A stretch of 41,667 bases of DNA from a virus, in the IMG/VR virus record IMGVR_UViG_3300047548_000780, positions 1-41,667 of that record. The stretch is one strand, 5' to 3'. The notes beneath the pieces were generated by a model that was not told the origin of the DNA, ran no database searches, and saw only the letters and a program-made list of their open reading frames with translations. The translations under genes were made by a program, and so were the position numbers. Positions 1 through 41,667 of the stretch are shown piece after piece; within the stretch, counting starts at the first letter, position 1; every line of letters begins with the position of its first letter.

Positions 1-86
1 ATGCAAACCTTTTTGGTTTCAGGTTCAGCAAAAACCGCGGTGGCGCCAAAAAGGCTAATAAAAACTGCTAATAAAATATTACGCAT
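1..86 (-). CDS. Partial exported protein, N-terminus only
   Basis: Only the first 28 codons are inside the window. The start codon lies at 84-86 and abuts the stop codon of the upstream gene at 87-89, so the two are translationally adjacent. The visible N-terminus (MRN, then a hydrophobic stretch, then ATAVFA followed by EPETKK) looks like a Sec signal peptide with an AxA-type cleavage site near residue 20. It is the last visible gene of the leftward lysis operon. Function cannot be assigned from this fragment. Confidence 0.55.
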   Translation of the reverse strand, partial: MRNILLAVFISLFGATAVFAEPETKKVC

Positions 87-548
87 TTAAATCTCCGGTT
101 GAGGCGCTGGTTGCGGGGCAGGTTTGCCGTTTATTAGTATAACTTGCGGTTGCGCAGGCTGATCGTAGTATCCGCTGTTTTGCAGCTGTTGATCTACACG
201 TTGTCCGATTGAAGGAGCGCTGGGTGTAACAGGTATTTTAGCAGTTTTAACGTTTTCGTTTGCCTGCTTCATCATTGCCAGCGTAGCATCTACTTCCTCC
301 TTACTGCGTCCTGCAAGCATAATGCCGCTAAGGGTACCTGTTAAGAAAGTAGCAATTGGAACAATAAGTTCAAAAAACTTTTGATCGATCGGTGAAATAG
401 CATTTAGCGGTTGTGTTACGAATATAAGTGAATATAACACAACAAACACAATGCCTGTTAGTGTAAGTGCTAGACAAATTCCAATAAAGAATTTTAGTCT
501 AGCCATTAACTGTTCTTCTGTGTATAAGAAGGTTTGATTATTTTCCAC
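87..548 (-). CDS. Two-TM membrane protein, possible holin
   Basis: This 153-residue protein has a charged N-terminus, a long hydrophobic segment at about residues 19-46, a polar linker with SPIDQKFFE, and a second hydrophobic segment at about 60-80 (IVPIATFLTGTLSGIMLAG). A soluble Pro/Gln-rich tail follows. It overlaps the upstream gene by 11 bases. Its place directly after the endolysin and spanins, and two membrane spans with a cytoplasmic-type tail, fit a holin or holin-like protein. That role is inferred from context. No holin family signature is decisive, and the tail is longer than in most class II holins. Confidence 0.6.
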   Translation of the reverse strand: MENNQTFLYTEEQLMARLKFFIGICLALTLTGIVFVVLYSLIFVTQPLNAISPIDQKFFELIVPIATFLTGTLSGIMLAGRSKEEVDATLAMMKQANENVKTAKIPVTPSAPSIGQRVDQQLQNSGYYDQPAQPQVILINGKPAPQPAPQPEI

Positions 549-804
549 AGCTAACTGCTCCTTTTTGAGGTATTTGGGGAGTGGTTTCTGGTGGTGGCCC
601 TAAGCGTGGATCACGTTGTCCTTTGAATACGTGTTCAGGACAAGTGCGTGTTACATCGCATAAAGGCTTTTGACACTGCTGAGTATCCCAGTTTGCTGGA
701 TTTTGGCAAGGATACCTAAAAGTATCTTTGCTTAGTACCAGCAGTGTGACCGGCAGCGCTAGTAGTATTACTATCACCCACTTTACAAGTTTGGTATCAT
801 GCAT
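538..804 (-). CDS. Small Cys-rich membrane-anchored phage protein
   Basis: This 88-residue protein has one N-terminal membrane span (about residues 7-25). A short exported-looking domain follows, with five or six cysteines in a YPCQNPANWD / CQKPLCDVTRTCPEH pattern and a Pro-rich tail. The cysteines suggest disulfides in the periplasm. An AGGAG ribosome site lies 6 bases before the ATG, and the gene overlaps the endolysin end by 8 bases. Similar single-TM Cys-rich proteins are familiar beside phage lysis genes but have no known function. It could be an alternative holin or antiholin; this is inference from position only. Confidence 0.6.
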   Translation of the reverse strand: MHDTKLVKWVIVILLALPVTLLVLSKDTFRYPCQNPANWDTQQCQKPLCDVTRTCPEHVFKGQRDPRLGPPPETTPQIPQKGAVSCGK

Positions 805-1429
805 GGTCTACTCCTAGCACGTGCAGTGCGTGGTTGTAGTGCTTTATGCGATCGTCAAGTCCTATTGTACCACCATTGATTCGCTTGGTCAAGGTCAAAA
901 TATCGCCAGCATCTGCCCAGCGGTTTAAGCCGTTTGTCTCCCAAAACCAGCACGCTGATTGTGCAGCACCTTCAAAGGTTTGCAAATACTCGCTGGCTTC
1001 TTCTACTGGAATTCCAAGGCTAGCCGCAAACCAGCTGTAATTGTCACGACCAGTTAACTGGATAAGACCCCGACCACAAAAACGCCAACCATCGCCACTA
1101 GACTCAGGGCCGTTGCCCATGCGGTTAGCGTAAACGCGATTAGCAATCGCTTCTTGTTTGTTTGGCTTATTTGCATACTCTTGCGCTAGTTCATCAGTTG
1201 GAAAATATTTGGGAAATATCTTACGTAGACTTTGCCAACGATAGTTTAAGTTTTCTCGTAGTGCTGTAAACCCAGCAGACTCGTGTGAGCACTGGGCTAT
1301 GAATGCAGCAATACGCTGTGGAGTATTGATCTCGTAATCGGGCAGCAGCTGGCTTAGTGCACTATGCCACTGGTCGATATATGGATTTTTAGGCAGCAGC
1401 TGCTTTAGCTGCGCTTTTGTTAGTTGCAT
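797..1429 (-). CDS. GH19-family endolysin
   Basis: The product is a 210-residue glycoside hydrolase of the GH19 (chitinase-like) fold, which as phage endolysins cleave the glycan strands of peptidoglycan. The chosen start is the ATG at 1429, which overlaps the o-spanin stop as TAATG and has GAAGGGG upstream. An upstream in-frame start would add 14 residues inside the spanin gene. The first catalytic Glu is expected at E50 in AQCSHESAGF. The core shows ENLNYR, NRMGNGPESSGDGWRFCGRGLIQLTGRDNY and ACWFWETNGLN, all typical of the family. There is no signal peptide, so export needs a holin. It sits downstream of both spanins. Confidence 0.93.
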   Translation of the reverse strand: MQLTKAQLKQLLPKNPYIDQWHSALSQLLPDYEINTPQRIAAFIAQCSHESAGFTALRENLNYRWQSLRKIFPKYFPTDELAQEYANKPNKQEAIANRVYANRMGNGPESSGDGWRFCGRGLIQLTGRDNYSWFAASLGIPVEEASEYLQTFEGAAQSACWFWETNGLNRWADAGDILTLTKRINGGTIGLDDRIKHYNHALHVLGVDHA

Positions 1430-1695
1430 TACTTTACCCCTTCGTAAATAATTTTTTGCTTTGCATACCACTCAATCCAGCTGTCTAGCTTAATTGCGCA
1501 CGTATAGTAGGTGTTGTAGTTCACAGCTACTGTTTTACCTACGTCGCTTAGCTTAGCGTCTTTTTCGAGCTTTTGCAAGTCAGGACAAGGCTCACTGCTT
1601 AGCTTGCCTGGGGGTTCTGGAAACGGCATTTTTACGGCAACTGGTGTGCTACAGCCCGCCAACATCACCGTTAATAGCACTAGTAAATATTTCAT
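1429..1695 (-). CDS. Outer-membrane spanin lipoprotein (Rz1-like)
   Basis: This 88-residue prolipoprotein has lipobox L-A-G-C with lipidated C15, giving a mature protein of about 74 residues. Just after the lipid comes a Pro-rich stretch (PFPEPPG). A conserved CPDL...LSDV...NYNTYYTCA...WIEWYAKQK pattern follows, as in many Rz1-type o-spanins. It would join the i-spanin across the periplasm and fuse inner and outer membranes at the end of lysis. The start overlaps the i-spanin stop as ATGA, the normal arrangement for separate overlapping spanin genes. Its presence shows that the host has an outer membrane. Confidence 0.88.
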   Translation of the reverse strand: MKYLLVLLTVMLAGCSTPVAVKMPFPEPPGKLSSEPCPDLQKLEKDAKLSDVGKTVAVNYNTYYTCAIKLDSWIEWYAKQKIIYEGVK

Positions 1696-2102
1696 CGTGT
1701 TGCTGCCTTATTATGAGCTTCTACAAATTCGTTTGGTATTTCGCAGCGATTATCGTACTTTACAATCTCTCTGTCTACATACTCAACTATATCACGACCA
1801 CGAGTTTTATAGTACTCGCGCTTTACTATTACTTTTTCCTTTATTTCGGTATTAACCACTTTAGCAGATGCTTCAGCAGCTGTGGCTCTGGCCAGCAAAG
1901 TTTCCGCTTCACGACGCCAGTGGTGGTCAACGTATACCATGCCAAAAATGAAAAAACCCAAAGCTGTGGTAGTGAGGGCCACCATTTTCATCAGCTTTTG
2001 GTAAAGAAAACCCGGTTTAGTTTCCAACAATAAATAGCCTAATATTCCGGCTAGTACTAAGACTGCCGGAAACCAAGCCGGGACAAATTTTAATAAAAAC
2101 AT
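1692..2102 (-). CDS. Inner-membrane spanin (Rz-like)
   Basis: This 136-residue protein has two hydrophobic stretches near the N-terminus (about 7-26 and 40-58). A periplasmic segment rich in A/E/K follows (about 62-115) and is predicted helical or coiled-coil. Its end overlaps the o-spanin start by 4 bases (ATGA). Together with the lipoprotein neighbour this identifies the i-spanin subunit. Two membrane stretches instead of the usual single N-terminal anchor are slightly unusual. A GGGAA ribosome site is located about 7 bases upstream of the ATG. Confidence 0.8.
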   Translation of the reverse strand: MFLLKFVPAWFPAVLVLAGILGYLLLETKPGFLYQKLMKMVALTTTALGFFIFGMVYVDHHWRREAETLLARATAAEASAKVVNTEIKEKVIVKREYYKTRGRDIVEYVDREIVKYDNRCEIPNEFVEAHNKAATR

Positions 2103-2126
2103 AAAAAAGTTCCCAAAGGTGTAAAA

Positions 2127-2675
2127 TTATTTACCCTTTAAACTTCCTGCACCAAGGGTGTCGATTGCGTTCCACTGTGAGTCTACGTCTTTTTTCAATA
2201 CTTGCATATCACGTTCTATGCCAACCATTCGCTCACGTGTTTGTGCCACGTCTTTGCTGATCTGTTGTACATCACGCAGTCCGCCAGTAACAGACTCCAT
2301 AGTGGTTTGTATTCTAGCAATAGTACCTTGCAGTTTTGCAACGTCATTGCTTGCTATTTGCGTTTGTAGCTCTTTGAGTGCTACGTCCTGCTTGCCTAGC
2401 CGTTCCTCGTTTTCTTTTTGCTTGTTTTGTAGCCCCTTAACCTCATTGGTTAAAAAGTCTACGTTCTCAATCAACTTTACTACTGGCTCGCCATCGGGCA
2501 TTTTTATCTCGCCTACTCGCTGCTCTAAGTTATCAATTCTATTGATAAATTTGCTGGCGGCAAATATGCCACCAGCAATCGTAGAAGCAAAACTTAGTAC
2601 CACTGCGATGTAAACACCTTTTAGTTTTACACCACCAACACTTAGTTCGGTGGATTCTAAGTCTAGCTTAGCCAT
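2127..2675 (-). CDS. Membrane-anchored coiled-coil protein
   Basis: This 182-residue protein has one membrane span at about residues 21-43 (VYIAVVLSFASTIAGGIFAAS). A long heptad-rich, charged region follows (about 45-170) and should form a coiled coil. There is no enzymatic motif. It starts 1 base into the end of the upstream exported-protein gene and precedes the spanins, so it is co-transcribed with lysis genes. It could be a structural or lysis-timing protein, but I cannot assign a function. Confidence 0.65.
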   Translation of the reverse strand: MAKLDLESTELSVGGVKLKGVYIAVVLSFASTIAGGIFAASKFINRIDNLEQRVGEIKMPDGEPVVKLIENVDFLTNEVKGLQNKQKENEERLGKQDVALKELQTQIASNDVAKLQGTIARIQTTMESVTGGLRDVQQISKDVAQTRERMVGIERDMQVLKKDVDSQWNAIDTLGAGSLKGK

Positions 2676-3505
2676 TATCTTACATAGCCTTGAAACGCTG
2701 TTTGGTTCATGAACGCAGCTGTCGACTGTTGCTGCTGTGTCATAAAGCCTTCAAACGTCATGTTTACTGACTCAGTAAACTGGACTGTTAGCACATCGCT
2801 GTTGTAGCTGTAAGCGGCTGTAGCGGCGTAAAGATCGCGGTTGTAGTTAGCAGCAGTCATGTCTAGGTTAGACACAATTTGCTGATTATTAGCAGCTGCG
2901 AAGAATGCACCTGTTTTGGTTGCGTACTCACCAACACTTGCTAAGCTTTGGTTGTAGGCCGCTACTTGCTGTGTGGTTACCTCTGTGCCCATACCACTGT
3001 TTTGTAAGATTTGCTTGGCTGCTGATGCAGTAGGCACATCTTGAACTGTTGCCATTAACTGATTAACTTGCGTTACCTTTTGCAGGTCTACTGCAGCGGC
3101 TGCTAGTTGATCGATTGCACCTTGCATTTGCGCTTTGGCTAGGTTAGCTTGGTCTACAAGAAACTGCTGAGCAGTACTAAAGTTAGTGTTCTTGTAGGTG
3201 TTTAAGCTGGTGTTGTAGTCTTGGCGCTGTTGCTCGGTAATGGTAAAGTTGTTTAGTGTGTTGGGTTGTAGTATCTGACCGGCGTTTGCTCCGCTGGCAG
3301 CGACGTTAGCAGCTGTGATACCAATTGTAATCTGTTGCTTTAGAGCATTACTGCTGTTTGCCAGATTGGTCACTACCTGTTGTTGGTTGCTGATTAGCAG
3401 CGTTTGAGCGCTTGCTGGCCCTGAAACGGTCAGAAAGACTGGTACCATCATCGCTAGCGCTAGCAGCACTTTGCGAGATAGGCTTAAGTTCTTTGTTTGC
3501 GTCAT
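2675..3505 (-). CDS. Exported Gln/Asn/Ala-rich protein, unknown function
   Basis: This 276-residue protein has a clear Sec signal peptide: basic N-terminus MTQTKNLSLSRK, hydrophobic core, and ASA cleavage near residue 33. The rest is rich in Q, N, A and T and largely helical in pattern, with no recognised domain. A GGAG ribosome site lies 8 bases before the ATG at 3505. The start is deep inside the upstream gene, so 158 bases are read in two frames. An internal ATG at codon 19 would shorten the overlap but break the signal peptide. It ends overlapping the coiled-coil gene by one base. Confidence 0.7.
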   Translation of the reverse strand: MTQTKNLSLSRKVLLALAMMVPVFLTVSGPASAQTLLISNQQQVVTNLANSSNALKQQITIGITAANVAASGANAGQILQPNTLNNFTITEQQRQDYNTSLNTYKNTNFSTAQQFLVDQANLAKAQMQGAIDQLAAAAVDLQKVTQVNQLMATVQDVPTASAAKQILQNSGMGTEVTTQQVAAYNQSLASVGEYATKTGAFFAAANNQQIVSNLDMTAANYNRDLYAATAAYSYNSDVLTVQFTESVNMTFEGFMTQQQQSTAAFMNQTAFQGYVR

Positions 3506-4016
3506 AATCGGGTCTCCGTTGTGGATTTTGTTGCCACCCTAAGGTAGCTTGCTTTCCTATGGTACCTAGGTAGGGACAAGGAGTCCCGGCCATGGCCATA
3601 GCTTCAAAAACACGTGCGTCTTGACAAAGCACTGCAACTGCAGCAATCTTTAGTCCAAACTCGTTTAGTGTTTTTGCTAGTTTTAGTAACTCGCACTGTG
3701 GGTCGCGTTTATAGCTACCCGCGCTAATGCCAATTACAGAACTTGAAACCGATCCTCCGTACCCAATTAAGCAGCTGTCGTTTCCGCCAGACATAAATGC
3801 GGGACTTATGGCACTGGGAGGTGGTGTAGAACCTGGTGCATTACCATTGTAAGTTGTTGAGTTAGTGGTACTTTGATTGTTGCTGTTATTAGCAACGTTA
3901 GTACCTTGTTGGTTATTAGAAAGATTATCCACCGTGGTGTTGCCACTGGTGTAGTTCTGCTGAGCCACGGCGGATAAGGAAACGGCTAGCGTGATAGTGG
4001 CTAGCCAGGTTTTCAT
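3348..4016 (-). CDS. Exported protein with conserved Cys-containing core
   Basis: This 222-residue protein has a signal peptide (MKTWLATITLAVSLSAVAQQ, cleavage near residue 18). A low-complexity Asn/Ser/Thr linker covers about 19-65. A conserved-looking core of about 75-150 contains DSCLIGYGGSVSSS, GISAGSYKRDPQCELLKLAKTL, AVLCQDARVFEAM and GTPCPYLG; the four or so cysteines suggest disulfides. The C-terminal 70 residues are polar and overlap the next gene in another frame. The start overlaps the preceding gene by ATGA. Comparable secreted proteins occur near phage lysis or tail genes, but the role is unknown to me. Confidence 0.7.
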   Translation of the reverse strand: MKTWLATITLAVSLSAVAQQNYTSGNTTVDNLSNNQQGTNVANNSNNQSTTNSTTYNGNAPGSTPPPSAISPAFMSGGNDSCLIGYGGSVSSSVIGISAGSYKRDPQCELLKLAKTLNEFGLKIAAVAVLCQDARVFEAMAMAGTPCPYLGTIGKQATLGWQQNPQRRPDYDANKELKPISQSAASASDDGTSLSDRFRASKRSNAANQQPTTGSDQSGKQQ

Positions 4017-4255
4017 TGTTGGAAGTGCTGTTTAACTGCGTTAGCTACGTCGTCATTTGTCCAGTTGGTGCTGTAAGCATCGCCTTGTTGAACTGTGACC
4101 CAGTATTTAAAGCTGGAATTATCGCCTAGTTGTACAAAAGCCCGTAGGTTCTTGTCGCCAACATTGTCGTCGATTTGTAAGATGTGTACTACCTGAGCTG
4201 CATAGCGCTCCTGCGCTACGTGCTCGCTGTTTAGGGTTACTTGTGGGAAACTCAT
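4013..4255 (-). CDS. Small protein of unknown function
   Basis: This 80-residue soluble protein has no signal peptide or membrane span. It has a mixed alpha/beta pattern, with a central FVQLGDNSSFKYWVTVQQGDAYSTNW stretch. It lies 10 bases after the fibre gene in transcription order and overlaps the next gene by 4 bases. Position suggests a small structural or accessory protein. No family is recognised. Confidence 0.6.
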   Translation of the reverse strand: MSFPQVTLNSEHVAQERYAAQVVHILQIDDNVGDKNLRAFVQLGDNSSFKYWVTVQQGDAYSTNWTNDDVANAVKQHFQQ

Positions 4256-4265
4256 ATTATACCTA

Positions 4266-7200
4266 TTAAAACATTAATAAAAATCCTGTGGGGCCAAGCC
4301 ATACCCAGCCATTATTAGTACCAGAATCCGTGTTACCGTTGGAAGTAAAGGCATTCCAAGTCGCACCTCCAGAGGCATTACAAAACTGTATATCTAAATA
4401 ACTAGCATTAATAGTGCCTGAAGTTTTTGAGAAGTAGTACTGCTGATTCACTGGATAAGTATCTTGGTTTTTTCTTAAGAATACTTTTCCGGTTGGTGAA
4501 CCTGATAAAGTAAACTCTTTAAAAGTAGTAGTTCTTCCAAACTGAAACTTAAAAGTTGCTGGAAATACGGTAGTCTCAATATTTTCATACGTGCTAGTAC
4601 CCAGGATAAATACTTCACCACTACCGGCATTAGAGATTTTTGGATATACTCTGCTTATACTTCCACCATCAAAATATTTTGCTCCTGTACCGGTAAACTC
4701 AATTTTGCCAGTTTCTGTATTTGTAGTAGTTAGATTAGTATTAGTAGCGCTCCAAGCAGAAGCACTACCACCGTCCATTCTAATCGTACCATTTCTAAAG
4801 TTGATAGTAGAAGCTGCCGTACCTCCGCTGTAAATACCGCCCACTAAAGTGCCACCATTTAAATCTATAGTACCAGCGTTTAGATTTATTGGGTATATTA
4901 CCGGAAAAGTATTTCCGTTTAGATCAAGTGTACCTGAGTTTATTTCTGTATATGTTGGCGCTCCGTTACCGCCAGGTATTAGTTTTAATATACCAGTACC
5001 TGCAAGTCTTAGTCTGTAAGGAGATCCTGAATTACCATTATTAGCTGGAGCATAGAAACAGTCTGTGCTACTTGTACCACGCCACTCTAGTACTTGACTA
5101 CTGTTATTACTAGTAGTCATACCAGCGTGACTAATGAAACTTTTATAGAATATTACGGTGCTAAACGAACCTGCCCACTGTCCTGTAAATGTACTATCAA
5201 ATACAACGCTCTTAACGTGTCCAAGAATACCAACAGTTCCAGCACCATTTTTAATTGTGTAACTTACAGTACCACTTCCATCTGCTGGCGCAGTAGTATT
5301 ACCGTGAGATATAGAATAACTAACACCTGAAGTTGTAGGTGTAAATATTACGTTTGAAACTTCAGAACAAGTAAACCCGCTAGCAATTTGAGTTGTCCAT
5401 GAGGTACAAGTAATACTACCACTAGTATCAAACGCTAAAGTCCTTGTATTAGTATAACTGCTACTAAAAGTTGTACAGGTAAGGGCGTAGTTACCAACAC
5501 TAAAATTACCACTGACCAGAAACACTGTATTTGTTATTGTTGTATTTGCCGCTAATGTAAACGTTACGGTAGGATCACACTGTATATTTAGTTGCGGTAA
5601 AACAACTGTACTAGGTAAGTTAACAATATAACTACCGGCATTATTGCCATACAGTACCAGTGTACCTGTGGTACAAGTAACCCCAGCAGGAATTACTATG
5701 TCCTTGTTTACATATAAAGTACCTAATGACAGCGTGCCTGTAAATCCTGTAAAATCTACAAATGTTTGGTAATTACTGTTACTTGTAAGTGATACAATAT
5801 CACTACCAGCAGACACCTTAATTGGTAAGCTTTGATTATTAGCAGGTGCTACCGAATTACCATAAGAAATAGTTCTAGTACCAGTAGACCCAGAATACGT
5901 ACAGTTTACGGCTCCAGTGCCGCTGTAAGAAAGATTATTTGGATTATCTAAACTTATTACAGTAGTATTATTGCTTGGTATAATTATGTTATTAGAGCCA
6001 AAATTAATTTTTCTTAGTGTAGTATAACTAGAGAAAAGTCTGCTACAAGTATAGTCGTATCCGCCTAGAGTAAAATCTCCAGTATATACGTACAGTATAT
6101 TATTTGAAGTTACAGAATTCTGAAGTGTAAGAGACGCATTAGTTTTCTTTCTAATTTGTACAATACCTAACGTATTGTAAGCTGTTAGAGTAGTATTTGT
6201 GTGTCCATATAAGTTTAGTTGTCCTGATAGTATGGTGCTTGCCCCCATAGATATATTTCCAAGCACTCTGGTAGTCTGAGAAAAATCTATAGTACCACTA
6301 TAGTTTGAAGCATTTAGATTACCTACATCATAACCCGGATGATCCCCCCCTGGAAATCCTATTGAGCCGGTACCCGTATTTGCATCAAGTATTATATTAT
6401 CTTGAGCATAAGGTATCTTTGTATCTGCGGCCCCACCACTGGTACTAGACCAGCGTATGTTGCTTATCCAAGTGCCGCTCGTAGTATTACGAGCATAAAC
6501 TGTTTTAGAAGCAGGAAATGAAATTCCTGCGTTATTACCACAATCACTAAACTCACCTGCAAGTGGTGTACCTGGACCAGCTAATACTATATTTGCAAAT
6601 GCTGCATAATTTAAGCTAAAGTTGTTTGCTGTTATAGTTGCTTGCGGGGCGTTGGGATTTATGTCCGTTACACCATCACCAAAAACTACTCCAGTAATCT
6701 TTACCATTCTCCAGTTAGACGTACTTGTAGGAGAAGTATATCCCGCACCATTGCAAGTAAACGTACCAGTAATAGTTTGATTACCCTCTACTAGCAACGA
6801 AATGGGTGCTCCGCCTACTGTAAGATTTTGGAATGTGTTGCTGCCATAAACTGCAGTGTTTTCTGCAAAAGCTCCACTTTGTACAGTAACACTACCATAA
6901 CTACCGCCACCACCTGCAAAGACGCCCTGACTTACGTTACCACAAGTAAGAGTGCCTGTATGTGTAACAGTTACGTTACTACCTGTAACGTTATAGTTAC
7001 CCAAAGATATAGTAATAGTAGAGGCCCCCAGCTGCATACTACGAACCGCAGTGCCTGTTGACGATATACCTTCACGACCAGTATAAATACTGTAGCCATT
7101 GGTAATAAATGTTCCAGCTAGTACCTGTATTCCTCCGTTGGAACCACCTACTGAAACAGCGCCCTGTAGTGACCACTCCCCACCTACTCCATCAAATATC

Positions 7201-7574
7201 AGTCTACCTTGTGCACTATTACCACCAGGCTGTATGGTTTTACCTGGAGTAGTGGCTTTAAACCTTAAGTTATAGATACCAGACGAACCTGTAAGCCCCA
7301 TTGCAGAGCTAATTACTAGATTACCATATACATTAAGGGTGCTACCAGTATTTAATGTACCAACAAATCCAGTACAGTCTAAGTTCTGGCATGCAAGTGA
7401 ACTATTATTAGCAGTAACCGTGTATGGTGCAGTTCCAGAGTTTGCATCAAAAAATACGTCATCTGACAGTGTCGGTACAGAGAATCCTCCAGCACCCCCA
7501 CTTGTATCAGACCAATTAGCGGTGTTAGTTGTACTCCAAGTACCAGTACCACCAACCCAATATCTATTTGCCAT
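4266..7574 (-). CDS. Large beta-repeat tail fibre / adhesin-like protein
   Basis: This 1102-residue protein is dominated by Gly/Ser/Thr/Asn-rich beta-strand repeats, as in right-handed beta-helix or adhesin-like phage fibres. It opens with MANRYWVGGTGTWSTTNTAN and a SVPTLSDDVFFDANSGT motif, a recurring N-terminal module of phage fibre proteins. A related module recurs near residue 365 (WISNIRWSSTSGG...DNIILDANTGTG), suggesting an internal duplication. There is no transmembrane segment or enzyme motif. It is the last large gene of the fibre block. A role in receptor binding is inferred from composition and context. Confidence 0.75.
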   Translation of the reverse strand: MANRYWVGGTGTWSTTNTANWSDTSGGAGGFSVPTLSDDVFFDANSGTAPYTVTANNSSLACQNLDCTGFVGTLNTGSTLNVYGNLVISSAMGLTGSSGIYNLRFKATTPGKTIQPGGNSAQGRLIFDGVGGEWSLQGAVSVGGSNGGIQVLAGTFITNGYSIYTGREGISSTGTAVRSMQLGASTITISLGNYNVTGSNVTVTHTGTLTCGNVSQGVFAGGGGSYGSVTVQSGAFAENTAVYGSNTFQNLTVGGAPISLLVEGNQTITGTFTCNGAGYTSPTSTSNWRMVKITGVVFGDGVTDINPNAPQATITANNFSLNYAAFANIVLAGPGTPLAGEFSDCGNNAGISFPASKTVYARNTTSGTWISNIRWSSTSGGAADTKIPYAQDNIILDANTGTGSIGFPGGDHPGYDVGNLNASNYSGTIDFSQTTRVLGNISMGASTILSGQLNLYGHTNTTLTAYNTLGIVQIRKKTNASLTLQNSVTSNNILYVYTGDFTLGGYDYTCSRLFSSYTTLRKINFGSNNIIIPSNNTTVISLDNPNNLSYSGTGAVNCTYSGSTGTRTISYGNSVAPANNQSLPIKVSAGSDIVSLTSNSNYQTFVDFTGFTGTLSLGTLYVNKDIVIPAGVTCTTGTLVLYGNNAGSYIVNLPSTVVLPQLNIQCDPTVTFTLAANTTITNTVFLVSGNFSVGNYALTCTTFSSSYTNTRTLAFDTSGSITCTSWTTQIASGFTCSEVSNVIFTPTTSGVSYSISHGNTTAPADGSGTVSYTIKNGAGTVGILGHVKSVVFDSTFTGQWAGSFSTVIFYKSFISHAGMTTSNNSSQVLEWRGTSSTDCFYAPANNGNSGSPYRLRLAGTGILKLIPGGNGAPTYTEINSGTLDLNGNTFPVIYPINLNAGTIDLNGGTLVGGIYSGGTAASTINFRNGTIRMDGGSASAWSATNTNLTTTNTETGKIEFTGTGAKYFDGGSISRVYPKISNAGSGEVFILGTSTYENIETTVFPATFKFQFGRTTTFKEFTLSGSPTGKVFLRKNQDTYPVNQQYYFSKTSGTINASYLDIQFCNASGGATWNAFTSNGNTDSGTNNGWVWLGPTGFLLMF

Positions 7575-7578
7575 ATTA

Positions 7579-7800
7579 TTACTCCAAGATTATTGGGTTA
7601 CCGTTTTTATCTAGTACAAGGTCACCATTTTCATCTAATTTAAATACAGGTTTGTGAGTAACAAGCCTAATCCACCTGTCTAGCCTGGCCTGCTTTGCTT
7701 CATGAATTTCTAATTCTGTTGGGTTCTCGTTGTCTTGGTATACTAAAGAATCCTTAAACAAGCCATATACTGTTTCAAATTCAAAATCAATTTGTTTCAT
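7579..7800 (-). CDS. Small acidic protein between fibre genes
   Basis: This 73-residue acidic protein ends with a short beta-hairpin-like repeat (KLDENGDLVLDKNGNPIILE). It sits between two fibre genes with gaps of 4 and 8 bases, so it is in the same operon. It might be a fibre assembly factor or chaperone, by location only. No family is recognised. Confidence 0.55.
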   Translation of the reverse strand: MKQIDFEFETVYGLFKDSLVYQDNENPTELEIHEAKQARLDRWIRLVTHKPVFKLDENGDLVLDKNGNPIILE

Positions 7801-7808
7801 ATATATCC

Positions 7809-8981
7809 TTAAGCTTGTGTAGCAACTGCAACTACATCCCAGAAAGTATCTTGAGAGTTATAAACCAAACCTATGTAAATAACTTTACTTGCAGTTGTTG
7901 TAGTAGGTAAAGCCGTACCGATAACTCTATACCCGCCGCTAGTAGTTGTCCAAGTAAGTGCACGGGCAGTGCCGTTGTCTTTAATGCGTAAGGTTAACTT
8001 TTGACCGTCTTTACCGGCTGCAGGAGCTGCAAATGTGGCTGCTACAGCTAGAGCTGTTACACTATATTGCGCAACTGTAATATCGGGGGTAATTGTAGAC
8101 GATGAAGCTATGCTTGCAGTACCTGCATATAACCCTACACCTGGTACTCGTAGTTTGGTAATACTTGCATTACCAAAAGTAATCTCATTGCTTACTGAAT
8201 CAGTAGTAGACGATGCGTTATATCCAATAATAATATTATTAGAACCGCTGTTTAAGTTATTAGTACCAGCGTTAGCGGCATTTCTGCCAATAACGACGTT
8301 ATTCGAACCTGAGCCAATATACTGACCAGCTTCAAAACCAATTGCAATATTAGCACCACCACCGCCAGTATTTCTAAGAGTATTTTGTCCAATAGCAATA
8401 TTACTGCTGCCTGTATTATCTCTTAGACACTCAATACCTATACCGATATTGCCATTACCTGTAGATAAGTTAAGTCCAGCATACTTACCTAATAAAAGGT
8501 TGTCATTGCCAGTTGTGACTGCTTTACCGGCCCAGTAACCTAAGAATACATTGGTTTCGCCATTACTCAAACCATATCCAGACTGATAGCCAATGGCAAT
8601 GTTACCAAAACCAGTGCCGCTTGAAGCCCCGTATAAAGCATATTGACCAATACCAATGTTATCTGAGCCTGGTGCCCTATAACCTGATTGTATGCCAAGA
8701 AAAACATTTCGACTACCTGTAGCGCTGTTTCCAGCACCGTAGCCAATTCCTACAGTATATCCGCCAGTTGTTATTGAATTTAGTGTTTGATACCCAATGG
8801 CAACATTTCCCTCTCCGCTAATGCTACCATTTCCAGCGTTTTGTCCTAATGCTATTGTCCAAGGAGTTGTACTTTGCGTTACACCTGTTAGAGAGGTAGT
8901 AGGCACAGCATTACCGTTAATAGTAACGCTGCCACCTACACCACTAATGTCGTTTGTTTGATGATTGATTGTAATCGACAT
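7809..8981 (-). CDS. Tail fibre with YadA-like head repeats
   Basis: This 390-residue protein has about fourteen turns of a 14-17 residue repeat of the type NVAIGYQTLNS / NIGIGQYALYG / NNVVIGRNAA, residues about 45-265. This is the left-handed parallel beta-roll seen in YadA-type trimeric adhesin heads. After the repeats comes a SNEITFGNASITKLRVPGVG segment that is paralogous to one in the 1150-residue fibre, then a beta-rich C-terminal domain (about 300-390). Trimeric fibre is the likely form. It follows a 98-residue gene after 3 bases and probably contributes to receptor binding. Confidence 0.78.
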   Translation of the reverse strand: MSITINHQTNDISGVGGSVTINGNAVPTTSLTGVTQSTTPWTIALGQNAGNGSISGEGNVAIGYQTLNSITTGGYTVGIGYGAGNSATGSRNVFLGIQSGYRAPGSDNIGIGQYALYGASSGTGFGNIAIGYQSGYGLSNGETNVFLGYWAGKAVTTGNDNLLLGKYAGLNLSTGNGNIGIGIECLRDNTGSSNIAIGQNTLRNTGGGGANIAIGFEAGQYIGSGSNNVVIGRNAANAGTNNLNSGSNNIIIGYNASSTTDSVSNEITFGNASITKLRVPGVGLYAGTASIASSSTITPDITVAQYSVTALAVAATFAAPAAGKDGQKLTLRIKDNGTARALTWTTTSGGYRVIGTALPTTTTASKVIYIGLVYNSQDTFWDVVAVATQA

Positions 8982-8984
8982 CTA

Positions 8985-9281
8985 TCAAACTCCTATACTG
9001 CCTGCCAAATCAGGTTGTTGCATTAACCAAGCATAGCATTTTGCTAAAAAAGTATCTCCGGTCTGAGCTTCTACTTCCGCTAGTGGTGCATTATAGCGTC
9101 TGAAGTCTACCTCGCGAATTTCATCATGCACAGGCTGGGTTGCATACCCTGAAATATCAATCATTACCGTATGTTTAGGTTCACCGCGTTGACGAGACAC
9201 TAGTGCGGTTGCAATTCTGAAGTAAGCTCCTGTAAAAGGCACGCCGAATTGTGAGTTTTGAATATTTGTTTGAATTGCCAT
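8985..9281 (-). CDS. Small protein between fibre genes, unknown
   Basis: This 98-residue soluble protein has mixed secondary structure. It contains TNIQNSQFGVPFTGAYFRIATA and a helical C-terminal half. It is tightly linked (10-base gap before, 3-base gap after) to two YadA-repeat fibre genes. Small proteins of this kind next to fibre genes can be adaptors or fibre accessory subunits. No function can be shown from sequence. Confidence 0.6.
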   Translation of the reverse strand: MAIQTNIQNSQFGVPFTGAYFRIATALVSRQRGEPKHTVMIDISGYATQPVHDEIREVDFRRYNAPLAEVEAQTGDTFLAKCYAWLMQQPDLAGSIGV

Positions 9282-9291
9282 TTATATCTCC

Positions 9292-12200
9292 TTAGGCGTA
9301 AGTTACTTCTGCTGTATCAACAGTAGCTACCCAGCGAATATTTGTTGCAGCAGCACCTGTTACAGTGATAGCTAAACTACCGTTTGTAGTGTCTGCCGAT
9401 AGTGCTATGGTCCAGCCAGGTACGTTTGAAAGCACAGTTAATGCACTGTTTACTAGTACAGTGGCAGCAGCAGAACCTTCTCTGCGAATTAATCCATCTA
9501 TTTTCCAAGCTGCTGAAGCTGTTCCAGCCGAGGACTGCTGACGAGCAACGACCATTCCTGTGAAGGCAATAGCTTCTCCATTTACAAGTGTAAGCTGGTT
9601 TGCTGCTGACTGAGCACCGCCATCTAGTGTAAGTACGGTTGCTGTTGCATCTGCTGTTTGACGGCGCAATACATGCTTACCAGCCTGTGCATCACCGTTT
9701 GCAGCAAATCTACCAGAGGCATATGAAAACTTACCATATTCATTAGCCACTGAGCGACTTCCAAAAGCGTTAGAGTAGTCTCCAGCAGCAGTGTTATTGT
9801 CTCCAACGGCTACAGCAGCTCTTCCAGAAGCTGTTGTAGTACCTAGATCACCTGTACCAATAGCCAAAGCTGAAATACCTGACGCTGTTGCTAAGGCCCC
9901 AAATGCTTGTGCTCTATTTGCGGAAGCATTAGTTAGGTATCCGACCGCATTAGAGCCAGTTCCAGTGGCTCTTGATACCCAACCAATTGCAATAGAATTT
10001 TGACCTGATGCTCCATAACTTGTAGTATTATTACTAACAGCCGCAGCAAAACTGTCCACACCACTTGCACGAGAACCACCAATTGCAATAGCCCCTTGAG
10101 CTACTGCTTGTGAGCCAGCGTAGTTAGAATCACAGCCTAATGCTATTGATGGTTTAGCTGTTGCTCCAGCGTTTAATCCTACAGCAGTAGCGTAATCGGC
10201 AGTAGCAGATGCATTTCCACCAATAGCTACCGTAGAATCTCCTGTGGCAGTTGGTCGCGTAAATCCTCCAGCCAAAGACTCTGCATATAAGCTGAAACGC
10301 TTTGCCGAGATTAATTTCCAGTTAGTGCCGTCGGATACAATATGAGCACCTTGGTTATGTCTAAGTATTAATGTATCTAAGTTATCTATGGTTTCTGAAC
10401 CGGCTGGGTCAATAGTTACGTTTCCAGAACCTGTGTTCCATAGGTAACAATAAAATCCAGCCCCTAGAGTAGCTGCTGATGTTAGTGATACTGTAAAAGT
10501 ATTGGCAGTAAGATTAATTACTTTACCTAAATCTCCAGCCACTACCGTATAAGTCCAGTTTTGACTATTAATGCTAAGAGCAGTTGGGCCTCCGGCACTA
10601 CCACTACTAGCTGAGGTAACCCTGCCTTTAGCGTCTACGGTAATATTTGCATTAGTATAGCTGCCTGCTGTCACTCCGCTGTTTGCAAGTGTGGTAGTAA
10701 TTGCTGTGCTACCACTACCGCTAACATCACCACTTAGTGTAATCGTTTGGTTAGCAGTAAGTGGTAGTGTGCTACTAGTCCAGTCTACACCAAGTCCAGG
10801 AATTCGGAATCTTGTTATAGCAGCATTACCTAAAGTAATCTCAAAAGATGCTGTTGATGACGAAGGTTCAGCAGCATTACCAATAATAATGTTTTGATTG
10901 CCGCTAGTTAAGTTAACGCTGCCGGACGATCCTGCTCTATTTCCTATTAAAGTATTATAAGAACCTGTTACCTCTTGCCCAGCTCGACTACCAAATATTG
11001 TGTTAAACTCTCCAGCGGTTAAACTGAAACCAGCATAAGTTCCGACTGCCGTGTTATGTTGACCATACTGTAGGGAATACAGCGACTGGTATCCTATGGC
11101 TATACAGTAGTTGCCGTTTTGATTCGTGCTATTAGCAAAACCAAAAGCTTGGTGCCCAATACCTACAGAGTATGCTGCGGACGATCGTCGCCCTGTTTGT
11201 GCACCGATAAATACGGTACCAGTATTTTGAACGTACTGTCCCGCACCATACCCAATAAGCACAGTATAATCATAACTACCTGCAGTACCTGTACCAGCAT
11301 TTGAGCCTATAACAACGTTAGCTGTTCCACTAATAGTTTGATACCTTAAAGCATTATAACCAATGGCTACATTGTCAGAGCTTTGTGTGGCGGAATTAAG
11401 GGCCTGATATCCAATTGCTGTATTGTAATTACCTAAAAACTGGTTTAAACTTGTTCCGGCACCATACCCAAGTGCTACAGTGTATGGTCCAGCACTACTA
11501 GTTACACCTGTTAAAGAAGTTACTGAACCACTACTAGCTGCCGTAATCCGGCCTTTTGAGTCCACGGTTATATTAGCTAAACTATACGTACCGGCAGTAA
11601 CACCACTATTTGCTAGCGTGGCTGCGCCTGTTACATTTGCGGTACCATCAAAGCTACCGCTTGTGTATGTAACGTCACCAGTTAAACTGATTGTTCGACC
11701 AGTAACAAGTTGTGATGCACTACCTACACCTGTTACTGCGCTTGGGGCTACGTTTTTCCAGTAAGCATTAGCACTATCATACTGTAGTAGGTTGTTATTT
11801 GCTACGCTGCTAATATTTACATTATGGAGTTCATCTAGTTCCCAGCCGTTGTTGATATTAATAAAGATACGGCCGCTACTTGCATTTACATGCAACACCC
11901 AGCCAATGAATACTGTGTGAGCAGGAGCACTTGGCCGAGTTGCCGTTAAGGCGCCAGCTGTTTGCGATAAGTATACAGGTGCACCTGCTGTGAATCCACT
12001 AGTATTTAAACCATTTACTACACCAAAAGTAGATACAAAGCCTTCTGCTCCATTTGCAATATCTTCTGTAGCAATACCTAACGTAGCTGCGCTAAGAGGC
12101 TCGCTGTCTGCATCCGCCAACACAACGCTAGGGCGCTGGCCTTGAGCACCCGCCACGGCAACTACACTACCATTTGTGATAGTTGCTCCAGTGCCGTTAT

Positions 12201-12744
12201 AAACACGTACAACGTTTTCTTGGCCAATCTGTAGATTTACATTGCCACCACTCAACCCTAGTGTAGCTGTGCCTTCACCAGCATCCCAAGTAATGCGACC
12301 TACTCCACTTGCAGCACCTGCAGCCGTATCAAGCTGTACGTAATCGCTGGTAACGTTTGCTACATCAAGAGCACCTGCGTCGCTAAGAGTAGCGGTACTG
12401 TTTTGAATCAGTTTACCTGTTGTACCATCAAAGCGAACTAAAGCATTATCAGTACTGCTAGCAGGGCCACTAACGTCGCCTGCACCAGCAGCAGTAGAAT
12501 TTTGCCACTTACCTGTACTACTGTTATAAGTTAAGTTTTGTCCGTTAGTAGGGGAAGTAATAGCAACATCGCCCAAACCAGAAAGATTACCAGCACCAAT
12601 AGTAATAATATTATCACTACCGTCACGTGTATAAAGCTTTTTGTCGGCAGTATTCATAGCTATTTCATACTGCTCAATATTAGCGGTTGTTGGTGGTGTA
12701 TTAGGTAACGCCGAGCGTCTTGGTTTAATTTTTGCTGTTGCCAT
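9292..12744 (-). CDS. Giant tail fibre protein with YadA-like repeats
   Basis: This 1150-residue fibre has an N-terminal module of about residues 1-55 (ANIEQYEIAMNTADKKLYTRDGSDNII). That module resembles the virion-binding N-terminus of phage fibres such as major tropism determinants. A beta-rich domain with VVRVYNGTGATITNG covers about 185-300. Next come GRTISLTGDVTYTSGSFDG repeats, YadA-like AIGYQAL repeats (about 430-650), and a second array of AVGLNAGA repeats (about 860-1010). The C-terminal beta domain ends TNIRWVATVDTAEVTYA. The ribosome site AGGAG follows a hairpin. Likely a trimeric receptor-binding fibre. Confidence 0.8.
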   Translation of the reverse strand: MATAKIKPRRSALPNTPPTTANIEQYEIAMNTADKKLYTRDGSDNIITIGAGNLSGLGDVAITSPTNGQNLTYNSSTGKWQNSTAAGAGDVSGPASSTDNALVRFDGTTGKLIQNSTATLSDAGALDVANVTSDYVQLDTAAGAASGVGRITWDAGEGTATLGLSGGNVNLQIGQENVVRVYNGTGATITNGSVVAVAGAQGQRPSVVLADADSEPLSAATLGIATEDIANGAEGFVSTFGVVNGLNTSGFTAGAPVYLSQTAGALTATRPSAPAHTVFIGWVLHVNASSGRIFININNGWELDELHNVNISSVANNNLLQYDSANAYWKNVAPSAVTGVGSASQLVTGRTISLTGDVTYTSGSFDGTANVTGAATLANSGVTAGTYSLANITVDSKGRITAASSGSVTSLTGVTSSAGPYTVALGYGAGTSLNQFLGNYNTAIGYQALNSATQSSDNVAIGYNALRYQTISGTANVVIGSNAGTGTAGSYDYTVLIGYGAGQYVQNTGTVFIGAQTGRRSSAAYSVGIGHQAFGFANSTNQNGNYCIAIGYQSLYSLQYGQHNTAVGTYAGFSLTAGEFNTIFGSRAGQEVTGSYNTLIGNRAGSSGSVNLTSGNQNIIIGNAAEPSSSTASFEITLGNAAITRFRIPGLGVDWTSSTLPLTANQTITLSGDVSGSGSTAITTTLANSGVTAGSYTNANITVDAKGRVTSASSGSAGGPTALSINSQNWTYTVVAGDLGKVINLTANTFTVSLTSAATLGAGFYCYLWNTGSGNVTIDPAGSETIDNLDTLILRHNQGAHIVSDGTNWKLISAKRFSLYAESLAGGFTRPTATGDSTVAIGGNASATADYATAVGLNAGATAKPSIALGCDSNYAGSQAVAQGAIAIGGSRASGVDSFAAAVSNNTTSYGASGQNSIAIGWVSRATGTGSNAVGYLTNASANRAQAFGALATASGISALAIGTGDLGTTTASGRAAVAVGDNNTAAGDYSNAFGSRSVANEYGKFSYASGRFAANGDAQAGKHVLRRQTADATATVLTLDGGAQSAANQLTLVNGEAIAFTGMVVARQQSSAGTASAAWKIDGLIRREGSAAATVLVNSALTVLSNVPGWTIALSADTTNGSLAITVTGAAATNIRWVATVDTAEVTYA

Positions 12745-12755
12745 TAATTTCTCCT

Positions 12756-12771
12756 GCCTATAGCGATAGGC
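12756..12771 (-). promoter_or_regulatory. Hairpin just upstream of fibre ribosome site
   Basis: On the minus strand the stem GCCTAT, loop CGCT, stem ATAGGC lies one base before AGGAG of the 1150-residue fibre. Its arms repeat the inner part of the terminator stem 21 bases upstream. It may stabilise the processed mRNA end or influence ribosome access. Confidence 0.5.
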
Positions 12772-12780
12772 GTTTTGTGG

Positions 12781-12812
12781 ATTTTTAAAAATGGGCCTAT
12801 AGAGATAGGCCC
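12781..12812 (-). terminator. Intrinsic terminator after 453-residue fibre
   Basis: On the minus strand an 8-bp perfect stem GGGCCTAT / ATAGGCCC with a 4-base loop is followed by ATTTTTAAAAAT. It starts 6 bases after the stop codon of the fibre gene. The short U-run suggests partial termination. Confidence 0.75.
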
Positions 12813-12818
12813 TTTATA

Positions 12819-14180
12819 TTAAGAAGCGTAAATTCCGCCATCAACTTGGCTGAGGGACACCGCACCAGCGCTAACACTGAAGTTTGTGCTATCAAAGCTG
12901 GCTAAACCAACTTGTGCAGTAGTAGCAATCTGAATGCTTGTATTGCCGGCAGCAGTTAAACGACCCTTGCCGTCAACGGTAAAAGTAGCGACCTGAGTAG
13001 CGCTGCCATAGCTGCCAGCTGTTACTGCGGTATTTGCTAGCGTAGCTGTACCTGTTACGTTTGCAGTGCCGTCAAAGCTACCGCTTGTGTACGTAACATC
13101 GCCGGTTAAACTGATTGTACGGCCGGTTGCTAAGGCAGTTGCTGTACTTGCGTTACCTGTTAAGGCACCTGTTACGTTACCGTATACGCGGCCAACGTTT
13201 AAGTCCTTGTTTAGATTCCAGCGGTCATCGGCACTTGTATATGTTAGTGTAGCTGCGGTAGCTGGGCCTGCAACTGTTAAACCTGCTCCGTTAGCTTGTG
13301 CAGCAGTAGTAGCGTTTTTAGCAACTGTAATATTTAGGTCAGCAACTTCTACAGTGGTCGAGTTAACTGTTGTAGTTACGCCTTGAACCGTTAAGTTACC
13401 TGCAATAACAACTGTACCTGTATCATCGCCGTGTGCAGCAGGGTCGATAGTGAAAGTGCTAGGGCCGCGTAGGTATCCAGTTAGTGTTGCATTGTTAAAT
13501 GTTACGTCGCTGGTCGTAGCAACTGCTTGACCGATAGCAAAACTTACTTGGTTGTTAGTAACAGTTGTAGTTACACCTGTACCGCCTACAAATGTAAGTG
13601 TGTCGGTACCAAGTGCAACTGCATCCGTACCTGTTCCACCAGCAATATTTAAAGTAGTGCTAATTGTTGCAGTTGAAACTGCGGTTACTAAACCCTTAGC
13701 ATTTACAGTAACTACTGGAATCGCTGTGCTACTTCCGTAAGTGCCTACATTGGTATTAACAGTAGCTAAGGTTGCCGTGCCGGTTACGTTACCGGTGCCG
13801 TCAAAGCTACCACTTGTATATGTAACATCACCGGTTAAGCTAATTGTGCGGGCAGTTTGAAGTGCAGTTGCTGTGCTAGCGTTTCCACTTAGTGTGCCGG
13901 TGATTGTGCCTGCGTTAAAGTTGCCGCTGGCATCACGCTTTACAATAGTGTTGGCAGTGTTTGCATTTGTTGCTGCACTTACCATATCGGTAAAGTACTT
14001 ACCGCCAATTACAACGTGGTTTGCCGCATTACCGCTAGTTTCTGTACCCATACCAATGTACAGGCGATCTCCACCATTACTACCGTTATCAGCAAGTGCG
14101 CTGTAGGCTAATTCGCCGGCAGCTAGTGTGCTTGGATTACCGGCAACTGTGGAACGTTTGATTCTGATAATAGAAGCCAT
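12819..14180 (-). CDS. Tail fibre protein
   Basis: This 453-residue protein opens with MASIIRIKRSTVAGNPSTLAAGELAYSALA, an N-terminal fibre module (tropism-determinant-like) that attaches fibres to the tail tip. GGDRLYIGMGTETSG follows, then low-complexity beta repeats. The segment RTISLTGDVTYTSGSFDG occurs twice (about residues 110 and 350) and again in the 1150-residue fibre. A beta-rich central domain (about 230-330) separates them. The C-terminus (AGAVSLSQVDGGIYAS) is short, without a chaperone domain. A terminator directly follows the stop codon. Confidence 0.78.
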   Translation of the reverse strand: MASIIRIKRSTVAGNPSTLAAGELAYSALADNGSNGGDRLYIGMGTETSGNAANHVVIGGKYFTDMVSAATNANTANTIVKRDASGNFNAGTITGTLSGNASTATALQTARTISLTGDVTYTSGSFDGTGNVTGTATLATVNTNVGTYGSSTAIPVVTVNAKGLVTAVSTATISTTLNIAGGTGTDAVALGTDTLTFVGGTGVTTTVTNNQVSFAIGQAVATTSDVTFNNATLTGYLRGPSTFTIDPAAHGDDTGTVVIAGNLTVQGVTTTVNSTTVEVADLNITVAKNATTAAQANGAGLTVAGPATAATLTYTSADDRWNLNKDLNVGRVYGNVTGALTGNASTATALATGRTISLTGDVTYTSGSFDGTANVTGTATLANTAVTAGSYGSATQVATFTVDGKGRLTAAGNTSIQIATTAQVGLASFDSTNFSVSAGAVSLSQVDGGIYAS

Positions 14181-14192
14181 ATTCTATTCCTT

Positions 14193-14447
14193 TTAAAATT
14201 CACCGCAATCAACCTGCTGCTGATTCAGTAGTGTTTTTGATATCCATTTTTGTGAGTTAGTGTCGTACACCAACACACTGCCGCTTGTTAAGCTGCTTAA
14301 ATTTACGTCCTCAAGCTCTGCAATAGTAGAAGCGCCTCGATCACCTTTTGGGCCAAGTAGTCCAGTTACTATTACTTCGCGAGTTTCTGGTTGGGAAACT
14401 ACTACTTGTGTTTCCGTGACCAATACTTTTTCTACTTCTGCTGTCAT
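14193..14447 (-). CDS. Short collagen-like hinge/fibre accessory protein
   Basis: This 84-residue protein has a beta-rich N-terminus, a short collagen-like run of G-x-y triplets (GLLGPKGDRGAS, about residues 29-40), and a C-terminal half with SGSVLVYDTNSQKWISKTLL. The latter motif is common in phage fibre linkers. It overlaps the upstream gene by one base and lies 12 bases before a fibre gene. A hinge or connector role between tail tip and fibres is inferred. Confidence 0.62.
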   Translation of the reverse strand: MTAEVEKVLVTETQVVVSQPETREVIVTGLLGPKGDRGASTIAELEDVNLSSLTSGSVLVYDTNSQKWISKTLLNQQQVDCGEF

Positions 14448-15031
14448 TATCTGGTCACCTCGCGAACTAAGGTAATGCTGCCAGAAGCTAGTGCAGTTAC
14501 TTCACCACCACTAATTAATTCCAAATCATACACAGCCGCCTTAAACGTAAATGTTTGAGTAGTTTCGTCTGGTATATACATGGTGATAGTTTTTGCCACA
14601 TTGTCTAGCAATATGCCACCATTTTCTGTGGTTAGACTGTGCAGTACGGTATCGCTATCTAGCTTAGCGCGAATCTGCATACGTGCAGTGTATCCAGTAA
14701 GCTGAACTGGCTGATTGTACTCTAACACGCCGCCGCTAGTGTAGGCGGTGAAGCCAAGACTATTAATCTGGTTTAGGGTAACTGTATCCGTTGTTTTATC
14801 GGTAACAGTTTGATAATCTAGTTGGTTAATTTCTTTCATACCGCCGGCACCAACCACCTTAACGCGCCAGCCTAGTGGAGCAGCGTGATTGGCTGCTGTA
14901 ATTACCACGGGTGCGCTTTTTGTAATATTTGTAATTGGTACGTATACTTTTGTAGACGATTCCCAACGCAATACTTGACGAAAAGTGCTGCCCTGATATA
15001 TTTTTAAATTTAATTTAACTGGTGAAGTCAT
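14447..15031 (-). CDS. Probable tail-tip/fibre-base structural protein
   Basis: This 194-residue beta-rich protein has LKIYQGSTFRQVLRW near the N-terminus, PVQLTGYTARMQIRAKLDSD in the middle and YDLELISGG...GSITLVREVTR at the end. That pattern recurs in phage proteins at the base of fibres, some of which resemble BppU-type N-terminal baseplate domains. It overlaps the collagen-like gene by one base. A structural role at the fibre attachment site fits its place. The exact function is not proven. Confidence 0.6.
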   Translation of the reverse strand: MTSPVKLNLKIYQGSTFRQVLRWESSTKVYVPITNITKSAPVVITAANHAAPLGWRVKVVGAGGMKEINQLDYQTVTDKTTDTVTLNQINSLGFTAYTSGGVLEYNQPVQLTGYTARMQIRAKLDSDTVLHSLTTENGGILLDNVAKTITMYIPDETTQTFTFKAAVYDLELISGGEVTALASGSITLVREVTR

Positions 15032-15033
15032 AA

Positions 15034-15378
15034 TTAAACCTTTCTTCTGGAAGTTGCTTGTCGCAACACGCTAACTTCATCAGTTAGGGCCGTGATCTCA
15101 GTTTGTAGACGTTGATTTTCTACGGTCAAGTTCTGCAGCTGCTTGTTAAGCTGTATAATTTCTTGGTGGAGCCTTCCCAGCTCCTCGCTAAGAGCCGTAT
15201 TCTGCTGGCTCATACGCTCCAGCTCAGACTGCATAAGAACTATTATATTAGTTTCTGCGCTAGTCGCTCGCCAATCTTTCAATAGTTTCTGAGCACCGAC
15301 GCTAACACCAATAACTGCTAAAGCAACCACTCCTAGTACTTGAATAATTTGTTCTGCGCTTACTTCAAACATTCGCAT
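15034..15378 (-). CDS. Membrane-anchored leucine-zipper protein
   Basis: This 114-residue protein has an N-terminal membrane span (about residues 10-28, IIQVLGVVALAVIGVSVGA). A long coiled coil follows (about 45-108) with regular Leu/Ile heptads, and the C-terminus is basic (RRKV). It is the first gene behind the strong promoter at 15495-15523, with an AAGGAG ribosome site near the ATG. It resembles the membrane coiled-coil proteins often found near phage lysis genes. Its function is unknown. Confidence 0.65.
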   Translation of the reverse strand: MRMFEVSAEQIIQVLGVVALAVIGVSVGAQKLLKDWRATSAETNIIVLMQSELERMSQQNTALSEELGRLHQEIIQLNKQLQNLTVENQRLQTEITALTDEVSVLRQATSRRKV

Positions 15379-15479
15379 AACTCCTTGCTAGTAGCAGTTT
15401 ATATTATTAAAACTAATGGTTTATTACTTTCTGTGATCTATTAGAGCAAAGCTCTTGTCAAGAAAATTTTTAAACACCT

Positions 15480-15506
15480 CTGTGATTCTTGTATATTATA
15501 TCACAG
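15480..15506. promoter_or_regulatory. Operator-like inverted repeat over the promoter
   Basis: CTGTGAT (15480-15486) and ATCACAG (15500-15506) form a 7-bp inverted repeat with 13 bases between them, straddling the -10 box and expected start point of the promoter at 15495-15523. A third CTGTGAT lies at 15431-15437 in the leader. This looks like a repressor or activator site. The spacing does not fit CRP. Confidence 0.45.
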
Positions 15507-15523
15507 GGGCAGGCAGTTGTCAA
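15495..15523 (-). promoter_or_regulatory. Consensus sigma70 promoter for fibre/lysis genes
   Basis: On the minus strand, TTGACA (15523-15518), a 17-base spacer and TATAAT (15500-15495) match the consensus exactly, and TGA before the -10 gives an extended -10. The start point should be near 15488. It lies just after a terminator and drives the 114-residue gene and the genes downstream. Confidence 0.85.
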
Positions 15524-15526
15524 CAT

Positions 15527-15556
15527 AAAAAAATACCCAGCCACAAGGACTGGGTA
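15527..15556 (-). terminator. Intrinsic terminator after S74 fibre gene
   Basis: On the minus strand the stem TACCCAG / CTGGGTA (7 bp, 9-base loop) is followed by a run of seven or eight T. It lies 7 bases beyond the stop codon of the S74 fibre gene and ends the tail-tip transcript. Confidence 0.85.
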
Positions 15557-15563
15557 CTTTAAT

Positions 15564-17051
15564 TTAAGCCAATTTTTGTTTGAGTTCTTCAATCTCACGC
15601 TGTAGTTGCAGCACTAGTTTTGCCAGCTCTACGGCACTTACCATGGCGGCAGCACCATAATTAACGCTTAACATACCTTCTGCGTCTGCAACAACTGCTT
15701 CTGGAAGTAGTTGTTGTAAGTTTTGTGCACTAATACCGGCGTATCTAATAGAAGTACCTACTCGAGTATACGTGCCAGACTTAATATTAGCTAAGTTAGA
15801 TACATAAGAGTTGGCATCTAAATAAGACCAATCGGTTTTTAGTCGTTCGTCAGAATACGCAGTAATGTTACCACTACCTGTTATATCGCCAGTTACATTT
15901 AATGTACTAGACATTGTAACTGCACCACTAAAACTACCTGTGGTAGCGGCTACACTGCCACCGCTTAAATTAGTTGCTGTGCCTGCTGTACCAGCACTAC
16001 CGCTTACATTACCAGTCACATTACCAGTTAAGTTAGCAGTAATAGTACCAGCGCTAAAATTACCACTAGCATCTCGCACAACTACCTTACTTGCTGTATT
16101 TGCACTGGCACCGTCTACAGCAATGGTTACTGCTGCGCTGCCATTGTACGAAGTACCAGTTAAACCTGTACCTATAGTTAAGGCGTTAAGTGTGCTCCCT
16201 AAAGACACACCTGATATAGTACTATTTGCTAGCGCGCTGTTTGGTATTGCGGACAATCTAGCGTTTGGTAAAGTACCGCTTGTTATTGCTGCTGCATCTA
16301 TACTGTTAGAACTGCCGATAGTCTTATTAGTAAGTGTTTGCGTGTCACTTATAGTAGCAACATCTACTCCTTCGATTTTTACGAAACCAGTACCTTTTGC
16401 TACTAAGTTTAAGCTTACATTCGCATCACTGCCTACTGCAGTAAGTTCCACCATGTTGGTAGAAATAGCATTGTTGACCCTTAAATAGTTTACAGCACTA
16501 GCTACACTATCAAATTCAAGTAGTTTATTTCCGTCTGCATCATCTATAGATCCGCCGTCAGCAAATCTTGGTCGTGTTAATGTTTTGTTACTTAGTGTGT
16601 CTGTTGTATCACGCCCAACCAGCGTAGTAGTGGCTGTTGGTAGTGTGATTGTACCACTATTACTAATACTACTAATTACTGGAGTAGTTAGTGTTTTATT
16701 AGTAAGAGTCTGTGTACCGGATGTACTAACAATCGCGGCACCGCCTACAGTACTGTTAGCCGCTAGAGACGCCGCCTGTGTAGTACTTAGTGTAGTAAAC
16801 GCTCCGGAGGCAGGGGTTGTAGCCCCTACCGTTCCGTTTATGTTTATATTGTAACTACTCGCTAAGTCTGCCCATGCAGTACCATTCCAGTTACGCCACT
16901 TTAGCCCAGATCTATCAAACTGTATTGTATTAGTGGGCAAGCCTGTAGAATCACTAGCTATGCCAATCGCCAGGTCGTCTAACCTGGCGTCAAGCTCTGC
17001 TAAAAAATTTACATAGCTGCTACTAATTGTTGGTAAACTATGATTTGCCAT
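15564..17051 (-). CDS. Tail fibre with S74 intramolecular chaperone
   Basis: This 495-residue fibre has a short N-terminal attachment region (about 1-30) and a long repeat region with SGTQTLTNKTLTTPVISSI, DTLSNKTLTRPRF and DTQTLTNKTIG motifs, typical of triple-beta phage fibres. The C-terminal peptidase S74 chaperone domain begins at S400 (SDERLKTDW). This domain trimerises the fibre and then cleaves itself off just before that Ser. It ends in a coiled coil (LAKLVLQLQREIEELKQKL). It follows the tail-tip gene after 15 bases and is terminated by a strong hairpin. Confidence 0.88.
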   Translation of the reverse strand: MANHSLPTISSSYVNFLAELDARLDDLAIGIASDSTGLPTNTIQFDRSGLKWRNWNGTAWADLASSYNININGTVGATTPASGAFTTLSTTQAASLAANSTVGGAAIVSTSGTQTLTNKTLTTPVISSISNSGTITLPTATTTLVGRDTTDTLSNKTLTRPRFADGGSIDDADGNKLLEFDSVASAVNYLRVNNAISTNMVELTAVGSDANVSLNLVAKGTGFVKIEGVDVATISDTQTLTNKTIGSSNSIDAAAITSGTLPNARLSAIPNSALANSTISGVSLGSTLNALTIGTGLTGTSYNGSAAVTIAVDGASANTASKVVVRDASGNFSAGTITANLTGNVTGNVSGSAGTAGTATNLSGGSVAATTGSFSGAVTMSSTLNVTGDITGSGNITAYSDERLKTDWSYLDANSYVSNLANIKSGTYTRVGTSIRYAGISAQNLQQLLPEAVVADAEGMLSVNYGAAAMVSAVELAKLVLQLQREIEELKQKLA

Positions 17052-17066
17052 ATTCTAAATCTCCTT

Positions 17067-20000
17067 TTAGTAGCCTGTTATTGACCACGATACTTTTACG
17101 CTAGGTATTCTAACTCCTGACGTATTAAATGCGTATACTCTCATACTGTTTGCATAAGTACTAGCACTGCCGCTGGTATTCGCAACCGGCATAGAAACAC
17201 TATAGTTAGAAGCATTTATCTTTGTTATTGTGTATACACCAGTTACCCCAGCCCCACTAATAAACGCTAATCTAACTGCCTGACCAGTCTCTAGGCCGTG
17301 ATCGGAAGCGGTGGTAACTACACATACTCCGTTGGTAACTGAGTAGGTAGCTTGTATCACGTCATCTTTAAAGTCATATACAGTTATACATGCTGTACTA
17401 GAAGAACCTGTTAACACAACCGAAGCGATATCAACAAACTCTTTACTAAAGTTTACAATTGTACCATTAGTATCTGTGCTTAATGCTGTGACGCTTCCGC
17501 TATCACTAATCTGTTTATTATCTAACTTTATAACTAGTCCATGAATGGCGTAAAGTGGCTTATCAATAGGTACAGTAGTATCTATTTGCTGAACTTCTAT
17601 ACGTACTTTTACATATCTAAATCCAGTTGCAAAAATGCTGCTACTAGCTACCTCTGAACTCCAGGTACTGCCGTTTGCAGAATACGAAATGTAAGTTAAT
17701 ACTCGTAAATCGCCAATTTGCCCGTCTAATTGGTCTCCGTCCAGTGTGGTAGTGATCTGACTAGCACCAATTAAGGTTTCAAAATCTACTACTTCTTGAT
17801 ATACTCCTATTGGAAGTCCTGGTTGTAATAAGTATGGGTATCCAGCACTTATTTGATCTTGTGGACTTGACCAAGCATCCCCAAAAACACTTGGATCACC
17901 ATTTTGAAAGTGCTGTTCATAAGTTTCAGTCGTGTTAACAGGTAGTACAACTAGCTTATTATTAGGATCTTTTTTAGCATTCGTTAGTGTTACAGTAGAA
18001 AGGAAAGGCTGGTCTCCTAAACCAGGTTGACTTTCTAAAGTACTGACAAATTCTGCATAAAATTGATAATTTGGAGGCTGTGAAACTTTACGAGTAATAC
18101 TTACAGGATCAGACTCATTTCCTTCTGTATCTACTGTAGCTAGCCAGTAGGTGTATTCACCTGCGCTGTTTTCAGTTACAGTAGTAAAAGTACCGGACTT
18201 TTCACCAATTGGTTCTGCTGTCGCCCAAACACTTCCCTTTTTAATAAGCACATGTGAAATAGGTAGCGTACTAATTGCTGGTAGTTCCCAGTACAGCAGT
18301 ACAGTGTTATCAATTACTTGTGCGCGGAAAGTATTAACATTTATAGGATTGGGCTTCTGTATTAACACATCAAACTGTCTCCAGTCTGAATAGTTTGATA
18401 GTAGATTATCCTGGGTACGAATACGAAATACTCTAGTTCCAGGATCCCAGCTGGCCGGCAGAGTTATAGTATTGGACTTCGTGAATGCTACAGGAGTCCA
18501 GGTTTCTGGGCTTGTACTACTGCGATATTCTAGTTCATAACCATTTAATCCAAATACAGGCTCTACTTTACTCCAAGACAGTGTAACAGTTGCATTAGTT
18601 AAACTAGTATCTTGAAAGCTAATTTGAGGACTGTTAGGCATTGGCGGTTTTGCCAATGTATAAGTTATTGGAGTAGAGCTAGAAGAACTATCACCTGTTG
18701 TATCTGTTGCACGTATGTACCAGGTATATGTTCCGGACGCTTTACCTACTAAGCTAATAGGCGCTGTTGTTGTCGTACCAGACCACAATACACCACTTAA
18801 CATGTCCCAATTTTCATCGGTTTCTCTGATCTCGTAGTCGTTTATAGGTAGGTATCCTTTAACATAAGTACTAGGAGCGGACCAATTTACTAAAATATTA
18901 GTTTCTTGTGGAATAGGTGCACCAGTTATTACTACTGGCTGTGGGGCATATTTTTCTACAAGCACATAACTTGACCATGCGCTAAGATTGCCTGCTAAGT
19001 CACTGGCGCGTACACGAACTTTTGCTGTATCTTCCTCAAATACTTTATCAGTCCATAAAACTTCTGTTTCTACACTAGTAGAAGAAACTTTGAAAGTTTT
19101 TGTAGTAGCAATTGGGTTAACATACTGTAGTTCTACTGTGTATTCGCCAATAGGCAGTGCCCCACTTACAGGTGTGCCGGGTAGCCAACTAAATATAGCT
19201 GTGGTTGTAGTTTTTGATCTGCCGTATGCATAGTCTATATTTACTGGAACTGCAGGCCCTGGTAGAGTATATGTTACCGCAATCCAGCTAGTACTAACGT
19301 TTCCTACTACGTCATAGGCACGAACATAGTAAGCTGTTTCTTCATTTGCTATAGGTAGTTTTGTTTTACAAGTAGTTGCTGCACCTCTAAAAATTGCTGT
19401 AGAAGTAACTAGCGGCTCATCAGCAAGTATTCCTGCTGTACGTCTTGCTGGTTCTGCATATACCTCATACCCGCCAATATCTCTCTCAGGGGAGCTAGCC
19501 CAGTTTAGGGTAATTGTTAGCGATATAGGATCTAGTGTTGGTTGCAACAACCCTGTTACAGGACCTGGTCTTGAAGTTTTACCTATTACAGTATGTAGTA
19601 CTGGTGCACACCACGGACCAAGTGTACCTGTTTCAGTTATATATCTTGCACGTATCTTATAAAGCACACTATCATCTACCCCCTCTAGTAAGACTGAACC
19701 TGTTCTAATTGGTACTATAACACTATACTGCCAATTTTCATCATTGTCGCTAGCTTCGTCGTACTGTATCTCTATGTGAGATATAGACTTAGGTAGATCT
19801 TTTGGATTATTGTAGGGTACACTTATATTAGAAATTAGCGCACCGCTAGAAGTTGTTGTAAGTACGCTTTCATCACTTACTATATTTGCTGATATTAATA
19901 CAGGTGTATCTTTAACAGTATCAATTAACTTCTCTGGCACTATGGTCATATTAGGATTATATGCAGGAATTTGTACATACTCTTCTAATACTACATTATA

Positions 20001-23000
20001 TATTTCTGGACTGTAGTCAGTTAAGGTAATTTTTGCAGTTGTGTTGGTAGAAGGTTCAACAGATAATACTATTAATTCTTGCGAATCTCGTTGGTTTTCG
20101 CCAATAATAAATAAACTATTAGCTAAAGCCTCTGTTTCTGTAAACGGAGTTGTTACGGTAACCTGGCCATAAGTAGCAGTTGTAGTTATTGGAACTATGT
20201 TTTTAGTAGTTAGTATATTATTTTTATCTGCATTACGAATACGTAGTACATACGATAGTCCTGCTTGCAAATAAATAGGTTCATCTAACTGAATAGTAGT
20301 ACTGCTTAATTTATTTTTTACTCTGCCGCTACCAACTCCCCATAAAGGTACATCATGTGCTACTCGCACAAGATCTCCACGGTTACATACTAAATACTCA
20401 AAATCAGTATTTATTGTATATATTTCCGGGCGCAGTTTTAGTTGCAGTAAATGCCACGCTGCGTGAGAAATTGCAACTCTTCGGGCAGTTATACCTGGTA
20501 ATGGCAACTCCTCTATTACCGCAGCGGTTTCTTCAGTATATCCAGGATTGTATACAAGTACTTGGTCATCTTGATAAGATAGTAGCTCGTTCTTAAATAC
20601 TACGCGAAATGCGTCCGGTATTCTTGGCAGTGCTTTTACTGACTCAAATCCCCAACTATTGTGCGGTGTAAACATCTGAACAACTGATGTTCGTGGTCTG
20701 TCGATAACTACAGTCCACTTACCATCGAGCATTGTTGGGCTAGCTCTACCAGCAGCAGCTATATCACGCAACACATCTAAAACACTGCGTTGCGAATCCA
20801 TTACCATATTAAATGTTAAAATGTTTGCTTCGCAATATTCATACCAATCCCCTAGAGCTGCGTAATCTATTTTATTAACGCTGTTTGCATCTGGAGTTAT
20901 TCTGAACATGTTGGCGGGATGTGTCAACACGTATAAAAATAAGGCTGCAGGGTTGGAGCTTGGGCCAAAGTCTGACCAACTATTAGTTGTAGAACTCCAC
21001 TTAGGGCACAACGTATGAACTACACCGTTTATGCCGTCTAACCTACCATTTACATTATTTGTGCTCTCAATAGTAAGCGCAGTTTTAGCCAAGTAGCATC
21101 CTTTTGGGTTTACTGTTGGCTTATTAGTACTATTATAACCAGTTAATGTATAAAAATACGCTTGATGATATCTTCTTAATTCTGGCTCATCGGCGCCAGG
21201 AGGTAGATCAACAGTGTCTGGGTTAGTACGCTTCATTCTTACTGCATAGTAGCCTTTTGGCACAACAAGTTCTCTTACGTATGTAAAACCATCCTTGCGC
21301 TTATAGAAAGGCTCACCGTCGCCACCTATAGAAACTACAATACCTGAAGCCGTGAAACGAACTCTGCCGCTAGATACTGTAATTTTTGTTCCAAGTATGC
21401 TACTTTGAAGTTCTCCACTACTAAAATCATCGTAGTATTCGAAAGCACTACTTAAATTTAATCCAGTATAAGAATAGAAAGCACTTGATCTTAGATCTTC
21501 CGTTTCTACTATATCTCTCCAAAACATACACACATTGTATATAGGTACTGCACCAGGGGGTAGTTGTCCCATTCTACTTGCGTCTCTTGGTATACCTAAC
21601 TGTCTAGAGTAACTTTCAAAATCTGCGCCTGGAAATACAGAAGTATTTTTGTCTTTTTGTAGTCCTGGATACCCCTTTACTACACCTAATTGACCAGAAG
21701 GCAGTATGTAAATTGTGTGCCACGTATATGCAGGATTATTTGTCCCTATTGTACTTACTTGACCATACTCACCTTGGTAATACTGCTCATATCCGGGCGA
21801 CACATAGTAAGTAGACCCAGGTAACGTAAAGTTTGTTTGAGGAACAGAAATTTCGGATTCCCACGTTGCAGGAGCATTAGGATAAGGTAGTTTAGCTATC
21901 TGAATGTCAGCGGTAAATTGCGCTGGAAATACAAAACCAGAATTTTCACCTTTTAATTGTATTGATCGCAATCCCTCTGGAAAATGAATAGCTACTGATA
22001 TTCTATCACACTGATTACTTAGGTATTGCTCATACCACGGATTAATTGCGTCACCAGGTAACTCATCTGGGTTATACTCAGTTGCATTTATTAATTTAGT
22101 ATTTGGAGCTAACTGTTCTGAATCTGTTGGGTATATAGAATCGAACTGTGTAGTGTCCTCGTTCGGAAAGCCTTGTAAAGTAGCGGCTTTCCAACTACCA
22201 TAGGTTGAAAGATCGCGTGCACCGATTTGTATATCGCTGACCTCTAAAGGTCCAAAGCCCCATACTACTAAACTATTTAATTTTGTTTTTTCTGAGCCAA
22301 CATACTCTACAATTTGTTGAGCACCTAATGGTGGTGTGATACGCATACGCCCAAGCACTACTGGGATGCCGGTATACTTAGATATTTGATTACTGCCACC
22401 ATTAAATAAGTTTACTGGTCTTGGTACGCCTGGATCTGTAGGTGGGCGTATTGGAGCAATGGCGTTTATTAGTAGAGATCCAATTAGTTGAACTCCCATT
22501 CTAGCTACCATTGTCCAGCTAGTGCCAACTGTGCCAGCAGTAGCTCCGGCAGTGCCTACTACACCACCAGTAGCACTAGCTGCAGCATTGCTTAATGCAG
22601 CTCCAATTTGTGGACCAAAAGTAACTGCAATATAAATTACTGCAATAAATAATAGCAGTCTGCCAATTTCTTTATCAGCTAAAACTCTGTAGTCTACCTT
22701 ATCTCCAGCTGCTACAATAGTTGTAGCCCAACGATCTTGTGGTATAGCCTCGCCGTTTAAAAACAGTATGTATTTTACAGTTATTTCGCTGGTAATAGGA
22801 AATAAACTATTTAACTTATTATGAATATCTAATAAAGTGCTGCCTTCTGGTACTGGCTCTGTAAAAGAACTAGTTCTTAGCGGGTGTGGAACGGCCGTAA
22901 GCATTGCGCTCTCAGTAACCTGCTGAGGTTCGTCGCTATACTCGTAAAAACCAACAAATCGCTTTTTCCATTTAGGCGAATCTAGTCGTTCTACAACTAC

Positions 23001-23321
23001 TTCTACGCCGCCGCGACCAGCATGTATAAACTGATTGTTGCCTACATAAATACCTACGTGAGATAGGTGTCCTAGTACTTTAAATAACACTACTGAGCCA
23101 ACTACACCTTCTTCTACAGACACCCAATTGTCCATATTAGTGGTTACAGCAATGGCTACGCTTTCGGCATCATCTGCGCTTGTGTAAAGTTCTGCAAAGC
23201 TAGGTAACTCTACGCCGAACTCCTGCTTATAAACAAGTGCGACTAATCCCCAGCAATCAATGCCGGTTTCATCGCGTCCCTTGTCTTTATAAGGTATTCC
23301 AATATATTTATTATACCACAT
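17067..23321 (-). CDS. Tail tip fusion: NlpC/P60 + I-like + J-like protein
   Basis: This 2084-residue protein appears to join three proteins that are separate in lambda. Residues 1-130 are an NlpC/P60 peptidase with C23 (GIDCWGLV), H88 (HVGIYVG) and H100 as the expected triad. Residues about 135-215 look like the tail assembly I-type beta-grasp region (YILFLNGEAIP...VDYRVLADKE). A hydrophobic Gly/Ala stretch follows (about 220-290). From about residue 298 a J-type central tip protein begins (RPPTDPGVPRPVNLFNGGSNQ), with several fibronectin III-like domains at about 1190-1750. It overlaps the preceding gene by 1 base. Likely roles are wall degradation, DNA passage and host recognition. Confidence 0.9.
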   Translation of the reverse strand: MWYNKYIGIPYKDKGRDETGIDCWGLVALVYKQEFGVELPSFAELYTSADDAESVAIAVTTNMDNWVSVEEGVVGSVVLFKVLGHLSHVGIYVGNNQFIHAGRGGVEVVVERLDSPKWKKRFVGFYEYSDEPQQVTESAMLTAVPHPLRTSSFTEPVPEGSTLLDIHNKLNSLFPITSEITVKYILFLNGEAIPQDRWATTIVAAGDKVDYRVLADKEIGRLLLFIAVIYIAVTFGPQIGAALSNAAASATGGVVGTAGATAGTVGTSWTMVARMGVQLIGSLLINAIAPIRPPTDPGVPRPVNLFNGGSNQISKYTGIPVVLGRMRITPPLGAQQIVEYVGSEKTKLNSLVVWGFGPLEVSDIQIGARDLSTYGSWKAATLQGFPNEDTTQFDSIYPTDSEQLAPNTKLINATEYNPDELPGDAINPWYEQYLSNQCDRISVAIHFPEGLRSIQLKGENSGFVFPAQFTADIQIAKLPYPNAPATWESEISVPQTNFTLPGSTYYVSPGYEQYYQGEYGQVSTIGTNNPAYTWHTIYILPSGQLGVVKGYPGLQKDKNTSVFPGADFESYSRQLGIPRDASRMGQLPPGAVPIYNVCMFWRDIVETEDLRSSAFYSYTGLNLSSAFEYYDDFSSGELQSSILGTKITVSSGRVRFTASGIVVSIGGDGEPFYKRKDGFTYVRELVVPKGYYAVRMKRTNPDTVDLPPGADEPELRRYHQAYFYTLTGYNSTNKPTVNPKGCYLAKTALTIESTNNVNGRLDGINGVVHTLCPKWSSTTNSWSDFGPSSNPAALFLYVLTHPANMFRITPDANSVNKIDYAALGDWYEYCEANILTFNMVMDSQRSVLDVLRDIAAAGRASPTMLDGKWTVVIDRPRTSVVQMFTPHNSWGFESVKALPRIPDAFRVVFKNELLSYQDDQVLVYNPGYTEETAAVIEELPLPGITARRVAISHAAWHLLQLKLRPEIYTINTDFEYLVCNRGDLVRVAHDVPLWGVGSGRVKNKLSSTTIQLDEPIYLQAGLSYVLRIRNADKNNILTTKNIVPITTTATYGQVTVTTPFTETEALANSLFIIGENQRDSQELIVLSVEPSTNTTAKITLTDYSPEIYNVVLEEYVQIPAYNPNMTIVPEKLIDTVKDTPVLISANIVSDESVLTTTSSGALISNISVPYNNPKDLPKSISHIEIQYDEASDNDENWQYSVIVPIRTGSVLLEGVDDSVLYKIRARYITETGTLGPWCAPVLHTVIGKTSRPGPVTGLLQPTLDPISLTITLNWASSPERDIGGYEVYAEPARRTAGILADEPLVTSTAIFRGAATTCKTKLPIANEETAYYVRAYDVVGNVSTSWIAVTYTLPGPAVPVNIDYAYGRSKTTTTAIFSWLPGTPVSGALPIGEYTVELQYVNPIATTKTFKVSSTSVETEVLWTDKVFEEDTAKVRVRASDLAGNLSAWSSYVLVEKYAPQPVVITGAPIPQETNILVNWSAPSTYVKGYLPINDYEIRETDENWDMLSGVLWSGTTTTAPISLVGKASGTYTWYIRATDTTGDSSSSSTPITYTLAKPPMPNSPQISFQDTSLTNATVTLSWSKVEPVFGLNGYELEYRSSTSPETWTPVAFTKSNTITLPASWDPGTRVFRIRTQDNLLSNYSDWRQFDVLIQKPNPINVNTFRAQVIDNTVLLYWELPAISTLPISHVLIKKGSVWATAEPIGEKSGTFTTVTENSAGEYTYWLATVDTEGNESDPVSITRKVSQPPNYQFYAEFVSTLESQPGLGDQPFLSTVTLTNAKKDPNNKLVVLPVNTTETYEQHFQNGDPSVFGDAWSSPQDQISAGYPYLLQPGLPIGVYQEVVDFETLIGASQITTTLDGDQLDGQIGDLRVLTYISYSANGSTWSSEVASSSIFATGFRYVKVRIEVQQIDTTVPIDKPLYAIHGLVIKLDNKQISDSGSVTALSTDTNGTIVNFSKEFVDIASVVLTGSSSTACITVYDFKDDVIQATYSVTNGVCVVTTASDHGLETGQAVRLAFISGAGVTGVYTITKINASNYSVSMPVANTSGSASTYANSMRVYAFNTSGVRIPSVKVSWSITGY

Positions 23322-23851
23322 TAAAAAAGTCCTGGAAAATATTGGGGCGTAAAAGTAAAAGCCGGAAAAGGCTCTACCGCGTAATTTATCATAGCAAGAT
23401 CCGCTTGAACAGAGTCTGCATTGTAGGTAAAGTTAGTTATGTAAAATCCCGGAAAACTTGCCTCAATGTAGTTTGGGGTAGAGGCTAACACCAAATCAAT
23501 ATCTACACGTGGGGGTCCAGAAATACTACGTATAATAGGTATTATGTGCCTGGTTACATCAGTAATTGTAATGCTGCATCTTGGGGCACTGCTATCTTCT
23601 TCGGAAGGTAGGCTAACATTTATTGGTAAAAATAGGTAGTCATTACCATTTGATGTTACACCATACGCTACTTCTCGTGGTGTTTCGTATATACGTTTAG
23701 TGTATCCATCAGCTAATCTTGCCACTACTGTATTTGTATTGATGGGATCGTATATAGTAAGCAACATAATTAGCGTATCGTCTGATTCCGTACTAAACAT
23801 AGCACGTAAAGCTGCCGGCGATAATTTTCCACTTGCTGATATTCTACTCAT
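23321..23851 (-). CDS. Minor tail protein, DUF1833-like (lambda L position)
   Basis: This 176-residue protein matches the pattern of DUF1833 tail proteins. An N-terminal helix precedes LIMLLTIYDP. Next come a beta-rich middle with YLFLPINVSLPSEE and CSITITDVTRHIIPIIRSI, then PRVDIDLVLASTPNYIE, and the C-terminal FTFTPQYFPGLF. It is encoded between the 121-residue minor tail protein and the tip fusion, overlapping both by 4 and 1 bases. It likely builds the tail tip with them. Confidence 0.82.
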   Translation of the reverse strand: MSRISASGKLSPAALRAMFSTESDDTLIMLLTIYDPINTNTVVARLADGYTKRIYETPREVAYGVTSNGNDYLFLPINVSLPSEEDSSAPRCSITITDVTRHIIPIIRSISGPPRVDIDLVLASTPNYIEASFPGFYITNFTYNADSVQADLAMINYAVEPFPAFTFTPQYFPGLF

Positions 23852-24213
23852 GGTAATATTTCAAACTTTAATGATACGTTCCAGTAGCCTGGGGCTAGGT
23901 ATGCAGTAGTAAATAACTGGCCGTCTTGTTGAGGAACTATTCGGACTTCTACTATAATATTTTTACGTGGATGTGTAAAACCAAATCTAGCGGTGCCATC
24001 TAGTTGGTCAAGTACAAAATCTGTAAGAGTTTGTACTTGCTCTGTTGTCATAATAAACTGCACGTCCATGGTATCTGGACGTGCACCTCTGCGACGCTGC
24101 TTGGCTGGACCTGCGTCCATATTAGTACGAAGTATTAAGGCACCGATAGTTTCTTGAAACCCTTTTTGTGGCGCTTGTGGCAACGAACTAGGCCAAGTAA
24201 AACTGTAAGCCAT
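23848..24213 (-). CDS. Minor tail protein (lambda M position)
   Basis: This 121-residue beta-rich protein contains FTWPSSLPQAP, a charged MDAGPAKQRRRGAR segment, FIMTTEQVQTLTDFVLDQLDG and WNVSLKFEILP. This pattern is known in siphovirus minor tail proteins encoded directly after the tape measure. It is 3 bases downstream of the tape measure gene and overlaps the DUF1833 gene by 4 bases. It probably forms the distal tail ring at the tip of the tube. Confidence 0.78.
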   Translation of the reverse strand: MAYSFTWPSSLPQAPQKGFQETIGALILRTNMDAGPAKQRRRGARPDTMDVQFIMTTEQVQTLTDFVLDQLDGTARFGFTHPRKNIIVEVRIVPQQDGQLFTTAYLAPGYWNVSLKFEILP

Positions 24214-24216
24214 ATT

Positions 24217-27200
24217 TTATCTCCTTACTAAGGCAGGTGTTAGGTTGAAATTAGATCTCATAGCAGATTGTGTAGCAGAGCCTGGTCTAGACATTTCGCC
24301 GGAGACCATATCACCAACGATTACCTCAATTCTACGGTTACCGCGACTGTCAGTTGTTTCTTTGGTTTCTGCCTTGTCCTTGCTATTGTTAATAACTACA
24401 ACATCTACTTTTGGAGCAGGTTGATTTGCACTTTGTGCACGTACACCGAGAGTACCGCTACTATCACGGGTTAGTGGCATAATCGCTTCAGGGCCTGCCT
24501 CACCCATTAAACCTGTACCTTGTGCAAACTTAAATAGTGTAGGACTACTTACTATTGAGTTAGTAAAGGTTCCGCCTTGAGCAAACTTGTTTACTGGCAT
24601 TGCGTAATCAAACGCACCGCCTTTTGCCATCAATAGGTCAGCACTTCCTCCTGCAAGATCCATGCTAGAAGTACTTGCTGCAGCTGCGCTACCTTTATTT
24701 AGGAAACCTTTTAGCCAGTCAAAACCCATACTTAGTGGACTTGAACCAATATCCTTGTCGCCCTTCATAAGTTTCCACATGGAACTCATTTGCCAACGAA
24801 GTTCCATCTTAATAAGGTCTGATAGGAGGGACTGGAATAGGTCTTTGAAGCTTGTTTTGCCTGTGCGTACAAACTCTTCAATCTTGTCGCCAATACCTAC
24901 AAAAGCTTGCTCAAATCTGTCTTTTATAGCATCGATTTTCTTAGAGTCTTCGTCAAGTCCAGTCATCTTTACAGAGTTTAATCGAACTCTAGCAGCGTAT
25001 GCTGAATTAGCTCCATCTACTGCTGTTTTATAAGTAGCCTTATAAGCTTCTTCTTCAGACTTTAATTCTTCCGTCTGCACACCGCCAGATTCAAGTAACT
25101 TTTTATTGTAATCTTCTTGTGATCTTAAGAACTGATCTCTAGCACGCTCTAGGGCTAAAACTTGCTCTATTGCTGCCGCTTTTGTGTCTAATAGCAATAG
25201 TTCTCTAGCGGCTGCGGTTTCACTAATAGTTCCACGCTGCTTTAGTTGATCTATTTGCTCTTTTTCAAGATCTATATTGTCTTTAGACTTTTGAGCAGTT
25301 AAAGCAAGCTTTTCTAGTTCAGTTGCTCTAGCATTTCTAGCAATAGTGGTTTGCTCTGACAAGGCCTGCAGTCCTATAGCTCTGGTGTCTTTAGCCTGCG
25401 CTACTTGTTCTTCACCACCAGCAGCTGCTTGAGAAGCACCAAGTCGAATACCTGTTCTAGCTAACGCTTCCTGTACTGCTGACTGTACGTTGGCACCTTT
25501 ACCAATACCTGCTCCTACACGAGCAGTAATGTCTTGATCTCGCTTAATCTGCAGCTGTTCTTGTCTAGCTCTTTCTTGGGCTATTTCTTGTCTTAAATTA
25601 CTTATGCCCTGTAAGTCCTGAGGAGTATTAGTCTCTAGCAGACCTTTTCTAGTCTCTAATTCCTTGATTACTATTGCGGACTGCTCTATTAGGCCAGAGT
25701 ACTTATTAGTAATCTGTCTAATATCAGTATCTACGTCTAATTGTTGGCGTCTTGTAGCAAAACCAGCTCTGCCAACTTGCTCAGCACTCATAGTATTTAC
25801 CAAGCCCAGATATTGTGGGTTTTCTTTGGCAAACGCTTTTAACGCATTTATATTAGCGTTTGTTGGTGCTCCAGACATGTAAATTCTAGAAACTTTGTCA
25901 AGTTCGGCTAGCTTTATTTTATTTGCAGTTAGCTCTCTACTAAGAATTGCATCGCCAGGCATTTTTTCAAGGCCTTGCTCCAACTGTCTGTTTACTTCAG
26001 TTATACGATTCTTTTCTAGCTGTATTGCCAGATTGTCCATTGACTTAACCATGCTGGTTTGCAGAGTGAACATGCGTTCATCTAAATCAATGGCTTCTTT
26101 TGCTAGTTTTGCCTGTAGATCAATAGTCTGCTTAGTTTCAACAGGTAATTTTTGTGCTATATTAGACTTACCTTGATTAGCGATCTGTGCAAGTCTGGTA
26201 CTAGCTATTGCTAAGGCGGAATCTACTTGTGTAGAAATAGCATCTCGTACAAGCTTAGATGCAGATTCTGCAATACGCTTAATTTGGTCGTTTATTCCAG
26301 ATAATGCGCTTACTGTATCGTTCTTAGCAGCCAGCAACTGATTTCGCTGAGTTTTTAGCGCTGACACAGCGGCGGATTCGTACGCAGCTACAGACTCTGT
26401 AATTTGGTCAACTGGTATGTTATACTGCTGTAGTTGTTTATCTATTTCAGCAATCTTACCATTAGTTGTAGTTAGCTCTTTGTTGTAACGAGAAGCTTTG
26501 TCGGTTAATGCAGAAGATTCACGAGCTAAATTAGCTATACCTTGCGCAGCTTGAGGGTCTACTAACTGTAACCTTGTTTCGCCGCTTACAATACTCTTGA
26601 ACACTGCTTGTGCACTTACGGTGTCTTTTAATGTTCTTTGTAAAGCTACCGCTTGTTTTAGGCCGGCGTCAAGAAAGCTATTTAGTGGACCTTTTTCCTG
26701 TAAGCTATTGCGCAGGGCTAACAAGCTATCATCAACACCCTTACTGGTATCTTTAAAATCTTGTGTAGTGGCTTGCAAGTCTTTTATCTTTTTGTTAGAT
26801 AAATCGACTGCAGTACCTATTGCACTACCAACTCTTAATATTTGCTCTGGACTTAGCTGTCTTAAAGCTTCTGCTACTGTTCCAACACTTAAATCGTCCA
26901 CGTTAAGTATCGTCTGTAGTTTTTCTTTTAAGTCATCCTGATATTCACCAGCAGGCAGGGCTTTTATAGCACCATCAACTCCGGCAGCCAAAGATTTTTC
27001 AAAACTAGTTTTTAAATCAGCACCAAAAGGTATTTTGAAACCATCAATAAACTTATCCCAACCACTTGCTGCCTGATCTGCACGCAATAAGTTAATTGTT
27101 AGGTTAGTAATTCCATCAGCCAAATTATTGAAAGCGTTTGCACGAGCATTTATAGATTCAATTGAAAGTGTATACTGCCATTTATTGTTTACATCTATGC

Positions 27201-28995
27201 TTGTTTTTACAGCCTCGCTTAAACTATCTACACTACCAGAAAACTCAGAGGCTTCTTTTGAGTTCTTGGATAGTAGTGGATCTAATAAGGCAAAAGCCGT
27301 TAATGCTATACCTATACCATTAAATACGCCTGCTAGTGATCTTCCTAGAATAGCTGCTTCTGTAGCAATACCAGCAAAAGTACCTACTGCTTTTGCTTTA
27401 AACTTATCAAATCTTCCTAGGTTTTTATTGCTATCTACTTCTTTGTAAAATCCGCCTAGCGCACCTAAACCTTTTTCCTGTACTAGGTCACCTACACCGC
27501 TTACTAAACCTAAATATTCAGCACGCGCTGTTGTTCTTGCAGCAATACGTTCACGACTACCGGTGCCACTAAAAAACCCTGGTTGCTCAGTAGCAATATC
27601 TACCACTCTGTTACCAAGACTGATTTCTTGCTTTTGTAAGTCAACTAAGCGTTTTTGTGCATCTATTCTACTACGTAAGGCTGTAGCGTAGCGCGTAGAA
27701 GCGTCTGTATTTTTAGCTAACTGTTGTTCAATAGTCTTTTCGGCAGCAGTTATCTGTCTAGCTGTCAATAACTCGCCGTCTCTTACGGCTTTAAAAGTTG
27801 CACTAGATTTTTGTCTTGCTGTTAGAGCAGTAGTACCTACTAAATCCTTATCTAATGCGGCAATTTCTTTCTTTGTTTTTTCTATGTCCGATCTAATACC
27901 TGGTAAGTTTAGTCGTGCTTCATAGCGCTCAACAAATGCTTCTCCATAGCTTCTGTTTATCTCTCTAGCAGATTCTTTGGCTGCTTTTGCGGCGTTTAGT
28001 AATCCGCCACGCCATTGTGCTAGTGCTGGAAGTGCTGTGCTAACAATTTTTACAGCAGCAGCGGCAATAGCTAACCCGATAAGTTGAGAATTATCTGCAA
28101 GTATTTTTGCTATAGGAGCTATTACAGTATTTACTGTGCTTAAAATGGTTTGTGCTACGTCTTTTAAGCTAGCTAATAACTTATCGTATGGGTTGGCCTC
28201 ACCAGCAGCTTCTGCAAACTTTCTGCGTCCTTCTTCTAGAACTGCATTAGCAAAAGCTTGGCGGCGCTCAAAGTCTGTTAAACTATCAGCGGTTTTACCA
28301 ACCTTCTTAGCATAAGCTTCGGTGGCAGGGCCAATCTTTGTAAAGATGCCTAGTTCGTCTAATAGTTCTGGCTCTAGCTTTGTAATACCACGCGTTAAGC
28401 GGCTGATAGCGTCACTCATGTTTAGACCAAGGGCCTGTGCAGCACCTTTAGCCACAACTCCTAGTTCCATAAACTGTTTGGTACTTAAACCTGCGGATGT
28501 TGCTTTTGTAGCAGCTTCTGCTGCTTCACGAAAACTAATAGCTCCGTCACTCGCTGCTGCAAATTGCTTTGCCAAACCACCTAGAGCAATACCGCTGCTA
28601 GCACCTAGCCTATCCATGCTACGAATCATTATATCCGTTGCCATAGAGTTACGTAGGGCTTCAAACGCGGCACTTACAGCGAATACGTTAGCTGCATAAG
28701 TTGCGTACAGTCTAACTAATCCACCTAAACCCTGTGCTTGGTTTGCAAAATCTCGGGCACTTGCACCAGTTACACCTGCTGCACCGCGGCCTCGATTATA
28801 CTCTTGGTCGCTAATACTATCCGGCGACTGAAATCCGGCGCGTCTAGCTGCCATACTACCACTGCGAGTACCTGTGGTTCTGTTGGCAGCCTTATCTAAT
28901 TCTTTATTTAATTCCTTAGCGTCTTGAGTACGGCTTTTAATAGTGCCGCCCTTATCAAGAACATTAAGGTTTAAGTTAATGTCTCCACTTGCCAT
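24217..28995 (-). CDS. Tail tape measure protein
   Basis: At 1592 residues this is among the largest genes. It is mostly helical with long coiled coils (about 345-450, 590-1100 and 1190-1400) and several hydrophobic segments (about 100-125, 300-325, 545-570). The end shows FKDLFQSLLSDLIKMELRW, as in lambda-type tape measure C-termini, and the common GLMGEAGPEAIMPLTR motif. It fixes tail length and takes part in DNA entry. The ribosome site is AGGAG before the ATG at 28995. It has its own promoter at 29059-29087, directly after the terminator that closes the chaperone operon. Confidence 0.93.
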   Translation of the reverse strand: MASGDINLNLNVLDKGGTIKSRTQDAKELNKELDKAANRTTGTRSGSMAARRAGFQSPDSISDQEYNRGRGAAGVTGASARDFANQAQGLGGLVRLYATYAANVFAVSAAFEALRNSMATDIMIRSMDRLGASSGIALGGLAKQFAAASDGAISFREAAEAATKATSAGLSTKQFMELGVVAKGAAQALGLNMSDAISRLTRGITKLEPELLDELGIFTKIGPATEAYAKKVGKTADSLTDFERRQAFANAVLEEGRRKFAEAAGEANPYDKLLASLKDVAQTILSTVNTVIAPIAKILADNSQLIGLAIAAAAVKIVSTALPALAQWRGGLLNAAKAAKESAREINRSYGEAFVERYEARLNLPGIRSDIEKTKKEIAALDKDLVGTTALTARQKSSATFKAVRDGELLTARQITAAEKTIEQQLAKNTDASTRYATALRSRIDAQKRLVDLQKQEISLGNRVVDIATEQPGFFSGTGSRERIAARTTARAEYLGLVSGVGDLVQEKGLGALGGFYKEVDSNKNLGRFDKFKAKAVGTFAGIATEAAILGRSLAGVFNGIGIALTAFALLDPLLSKNSKEASEFSGSVDSLSEAVKTSIDVNNKWQYTLSIESINARANAFNNLADGITNLTINLLRADQAASGWDKFIDGFKIPFGADLKTSFEKSLAAGVDGAIKALPAGEYQDDLKEKLQTILNVDDLSVGTVAEALRQLSPEQILRVGSAIGTAVDLSNKKIKDLQATTQDFKDTSKGVDDSLLALRNSLQEKGPLNSFLDAGLKQAVALQRTLKDTVSAQAVFKSIVSGETRLQLVDPQAAQGIANLARESSALTDKASRYNKELTTTNGKIAEIDKQLQQYNIPVDQITESVAAYESAAVSALKTQRNQLLAAKNDTVSALSGINDQIKRIAESASKLVRDAISTQVDSALAIASTRLAQIANQGKSNIAQKLPVETKQTIDLQAKLAKEAIDLDERMFTLQTSMVKSMDNLAIQLEKNRITEVNRQLEQGLEKMPGDAILSRELTANKIKLAELDKVSRIYMSGAPTNANINALKAFAKENPQYLGLVNTMSAEQVGRAGFATRRQQLDVDTDIRQITNKYSGLIEQSAIVIKELETRKGLLETNTPQDLQGISNLRQEIAQERARQEQLQIKRDQDITARVGAGIGKGANVQSAVQEALARTGIRLGASQAAAGGEEQVAQAKDTRAIGLQALSEQTTIARNARATELEKLALTAQKSKDNIDLEKEQIDQLKQRGTISETAAARELLLLDTKAAAIEQVLALERARDQFLRSQEDYNKKLLESGGVQTEELKSEEEAYKATYKTAVDGANSAYAARVRLNSVKMTGLDEDSKKIDAIKDRFEQAFVGIGDKIEEFVRTGKTSFKDLFQSLLSDLIKMELRWQMSSMWKLMKGDKDIGSSPLSMGFDWLKGFLNKGSAAAASTSSMDLAGGSADLLMAKGGAFDYAMPVNKFAQGGTFTNSIVSSPTLFKFAQGTGLMGEAGPEAIMPLTRDSSGTLGVRAQSANQPAPKVDVVVINNSKDKAETKETTDSRGNRRIEVIVGDMVSGEMSRPGSATQSAMRSNFNLTPALVRR

Positions 28996-29058
28996 AGTTT
29001 CTCCTGGCTACCTTTTGCTCAAACCCAAAAAATTTAGCGTGAGCTTGCAAATATCACC

Positions 29059-29087
29059 ATTATATCATACAGGCATAGTGGTGTCAA
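29059..29087 (-). promoter_or_regulatory. Consensus sigma70 promoter for tape measure operon
   Basis: On the minus strand, TTGACA (29087-29082), 17 bases and TATAAT (29064-29059) match consensus exactly, with TGA giving an extended -10. The start is expected near 29052, about 56 bases before the tape measure ATG. It sits immediately after a terminator. Confidence 0.85.
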
Positions 29088-29106
29088 TGCAAAAAATTTT
29101 ATGCGT

Positions 29107-29140
29107 AAAAAAGCCCGCGTAGCGTTAACTAGCGGGCTTT
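29107..29140 (-). terminator. Intrinsic terminator after tail chaperone genes
   Basis: On the minus strand the stem AAGCCCGC / GCGGGCTT with a 13-base loop is followed by six T. It overlaps the stop codon of the chaperone extension at 29125-29127. Confidence 0.85.
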
Positions 29141-29472
29141 TGTTGTTTTTTATTGATTTCTTGCATACGCACATCGTCTATGAGCCTACACAATGATATA
29201 GTAAAATATTGGTCTTGCGGATCTACTTGAGCAACTTCTAGTATGTCTTTTATACCAGTAAATATTTTACCCATGTATTGACCACTCATTCCTTCCCAGT
29301 TATCGCTTAGCATTCTGTAAATACCAAACGCTTGATGTACTTCTGAAGGAAAGTCGTCTAGTTCAACAGGTATTTCACTGTCAATGGGTTCGCTGCCTAG
29401 CATTTCGCACATTTCAAAGTACTGGTCGCGGGTCATACCTGCACCACTATTTTGAAAGTAGCTTACCAACAT
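29125..29472 (-). CDS. Tail assembly chaperone frameshift extension (T-like)
   Basis: This 115-codon frame starts at an ATG with no ribosome site, and its reading frame is open back to a GGGAAAC slippery site at 29505-29511. It is therefore most likely read only as the C-terminal part of a -1 frameshift product. That product has 130 residues from the upstream gene plus about 126 from this frame, about 256 in total. The part includes LFEEQLIELRKMLVSYFQNSG, FEMCEMLGSEPID and a helical C-terminus. In lambda the equivalent is the T portion of gpGT, which binds the major tail protein while the G portion binds the tape measure. It ends in a terminator. Confidence 0.85.
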   Translation of the reverse strand: MLVSYFQNSGAGMTRDQYFEMCEMLGSEPIDSEIPVELDDFPSEVHQAFGIYRMLSDNWEGMSGQYMGKIFTGIKDILEVAQVDPQDQYFTISLCRLIDDVRMQEINKKQQKPAS

Positions 29473-29486
29473 TTTACGCAGTTCGA

Positions 29487-29894
29487 TTAACTGCTCTTCG
29501 AAAAGTTTCCCAGGTCGTTTACCTGTTCACTAATAAAGCTGTCAAAAGCGCTGCTGTTCTTCATCAAGTACAATGCATTTTCAGGCGTGTACTCTAGGTT
29601 GGCGTTCATGTCTTGGCCTGTTAAGTCTACTGGCGCAAGCTGCTCTAAGTAGCTGAGTTTTAAGCCGCTCCAGCCCTTGATAGCATTTTGTACGTATAGC
29701 TCCAAGAACAGTTCATCATTAAACTCTTCTTGAGGGCTGCGATTCTTGAAGGTTACTTTAGTGGACTTCTTACGAATATTTAGCAGCGTCTCACGTGAAA
29801 GGAAGCATACCTGGATTTTAAAATCAGGCATTCCTGGAAATTCTACTTCTACTTCTTTGGAAGGTACTAGTAAGCTTTTGAGATTTAGGGTCAT
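29487..29894 (-). CDS. Tail assembly chaperone (G-like)
   Basis: This 135-residue protein sits between the major tail protein and tape measure, the usual site of tail chaperones. It has a beta-rich start (VEVEFPGMPDFKIQVCFLSR), then helices including EEFNDELFLELYVQNAIKGW, and ends FISEQVNDLGNFSKSS. The heptamer GGGAAAC in its last codons (G GGA AAC) gives a -1 shift into the following frame, as with lambda gpG/gpGT. The ribosome site AGGA lies 8 bases before the ATG. Confidence 0.85.
   Translation of the reverse strand: MTLNLKSLLVPSKEVEVEFPGMPDFKIQVCFLSRETLLNIRKKSTKVTFKNRSPQEEFNDELFLELYVQNAIKGWSGLKLSYLEQLAPVDLTGQDMNANLEYTPENALYLMKNSSAFDSFISEQVNDLGNFSKSS
29505..29511 (-). other. Programmed -1 frameshift slippery heptamer
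   Basis: On the minus strand the heptamer GGGAAAC is phased G GGA AAC relative to the G-like chaperone. That fits the X XXY YYZ rule exactly. The -1 frame is open to the stop at 29125. Lambda uses GGGAAAG in the same gene pair. Confidence 0.88.
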
Positions 29895-29912
29895 TGTTAT
29901 AATCCTGGGTTA

Positions 29913-29946
29913 TAAAAAGTAGAGGAGGGAGATCAACCCCTCCTCT
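29913..29946 (-). terminator. Intrinsic terminator after major tail protein
   Basis: On the minus strand the 9-bp stem AGAGGAGGG / CCCTCCTCT has an 8-base loop and is followed by ACTTTTTATA. It lies 22 bases after the stop codon. It would reduce chaperone expression relative to the abundant tail tube protein. Confidence 0.82.
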
Positions 29947-29968
29947 TGTGTAAACATTACACTAAATA

Positions 29969-31129
29969 TTAACTTGCTTGTTCTGGAGCGTAGTACTTAA
30001 CGGTTAGTTCGTTCTTCTGCTCAATATCAAAATTGCCGCCACTAGCGCCTTGTGCCGTAAAGTTAATAGTTGTAGAAACAACCTGCTGAACGTCAACTGT
30101 TGGTACAGAGAATGTAGCTGTCGGCATATCTAAAACTACCTTTAGGGCATTTGGGCCACCAATGTTAATAAGAACGGCAGCGCTTGGTTCTACGGTTGGG
30201 TTACTACTGTTAATGTTTGCTAACATATCTGATAGCAGGCTACCAGTATCTGTACTCGTACTGCTGCCCGTTTTTAGGTAAGCATTTAGCGTACCAGTAA
30301 TAGCACGAGTACCTGTAAAGTACGTAGCAGGCTTATTAACCACACCTAAGTTAGCAGGAGTTAAATATGTAACATTGTTGTTAATAGTTAAGCTACCGCC
30401 AGTAATAGGTACAACGTATGGAACTGAACTACCACTAATAGCACTTGTAAATGTTGCTGTGCTTAACTTGTTGGCAATATAAGGAGCATTTGTTACTTTT
30501 GGTAGGAAGTTGCCTACTAGTGTACCTGTGAACGTTCCACTGCCAATTGTTGGGTTATCAATTTTTTCAATGCTACCAGCTTGACCTGTCCAAGCAATAG
30601 TTGCAATAGCGTCAATACCAAAGTCGATAGTTGCTTGTGTTAATACACAGTTGTGAATTAGATAGGTAACGTTGTCTAGCACAACGATTAAACCAAACTT
30701 TTGTAGTTGGTGTGCGTCGCTGTTTAAGAAATCAGCTTTAGAAGAACCACTGTCAACTGTGTCGTTGCCCTCAGTCCAGCCATTGCCACTAACGCTGGTT
30801 AATGCACCCCATAACACACTTTCTTCGCACTTTACTGCTTGGTTGTCCAGCTTCTTAGGACGCATATACGTGCTCATTGAGAAGTCAACTGGTGCCAGTG
30901 CTGTGTTAAAGCTACGCTGTCCACGAACTGGAGTTGCACCTGCTTCGTTAATGGTAACTGTTTCTTGCTCAGTATTTTGCGAGAACGTAAAACCATCAAG
31001 AACTTGAATTTCTCTAGTTGAAAGTGCTGTATGGTCTGTTGTACCACCAACTCCAGTTACAATTGTACCAAAAGTATCAACGTTTGTAGTAAAGAATACT
31101 CTACTATTACGGACTAAATTTAATGCCAT
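29969..31129 (-). CDS. Major tail (tube) protein
   Basis: This 386-residue beta-rich protein lies between the tail terminator and tail chaperone genes, the canonical tail tube position. Features include MALNLVRNSRVFFTTNV, a REIQVLDGFTFSQNTEQETVTINEAG strand region, and a C-terminal STTINFTAQGASGGNFDIEQKNELTVKYYA typical of tube proteins. It is longer than lambda V (about 246 residues). The middle (about 185-300) has Thr/Ser/Gly-rich repeats that may be an added surface domain. A terminator follows. Confidence 0.85.
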   Translation of the reverse strand: MALNLVRNSRVFFTTNVDTFGTIVTGVGGTTDHTALSTREIQVLDGFTFSQNTEQETVTINEAGATPVRGQRSFNTALAPVDFSMSTYMRPKKLDNQAVKCEESVLWGALTSVSGNGWTEGNDTVDSGSSKADFLNSDAHQLQKFGLIVVLDNVTYLIHNCVLTQATIDFGIDAIATIAWTGQAGSIEKIDNPTIGSGTFTGTLVGNFLPKVTNAPYIANKLSTATFTSAISGSSVPYVVPITGGSLTINNNVTYLTPANLGVVNKPATYFTGTRAITGTLNAYLKTGSSTSTDTGSLLSDMLANINSSNPTVEPSAAVLINIGGPNALKVVLDMPTATFSVPTVDVQQVVSTTINFTAQGASGGNFDIEQKNELTVKYYAPEQAS

Positions 31130-31204
31130 AATCTTTCCTTTTTATTTATGCGCGAAGCACGAGGCTTAACTAGACATTTATCTGTTGTAGCCACGAGTTC
31201 GGCA

Positions 31205-31645
31205 TTAAGTTAGTGCGTAGCGCACCTGTAAGTTTATTTCACCTACGGCATATGGGGCTAACAGGCCTTCGTCCGTGGTTATAGACTGAACTAATATTTC
31301 AGTTGTTTCGTAATTGTTGGTGATGTCGTAGGTTAGTACACGATTTTCATCAACAACCCGTTCAATATCTTCCAACAAATTTTCTAGTTCCTGCTGAGCG
31401 TCTTCGCCTTTGCAGTAAACTTTGATTGACACGTTTAAAAATCCCCAAGTAAAGTCGCTGGGAAGATATTCGCGCAATTCGGTGCCTGGTGATAAGTACA
31501 CACTAGGAAAATCTTGCACTTCGTCCCAAAACTTTAGCTTGGGATACGCGTTGTTGTGCAAGTTTGTGTTGTAGCCACCAGTGCCGTCAAGCGTCGTGTT
31601 AAGCTTGTCGGCTAGGGCTTTGGTTATAGACGTTCGTTTTGTCAT
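31205..31645 (-). CDS. Tail terminator / minor tail protein (U-like)
   Basis: This 146-residue alpha/beta protein begins MTKRTSITKALADKLN and contains FPSVYLSPGTELREYLPSDFTWGFLNVSIKVYCKG, then EDIERVVDENRVLTYD and a C-terminal GEINLQVRYAL strand. This pattern and its place just before the major tail protein fit tail terminator proteins, which cap the tube and join the head. It overlaps the neck protein gene by 4 bases. Confidence 0.72.
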   Translation of the reverse strand: MTKRTSITKALADKLNTTLDGTGGYNTNLHNNAYPKLKFWDEVQDFPSVYLSPGTELREYLPSDFTWGFLNVSIKVYCKGEDAQQELENLLEDIERVVDENRVLTYDITNNYETTEILVQSITTDEGLLAPYAVGEINLQVRYALT

Positions 31646-33195
31646 ATGCTTACTGCTCGCAATCTGTTGGCTACCTGCTGTTGGACAATTTCGCGAATTG
31701 ACTTAGAAATCAGCAGTTTAGGGTTTCTGCTAGCAGGGCTTTGCTGACGTCCACCTTCGGCAAACGTAGCATATGGATTTTTCATGTAGGTATAAAAAGC
31801 AGTTATCATACCTTGGCGACTTTCGCTTAGTCGCTCTACTTTAACACTTTCAGCAAAGCGCCCACTACGCAAGTTTAATACGGTAGTGCTGGTGCCGTTG
31901 CCCATGTTTTGTTTTATTTGTTGCACTAAGTTTGCATCTAGCAGGCGTTGTAAGCTAGATAAGTTTGGCTCTAGTTGTTTAAGTGTGGTACCTGATCCAC
32001 CTTTTGGGGTTTTTGATCCGTGTAACTTAAACCTACCTTTTTCAGATGCAGGCTTTTTAGCTTGTACACCCTTTTCAAGAGTTTTTGCTTGTAACTTATC
32101 GTGTGGCTTTAATTTGGCCGTGGAACCTTTTCCTGTAATACCGTCCATTATGGCATTACGTATGAGTATTGCTGTTCCCTGCTGCAAGTCCTGCTCAAGT
32201 GTATTTGAGCCAGGTATGTTTTTGATTACGTTTCGTAAGGCTTCTTTTATTTCACCTAGTAACGCATTTCTTACATCTGACTCGCTTTTAGATAAGTCGT
32301 TGTTTACTGTGAACAGTTGTAGAGTTAGTGATAAAAATCCAGCTTTGCCAAATTTTTGAGAAAACTGCTTTGGTAATTGGTTCTCAAACTCTACTACGCA
32401 ATTAGCCTGTATATTAACTAAGTCTTGTAAGCTTTTAGTTATGGCTTCAGATATTTTTGCGTCTGCCTCAAACAAAAGCGTTTGAGGTATTTCAGTAGCC
32501 TTATTAATAACCTTAAATGCGGCAGGGGTTAGTTTTGCACCCAAGGCACCTTCGATCTGAGACTTTAGTGGAGAATCTCGTCCTATTTCATTACCAGGCG
32601 TATGTCCAAGGTCTACGTTACTTAGTGCACGAACTCTTTGTATGGTAAGTGCTTCGTCTTCGTATTCTATTCCAGATTTAGGGTCGAAGAATCTGCCTTC
32701 TGCTTTTAACTGTTCTATTGTTTTTCGCTCTTCTCGAAGAACTTCTTCGAGCGTACGTGCTCTATTACTAATACCAAAATACTTATTATTTGGTATTAGC
32801 TTAGATACTGCTGAAACATAGTCGCGTGCAGTACCAAAGGAAGGGGACACCAATACTGTAGGCTCTTCAATTAAAAAAGTGTTTAACTTTTTTGTCTTTT
32901 TCCTATCTATAGTTATAGAACTTAAGCTTTTGTAAGTATTTAAACCTCTTGCAGTAATGTAGCCTGATAAGGTAACTATAAATTCATAATAGCAATCGCT
33001 AAAAACTTCTAATTCTTCTTGTGAATTGTCTTTAACGTTTGCCGAGCGTAAGGCGTCGAAGCTAAGGTCTAGTATATGATACTTTGTATTTAAAGTATCT
33101 CTGTAATTTTTCTGTAGACGTTTAAATACTTGGCTCTTTTTAAGTACCTGATTAACGTATTTGTTAAGCTCTTGTTCGCCTTTTATTTTGCTCAT
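31642..33195 (-). CDS. Neck / tail completion protein, unusually long
   Basis: This 517-residue protein lies between the head-tail connector and the tail terminator. The last roughly 100 residues (NLRSGRFAESVKVERLS, ITAFYTYMKNPYATFAEGG, LLISKSIREIVQQQ) resemble HK97 gp10-like neck proteins, which are normally only 100-170 residues. The first about 400 residues are an unusual extension, mostly helical, with an ordered N-terminus and a Lys/Gly-rich linker (about 370-405). The extension may decorate the neck or act in assembly. It overlaps both neighbours by 4 bases. Confidence 0.7.
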   Translation of the reverse strand: MSKIKGEQELNKYVNQVLKKSQVFKRLQKNYRDTLNTKYHILDLSFDALRSANVKDNSQEELEVFSDCYYEFIVTLSGYITARGLNTYKSLSSITIDRKKTKKLNTFLIEEPTVLVSPSFGTARDYVSAVSKLIPNNKYFGISNRARTLEEVLREERKTIEQLKAEGRFFDPKSGIEYEDEALTIQRVRALSNVDLGHTPGNEIGRDSPLKSQIEGALGAKLTPAAFKVINKATEIPQTLLFEADAKISEAITKSLQDLVNIQANCVVEFENQLPKQFSQKFGKAGFLSLTLQLFTVNNDLSKSESDVRNALLGEIKEALRNVIKNIPGSNTLEQDLQQGTAILIRNAIMDGITGKGSTAKLKPHDKLQAKTLEKGVQAKKPASEKGRFKLHGSKTPKGGSGTTLKQLEPNLSSLQRLLDANLVQQIKQNMGNGTSTTVLNLRSGRFAESVKVERLSESRQGMITAFYTYMKNPYATFAEGGRQQSPASRNPKLLISKSIREIVQQQVANRLRAVSI

Positions 33196-33761
33196 GCGTA
33201 ATCTACTCTGTACTGATCTAGCACGCGCTTAATGTGTGCTGGAAAGTTAGTGTTAGTAACGTACTCAATTTGGATACCATTTGCACTTGGTGCTTTGTTG
33301 CTGTGAACTGCACCATCATTGCGGCGATAGTAGTTTAACAAGTCCATTACGGCCAGTTTTAAATCTTCAGGAGTTGTTTCGTATCCTGCAAAGTAACTTA
33401 CGCGATAGCCTTTTAGCTTTTGTGGAAATCCTGTAGGTTGTGTGCTTACGATCTGATTAGTTTCTTGATCTAGTACCCAATCGGTATACTCAACTAATTC
33501 TGTGTAAGTTTGACCGTAGTCGGCACTATATTCAACGCTAATAACTTGTACAACTGGGGCTTCTTTTAGCAACAGGGCTTCATAGCCGCCGTTAAAGTCT
33601 TGTACTTTCTGCTCGCTGTAGTAGTCAATGATACCGCTGTTGCAGTAAGTTTTAACTAGTTGCGAGACTTTTGGGATTAACAAATCAATTTCTGCATCAT
33701 GATTTGTAGAGCTAATTCCTGCGTAGGCTTTGTATTCTGCTTTAGTAACTAAATTTGCCAT
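33192..33761 (-). CDS. Head-tail connector (HK97 gp6-like)
   Basis: This 189-residue mostly helical protein has LVTKAEYKAYAGISSTNHDAEIDLLIPKVSQLVKTYC at its start, the standard pattern of HK97 gp6-type connectors. A beta segment with KEAPVVQVISVEYS follows, then YFAGYETTPEDLKLAVMDLLNYYRRND. It would bind below the portal. Its ribosome site GAGAGG is embedded next to the large hairpins at 33777-33838. It overlaps the neck protein by 4 bases. Confidence 0.85.
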   Translation of the reverse strand: MANLVTKAEYKAYAGISSTNHDAEIDLLIPKVSQLVKTYCNSGIIDYYSEQKVQDFNGGYEALLLKEAPVVQVISVEYSADYGQTYTELVEYTDWVLDQETNQIVSTQPTGFPQKLKGYRVSYFAGYETTPEDLKLAVMDLLNYYRRNDGAVHSNKAPSANGIQIEYVTNTNFPAHIKRVLDQYRVDYA

Positions 33762-33776
33762 TTAAGCCTCTCTTTG

Positions 33777-33818
33777 TTGTCTTTTAAATGCACGCTGTTG
33801 AGTGCATTTAAAAGACAA
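33777..33818 (-). promoter_or_regulatory. Long perfect stem-loop between capsid and connector
   Basis: A 17-bp perfect stem (arms 33777-33793 and 33802-33818) encloses an 8-base loop. It shares the bases at 33814-33818 and the adjacent T-run with the terminator hairpin next to it, so the two structures compete. It could act as an RNA end stabiliser or an antiterminator. Confidence 0.6.
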
Positions 33819-33838
33819 GGATCACTAGGATCCTTGTC
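33810..33838 (-). terminator. Intrinsic terminator after major capsid
   Basis: On the minus strand the stem GACAAGGATC / GATCCTTGTC (10 bp, 5-base loop) is followed by TTTTAAA. It lies 8 bases after the capsid stop codon and probably makes connector expression lower than capsid expression. Confidence 0.72.
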
Positions 33839-33845
33839 AGTAGAA

Positions 33846-35771
33846 TTAAGCTACGTAACGTAGGGCGCTTACGCCGTCACCTAAGTTAGTTGTAACTTGT
33901 GTTAGACCAGTGCGTAGGCTTGCAACCATTACGCGACGCTGTGTCTCAACTAAGTCGTCGGTGTCAACGCGTAGACCACGCTGGTTACCAACTAAGAAGT
34001 TACCTGGAGCAAAGCAGATTGCACCAACTGCACCGTCAGCCTTGTCAGCGAACTCGGCGCTAACTAGAACTGGAGTGTTAGCAACGCTACCAATTTGACC
34101 AGTTAATAGGGTAGCTTGTGTGCCAACCTTGTCAACTGTTAGGAAGTTGTCGTCGTCTAACAGGTCGTAGTAACCGTCTGTGGAAACGATGTAGACTAGT
34201 TCGCTTGGGTCTAGACCCCATGCACCTAGATCACGGCGCATAGCACGTAGACGAGCAACAGTTAACTTGTCGTTGTTGCTGATGTCCATAGTAACGGCGC
34301 TGCTTGCGTCGTAAGTAGCTAGGCCCTTGACTGGGTCTGCGCCGGCACCGGCACCACGTAGCATAGCGCGGTCAACAGCGCGAGCAACACGGCGAACCAT
34401 AGCATCACGAATAACAGGCATAATGGCTACTAGTGCGTCTTCTTCTTCTTCGAAGGCAACGTATTCGTTTGTAGCAACCTTATATGCGTTTAAGGTGATT
34501 TCCTTTAGAGCGTGAGTAGCATTGCCACCAGCACTGTTAGAAGTACCAAACTGAGCGTTCTGTACCCATGTTGCAACGCCAGCTTCTGGGTTCACAGGGA
34601 TAGTCATAACGTTAGTTTGCATCTGGATACCGCGTAGGGTAGGAGCAACAACTAAACGACGACGAACTTCGTTTTCCATGTTTAGGCTAACTTCTAGTTC
34701 CCAAGTAGCGCTAGGTACGTGTGCACCATACTTTTGAACCATTTCGCGACCAAACTTGGTGCTTTCTAAGCTCTTACCAGCCATTTTAGCTAGCAGAACT
34801 GCCTTTTCCTTGTCGGCATAGCTCATTTCGCCAGCCTTGCCATCGCTGAACTGCATACGGCTCTTTTGAATGGCTTCTAGCTCAGCAGCCTTTTCCTTAA
34901 GAGCAGTTTCTAGGCCTTCTAGAGCCTTCTTGCTTTCAGCCTGTGTATCAGCTAAACGCTTCTCAACTTCGGCCAGTAGCTTCTCAGCACCAGTTTCAGC
35001 AGGAGTAACGGCAGCAACAGCAGCCTTGATACGTGCTTGTAGTTCGGCCTCAGCCTTGTCTTGGGCAGCCTTCTCAGCAGCAGCCTTTTCTTGTGCTTCG
35101 ACGATTGCCTTAGCAGCCTGGGCAGCAGCCTTCTCAGCAGCAGCGGCCAACATTTGTTCTAATTGTTTTGGATCCATGTTCCATTCCTTATTAACTTCGC
35201 TATCTGCTTGGTCAGAGGCTTCTAGCCCTTTAGCTGAGTCGCTACTGACTGCAAATTGCATTTTAAAAGATTCAAATTCTTCGGCGCTGTCAAATGCCTT
35301 AGAAAGACTAAAAAGTGTGTTTTGATTTGCTGGTACACTTACTACTGAAATTTCATGTAGCTCCAGCTCTTTAACTAAAAATACCTCTGCTGCTGAATTG
35401 TACTCTGCATCTTCGATGCGGAATCCAATACTGAAAGCACTTAGGATACCCTTCTTGACTAGTTTGTATACATCGCCGGCTGCGTCAGAAATACGGGCTT
35501 TAATCCATAATCCTTTGTCGTCGATTTTATAGTCAATCATTTTGCCGACTGGCAAGGTGTGATTATGATAGGCTAAAATTACCGGATTCTTTAGGTAATT
35601 GCTGATGCCCTTCTCCCACACGCTGCTTGGAACAACATCTCCGTGACGGTCTTTGTCGTTTGTCGACGCATAACCCTCAATCTCAATGCTTTCATCTTCG
35701 TCGTCGGTCTTAGGTAGTGCCTTAGCAGTAAACTTACTGTTAAAGTAAATGATTTTATTTTTATCTACCAT
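33846..35771 (-). CDS. Prohead protease / scaffold / major capsid fusion
   Basis: This 641-residue protein joins two HK97-type functions. Residues about 28-165 are the prohead protease: EGYASTNDKDRHGDVV, H69 in LAYHNH, S114 in LSAFSIGF, and ELELHEISVVSVPAN. From M199 there is an Ala/Glu/Lys-rich helical scaffold-like delta domain (about 199-310). The HK97-fold major capsid protein (about 311-641) follows. M199 has a strong internal TAAGGA site with 7-base spacing, so a 443-residue capsid product without protease is likely made in excess. The full-length start has TAAGGAG. Confidence 0.92.
   Translation of the reverse strand: MVDKNKIIYFNSKFTAKALPKTDDEDESIEIEGYASTNDKDRHGDVVPSSVWEKGISNYLKNPVILAYHNHTLPVGKMIDYKIDDKGLWIKARISDAAGDVYKLVKKGILSAFSIGFRIEDAEYNSAAEVFLVKELELHEISVVSVPANQNTLFSLSKAFDSAEEFESFKMQFAVSSDSAKGLEASDQADSEVNKEWNMDPKQLEQMLAAAAEKAAAQAAKAIVEAQEKAAAEKAAQDKAEAELQARIKAAVAAVTPAETGAEKLLAEVEKRLADTQAESKKALEGLETALKEKAAELEAIQKSRMQFSDGKAGEMSYADKEKAVLLAKMAGKSLESTKFGREMVQKYGAHVPSATWELEVSLNMENEVRRRLVVAPTLRGIQMQTNVMTIPVNPEAGVATWVQNAQFGTSNSAGGNATHALKEITLNAYKVATNEYVAFEEEEDALVAIMPVIRDAMVRRVARAVDRAMLRGAGAGADPVKGLATYDASSAVTMDISNNDKLTVARLRAMRRDLGAWGLDPSELVYIVSTDGYYDLLDDDNFLTVDKVGTQATLLTGQIGSVANTPVLVSAEFADKADGAVGAICFAPGNFLVGNQRGLRVDTDDLVETQRRVMVASLRTGLTQVTTNLGDGVSALRYVA
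35177..35190 (-). promoter_or_regulatory. Internal ribosome site and start for capsid
   Basis: Within the protease-capsid fusion, TAAGGA (35190-35185), a 7-base spacer and an in-frame ATG (codon 199, first base 35177) form a good start. Translation here would give a 443-residue scaffold plus capsid protein. Confidence 0.7.
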
Positions 35772-35779
35772 AATACTCC

Positions 35780-36964
35780 TTATTGCTGATTACCACCAGG
35801 TCTTCCACCTTGCGACGGATCAGCAGCCGATCCTGCTATGTTTGCAGGGATTCTTAACTCGTCATGACCTTCGATCTTGTCATAACGTAACTCTACACGG
35901 GCCTCGTTTGGAGTGATAACGCCGCCGTTAACCAGAGTTGAGTGATATTGAGCAATGTCTTTTAGTTCTGGCTGTAATGCGCTCACAGAACTTGTAACAG
36001 CTTCAACATCGTATCCAAAATAACGCTCTATGCTAGAAATAAAGTTGCGATTGATTGGCAATACAGTTTCTAGGTATAGCAGTCTTAAATTAGGTGCAAT
36101 ATTAGCGTTGTTGCCACCGTTTAGTAAGATAGGTGGAACGCCAATAGTTGTCATTATTTTTTCACCGTGTGACTTTAGCGACTGGTCAAAGTCCATTTCC
36201 TTGAAACTGGACTCGGTTAGCTTTTCTGGCTTTAAACCGCTGTCTAGGATCAGTGGGCGCTTGCCTCCCGACTTTGCATTGTACTTTTGCATCCAGTAGG
36301 CAATTGTACGCTCTTTAGCAACTTGTGATAGTGTGTTTTCGGTAGTTAGCACTAAACCAAACACTGCACCGTTGTCAAAGAACTGTTCCTGAAACTGCTG
36401 CATGCTGTACAGCAAGTTAACGCTGCGTTCCGCACTTTCTAGTCGGGAACTGCCGCGGTAGATGCTGTCGGAACTTATGTCGCGAAAGTAAAATACTTCT
36501 GACTCTTTAAAGTCTACCAAACCGTTGTACCTGTAGCCACGAATAAACGTGCGTTCATCTGTTAAGATTTCTACGTTGTCGGCTGGCAGGTGATACATAA
36601 ATGTACCGTCAAAGTGAATGAACGCGTTGCCTTCTAGTATGTAGTCGGTAAATATTGCGCGTCTAAAGTCTTGTGCACTTTGATACGGGTTAGGACGAAA
36701 GTTTAGCAGTGTGTTTAGCGTTTTTTGACGCACACCTACCACAACTCCGTCGTGAATCTTTTCTTTGATGTCGTAGTCCAGCGAAGCACATGCTGAAACT
36801 ACCATATTAACGCTGCGGTTAACCACGTCTACGCGTTTAAAAGCTTGCTGATAAGTAAGCTTGCTTGTGGTTCCCACCATTGTGCCCTCAGACTGGGCAA
36901 TGCGTTCTTGCGCTGGATTTAGTTTTTCACGAACCCAGTTCGCAGATTTTTGAAATACGTTCAT
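35780..36964 (-). CDS. Portal protein (HK97 family)
   Basis: This 394-residue portal (start at ATG 36964, with AGGG 8 bases upstream and overlapping the HNH stop codon) forms the dodecameric DNA channel of the capsid. It shows LTYQQAFKRVDVVNRSVNMVVSAC, PNPYQSAQDFRRAIFTDYILEGNAFI, GVPPILLNGG and NVEILTDE motifs of the family. A TTG start nine codons earlier is less likely. It ends in a Pro/Gly/Gln tail. The prohead protease gene begins 8 bases further on. Confidence 0.9.
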   Translation of the reverse strand: MNVFQKSANWVREKLNPAQERIAQSEGTMVGTTSKLTYQQAFKRVDVVNRSVNMVVSACASLDYDIKEKIHDGVVVGVRQKTLNTLLNFRPNPYQSAQDFRRAIFTDYILEGNAFIHFDGTFMYHLPADNVEILTDERTFIRGYRYNGLVDFKESEVFYFRDISSDSIYRGSSRLESAERSVNLLYSMQQFQEQFFDNGAVFGLVLTTENTLSQVAKERTIAYWMQKYNAKSGGKRPLILDSGLKPEKLTESSFKEMDFDQSLKSHGEKIMTTIGVPPILLNGGNNANIAPNLRLLYLETVLPINRNFISSIERYFGYDVEAVTSSVSALQPELKDIAQYHSTLVNGGVITPNEARVELRYDKIEGHDELRIPANIAGSAADPSQGGRPGGNQQ

Positions 36965-36974
36965 TTTAAGTACC

Positions 36975-37406
36975 CTAGTAGAGTCCTGCAAAACTTGAGG
37001 TACCTGCTAGGCTGTCTTGTACACGTCCACCGTTTTGAACTTTGCTACGCTGTATTTCAATCCAACGTGCTTGTCTTGACTCAGAACCTGGCTGAGGAGT
37101 TTTACCATACACACCGTGAAGTGCTACATGATGCCGGTTACATAGGGTATATACCTGCTCGTATAGCTCCACTTTATGTGCTTGGATAAATTCATCGCGG
37201 CAAGCTAAGATGCCTTCGTCAGTGGAAATGTCGTAGCCTTTGCGGTCTGCCCACGTTTCTAGCAAAACTGTAATTGAATGTAGGTGATGCAGCTCTAAGT
37301 CTTGGGTGCTGTTACAAATGTAACAGTTGCCTTGCTTTTCGTAAGCTGCTTTAGCGCGGTCTCGTACCCATTTAACTGGGATGCGCTTGTTTGTGTTTTT
37401 TGCCAT
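36975..37406 (-). CDS. HNH endonuclease near terminase
   Basis: This 143-residue HNH nuclease has a CxxC zinc pair at C28/C31 (CYICNS), the motif LELHHLHS with catalytic H40/H41, and LCNRHHVALHG completing the site. HNH proteins encoded next to terminase assist DNA cutting or packaging in HK97-like phages; a homing role is also possible. It lies between large terminase and portal, with a consensus promoter upstream. The C-terminal 30 residues are basic and probably flexible. Confidence 0.88.
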   Translation of the reverse strand: MAKNTNKRIPVKWVRDRAKAAYEKQGNCYICNSTQDLELHHLHSITVLLETWADRKGYDISTDEGILACRDEFIQAHKVELYEQVYTLCNRHHVALHGVYGKTPQPGSESRQARWIEIQRSKVQNGGRVQDSLAGTSSFAGLY

Positions 37407-37433
37407 TTTTTATTTGCCTGTGCAAATATTAGT

Positions 37434-37462
37434 ATTATAACCAAAAAGCACCCACATGTCAA
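37434..37462 (-). promoter_or_regulatory. Consensus sigma70 promoter for HNH-portal-capsid
   Basis: On the minus strand, TTGACA (37462-37457), a 17-base spacer and TATAAT (37439-37434) match consensus exactly. The start is expected near 37427. A small hairpin (ATTTGC / GCAAAT) lies at the expected RNA 5' end. Confidence 0.83.
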
Positions 37463-37512
37463 TGCTGAAATTTTTGCAGCGCTGGCATCACACAGCATGC
37501 ATGTGAGTATTT

Positions 37513-38814
37513 TTACACTGTAAAGGTGTATAGTGCGTACCTAACAGCGTCAGCCATGTGCGAGTATTTGTCGTGTAGTGGGCGTTCACGTTGCAGGTTT
37601 TCACGAGTGTCCCAGCGGTACTGGTCAAACATGGCTAAGACATGCTTGCAGTGTTGGGCAACGCGCAGCCTGTCTTGACCCACAAGCGTTTGAATATAGG
37701 CAATGCCGGGCAGCACGTCCTTTTTAGCACGAGTGGTTGCCAAATTGTACTGGTACGCAAGGTCAGCACTAAACTGTGCAGCTGCACTGTCAATAAATAT
37801 GGTTTCAATGCCGTAGCGTGAACACAGTGCCTGAAAAGCCTCAGAGTGTTGTTGCGTAGTACGCTCCGACTCCAAGTACTCGTCTACTATGTAGAATCGG
37901 TCCTCCGACGCTACATAGCACACCACCACAAACGCAGTTTCGTCGCGGTAGCCAGGGTCACAGCCTGCAAAGAACTCACAACCACGGCCTTCTAGTACTT
38001 GTGGTGGCAGCTCCGCGACAATATTAGACTCCGCTAGTGCATAAATCTGGCCTTCAAAGGTGGTAAAGCTGGCCATGTACTCTTGCTCAAACTCCGCTTT
38101 TGACATGGACCGGCGAGCTTCAGCCACATCCGACTCAGCCATGCGTGTATTTTCGCTATAGTCCGCTTGTAGTGAAACCCATTCTGGAAAGTTAGGGTCA
38201 AATCCACGATTCCAAAACTGCGAAAACCAGTTGTTTTTACCGCGGGGAGTAGAGATAAAAATTGCTTTAGCGTTGGGCTTGTCTAGGGTAGGACGTAGTG
38301 CAACGTTAAAAGCTGCTTCACCACCCTCACCCAGCGCAGCCTCATCAAAAATAATTAAGTCATACGATCGACCCACTGTTGAATCTACAGTCGATAACGA
38401 ACCCATACGAATTGTGCTACCGTTTGACAGCTCAATAATCTTGTCTTTTAAGTTATCACGCGCTACCTCTAGGTCAAAGTGTTTAATAAGCTTGCGCTGC
38501 AACTCAAACGAGATACTACTAAGGTTATAGTTTGGCGAGATAATTAACACGTTGGCGTTGGGTACTAGTGTGACCAGCTGACCAATAATGTTGGCGATGT
38601 AGGTTTTGCCTAGGCGACGAGCCAGTGCCGCGCATACAAAGCGGTATTTGGGATCGTTAACCGCGTTGATTAGTGCGATTTGGGGTCGGTTGATAGTGTC
38701 CCACAACCCCAGCAACTTTAGGTAGTTGGTGATAGGCAGCTTAATAAAGCGGCGCTGTGGGTCAAACTCCTGAATAGCATCACAATTAACGTCGGGTCTG
38801 GAAACTACTAACAT
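37513..38814 (-). CDS. Terminase large subunit
   Basis: This 433-residue packaging motor has a Walker A-like motif ARRLGKT at about residues 65-71 and Walker B LIIFDEA with D157/E158. ISTPRGKNNWF is the coupling motif. The C-terminal RNase H-like nuclease shows GCDPGYRDET, FIDSAAAQ and DKYSHMADAVRYAL acidic residues. It docks on the portal, drives DNA into the capsid, and cuts concatemers. It starts at a TAATG overlap with the small subunit. Confidence 0.95.
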   Translation of the reverse strand: MLVVSRPDVNCDAIQEFDPQRRFIKLPITNYLKLLGLWDTINRPQIALINAVNDPKYRFVCAALARRLGKTYIANIIGQLVTLVPNANVLIISPNYNLSSISFELQRKLIKHFDLEVARDNLKDKIIELSNGSTIRMGSLSTVDSTVGRSYDLIIFDEAALGEGGEAAFNVALRPTLDKPNAKAIFISTPRGKNNWFSQFWNRGFDPNFPEWVSLQADYSENTRMAESDVAEARRSMSKAEFEQEYMASFTTFEGQIYALAESNIVAELPPQVLEGRGCEFFAGCDPGYRDETAFVVVCYVASEDRFYIVDEYLESERTTQQHSEAFQALCSRYGIETIFIDSAAAQFSADLAYQYNLATTRAKKDVLPGIAYIQTLVGQDRLRVAQHCKHVLAMFDQYRWDTRENLQRERPLHDKYSHMADAVRYALYTFTV

Positions 38815-39287
38815 TAAACGCCGTCTCCACTAATTAATTTCTGCACAAGCTGCGCGTATTTGCTGGAGTCTAGCTCATTAATCTGCACGTTAACCTGGCG
38901 CTGTGGGCCGGTGTTACCCTGGCGCAGCTTCTCCAGCTGAATTTCACGGTCCAAGTAGTCCATGGTCATTTTATGTGATAGTGTGAGCAGCTCGGTGATG
39001 TCTTTATTAGAACCCACATCTGCCTCTTCCAGCTCCTGAAACTTGCGCTTGATTAGTGCATCCACCGCACGACGCATTAAAAATCGGTTGTTGTAGCCGG
39101 TGTCTAAGTATACCTGCGACACATAGCCACGTACTTCAGGTCGGCGCAGGATCTCCGACACGCGCTCGGGGGCGAGTTCAAGGTCGTCAGCAACAGTTTG
39201 AACGTTGCCGCATTGCAGGTAGTGGTTTGCCACTTCTAAGTATTCGGGTTGGATTTGCAGTGTTTCTGCAGGTAAATTTTGTTGCAT
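38814..39287 (-). CDS. Terminase small subunit
   Basis: This 157-residue helical protein lies immediately upstream of the large terminase (TAATG overlap). The N-terminal region has a helix-turn-helix look (YLQCGNVQTVADDLELAPERVSEILRRPEV), expected for binding the packaging site. A coiled-coil oligomerisation region (ITELLTLSHKMTMDYLDREIQLEKL) and a flexible C-terminus follow. The ATG at 39287 was chosen with AGGA at 9 bases; an upstream TTG is unlikely. Promoter 39315-39344 is upstream. Confidence 0.82.
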   Translation of the reverse strand: MQQNLPAETLQIQPEYLEVANHYLQCGNVQTVADDLELAPERVSEILRRPEVRGYVSQVYLDTGYNNRFLMRRAVDALIKRKFQELEEADVGSNKDITELLTLSHKMTMDYLDREIQLEKLRQGNTGPQRQVNVQINELDSSKYAQLVQKLISGDGV

Positions 39288-39314
39288 GAGGTACAATCCT
39301 GGTTGTCTTGGCCC

Positions 39315-39344
39315 ATTATAACATTAGTGGGCGGTTGGGGGCAA
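39315..39344 (-). promoter_or_regulatory. Probable terminase operon promoter
   Basis: On the minus strand, TTGCCC (39344-39339), an 18-base spacer and TATAAT (39320-39315) form a reasonable sigma70 promoter. The start is about 20 bases before the terminase small subunit ATG at 39287. Confidence 0.6.
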
Positions 39345-39356
39345 GTGGAATTTTTT

Positions 39357-39416
39357 GGTGGGTTGGGTAGGTTGGGGTAGGTTGGGGTAGGTTGGGGCAG
39401 TTTGGGGCGTATCGGG
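39357..39416 (+). repeat. G-rich decamer repeat, quadruplex-prone
   Basis: Three decamers (GTTGGGGTAG twice, GTTGGGGCAG once) and a nonamer GTTGGGTAG are in tandem (39362-39400), flanked by further G-runs. At least five runs of three or more G occur within 60 bases, enough for a G-quadruplex on the plus strand. Confidence 0.75.
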
Positions 39417-39582
39417 AATATGTGGCGATTTAGGGTCAGTGTTGGCACCTTTTGGTTTTCAGAAAATTTCTCATATAGGCCGCGTGCGGTGGGGTCCCCA
39501 GGCATGTGTGTAAATTTTAGTCTACAAACCGCCCTGTCTGTAATACTTTTGTTTCCTGAGCAAATTGTATACTTTCTTCCGC

Positions 39583-39597
39583 TAGGGTTTATCCCTA
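39583..39597. promoter_or_regulatory. Operator-like palindrome 1
   Basis: TAGGGTTTATCCCTA is an inverted repeat located 20 bases upstream of the -35 of the first rightward promoter. Similar TAGG...CCTA palindromes occur at 40173-40188 and 41044-41059. Confidence 0.5.
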
Positions 39598-39617
39598 TAA
39601 AATAATTTGCAAAGTCC

Positions 39618-39645
39618 TTGCAAGCGACCAAATTACCTGTATAAT
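39618..39645 (+). promoter_or_regulatory. Rightward promoter for HNH-like gene
   Basis: TTGCAA (39618-39623), a 16-base spacer and TATAAT (39640-39645) precede a leader with AAGGAA. The -10 and leader are almost identical to those before the 30-residue peptide gene. Confidence 0.68.
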
Positions 39646-39671
39646 AGACTCATCGCAACAAGGAAACCAAC

Positions 39672-40034
39672 ATGGCCCGCTCCACCCGCTCCCCTCTCGA
39701 ACAGTTCTTCGCCACTAGTCTCAAGCATGCCAAGCATCGTGCTAAAATCAAGAATCTGCCGTTTGACGATGGCGTGACTGTGCAGTATCTGGTCGGCCTG
39801 TTCCATGGCCAGCAAGGTCGTTGTGGTTTGACCGGCGACCTCATGAGCATCGAGCGCGGCGGCGATTGGTATGGCGGCAAGAATCCTCTGGTGTGCTCGA
39901 TGGATCGCATCGACTGCACGCGCGGGTATGAAATCGGCAACATCCACTTGGCCACTGCGTTTGCCAACAATCTGCGCGGCGAGATGCCCCTGGAGCAGTT
40001 CCGGGCCTTCTGCAAGAAGGTGGCCGGCGTTTAA
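39672..40034 (+). CDS. HNH/His-Me-finger-like nuclease domain protein
   Basis: This 120-residue protein has features of compact phage HNH-like nucleases: GRCGLTG at residues 49-55, then SMDRID at 76-81 and GYEIGNIHLATAFANN at 85-100. The last part contains the expected His (H92) and Asn residues. It lacks the second zinc CxxC pair. Such genes are often mobile. It has its own promoter and leader (AAGGA 8 bases before the ATG), and hairpins follow, so it forms a single transcription unit. Its codons are GC-rich compared with the late genes. Confidence 0.75.
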   Translation: MARSTRSPLEQFFATSLKHAKHRAKIKNLPFDDGVTVQYLVGLFHGQQGRCGLTGDLMSIERGGDWYGGKNPLVCSMDRIDCTRGYEIGNIHLATAFANNLRGEMPLEQFRAFCKKVAGV

Positions 40035-40041
40035 GTAGCAA

Positions 40042-40071
40042 GCAAAACGCATACTTAGGTATGCGTTTTGC
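40042..40071. terminator. Bidirectional-type terminator hairpin
   Basis: The arms are GCAAAACGCATAC (40042-40054) and GTATGCGTTTTGC (40059-40071), with loop TTAG. The A4...T4 layout lets it work as a terminator in both directions. It lies 8 bases after the HNH-like stop codon. Confidence 0.7.
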
Positions 40072-40084
40072 GCCAGAGTAGTAT

Positions 40085-40126
40085 GTATACTTTTGTTTTC
40101 AATTTGTTTCGCAAACAAAAGTATAC
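40085..40126. repeat. Long inverted repeat after HNH-like gene
   Basis: Arms GTATACTTTTGTTT (40085-40098) and AAACAAAAGTATAC (40113-40126) are a perfect 14-bp inverted repeat with a 14-base loop. It lies between the terminator and a leftward promoter. Function is unknown; it may be a second terminator or an RNA-stabilising element. Confidence 0.65.
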
Positions 40127-40134
40127 ACTTGGGT

Positions 40135-40176
40135 GCGCCAATATTATAGCACAAATCTCACACACTTGTCAATAGG
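40135..40176. repeat. Early-region repeat copy 1
   Basis: This 42-bp element is nearly identical to that at 41008-41047. The shared core of 27 bases starts at 40150 and ends in TTGTCAATAGG. Read on the minus strand it carries a sigma70 promoter. Confidence 0.8.
40143..40172 (-). promoter_or_regulatory. Leftward promoter in early intergenic region, copy 1
   Basis: On the minus strand, TTGACA (40172-40167), an 18-base spacer and TATAAT (40148-40143) are present. It points at the hairpins behind the HNH-like gene, with no gene in that direction before them. An antisense or short RNA is the likely product. Confidence 0.6.
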
Positions 40177-40188
40177 TGTTTTCACCTA
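40173..40188. promoter_or_regulatory. Operator-like palindrome 2
   Basis: TAGGTGTTTTCACCTA is an inverted repeat that touches the -35 of the leftward promoter and lies 11 bases before the -35 of the rightward promoter. Its position suits a repressor acting on both. Confidence 0.5.
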
Positions 40189-40199
40189 GAAAATAATTG

Positions 40200-40227
40200 T
40201 TGACCACGCCTGCAAACCCTGTATAAT
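40200..40227 (+). promoter_or_regulatory. Rightward promoter for membrane peptide operon
   Basis: TTGACC (40200-40205), a 16-base spacer and TATAAT (40222-40227) are followed by a leader with AAGGAAA. The sequence from -10 to the ATG is almost the same as upstream of the HNH-like gene. Confidence 0.75.
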
Positions 40228-40254
40228 AGACTCCATCGCAACAAGGAAATCAAC

Positions 40255-40347
40255 ATGAGCAAAAAAGAATTTTTCGATGCACTGGCCTTTGCCGCTTGCA
40301 TTGCCTTGCCGTTTGTGGTATACTTTGTTTTTGTGATGAAACCCTAA
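40255..40347 (+). CDS. 30-residue single-TM membrane peptide
   Basis: This very short gene encodes MSKKEFFDALAFAACIALPF followed by a hydrophobic end and MKP. Residues about 8-27 would span the inner membrane once. It has a good promoter and an AAGGA ribosome site 8-9 bases before the ATG. The helix-turn-helix gene starts 24 bases downstream, so they are probably an operon. Such phage micropeptides may act on a host membrane protein; no family is recognised. Confidence 0.55.
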   Translation: MSKKEFFDALAFAACIALPFVVYFVFVMKP

Positions 40348-40371
40348 CCCTTGACTTTTCAGGAGAAAATG

Positions 40372-40695
40372 ATGACTGCAAAAACCGTGAACTATACCCC
40401 CGAGCAAACCGCTAAGATGGTTGCCGACTATCAAGCCGGCGTGACCGTTGAAAGCATGGCCGAAGCTCTCGGCAAATCGGTTCGCTCGATTGTTGCCAAG
40501 CTCTCGCGTGAGGGCGTGTATCAAAAGAAGGTCTACAAGACCAAGACCGGCGAAGCCGTTGTGAAGAAGGATGCTTGGGCCGATTACATCGGCGAAGCCC
40601 TGGGCTTGAGCGAAGCCGATACGGAATCGCTGACCAAAGCCAACAAAACGGCTCTTGCCAAGATTGCCGATTTCATCCGGGCTGAAAAGGCCTGA
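40372..40695 (+). CDS. Small helix-turn-helix DNA-binding protein
   Basis: This 107-residue protein has YTPEQTAKMVADYQAGVTVE, then SMAEALGKSVRSIVAKLSREGVY, a resolvase/sigma-like helix-turn-helix at about residues 8-50. A basic linker (KKVYKTKTGEAVVKK) and a C-terminal helical domain (DYIGEALGLSEADTESLTK) follow. Similar phage proteins are thought to bind DNA and may control transcription. The start is one of two ATGs in tandem (40369 or 40372); the second has the better spacing to AGGAG. A terminator follows 5 bases after the stop. It is a candidate ligand of the nearby palindromes. Confidence 0.78.
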   Translation: MTAKTVNYTPEQTAKMVADYQAGVTVESMAEALGKSVRSIVAKLSREGVYQKKVYKTKTGEAVVKKDAWADYIGEALGLSEADTESLTKANKTALAKIADFIRAEKA

Positions 40696-40700
40696 TGCCA

Positions 40701-40726
40701 GCAGGGGCTTTGTGCCCCTGCCTTTT
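40701..40726 (+). terminator. Intrinsic terminator after HTH gene
   Basis: The stem GCAGGGGC / GCCCCTGC (8 bp, 5-base loop) is followed by CTTTTC on the plus strand, 5 bases after the stop codon. Confidence 0.85.
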
Positions 40727-40737
40727 CGTGATATAAT
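40710..40737 (+). promoter_or_regulatory. Promoter for 54-residue protein
   Basis: An extended -10, TGATATAAT with TATAAT at 40732-40737, lies 22 bases before the start codon. A weak -35 TTGTGC (40710-40715) falls inside the terminator, giving a compact terminator-promoter junction. Confidence 0.55.
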
Positions 40738-40759
40738 CCACATTTTACAGGAGCACACC

Positions 40760-40924
40760 ATGGAAAAATTCGTTTTTGAAGATATGACGACCGGCCGCGA
40801 GACTGAGATTGAAGCCGAAACCATGGCCCAGGCCATGCAAACCTACCTGGCCAGCGATGGCGTGCTGGTTTGGACTGCTGAGGACTGGGCTAAGATTCGC
40901 GCTGAGATGGACGAAAACTCATAA
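40760..40924 (+). CDS. Small acidic protein
   Basis: This 54-residue acidic protein (MEKFVFEDMTTGRETEIEAE start, then TMAQAMQTYL and TAEDWAKIRAEM) is predicted helical with a short beta start. An AGGAG site sits 7 bases before the ATG at 40760; an upstream in-frame start is rejected. It is a single-gene unit between two terminators. Small acidic early phage proteins can be inhibitors or DNA mimics, but nothing specific is seen here. Confidence 0.7.
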   Translation: MEKFVFEDMTTGRETEIEAETMAQAMQTYLASDGVLVWTAEDWAKIRAEMDENS

Positions 40925-40937
40925 CTTTTGTTTGCAG

Positions 40938-40966
40938 AATACCTTGGAAACCAAGGTATTCATTTT
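40938..40966 (+). terminator. Intrinsic terminator after 54-residue gene
   Basis: The 10-bp perfect stem AATACCTTGG / CCAAGGTATT has loop AAA and is followed by CATTTTT, 13 bases after the stop codon. Confidence 0.85.
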
Positions 40967-40972
40967 TGAAGC

Positions 40973-41007
40973 GGTCGCTTTGAGCGACTGCATACTTTGG
41001 TATGCAG
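40973..41007. repeat. Paired hairpins of early intergenic module
   Basis: GTCGCT-TTG-AGCGAC (40974-40988) and CTGCATAC-TTTG-GTATGCAG (40988-41007) form adjacent hairpins. The first recurs at 41632-41649. The second shares 15 of 16 bases with the hairpin at 40049-40064. Confidence 0.7.
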
Positions 41008-41047
41008 GCGCCAATTTTACCACAAATCTCACACACTTGTCAATAGG
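41008..41047. repeat. Early-region repeat copy 2
   Basis: This copy is nearly identical to 40135-40176, including GCGCCAAT and the 27-base core ending in TTGTCAATAGG. It carries the same leftward promoter arrangement on the minus strand. Confidence 0.8.
41014..41043 (-). promoter_or_regulatory. Leftward promoter in early intergenic region, copy 2
   Basis: On the minus strand, TTGACA (41043-41038), an 18-base spacer and TAAAAT (41019-41014) are present. It fires toward the hairpin module and terminator at 40938-41007, so only a short RNA would be made. The layout is the same as in copy 1. Confidence 0.55.
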
Positions 41048-41059
41048 GATAAACCCCTA
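41044..41059. promoter_or_regulatory. Operator-like palindrome 3
   Basis: TAGGGATAAACCCCTA adjoins the -35 of the leftward promoter, as palindrome 2 does. It is close to the reverse complement of palindrome 1. Confidence 0.5.
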
Positions 41060-41098
41060 TGTTGTTTATTTTTACACGTGCGCGTGTCCCTGAAATTG

Positions 41099-41107
41099 TG
41101 TTATAAT
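41099..41107 (+). promoter_or_regulatory. Extended -10 promoter of leaderless gene
   Basis: TGTTATAAT (TATAAT at 41102-41107) has a TG extended motif but no clear -35. The start of transcription is expected at or next to A41114, the first base of the following ATG. Confidence 0.6.
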
Positions 41108-41113
41108 AAACTC

Positions 41114-41257
41114 ATGAACACACCACTTCAAAAAGCCGTGATACTGGCTCAGCTTTCGGGTCAATACTATGACCTGATCTTGAACGACTGCCGGTTTATT
41201 GCCAGCTTGACGGATGCCGAGCTTGAGGACTGGATTTATTTTCACTTGGGGATTTAA
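41114..41257 (+). CDS. Small protein, probably leaderless mRNA
   Basis: This 47-residue protein (MNTPLQKAVILAQLSGQYYD, then LILNDCRFIASLTDAELEDW) is helical with an acidic C-terminal half. There is no ribosome site before the ATG at 41114, which lies just 7 bases after the -10 box; the mRNA should begin at or near the A of ATG. A longer in-frame start would be antisense to the promoter repeat and is rejected. The zinc protease gene follows with a 1-base gap. Function is unknown. Confidence 0.6.
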   Translation: MNTPLQKAVILAQLSGQYYDLILNDCRFIASLTDAELEDWIYFHLGI

Positions 41258-41258
41258 T

Positions 41259-41591
41259 ATGAAAGCACTACACCAGATGATTGAATACCTGGGTATTCGT
41301 TTGCCTGTTGAGGTTAGCGTTCGCACTCGCCGGCGTGCTGACTGCGATGCGTTTTACATTGGCGTATACAGCGATAAAACCGGCTTGCTGAAATCCCATA
41401 AAATTGTGGTTTACACCGTAGACGCGCACCGTGACTTTGATACCCTGCTGGCGCATGAGCTAATCCATGCTTGGCAGGAAGAACACAAAAAAGCCGAGAT
41501 TCACGGCAAACACTTTCAGCGGCTGGCCCAAGCTATGGGCGAGCACTTTGGTTTGCAAAACATTTATATGCCTGACGTGGACGAAAATTGA
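41259..41591 (+). CDS. SprT-like zinc metalloprotease domain protein
   Basis: This 110-residue protein has HELIH at residues 66-70 and a third likely zinc ligand in HGKHF (H82), the SprT-type HExxH...HGxxF pattern. The N-terminal part is beta-rich (VEVSVRTRRR, FYIGVYS, HKIVVYTV), as in the small SprT fold. The ATG at 41259 has GGGGA 8 bases upstream. It is co-transcribed with the preceding 47-residue gene. Phage SprT-like proteins may cut DNA-bound proteins, but substrates are unknown. Confidence 0.8.
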   Translation: MKALHQMIEYLGIRLPVEVSVRTRRRADCDAFYIGVYSDKTGLLKSHKIVVYTVDAHRDFDTLLAHELIHAWQEEHKKAEIHGKHFQRLAQAMGEHFGLQNIYMPDVDEN

Positions 41592-41598
41592 AAACCCA

Positions 41599-41622
41599 GG
41601 TTTGCAGAAAAAACTGCAAACC
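41599..41622 (+). terminator. Hairpin after zinc protease gene
   Basis: GGTTTGCAG / CTGCAAACC is a 9-bp perfect stem with an A6 loop, 7 bases after the stop codon. There is no U-run after it, so termination is uncertain. It may instead be part of the repeated early module. Confidence 0.5.
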
Positions 41623-41667
41623 AAGGTATTAGGTCGCTTTGAGCGACTGTATACTTTTTGGTTACAG
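41621..41667. repeat. Early intergenic module copy, cut by window edge
   Basis: CCAAGGTATT (41621-41630) and GGTCGCTTTGAGCGACTG (41632-41649) recur from 40951-40960 and 40973-40990. ATACTTT follows in both. The rest of the module, if present, is beyond the window. Confidence 0.7.

Follow-up and report, generated by a model that had tools for sequence, protein, structure and literature searches.

Five fibre-like genes are grouped in one block of the phage genome considered here, and segments of some of them resemble each other. The question is what varies at this locus: single fibre genes recombining through their repeats, or a larger unit exchanged between phages. The window, that is the whole stretch of DNA analysed, comprises 41,667 nt (IMG/VR record IMGVR_UViG_3300047548_000780, positions 1-41,667), and the fibre block occupies positions 4,266-17,051. 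An earlier note had listed open reading frames of 495, 453, 1150, 390 and 1102 residues, all of which are present at these sizes, and had suggested that the five genes share repeats and may recombine. We consider it fairly probable that most of this block is the lateral tail-fibre cassette of a siphophage, organized as an exchangeable transcription unit.

All features described are on the minus strand. Ahead of the cassette are the gene for the J/hub protein, which has an N-terminal NlpC/P60 domain (17067..23321) and served as flank in the incongruence test, and that for a 495-residue tail fibre (15564..17051), upstream of the terminator and outside the cassette, whose C-terminus is a Peptidase_S74 chaperone domain (PF13884 in Pfam, residues 400-453, 28.0 bits against a cut-off of 22). 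A predicted intrinsic terminator, with a 13-pair stem and then a T run, closes the J/495 transcription unit (15530..15560), and a perfect sigma-70 promoter (15495..15523; TTGACA-N17-TATAAT, with TG before the -10) opens the cassette. The cassette genes then follow in order: a 114-residue protein with matches of coiled-coil type only (15034..15378), a 194-residue putative fibre-collar or adaptor protein, named from its predicted fold and a sequence relative (14447..15031), an 84-residue linker protein with a GPKGDRG stretch (14193..14447), and a 453-residue conserved fibre protein, the proposed stalk (12819..14180). The variable fibres come last, namely the 1150-residue fibre (9292..12744), the 390-residue fibre (7809..8981), with a widespread C-terminal domain, and a 1102-residue putative distal fibre (4266..7574); a 98-residue protein without family match lies between the first two (8985..9281). 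The N-terminus of the 1102-residue protein, MANRYWVGGTGTW, is found again in many phages, and the protein matched no family in Pfam, PHROGs or NCBIfam.

The three 50-base repeats noticed earlier, at 11648-11697, 13072-13121 and 13801-13850, are real, with pairwise identities of 45/50, 43/50 and 43/50. They sit within longer repeats (85.6% over 97 nt, 78.3% over 92 nt and 78.7% over 122 nt), for which the E values of 1.6e-25 to 1.1e-14 in a blastn self-comparison rule out chance. Each belongs to what we call an AB unit: units 1 and 2 in the 453-residue protein (residues 111-171, 13668..13850, and residues 354-414, 12939..13121) and unit 3 in the 1150-residue protein (residues 350-405, 11530..11697). 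A fourth, degenerate unit, absent from the earlier note, was found in the latter (residues 660-714, 10603..10767; DNA repeat family D4). Units 3 and 4 flank a YadA-like/EITxGN array (residues 409-653, 10786..11520), with an N-terminal module before and a YadA-head C-terminal part after them, and the DNA repeats 10600-10694 and 11527-11621 are 75% identical, in frame, at a spacing of exactly 927 nt. Much of the DNA likeness is explained by protein identity. When 28-codon units were redrawn at random among synonymous codons, only the pair formed by the second 453 copy and the 1150 copy was clearly above expectation (72/84 nt identical against 61.9 expected, P 0.0016), the remaining two pairs giving P 0.046 and 0.08; the two units of the 453 gene use the same codon at 13 of 27 positions against 11.2 expected, which is little synonymous excess.

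The proposal that five genes share repeats therefore holds in part. It is correct for the 453/1150 pair and for the 390/1150 pair, whose proteins both contain a YadA-like array with EITxGNAxITxxRxPGxG at its end (E 1e-29; 35% over 296 residues), as had been stated. The 1150-residue protein carries PF05658 YadA-head repeats in three stretches (30.5 bits against a curated Pfam cut-off of 25); the 390-residue protein reached the cut-off of no Pfam family, PF05658 included, and is tied to the 1150 array through the pairwise match only. For the 495-residue protein there is a weak segment, a single 75-residue stretch resembling the 453-residue protein (E 8e-7). The proposal fails for the 1102 gene, which has no repeat in common with its neighbours, its product showing nothing detectable in common with the 1150-residue protein (best E 0.73).

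Diversification loci typically group several fibre-like genes with common segments, and the block in the window has such an arrangement. Variation driven by a dedicated system, either a diversity-generating retroelement or an invertible fibre segment, is nevertheless very improbable here: with positive controls in both searches, a reverse transcriptase (PF00078) was found in 0 of 22 records, which may be incomplete, and a resolvase/invertase (PF00239) likewise in none. No long inverted repeat occurs in the block, where the longest arm reported measures 29 nt (72%).

The terminator and the consensus promoter stand back to back, and it is reasonably likely, as part of the whole explanation, that they insulate the cassette from the J/hub operon. 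Among 32 loci, a terminator precedes the 114-residue gene in 26 and a promoter matching at least 10 of 12 consensus positions is present at this place in 28, as opposed to 1/28 and 1/30 at control positions; the boundary element is found in 24. This count leaves out 13 duplicate loci, 114 matches starting after residue 25 and loci with less than 200 nt upstream. The promoter element is not specific to fibres, since three further perfect promoters occur elsewhere in the window. When 28 loci hand-picked from this set were compared pairwise, 38 of the 42 homology edges beyond -100 fell between -150 and -250 relative to the start of the 114 gene. Owing to the divergence of the pairs, most edges (130/172) lie at or within the 114 gene, and in one pair (L119/L120) the homology on the left still extends over 4.9 kb at 70%. 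Edge clustering could partly come from fast evolution of the gene preceding the cassette.

All loci used are metagenome contigs, possibly chimeric assemblies, and a single relative of the window itself spans the junction. A megablast search with the block found no match in the phage collection. No prophage host was found in a profile search of genome contigs, in which the 194 alignment had no matches and the 453 alignment had two partial ones in metagenome-assembled genomes.

Comparison with the locus L101 argues for exchange of the cassette as a unit. The 114-, 194-, 84- and 453-residue proteins are 93, 86, 84 and 94% identical between the two, and the N-terminus of the 1150-residue protein 89%; identities in the flank are 34% for p176 and 47% for p121, both small tail proteins, 46% for the tape measure and 34% over 61% of the length for J. 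Six other loci (L012, L260, L009, L100, L007 and L008) are all nearer to the window than L101 in p121 and p176. The DNA, about 91-100% identical before 15564, ceases to be alignable at that position, the terminator marks the left edge of homology, and the 495 gene is swapped in L101 for an unrelated 467-residue gene. Two replicate pairs, L120/L154 (87.1% over 5 kb, left homology 460 bp) and L119/L154 (85.5%, 585 bp), were also identified. These comparisons show that the cassette has been passed on in one piece among phages that are otherwise far apart, the junction lying at the terminator. The main event is the exchange of an entire insulated cassette, unlike the picture given in the earlier note.

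It must be taken into account that the boundary element is conserved between phages, that L101 is a metagenome contig and that no second contig spanning the junction of the window itself was found, all of which would suit an assembly artefact in which one of the two contigs fuses two phages at a common promoter sequence. Such a fusion seems unlikely, as the genes of the core loci shown follow a regular order from one side of the junction to the other, the same edge appears in other pairs, including the replicate pairs from other metagenomes, and synonymous patches occur inside the cassette, distant from the junction. Patches with a synonymous identity of about 0.90 take turns there with others at 0.54-0.66 (permutation p 2e-4).

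Exchange of the cassette is accompanied by variation inside it. Residues 1-340 of the 1150-residue protein are fused to differing C-terminal parts in four loci, and one of these chimeras (L098) ends like the 390-residue protein of the window. Together with the homology edge and flank identities in L101 and the synonymous patches, these chimeras reveal, by sequence comparison and with no cross observed, recombinants differing on either side of a conserved motif. Members of the 453 family range from 426 to 627 residues, and several of them have some 70-180 residues inserted at the repeat or close to it. Recombinants and length variants, for which a search of population data had been advised, are therefore both present, and recombination as such is upheld by the exchange with L101, by the length variants and by the 1150 chimeras. 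The picture also departs from the one proposed in that the 453-residue protein, which holds two of the three repeats, is the conserved core.

This protein is conserved beside the 194-residue protein in 39 loci (35 contigs, some near-identical; L094/L101/L259, L121/L261 and L115/L265 are the same contigs), and the other four fibre-like proteins are not. From its conservation and repeats we propose that it would be a conserved stalk and not a variable receptor binder. Its AlphaFold2 model was poor (pLDDT 63.9) and was taken no further in structure searches, and the family profile matched a phage Dec protein over 40 positions only (6e3c_C, E 2e-5). The 194-residue protein gave a good model (pLDDT 93.5) with a predicted Ig domain of BppU/T5-p132 type, the BppU_N fold, and an inserted FCCH-like domain at about residues 26-105. 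The model matches T5 7qg9_L (Z 11.3, 117 aligned, rmsd 2.9) and DT57C 8hqz_T (Z 11.5, 116 aligned, rmsd 2.6), 26dk_M is a sequence relative (E 5e-29), and the gene adjoins genes that are fibre-like by sequence and putatively lateral, a neighbourhood of p132 type. The protein folds like a T5 tail-tip protein, most likely the collar p132, and would form such a collar, a dodecamer holding fibres to the tail. Most core loci retain the 84-residue gene in the same position, flanked by those for the 194- and 453-residue proteins. The apolar N-terminus of the 114-residue protein resembles, by eye, a putative membrane helix.

How the AB units have stayed alike was addressed in the 453 family. Its alignment omits 16 sequences (nine duplicates or near-duplicates, three over-long ones, L159, and L127, L131 and L134, which are without a comparable first unit); the two-unit comparison further omits L108 and the second units of L262 and L264, giving 24 genomes with both units, from which 17 representatives were hand-picked (highest whole-gene identity 0.80). 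The first half of the unit evolves in concert, with an amino-acid identity of 0.719 within and 0.602 between genomes (p 2e-5) and, at synonymous sites, a residual that codon usage does not explain (p 0.005). For the second half, the amino acids of the same 17 give no sign of concert (p 0.17), and its type at unit 1 differs between the window and L101. An old duplication whose copies have not recombined recently and stay similar through constraint on the protein would account for the near-identical proteins of the window copies, which at two of the three pairs are only weakly above synonymous expectation, and for the wide occurrence of the unit (101/279 loci). Moreover, homogenization across genes was seen in the window only and in none of the four other loci with usable cross-gene pairs (16 duplicates and unit matches below 40 bits or 45 residues being left out), which rules it out as a general rule. 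We hold this explanation to be possible but rather doubtful, since within-genome likeness of the first half, its synonymous excess and the pair of the second 453 copy with the 1150 copy all exceed what it predicts.

In the reading that we prefer, an exchangeable lateral-fibre transcription unit with recombination at the AB units, which as a whole we judge somewhat probable, the terminator and promoter would separate the cassette from the J/hub operon and the 1150-, 390- and 1102-residue proteins would be variable outer fibres carried on collar and stalk. The AB units would be structural repeats, the first half kept alike within a genome and the second swapped between two types, with short-tract homologous recombination as the likely cause; altered receptor choice is a putative consequence. 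This would provide a concrete, testable anatomy of how host-recognition parts are traded, with its seams and its constant (promoter, adaptor, stalk) and variable parts. More tentatively, freshwater siphophages may have in common a two-level plug-in fibre system. If so, the conserved terminator-promoter element would be a docking seam at which whole cassettes are swapped between unrelated tail modules, with expression by the host RNA polymerase guaranteed in any recipient, and the short AB repeats of the stalk gene and the one next to it would act as further seams within the cassette, where gene conversion and exchange of domains take place. A docking seam would also allow fibre cassettes to be recognized and bounded automatically in metagenomes, and would offer a simple answer to how mosaic fibre loci continue to be expressed after transfer.

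Tetart reportedly described in 1998 that the distal tail-fibre genes of T-even phages undergo recombination between conserved motifs. As there, conserved fibre motifs in the window are likely exchange seams between phages; however, its repeat is in a conserved stalk-like gene and the adjacent one, and what appears to be exchanged is an entire cassette preceded by a terminator and promoter. ORF108 of cyanophage S-TIM4 is likewise a YadA-domain structural protein, for which the authors infer that identical regions recombined while the phage was grown on new hosts (PMC6224464); that is experimental evolution in a cyanophage, whereas the evidence from the window is comparative only. The T5 collar p132 is an Ig/BppU-like protein anchoring the L-shaped lateral fibres, and the passages of PMC10038345 on p140 and p132 present their genes as a landmark of the T5-like family only. 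The predicted fold of the 194-residue protein is alike, apart from the FCCH-like insert, and would extend such an adaptor to phages beyond the T5 group. Recent domain shuffling is concentrated in tail fibres and spikes across phages (PMC10684548), at survey level, with no insulated fibre cassette in the sections of that study dealing with mosaicism. The cultured freshwater Limnohabitans phage DC31 (PQ492658; PMC12195039) has, like the window, a 453-like protein (70.8% over residues 1-190) and an adjoining fibre of the 1102 type, but its match to the 194-residue protein is partial, the 114-residue protein is without match, and a perfect promoter is located close to where the 453-like gene ends, ahead of the distal fibre. 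Modular fibre exchange is thus already known; what is newer here is the insulated boundary and the collar-plus-stalk core.

A homologue of the 453-residue protein occurs together with a homologue of the 194- or 114-residue protein in 42 out of 257 loci examined. With stricter coverage, and with loci added later, there are 39 core loci, on 35 contigs. The 495-, 1150-, 390- and 1102-residue proteins reached 80% coverage in none of the 39, and the order in the loci shown is constant (variable gene, 114, 194, 84, 453, variable fibres), which argues that the 453-residue protein, possibly a stalk, is the constant part and that the other four vary. The 114 gene (15034-15378), first in the cassette in nearly all core loci, encodes a coiled-coil protein with an apparent membrane helix (by eye) and only weak, Rz/spanin-like matches. 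At 12793-12812, between the 453 and 1150 genes, GGGCCTAT...ATAGGCCC forms a perfect hairpin accompanied by a T run, and this element might govern how much stalk is made relative to outer fibre.

The closest cassette relative, L101, has protein identities of 93% (114), 86% (194), 84% (84) and 94% (453) with the window, and 89% over the N-terminus of the 1150-residue protein up to its contig end. Outside the cassette, the identities are 47% and 34% for the small tail proteins p121 and p176, 46% for the tape measure and 34% for the tail protein J; for p121 and p176, other phages, among them L012, L260, L009 and L100, are nearer to the window than L101. Where the window carries the 495 gene, L101 has an ORF of 467 residues that the 495-residue protein does not match. 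DNA identity between the window and L101 breaks down at 15564. The edge was surveyed in 28 core loci, giving 305 pairs with at least 900 bp of cassette in common, 172 of which aligned over the 114 gene. The left homology edge was beyond -100 from the 114 start codon in 42 of these, and for 38 of them it fell between -150 and -250, near the terminator; the other 130 pairs are divergent, and their alignments for that reason stop at or inside the 114 gene. L120/L154 (87.1%) and L119/L154 (85.5%) likewise combine a similar cassette with scant homology to its left, as does L127/L131 (84.5%), but with just 2.5 kb of left sequence to compare. In the pair L119/L120 the cassette is 86% identical and homology continues on the left, at 70%.

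The terminator before the 114 gene (15560-15530, minus strand) is followed a few bases later by a perfect sigma-70 promoter (15523-15495, minus strand). A promoter matching at least 10 of 12 positions precedes the 114 gene in 28 of 32 loci (12/12 in 20), a terminator in 26 and a terminator followed by a promoter in 24; control promoters were found upstream of the 453 gene in 1/28 and upstream of the 194 gene in 1/30. The cassette is probably expressed from its own promoter. The terminator-promoter element is not exclusive to fibres. The late region has four perfect TTGACA-N16-18-TATAAT promoters where chance predicts none, the other three also being on the minus strand (29087, 37462 and 40172), and two of the four lie behind terminator-like stems; that at 29087 precedes the tape measure, behind such a stem as judged by eye. 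Thus, the late genes seem to be split into operons with separate host-polymerase promoters, and this segmentation may be a general feature of the phage.

The 194-residue protein (14447-15031) was modelled with a pLDDT of 93.5. Its Ig-like domain resembles T5 chain 7qg9_L (Z 11.3, 117 residues, rmsd 2.9) and DT57C chain 8hqz_T (Z 11.5, 116 residues, rmsd 2.6); a sequence relative in the PDB, 26dk_M, is named only 'Structural protein'. From its chain length and common-core title, 7qg9_L would be p132, which in T5 is described as a dodecameric collar bearing the L-shaped fibres, with likeness to BppU (PMC10038345). On fold and gene position, the 194-residue protein is most likely a fibre collar. 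It carries an inserted FCCH-like domain, best matched by the FCCH domain of ubiquitin-activating enzymes (Z about 13); the same region also matches phage chains from the T1 tail tube and the FCWL1 head-to-tail interface, with Z 9.3-9.4.

The earlier note had described three similar 50-mers and five fibre genes sharing repeats. The 50-mers are borne out (45/50, 43/50 and 43/50 matches), and the repeats that contain them extend over 92-122 nt. At the protein level the unit spans about 60 residues: half A comprises RTISLTGDVTYTSGSFDG and the residues after it as far as TLA, and half B the remainder. A unit-profile search of the window found four copies, shared equally between the 453-residue and the 1150-residue protein. 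In the latter they bracket the YadA-like array, with matching DNA repeats 927 nt apart and in frame. The 390-residue protein has a paralogous array (35% identity), the 495-residue protein resembles the block in one weak segment only, and protein comparison within the block detected no segment shared by the 1102-residue protein and its neighbours. Four of the five proteins therefore share something, but the repeat itself is in only two. Against random synonymous redraws over 28 codons, only the pair formed by the second 453 copy and the 1150 copy is clearly above expectation (P 0.0016), the remaining two giving P 0.046 and 0.08; much of the DNA identity of the repeats is a consequence of protein identity.

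Over the 3.7 kb that they share, synonymous codon identity between the window and L101 switches back and forth between blocks of about 0.90 and blocks of 0.54-0.66 (permutation p 2e-4), the two 453 units falling within two of the low ones. The B half of unit 1 is of type TVN...VNAKGL in the window and NSG...VDAKGR in L101, and both types are found at both unit positions across the 453 family. When the two units were compared in 17 representatives, A halves were more alike within genomes than between them (0.719 vs 0.602, p 2e-5), and the same held for their synonymous excess over codon usage (p 0.005); for the B halves of these representatives there was a weak synonymous effect (p 0.036) and no amino-acid concert (p 0.17). 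The window's own 453 pair has little synonymous excess (13/27 vs 11.2 expected). Cross-gene likeness of units is high in the window only, the mean over all 8 cross-gene pairs being 0.588 vs 0.566 between loci. All or most of residues 1-340 of the 1150-residue protein recur at 53-63% in four loci (L095, L096, L097 and L098), each with a different continuation, collagen-like repeats in two of them. All four matches break off between residues 331 and 340, just short of the AB unit at 350, and the C-terminus of L098 resembles by eye that of the 390-residue protein. An N-terminal module of the 1102 type occurs twice in single proteins of several phages (L026, L027 and L277; e.g. at residues 1 and about 1020), suggesting internal duplication.

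The 41667-base window, a virus record from IMG/VR, encodes on its minus strand, in order, terminase, portal, head protease/major head protein, connectors, major tail protein, tail chaperones, tape measure, J/hub, fibres and, last, endolysin. Its J is 39.7% identical, across almost the full length, to that of Curvibacter phage P26059A, and parts of its fibre block resemble Limnohabitans phage DC31, which makes a freshwater Comamonadaceae host likely. A contig from another metagenome (L003) matches 14 kb of the window (19318-33321) at 99.98% identity and L002 is 85% identical over 17888-25017, both stopping inside J. Just past the fibre block, at 2675-4016, 276- and 222-residue proteins with apparent signal peptides (by eye) overlap at 3348-3505; the 222-residue type is also found near core loci L130 and L134.

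Recombination among the fibre genes, as the earlier note proposed, is supported in a modified form, the sequence comparisons showing block exchange with a terminator edge, internal patchiness, domain chimeras and concert of the A halves. Homologous recombination would be the cause, and exchange could, hypothetically, change receptor choice. Among the open-access papers searched we found none describing a lateral-fibre cassette that is insulated and carries a conserved terminator-promoter. Acquired genes with independent transcription, the morons, are known in temperate phages (PMC6469090). Fibre mosaicism in phages is well documented (PMC10684548; PMC7468147), and identical stretches within a YadA-domain structural gene have been inferred to recombine in an evolving cyanophage (PMC6224464).
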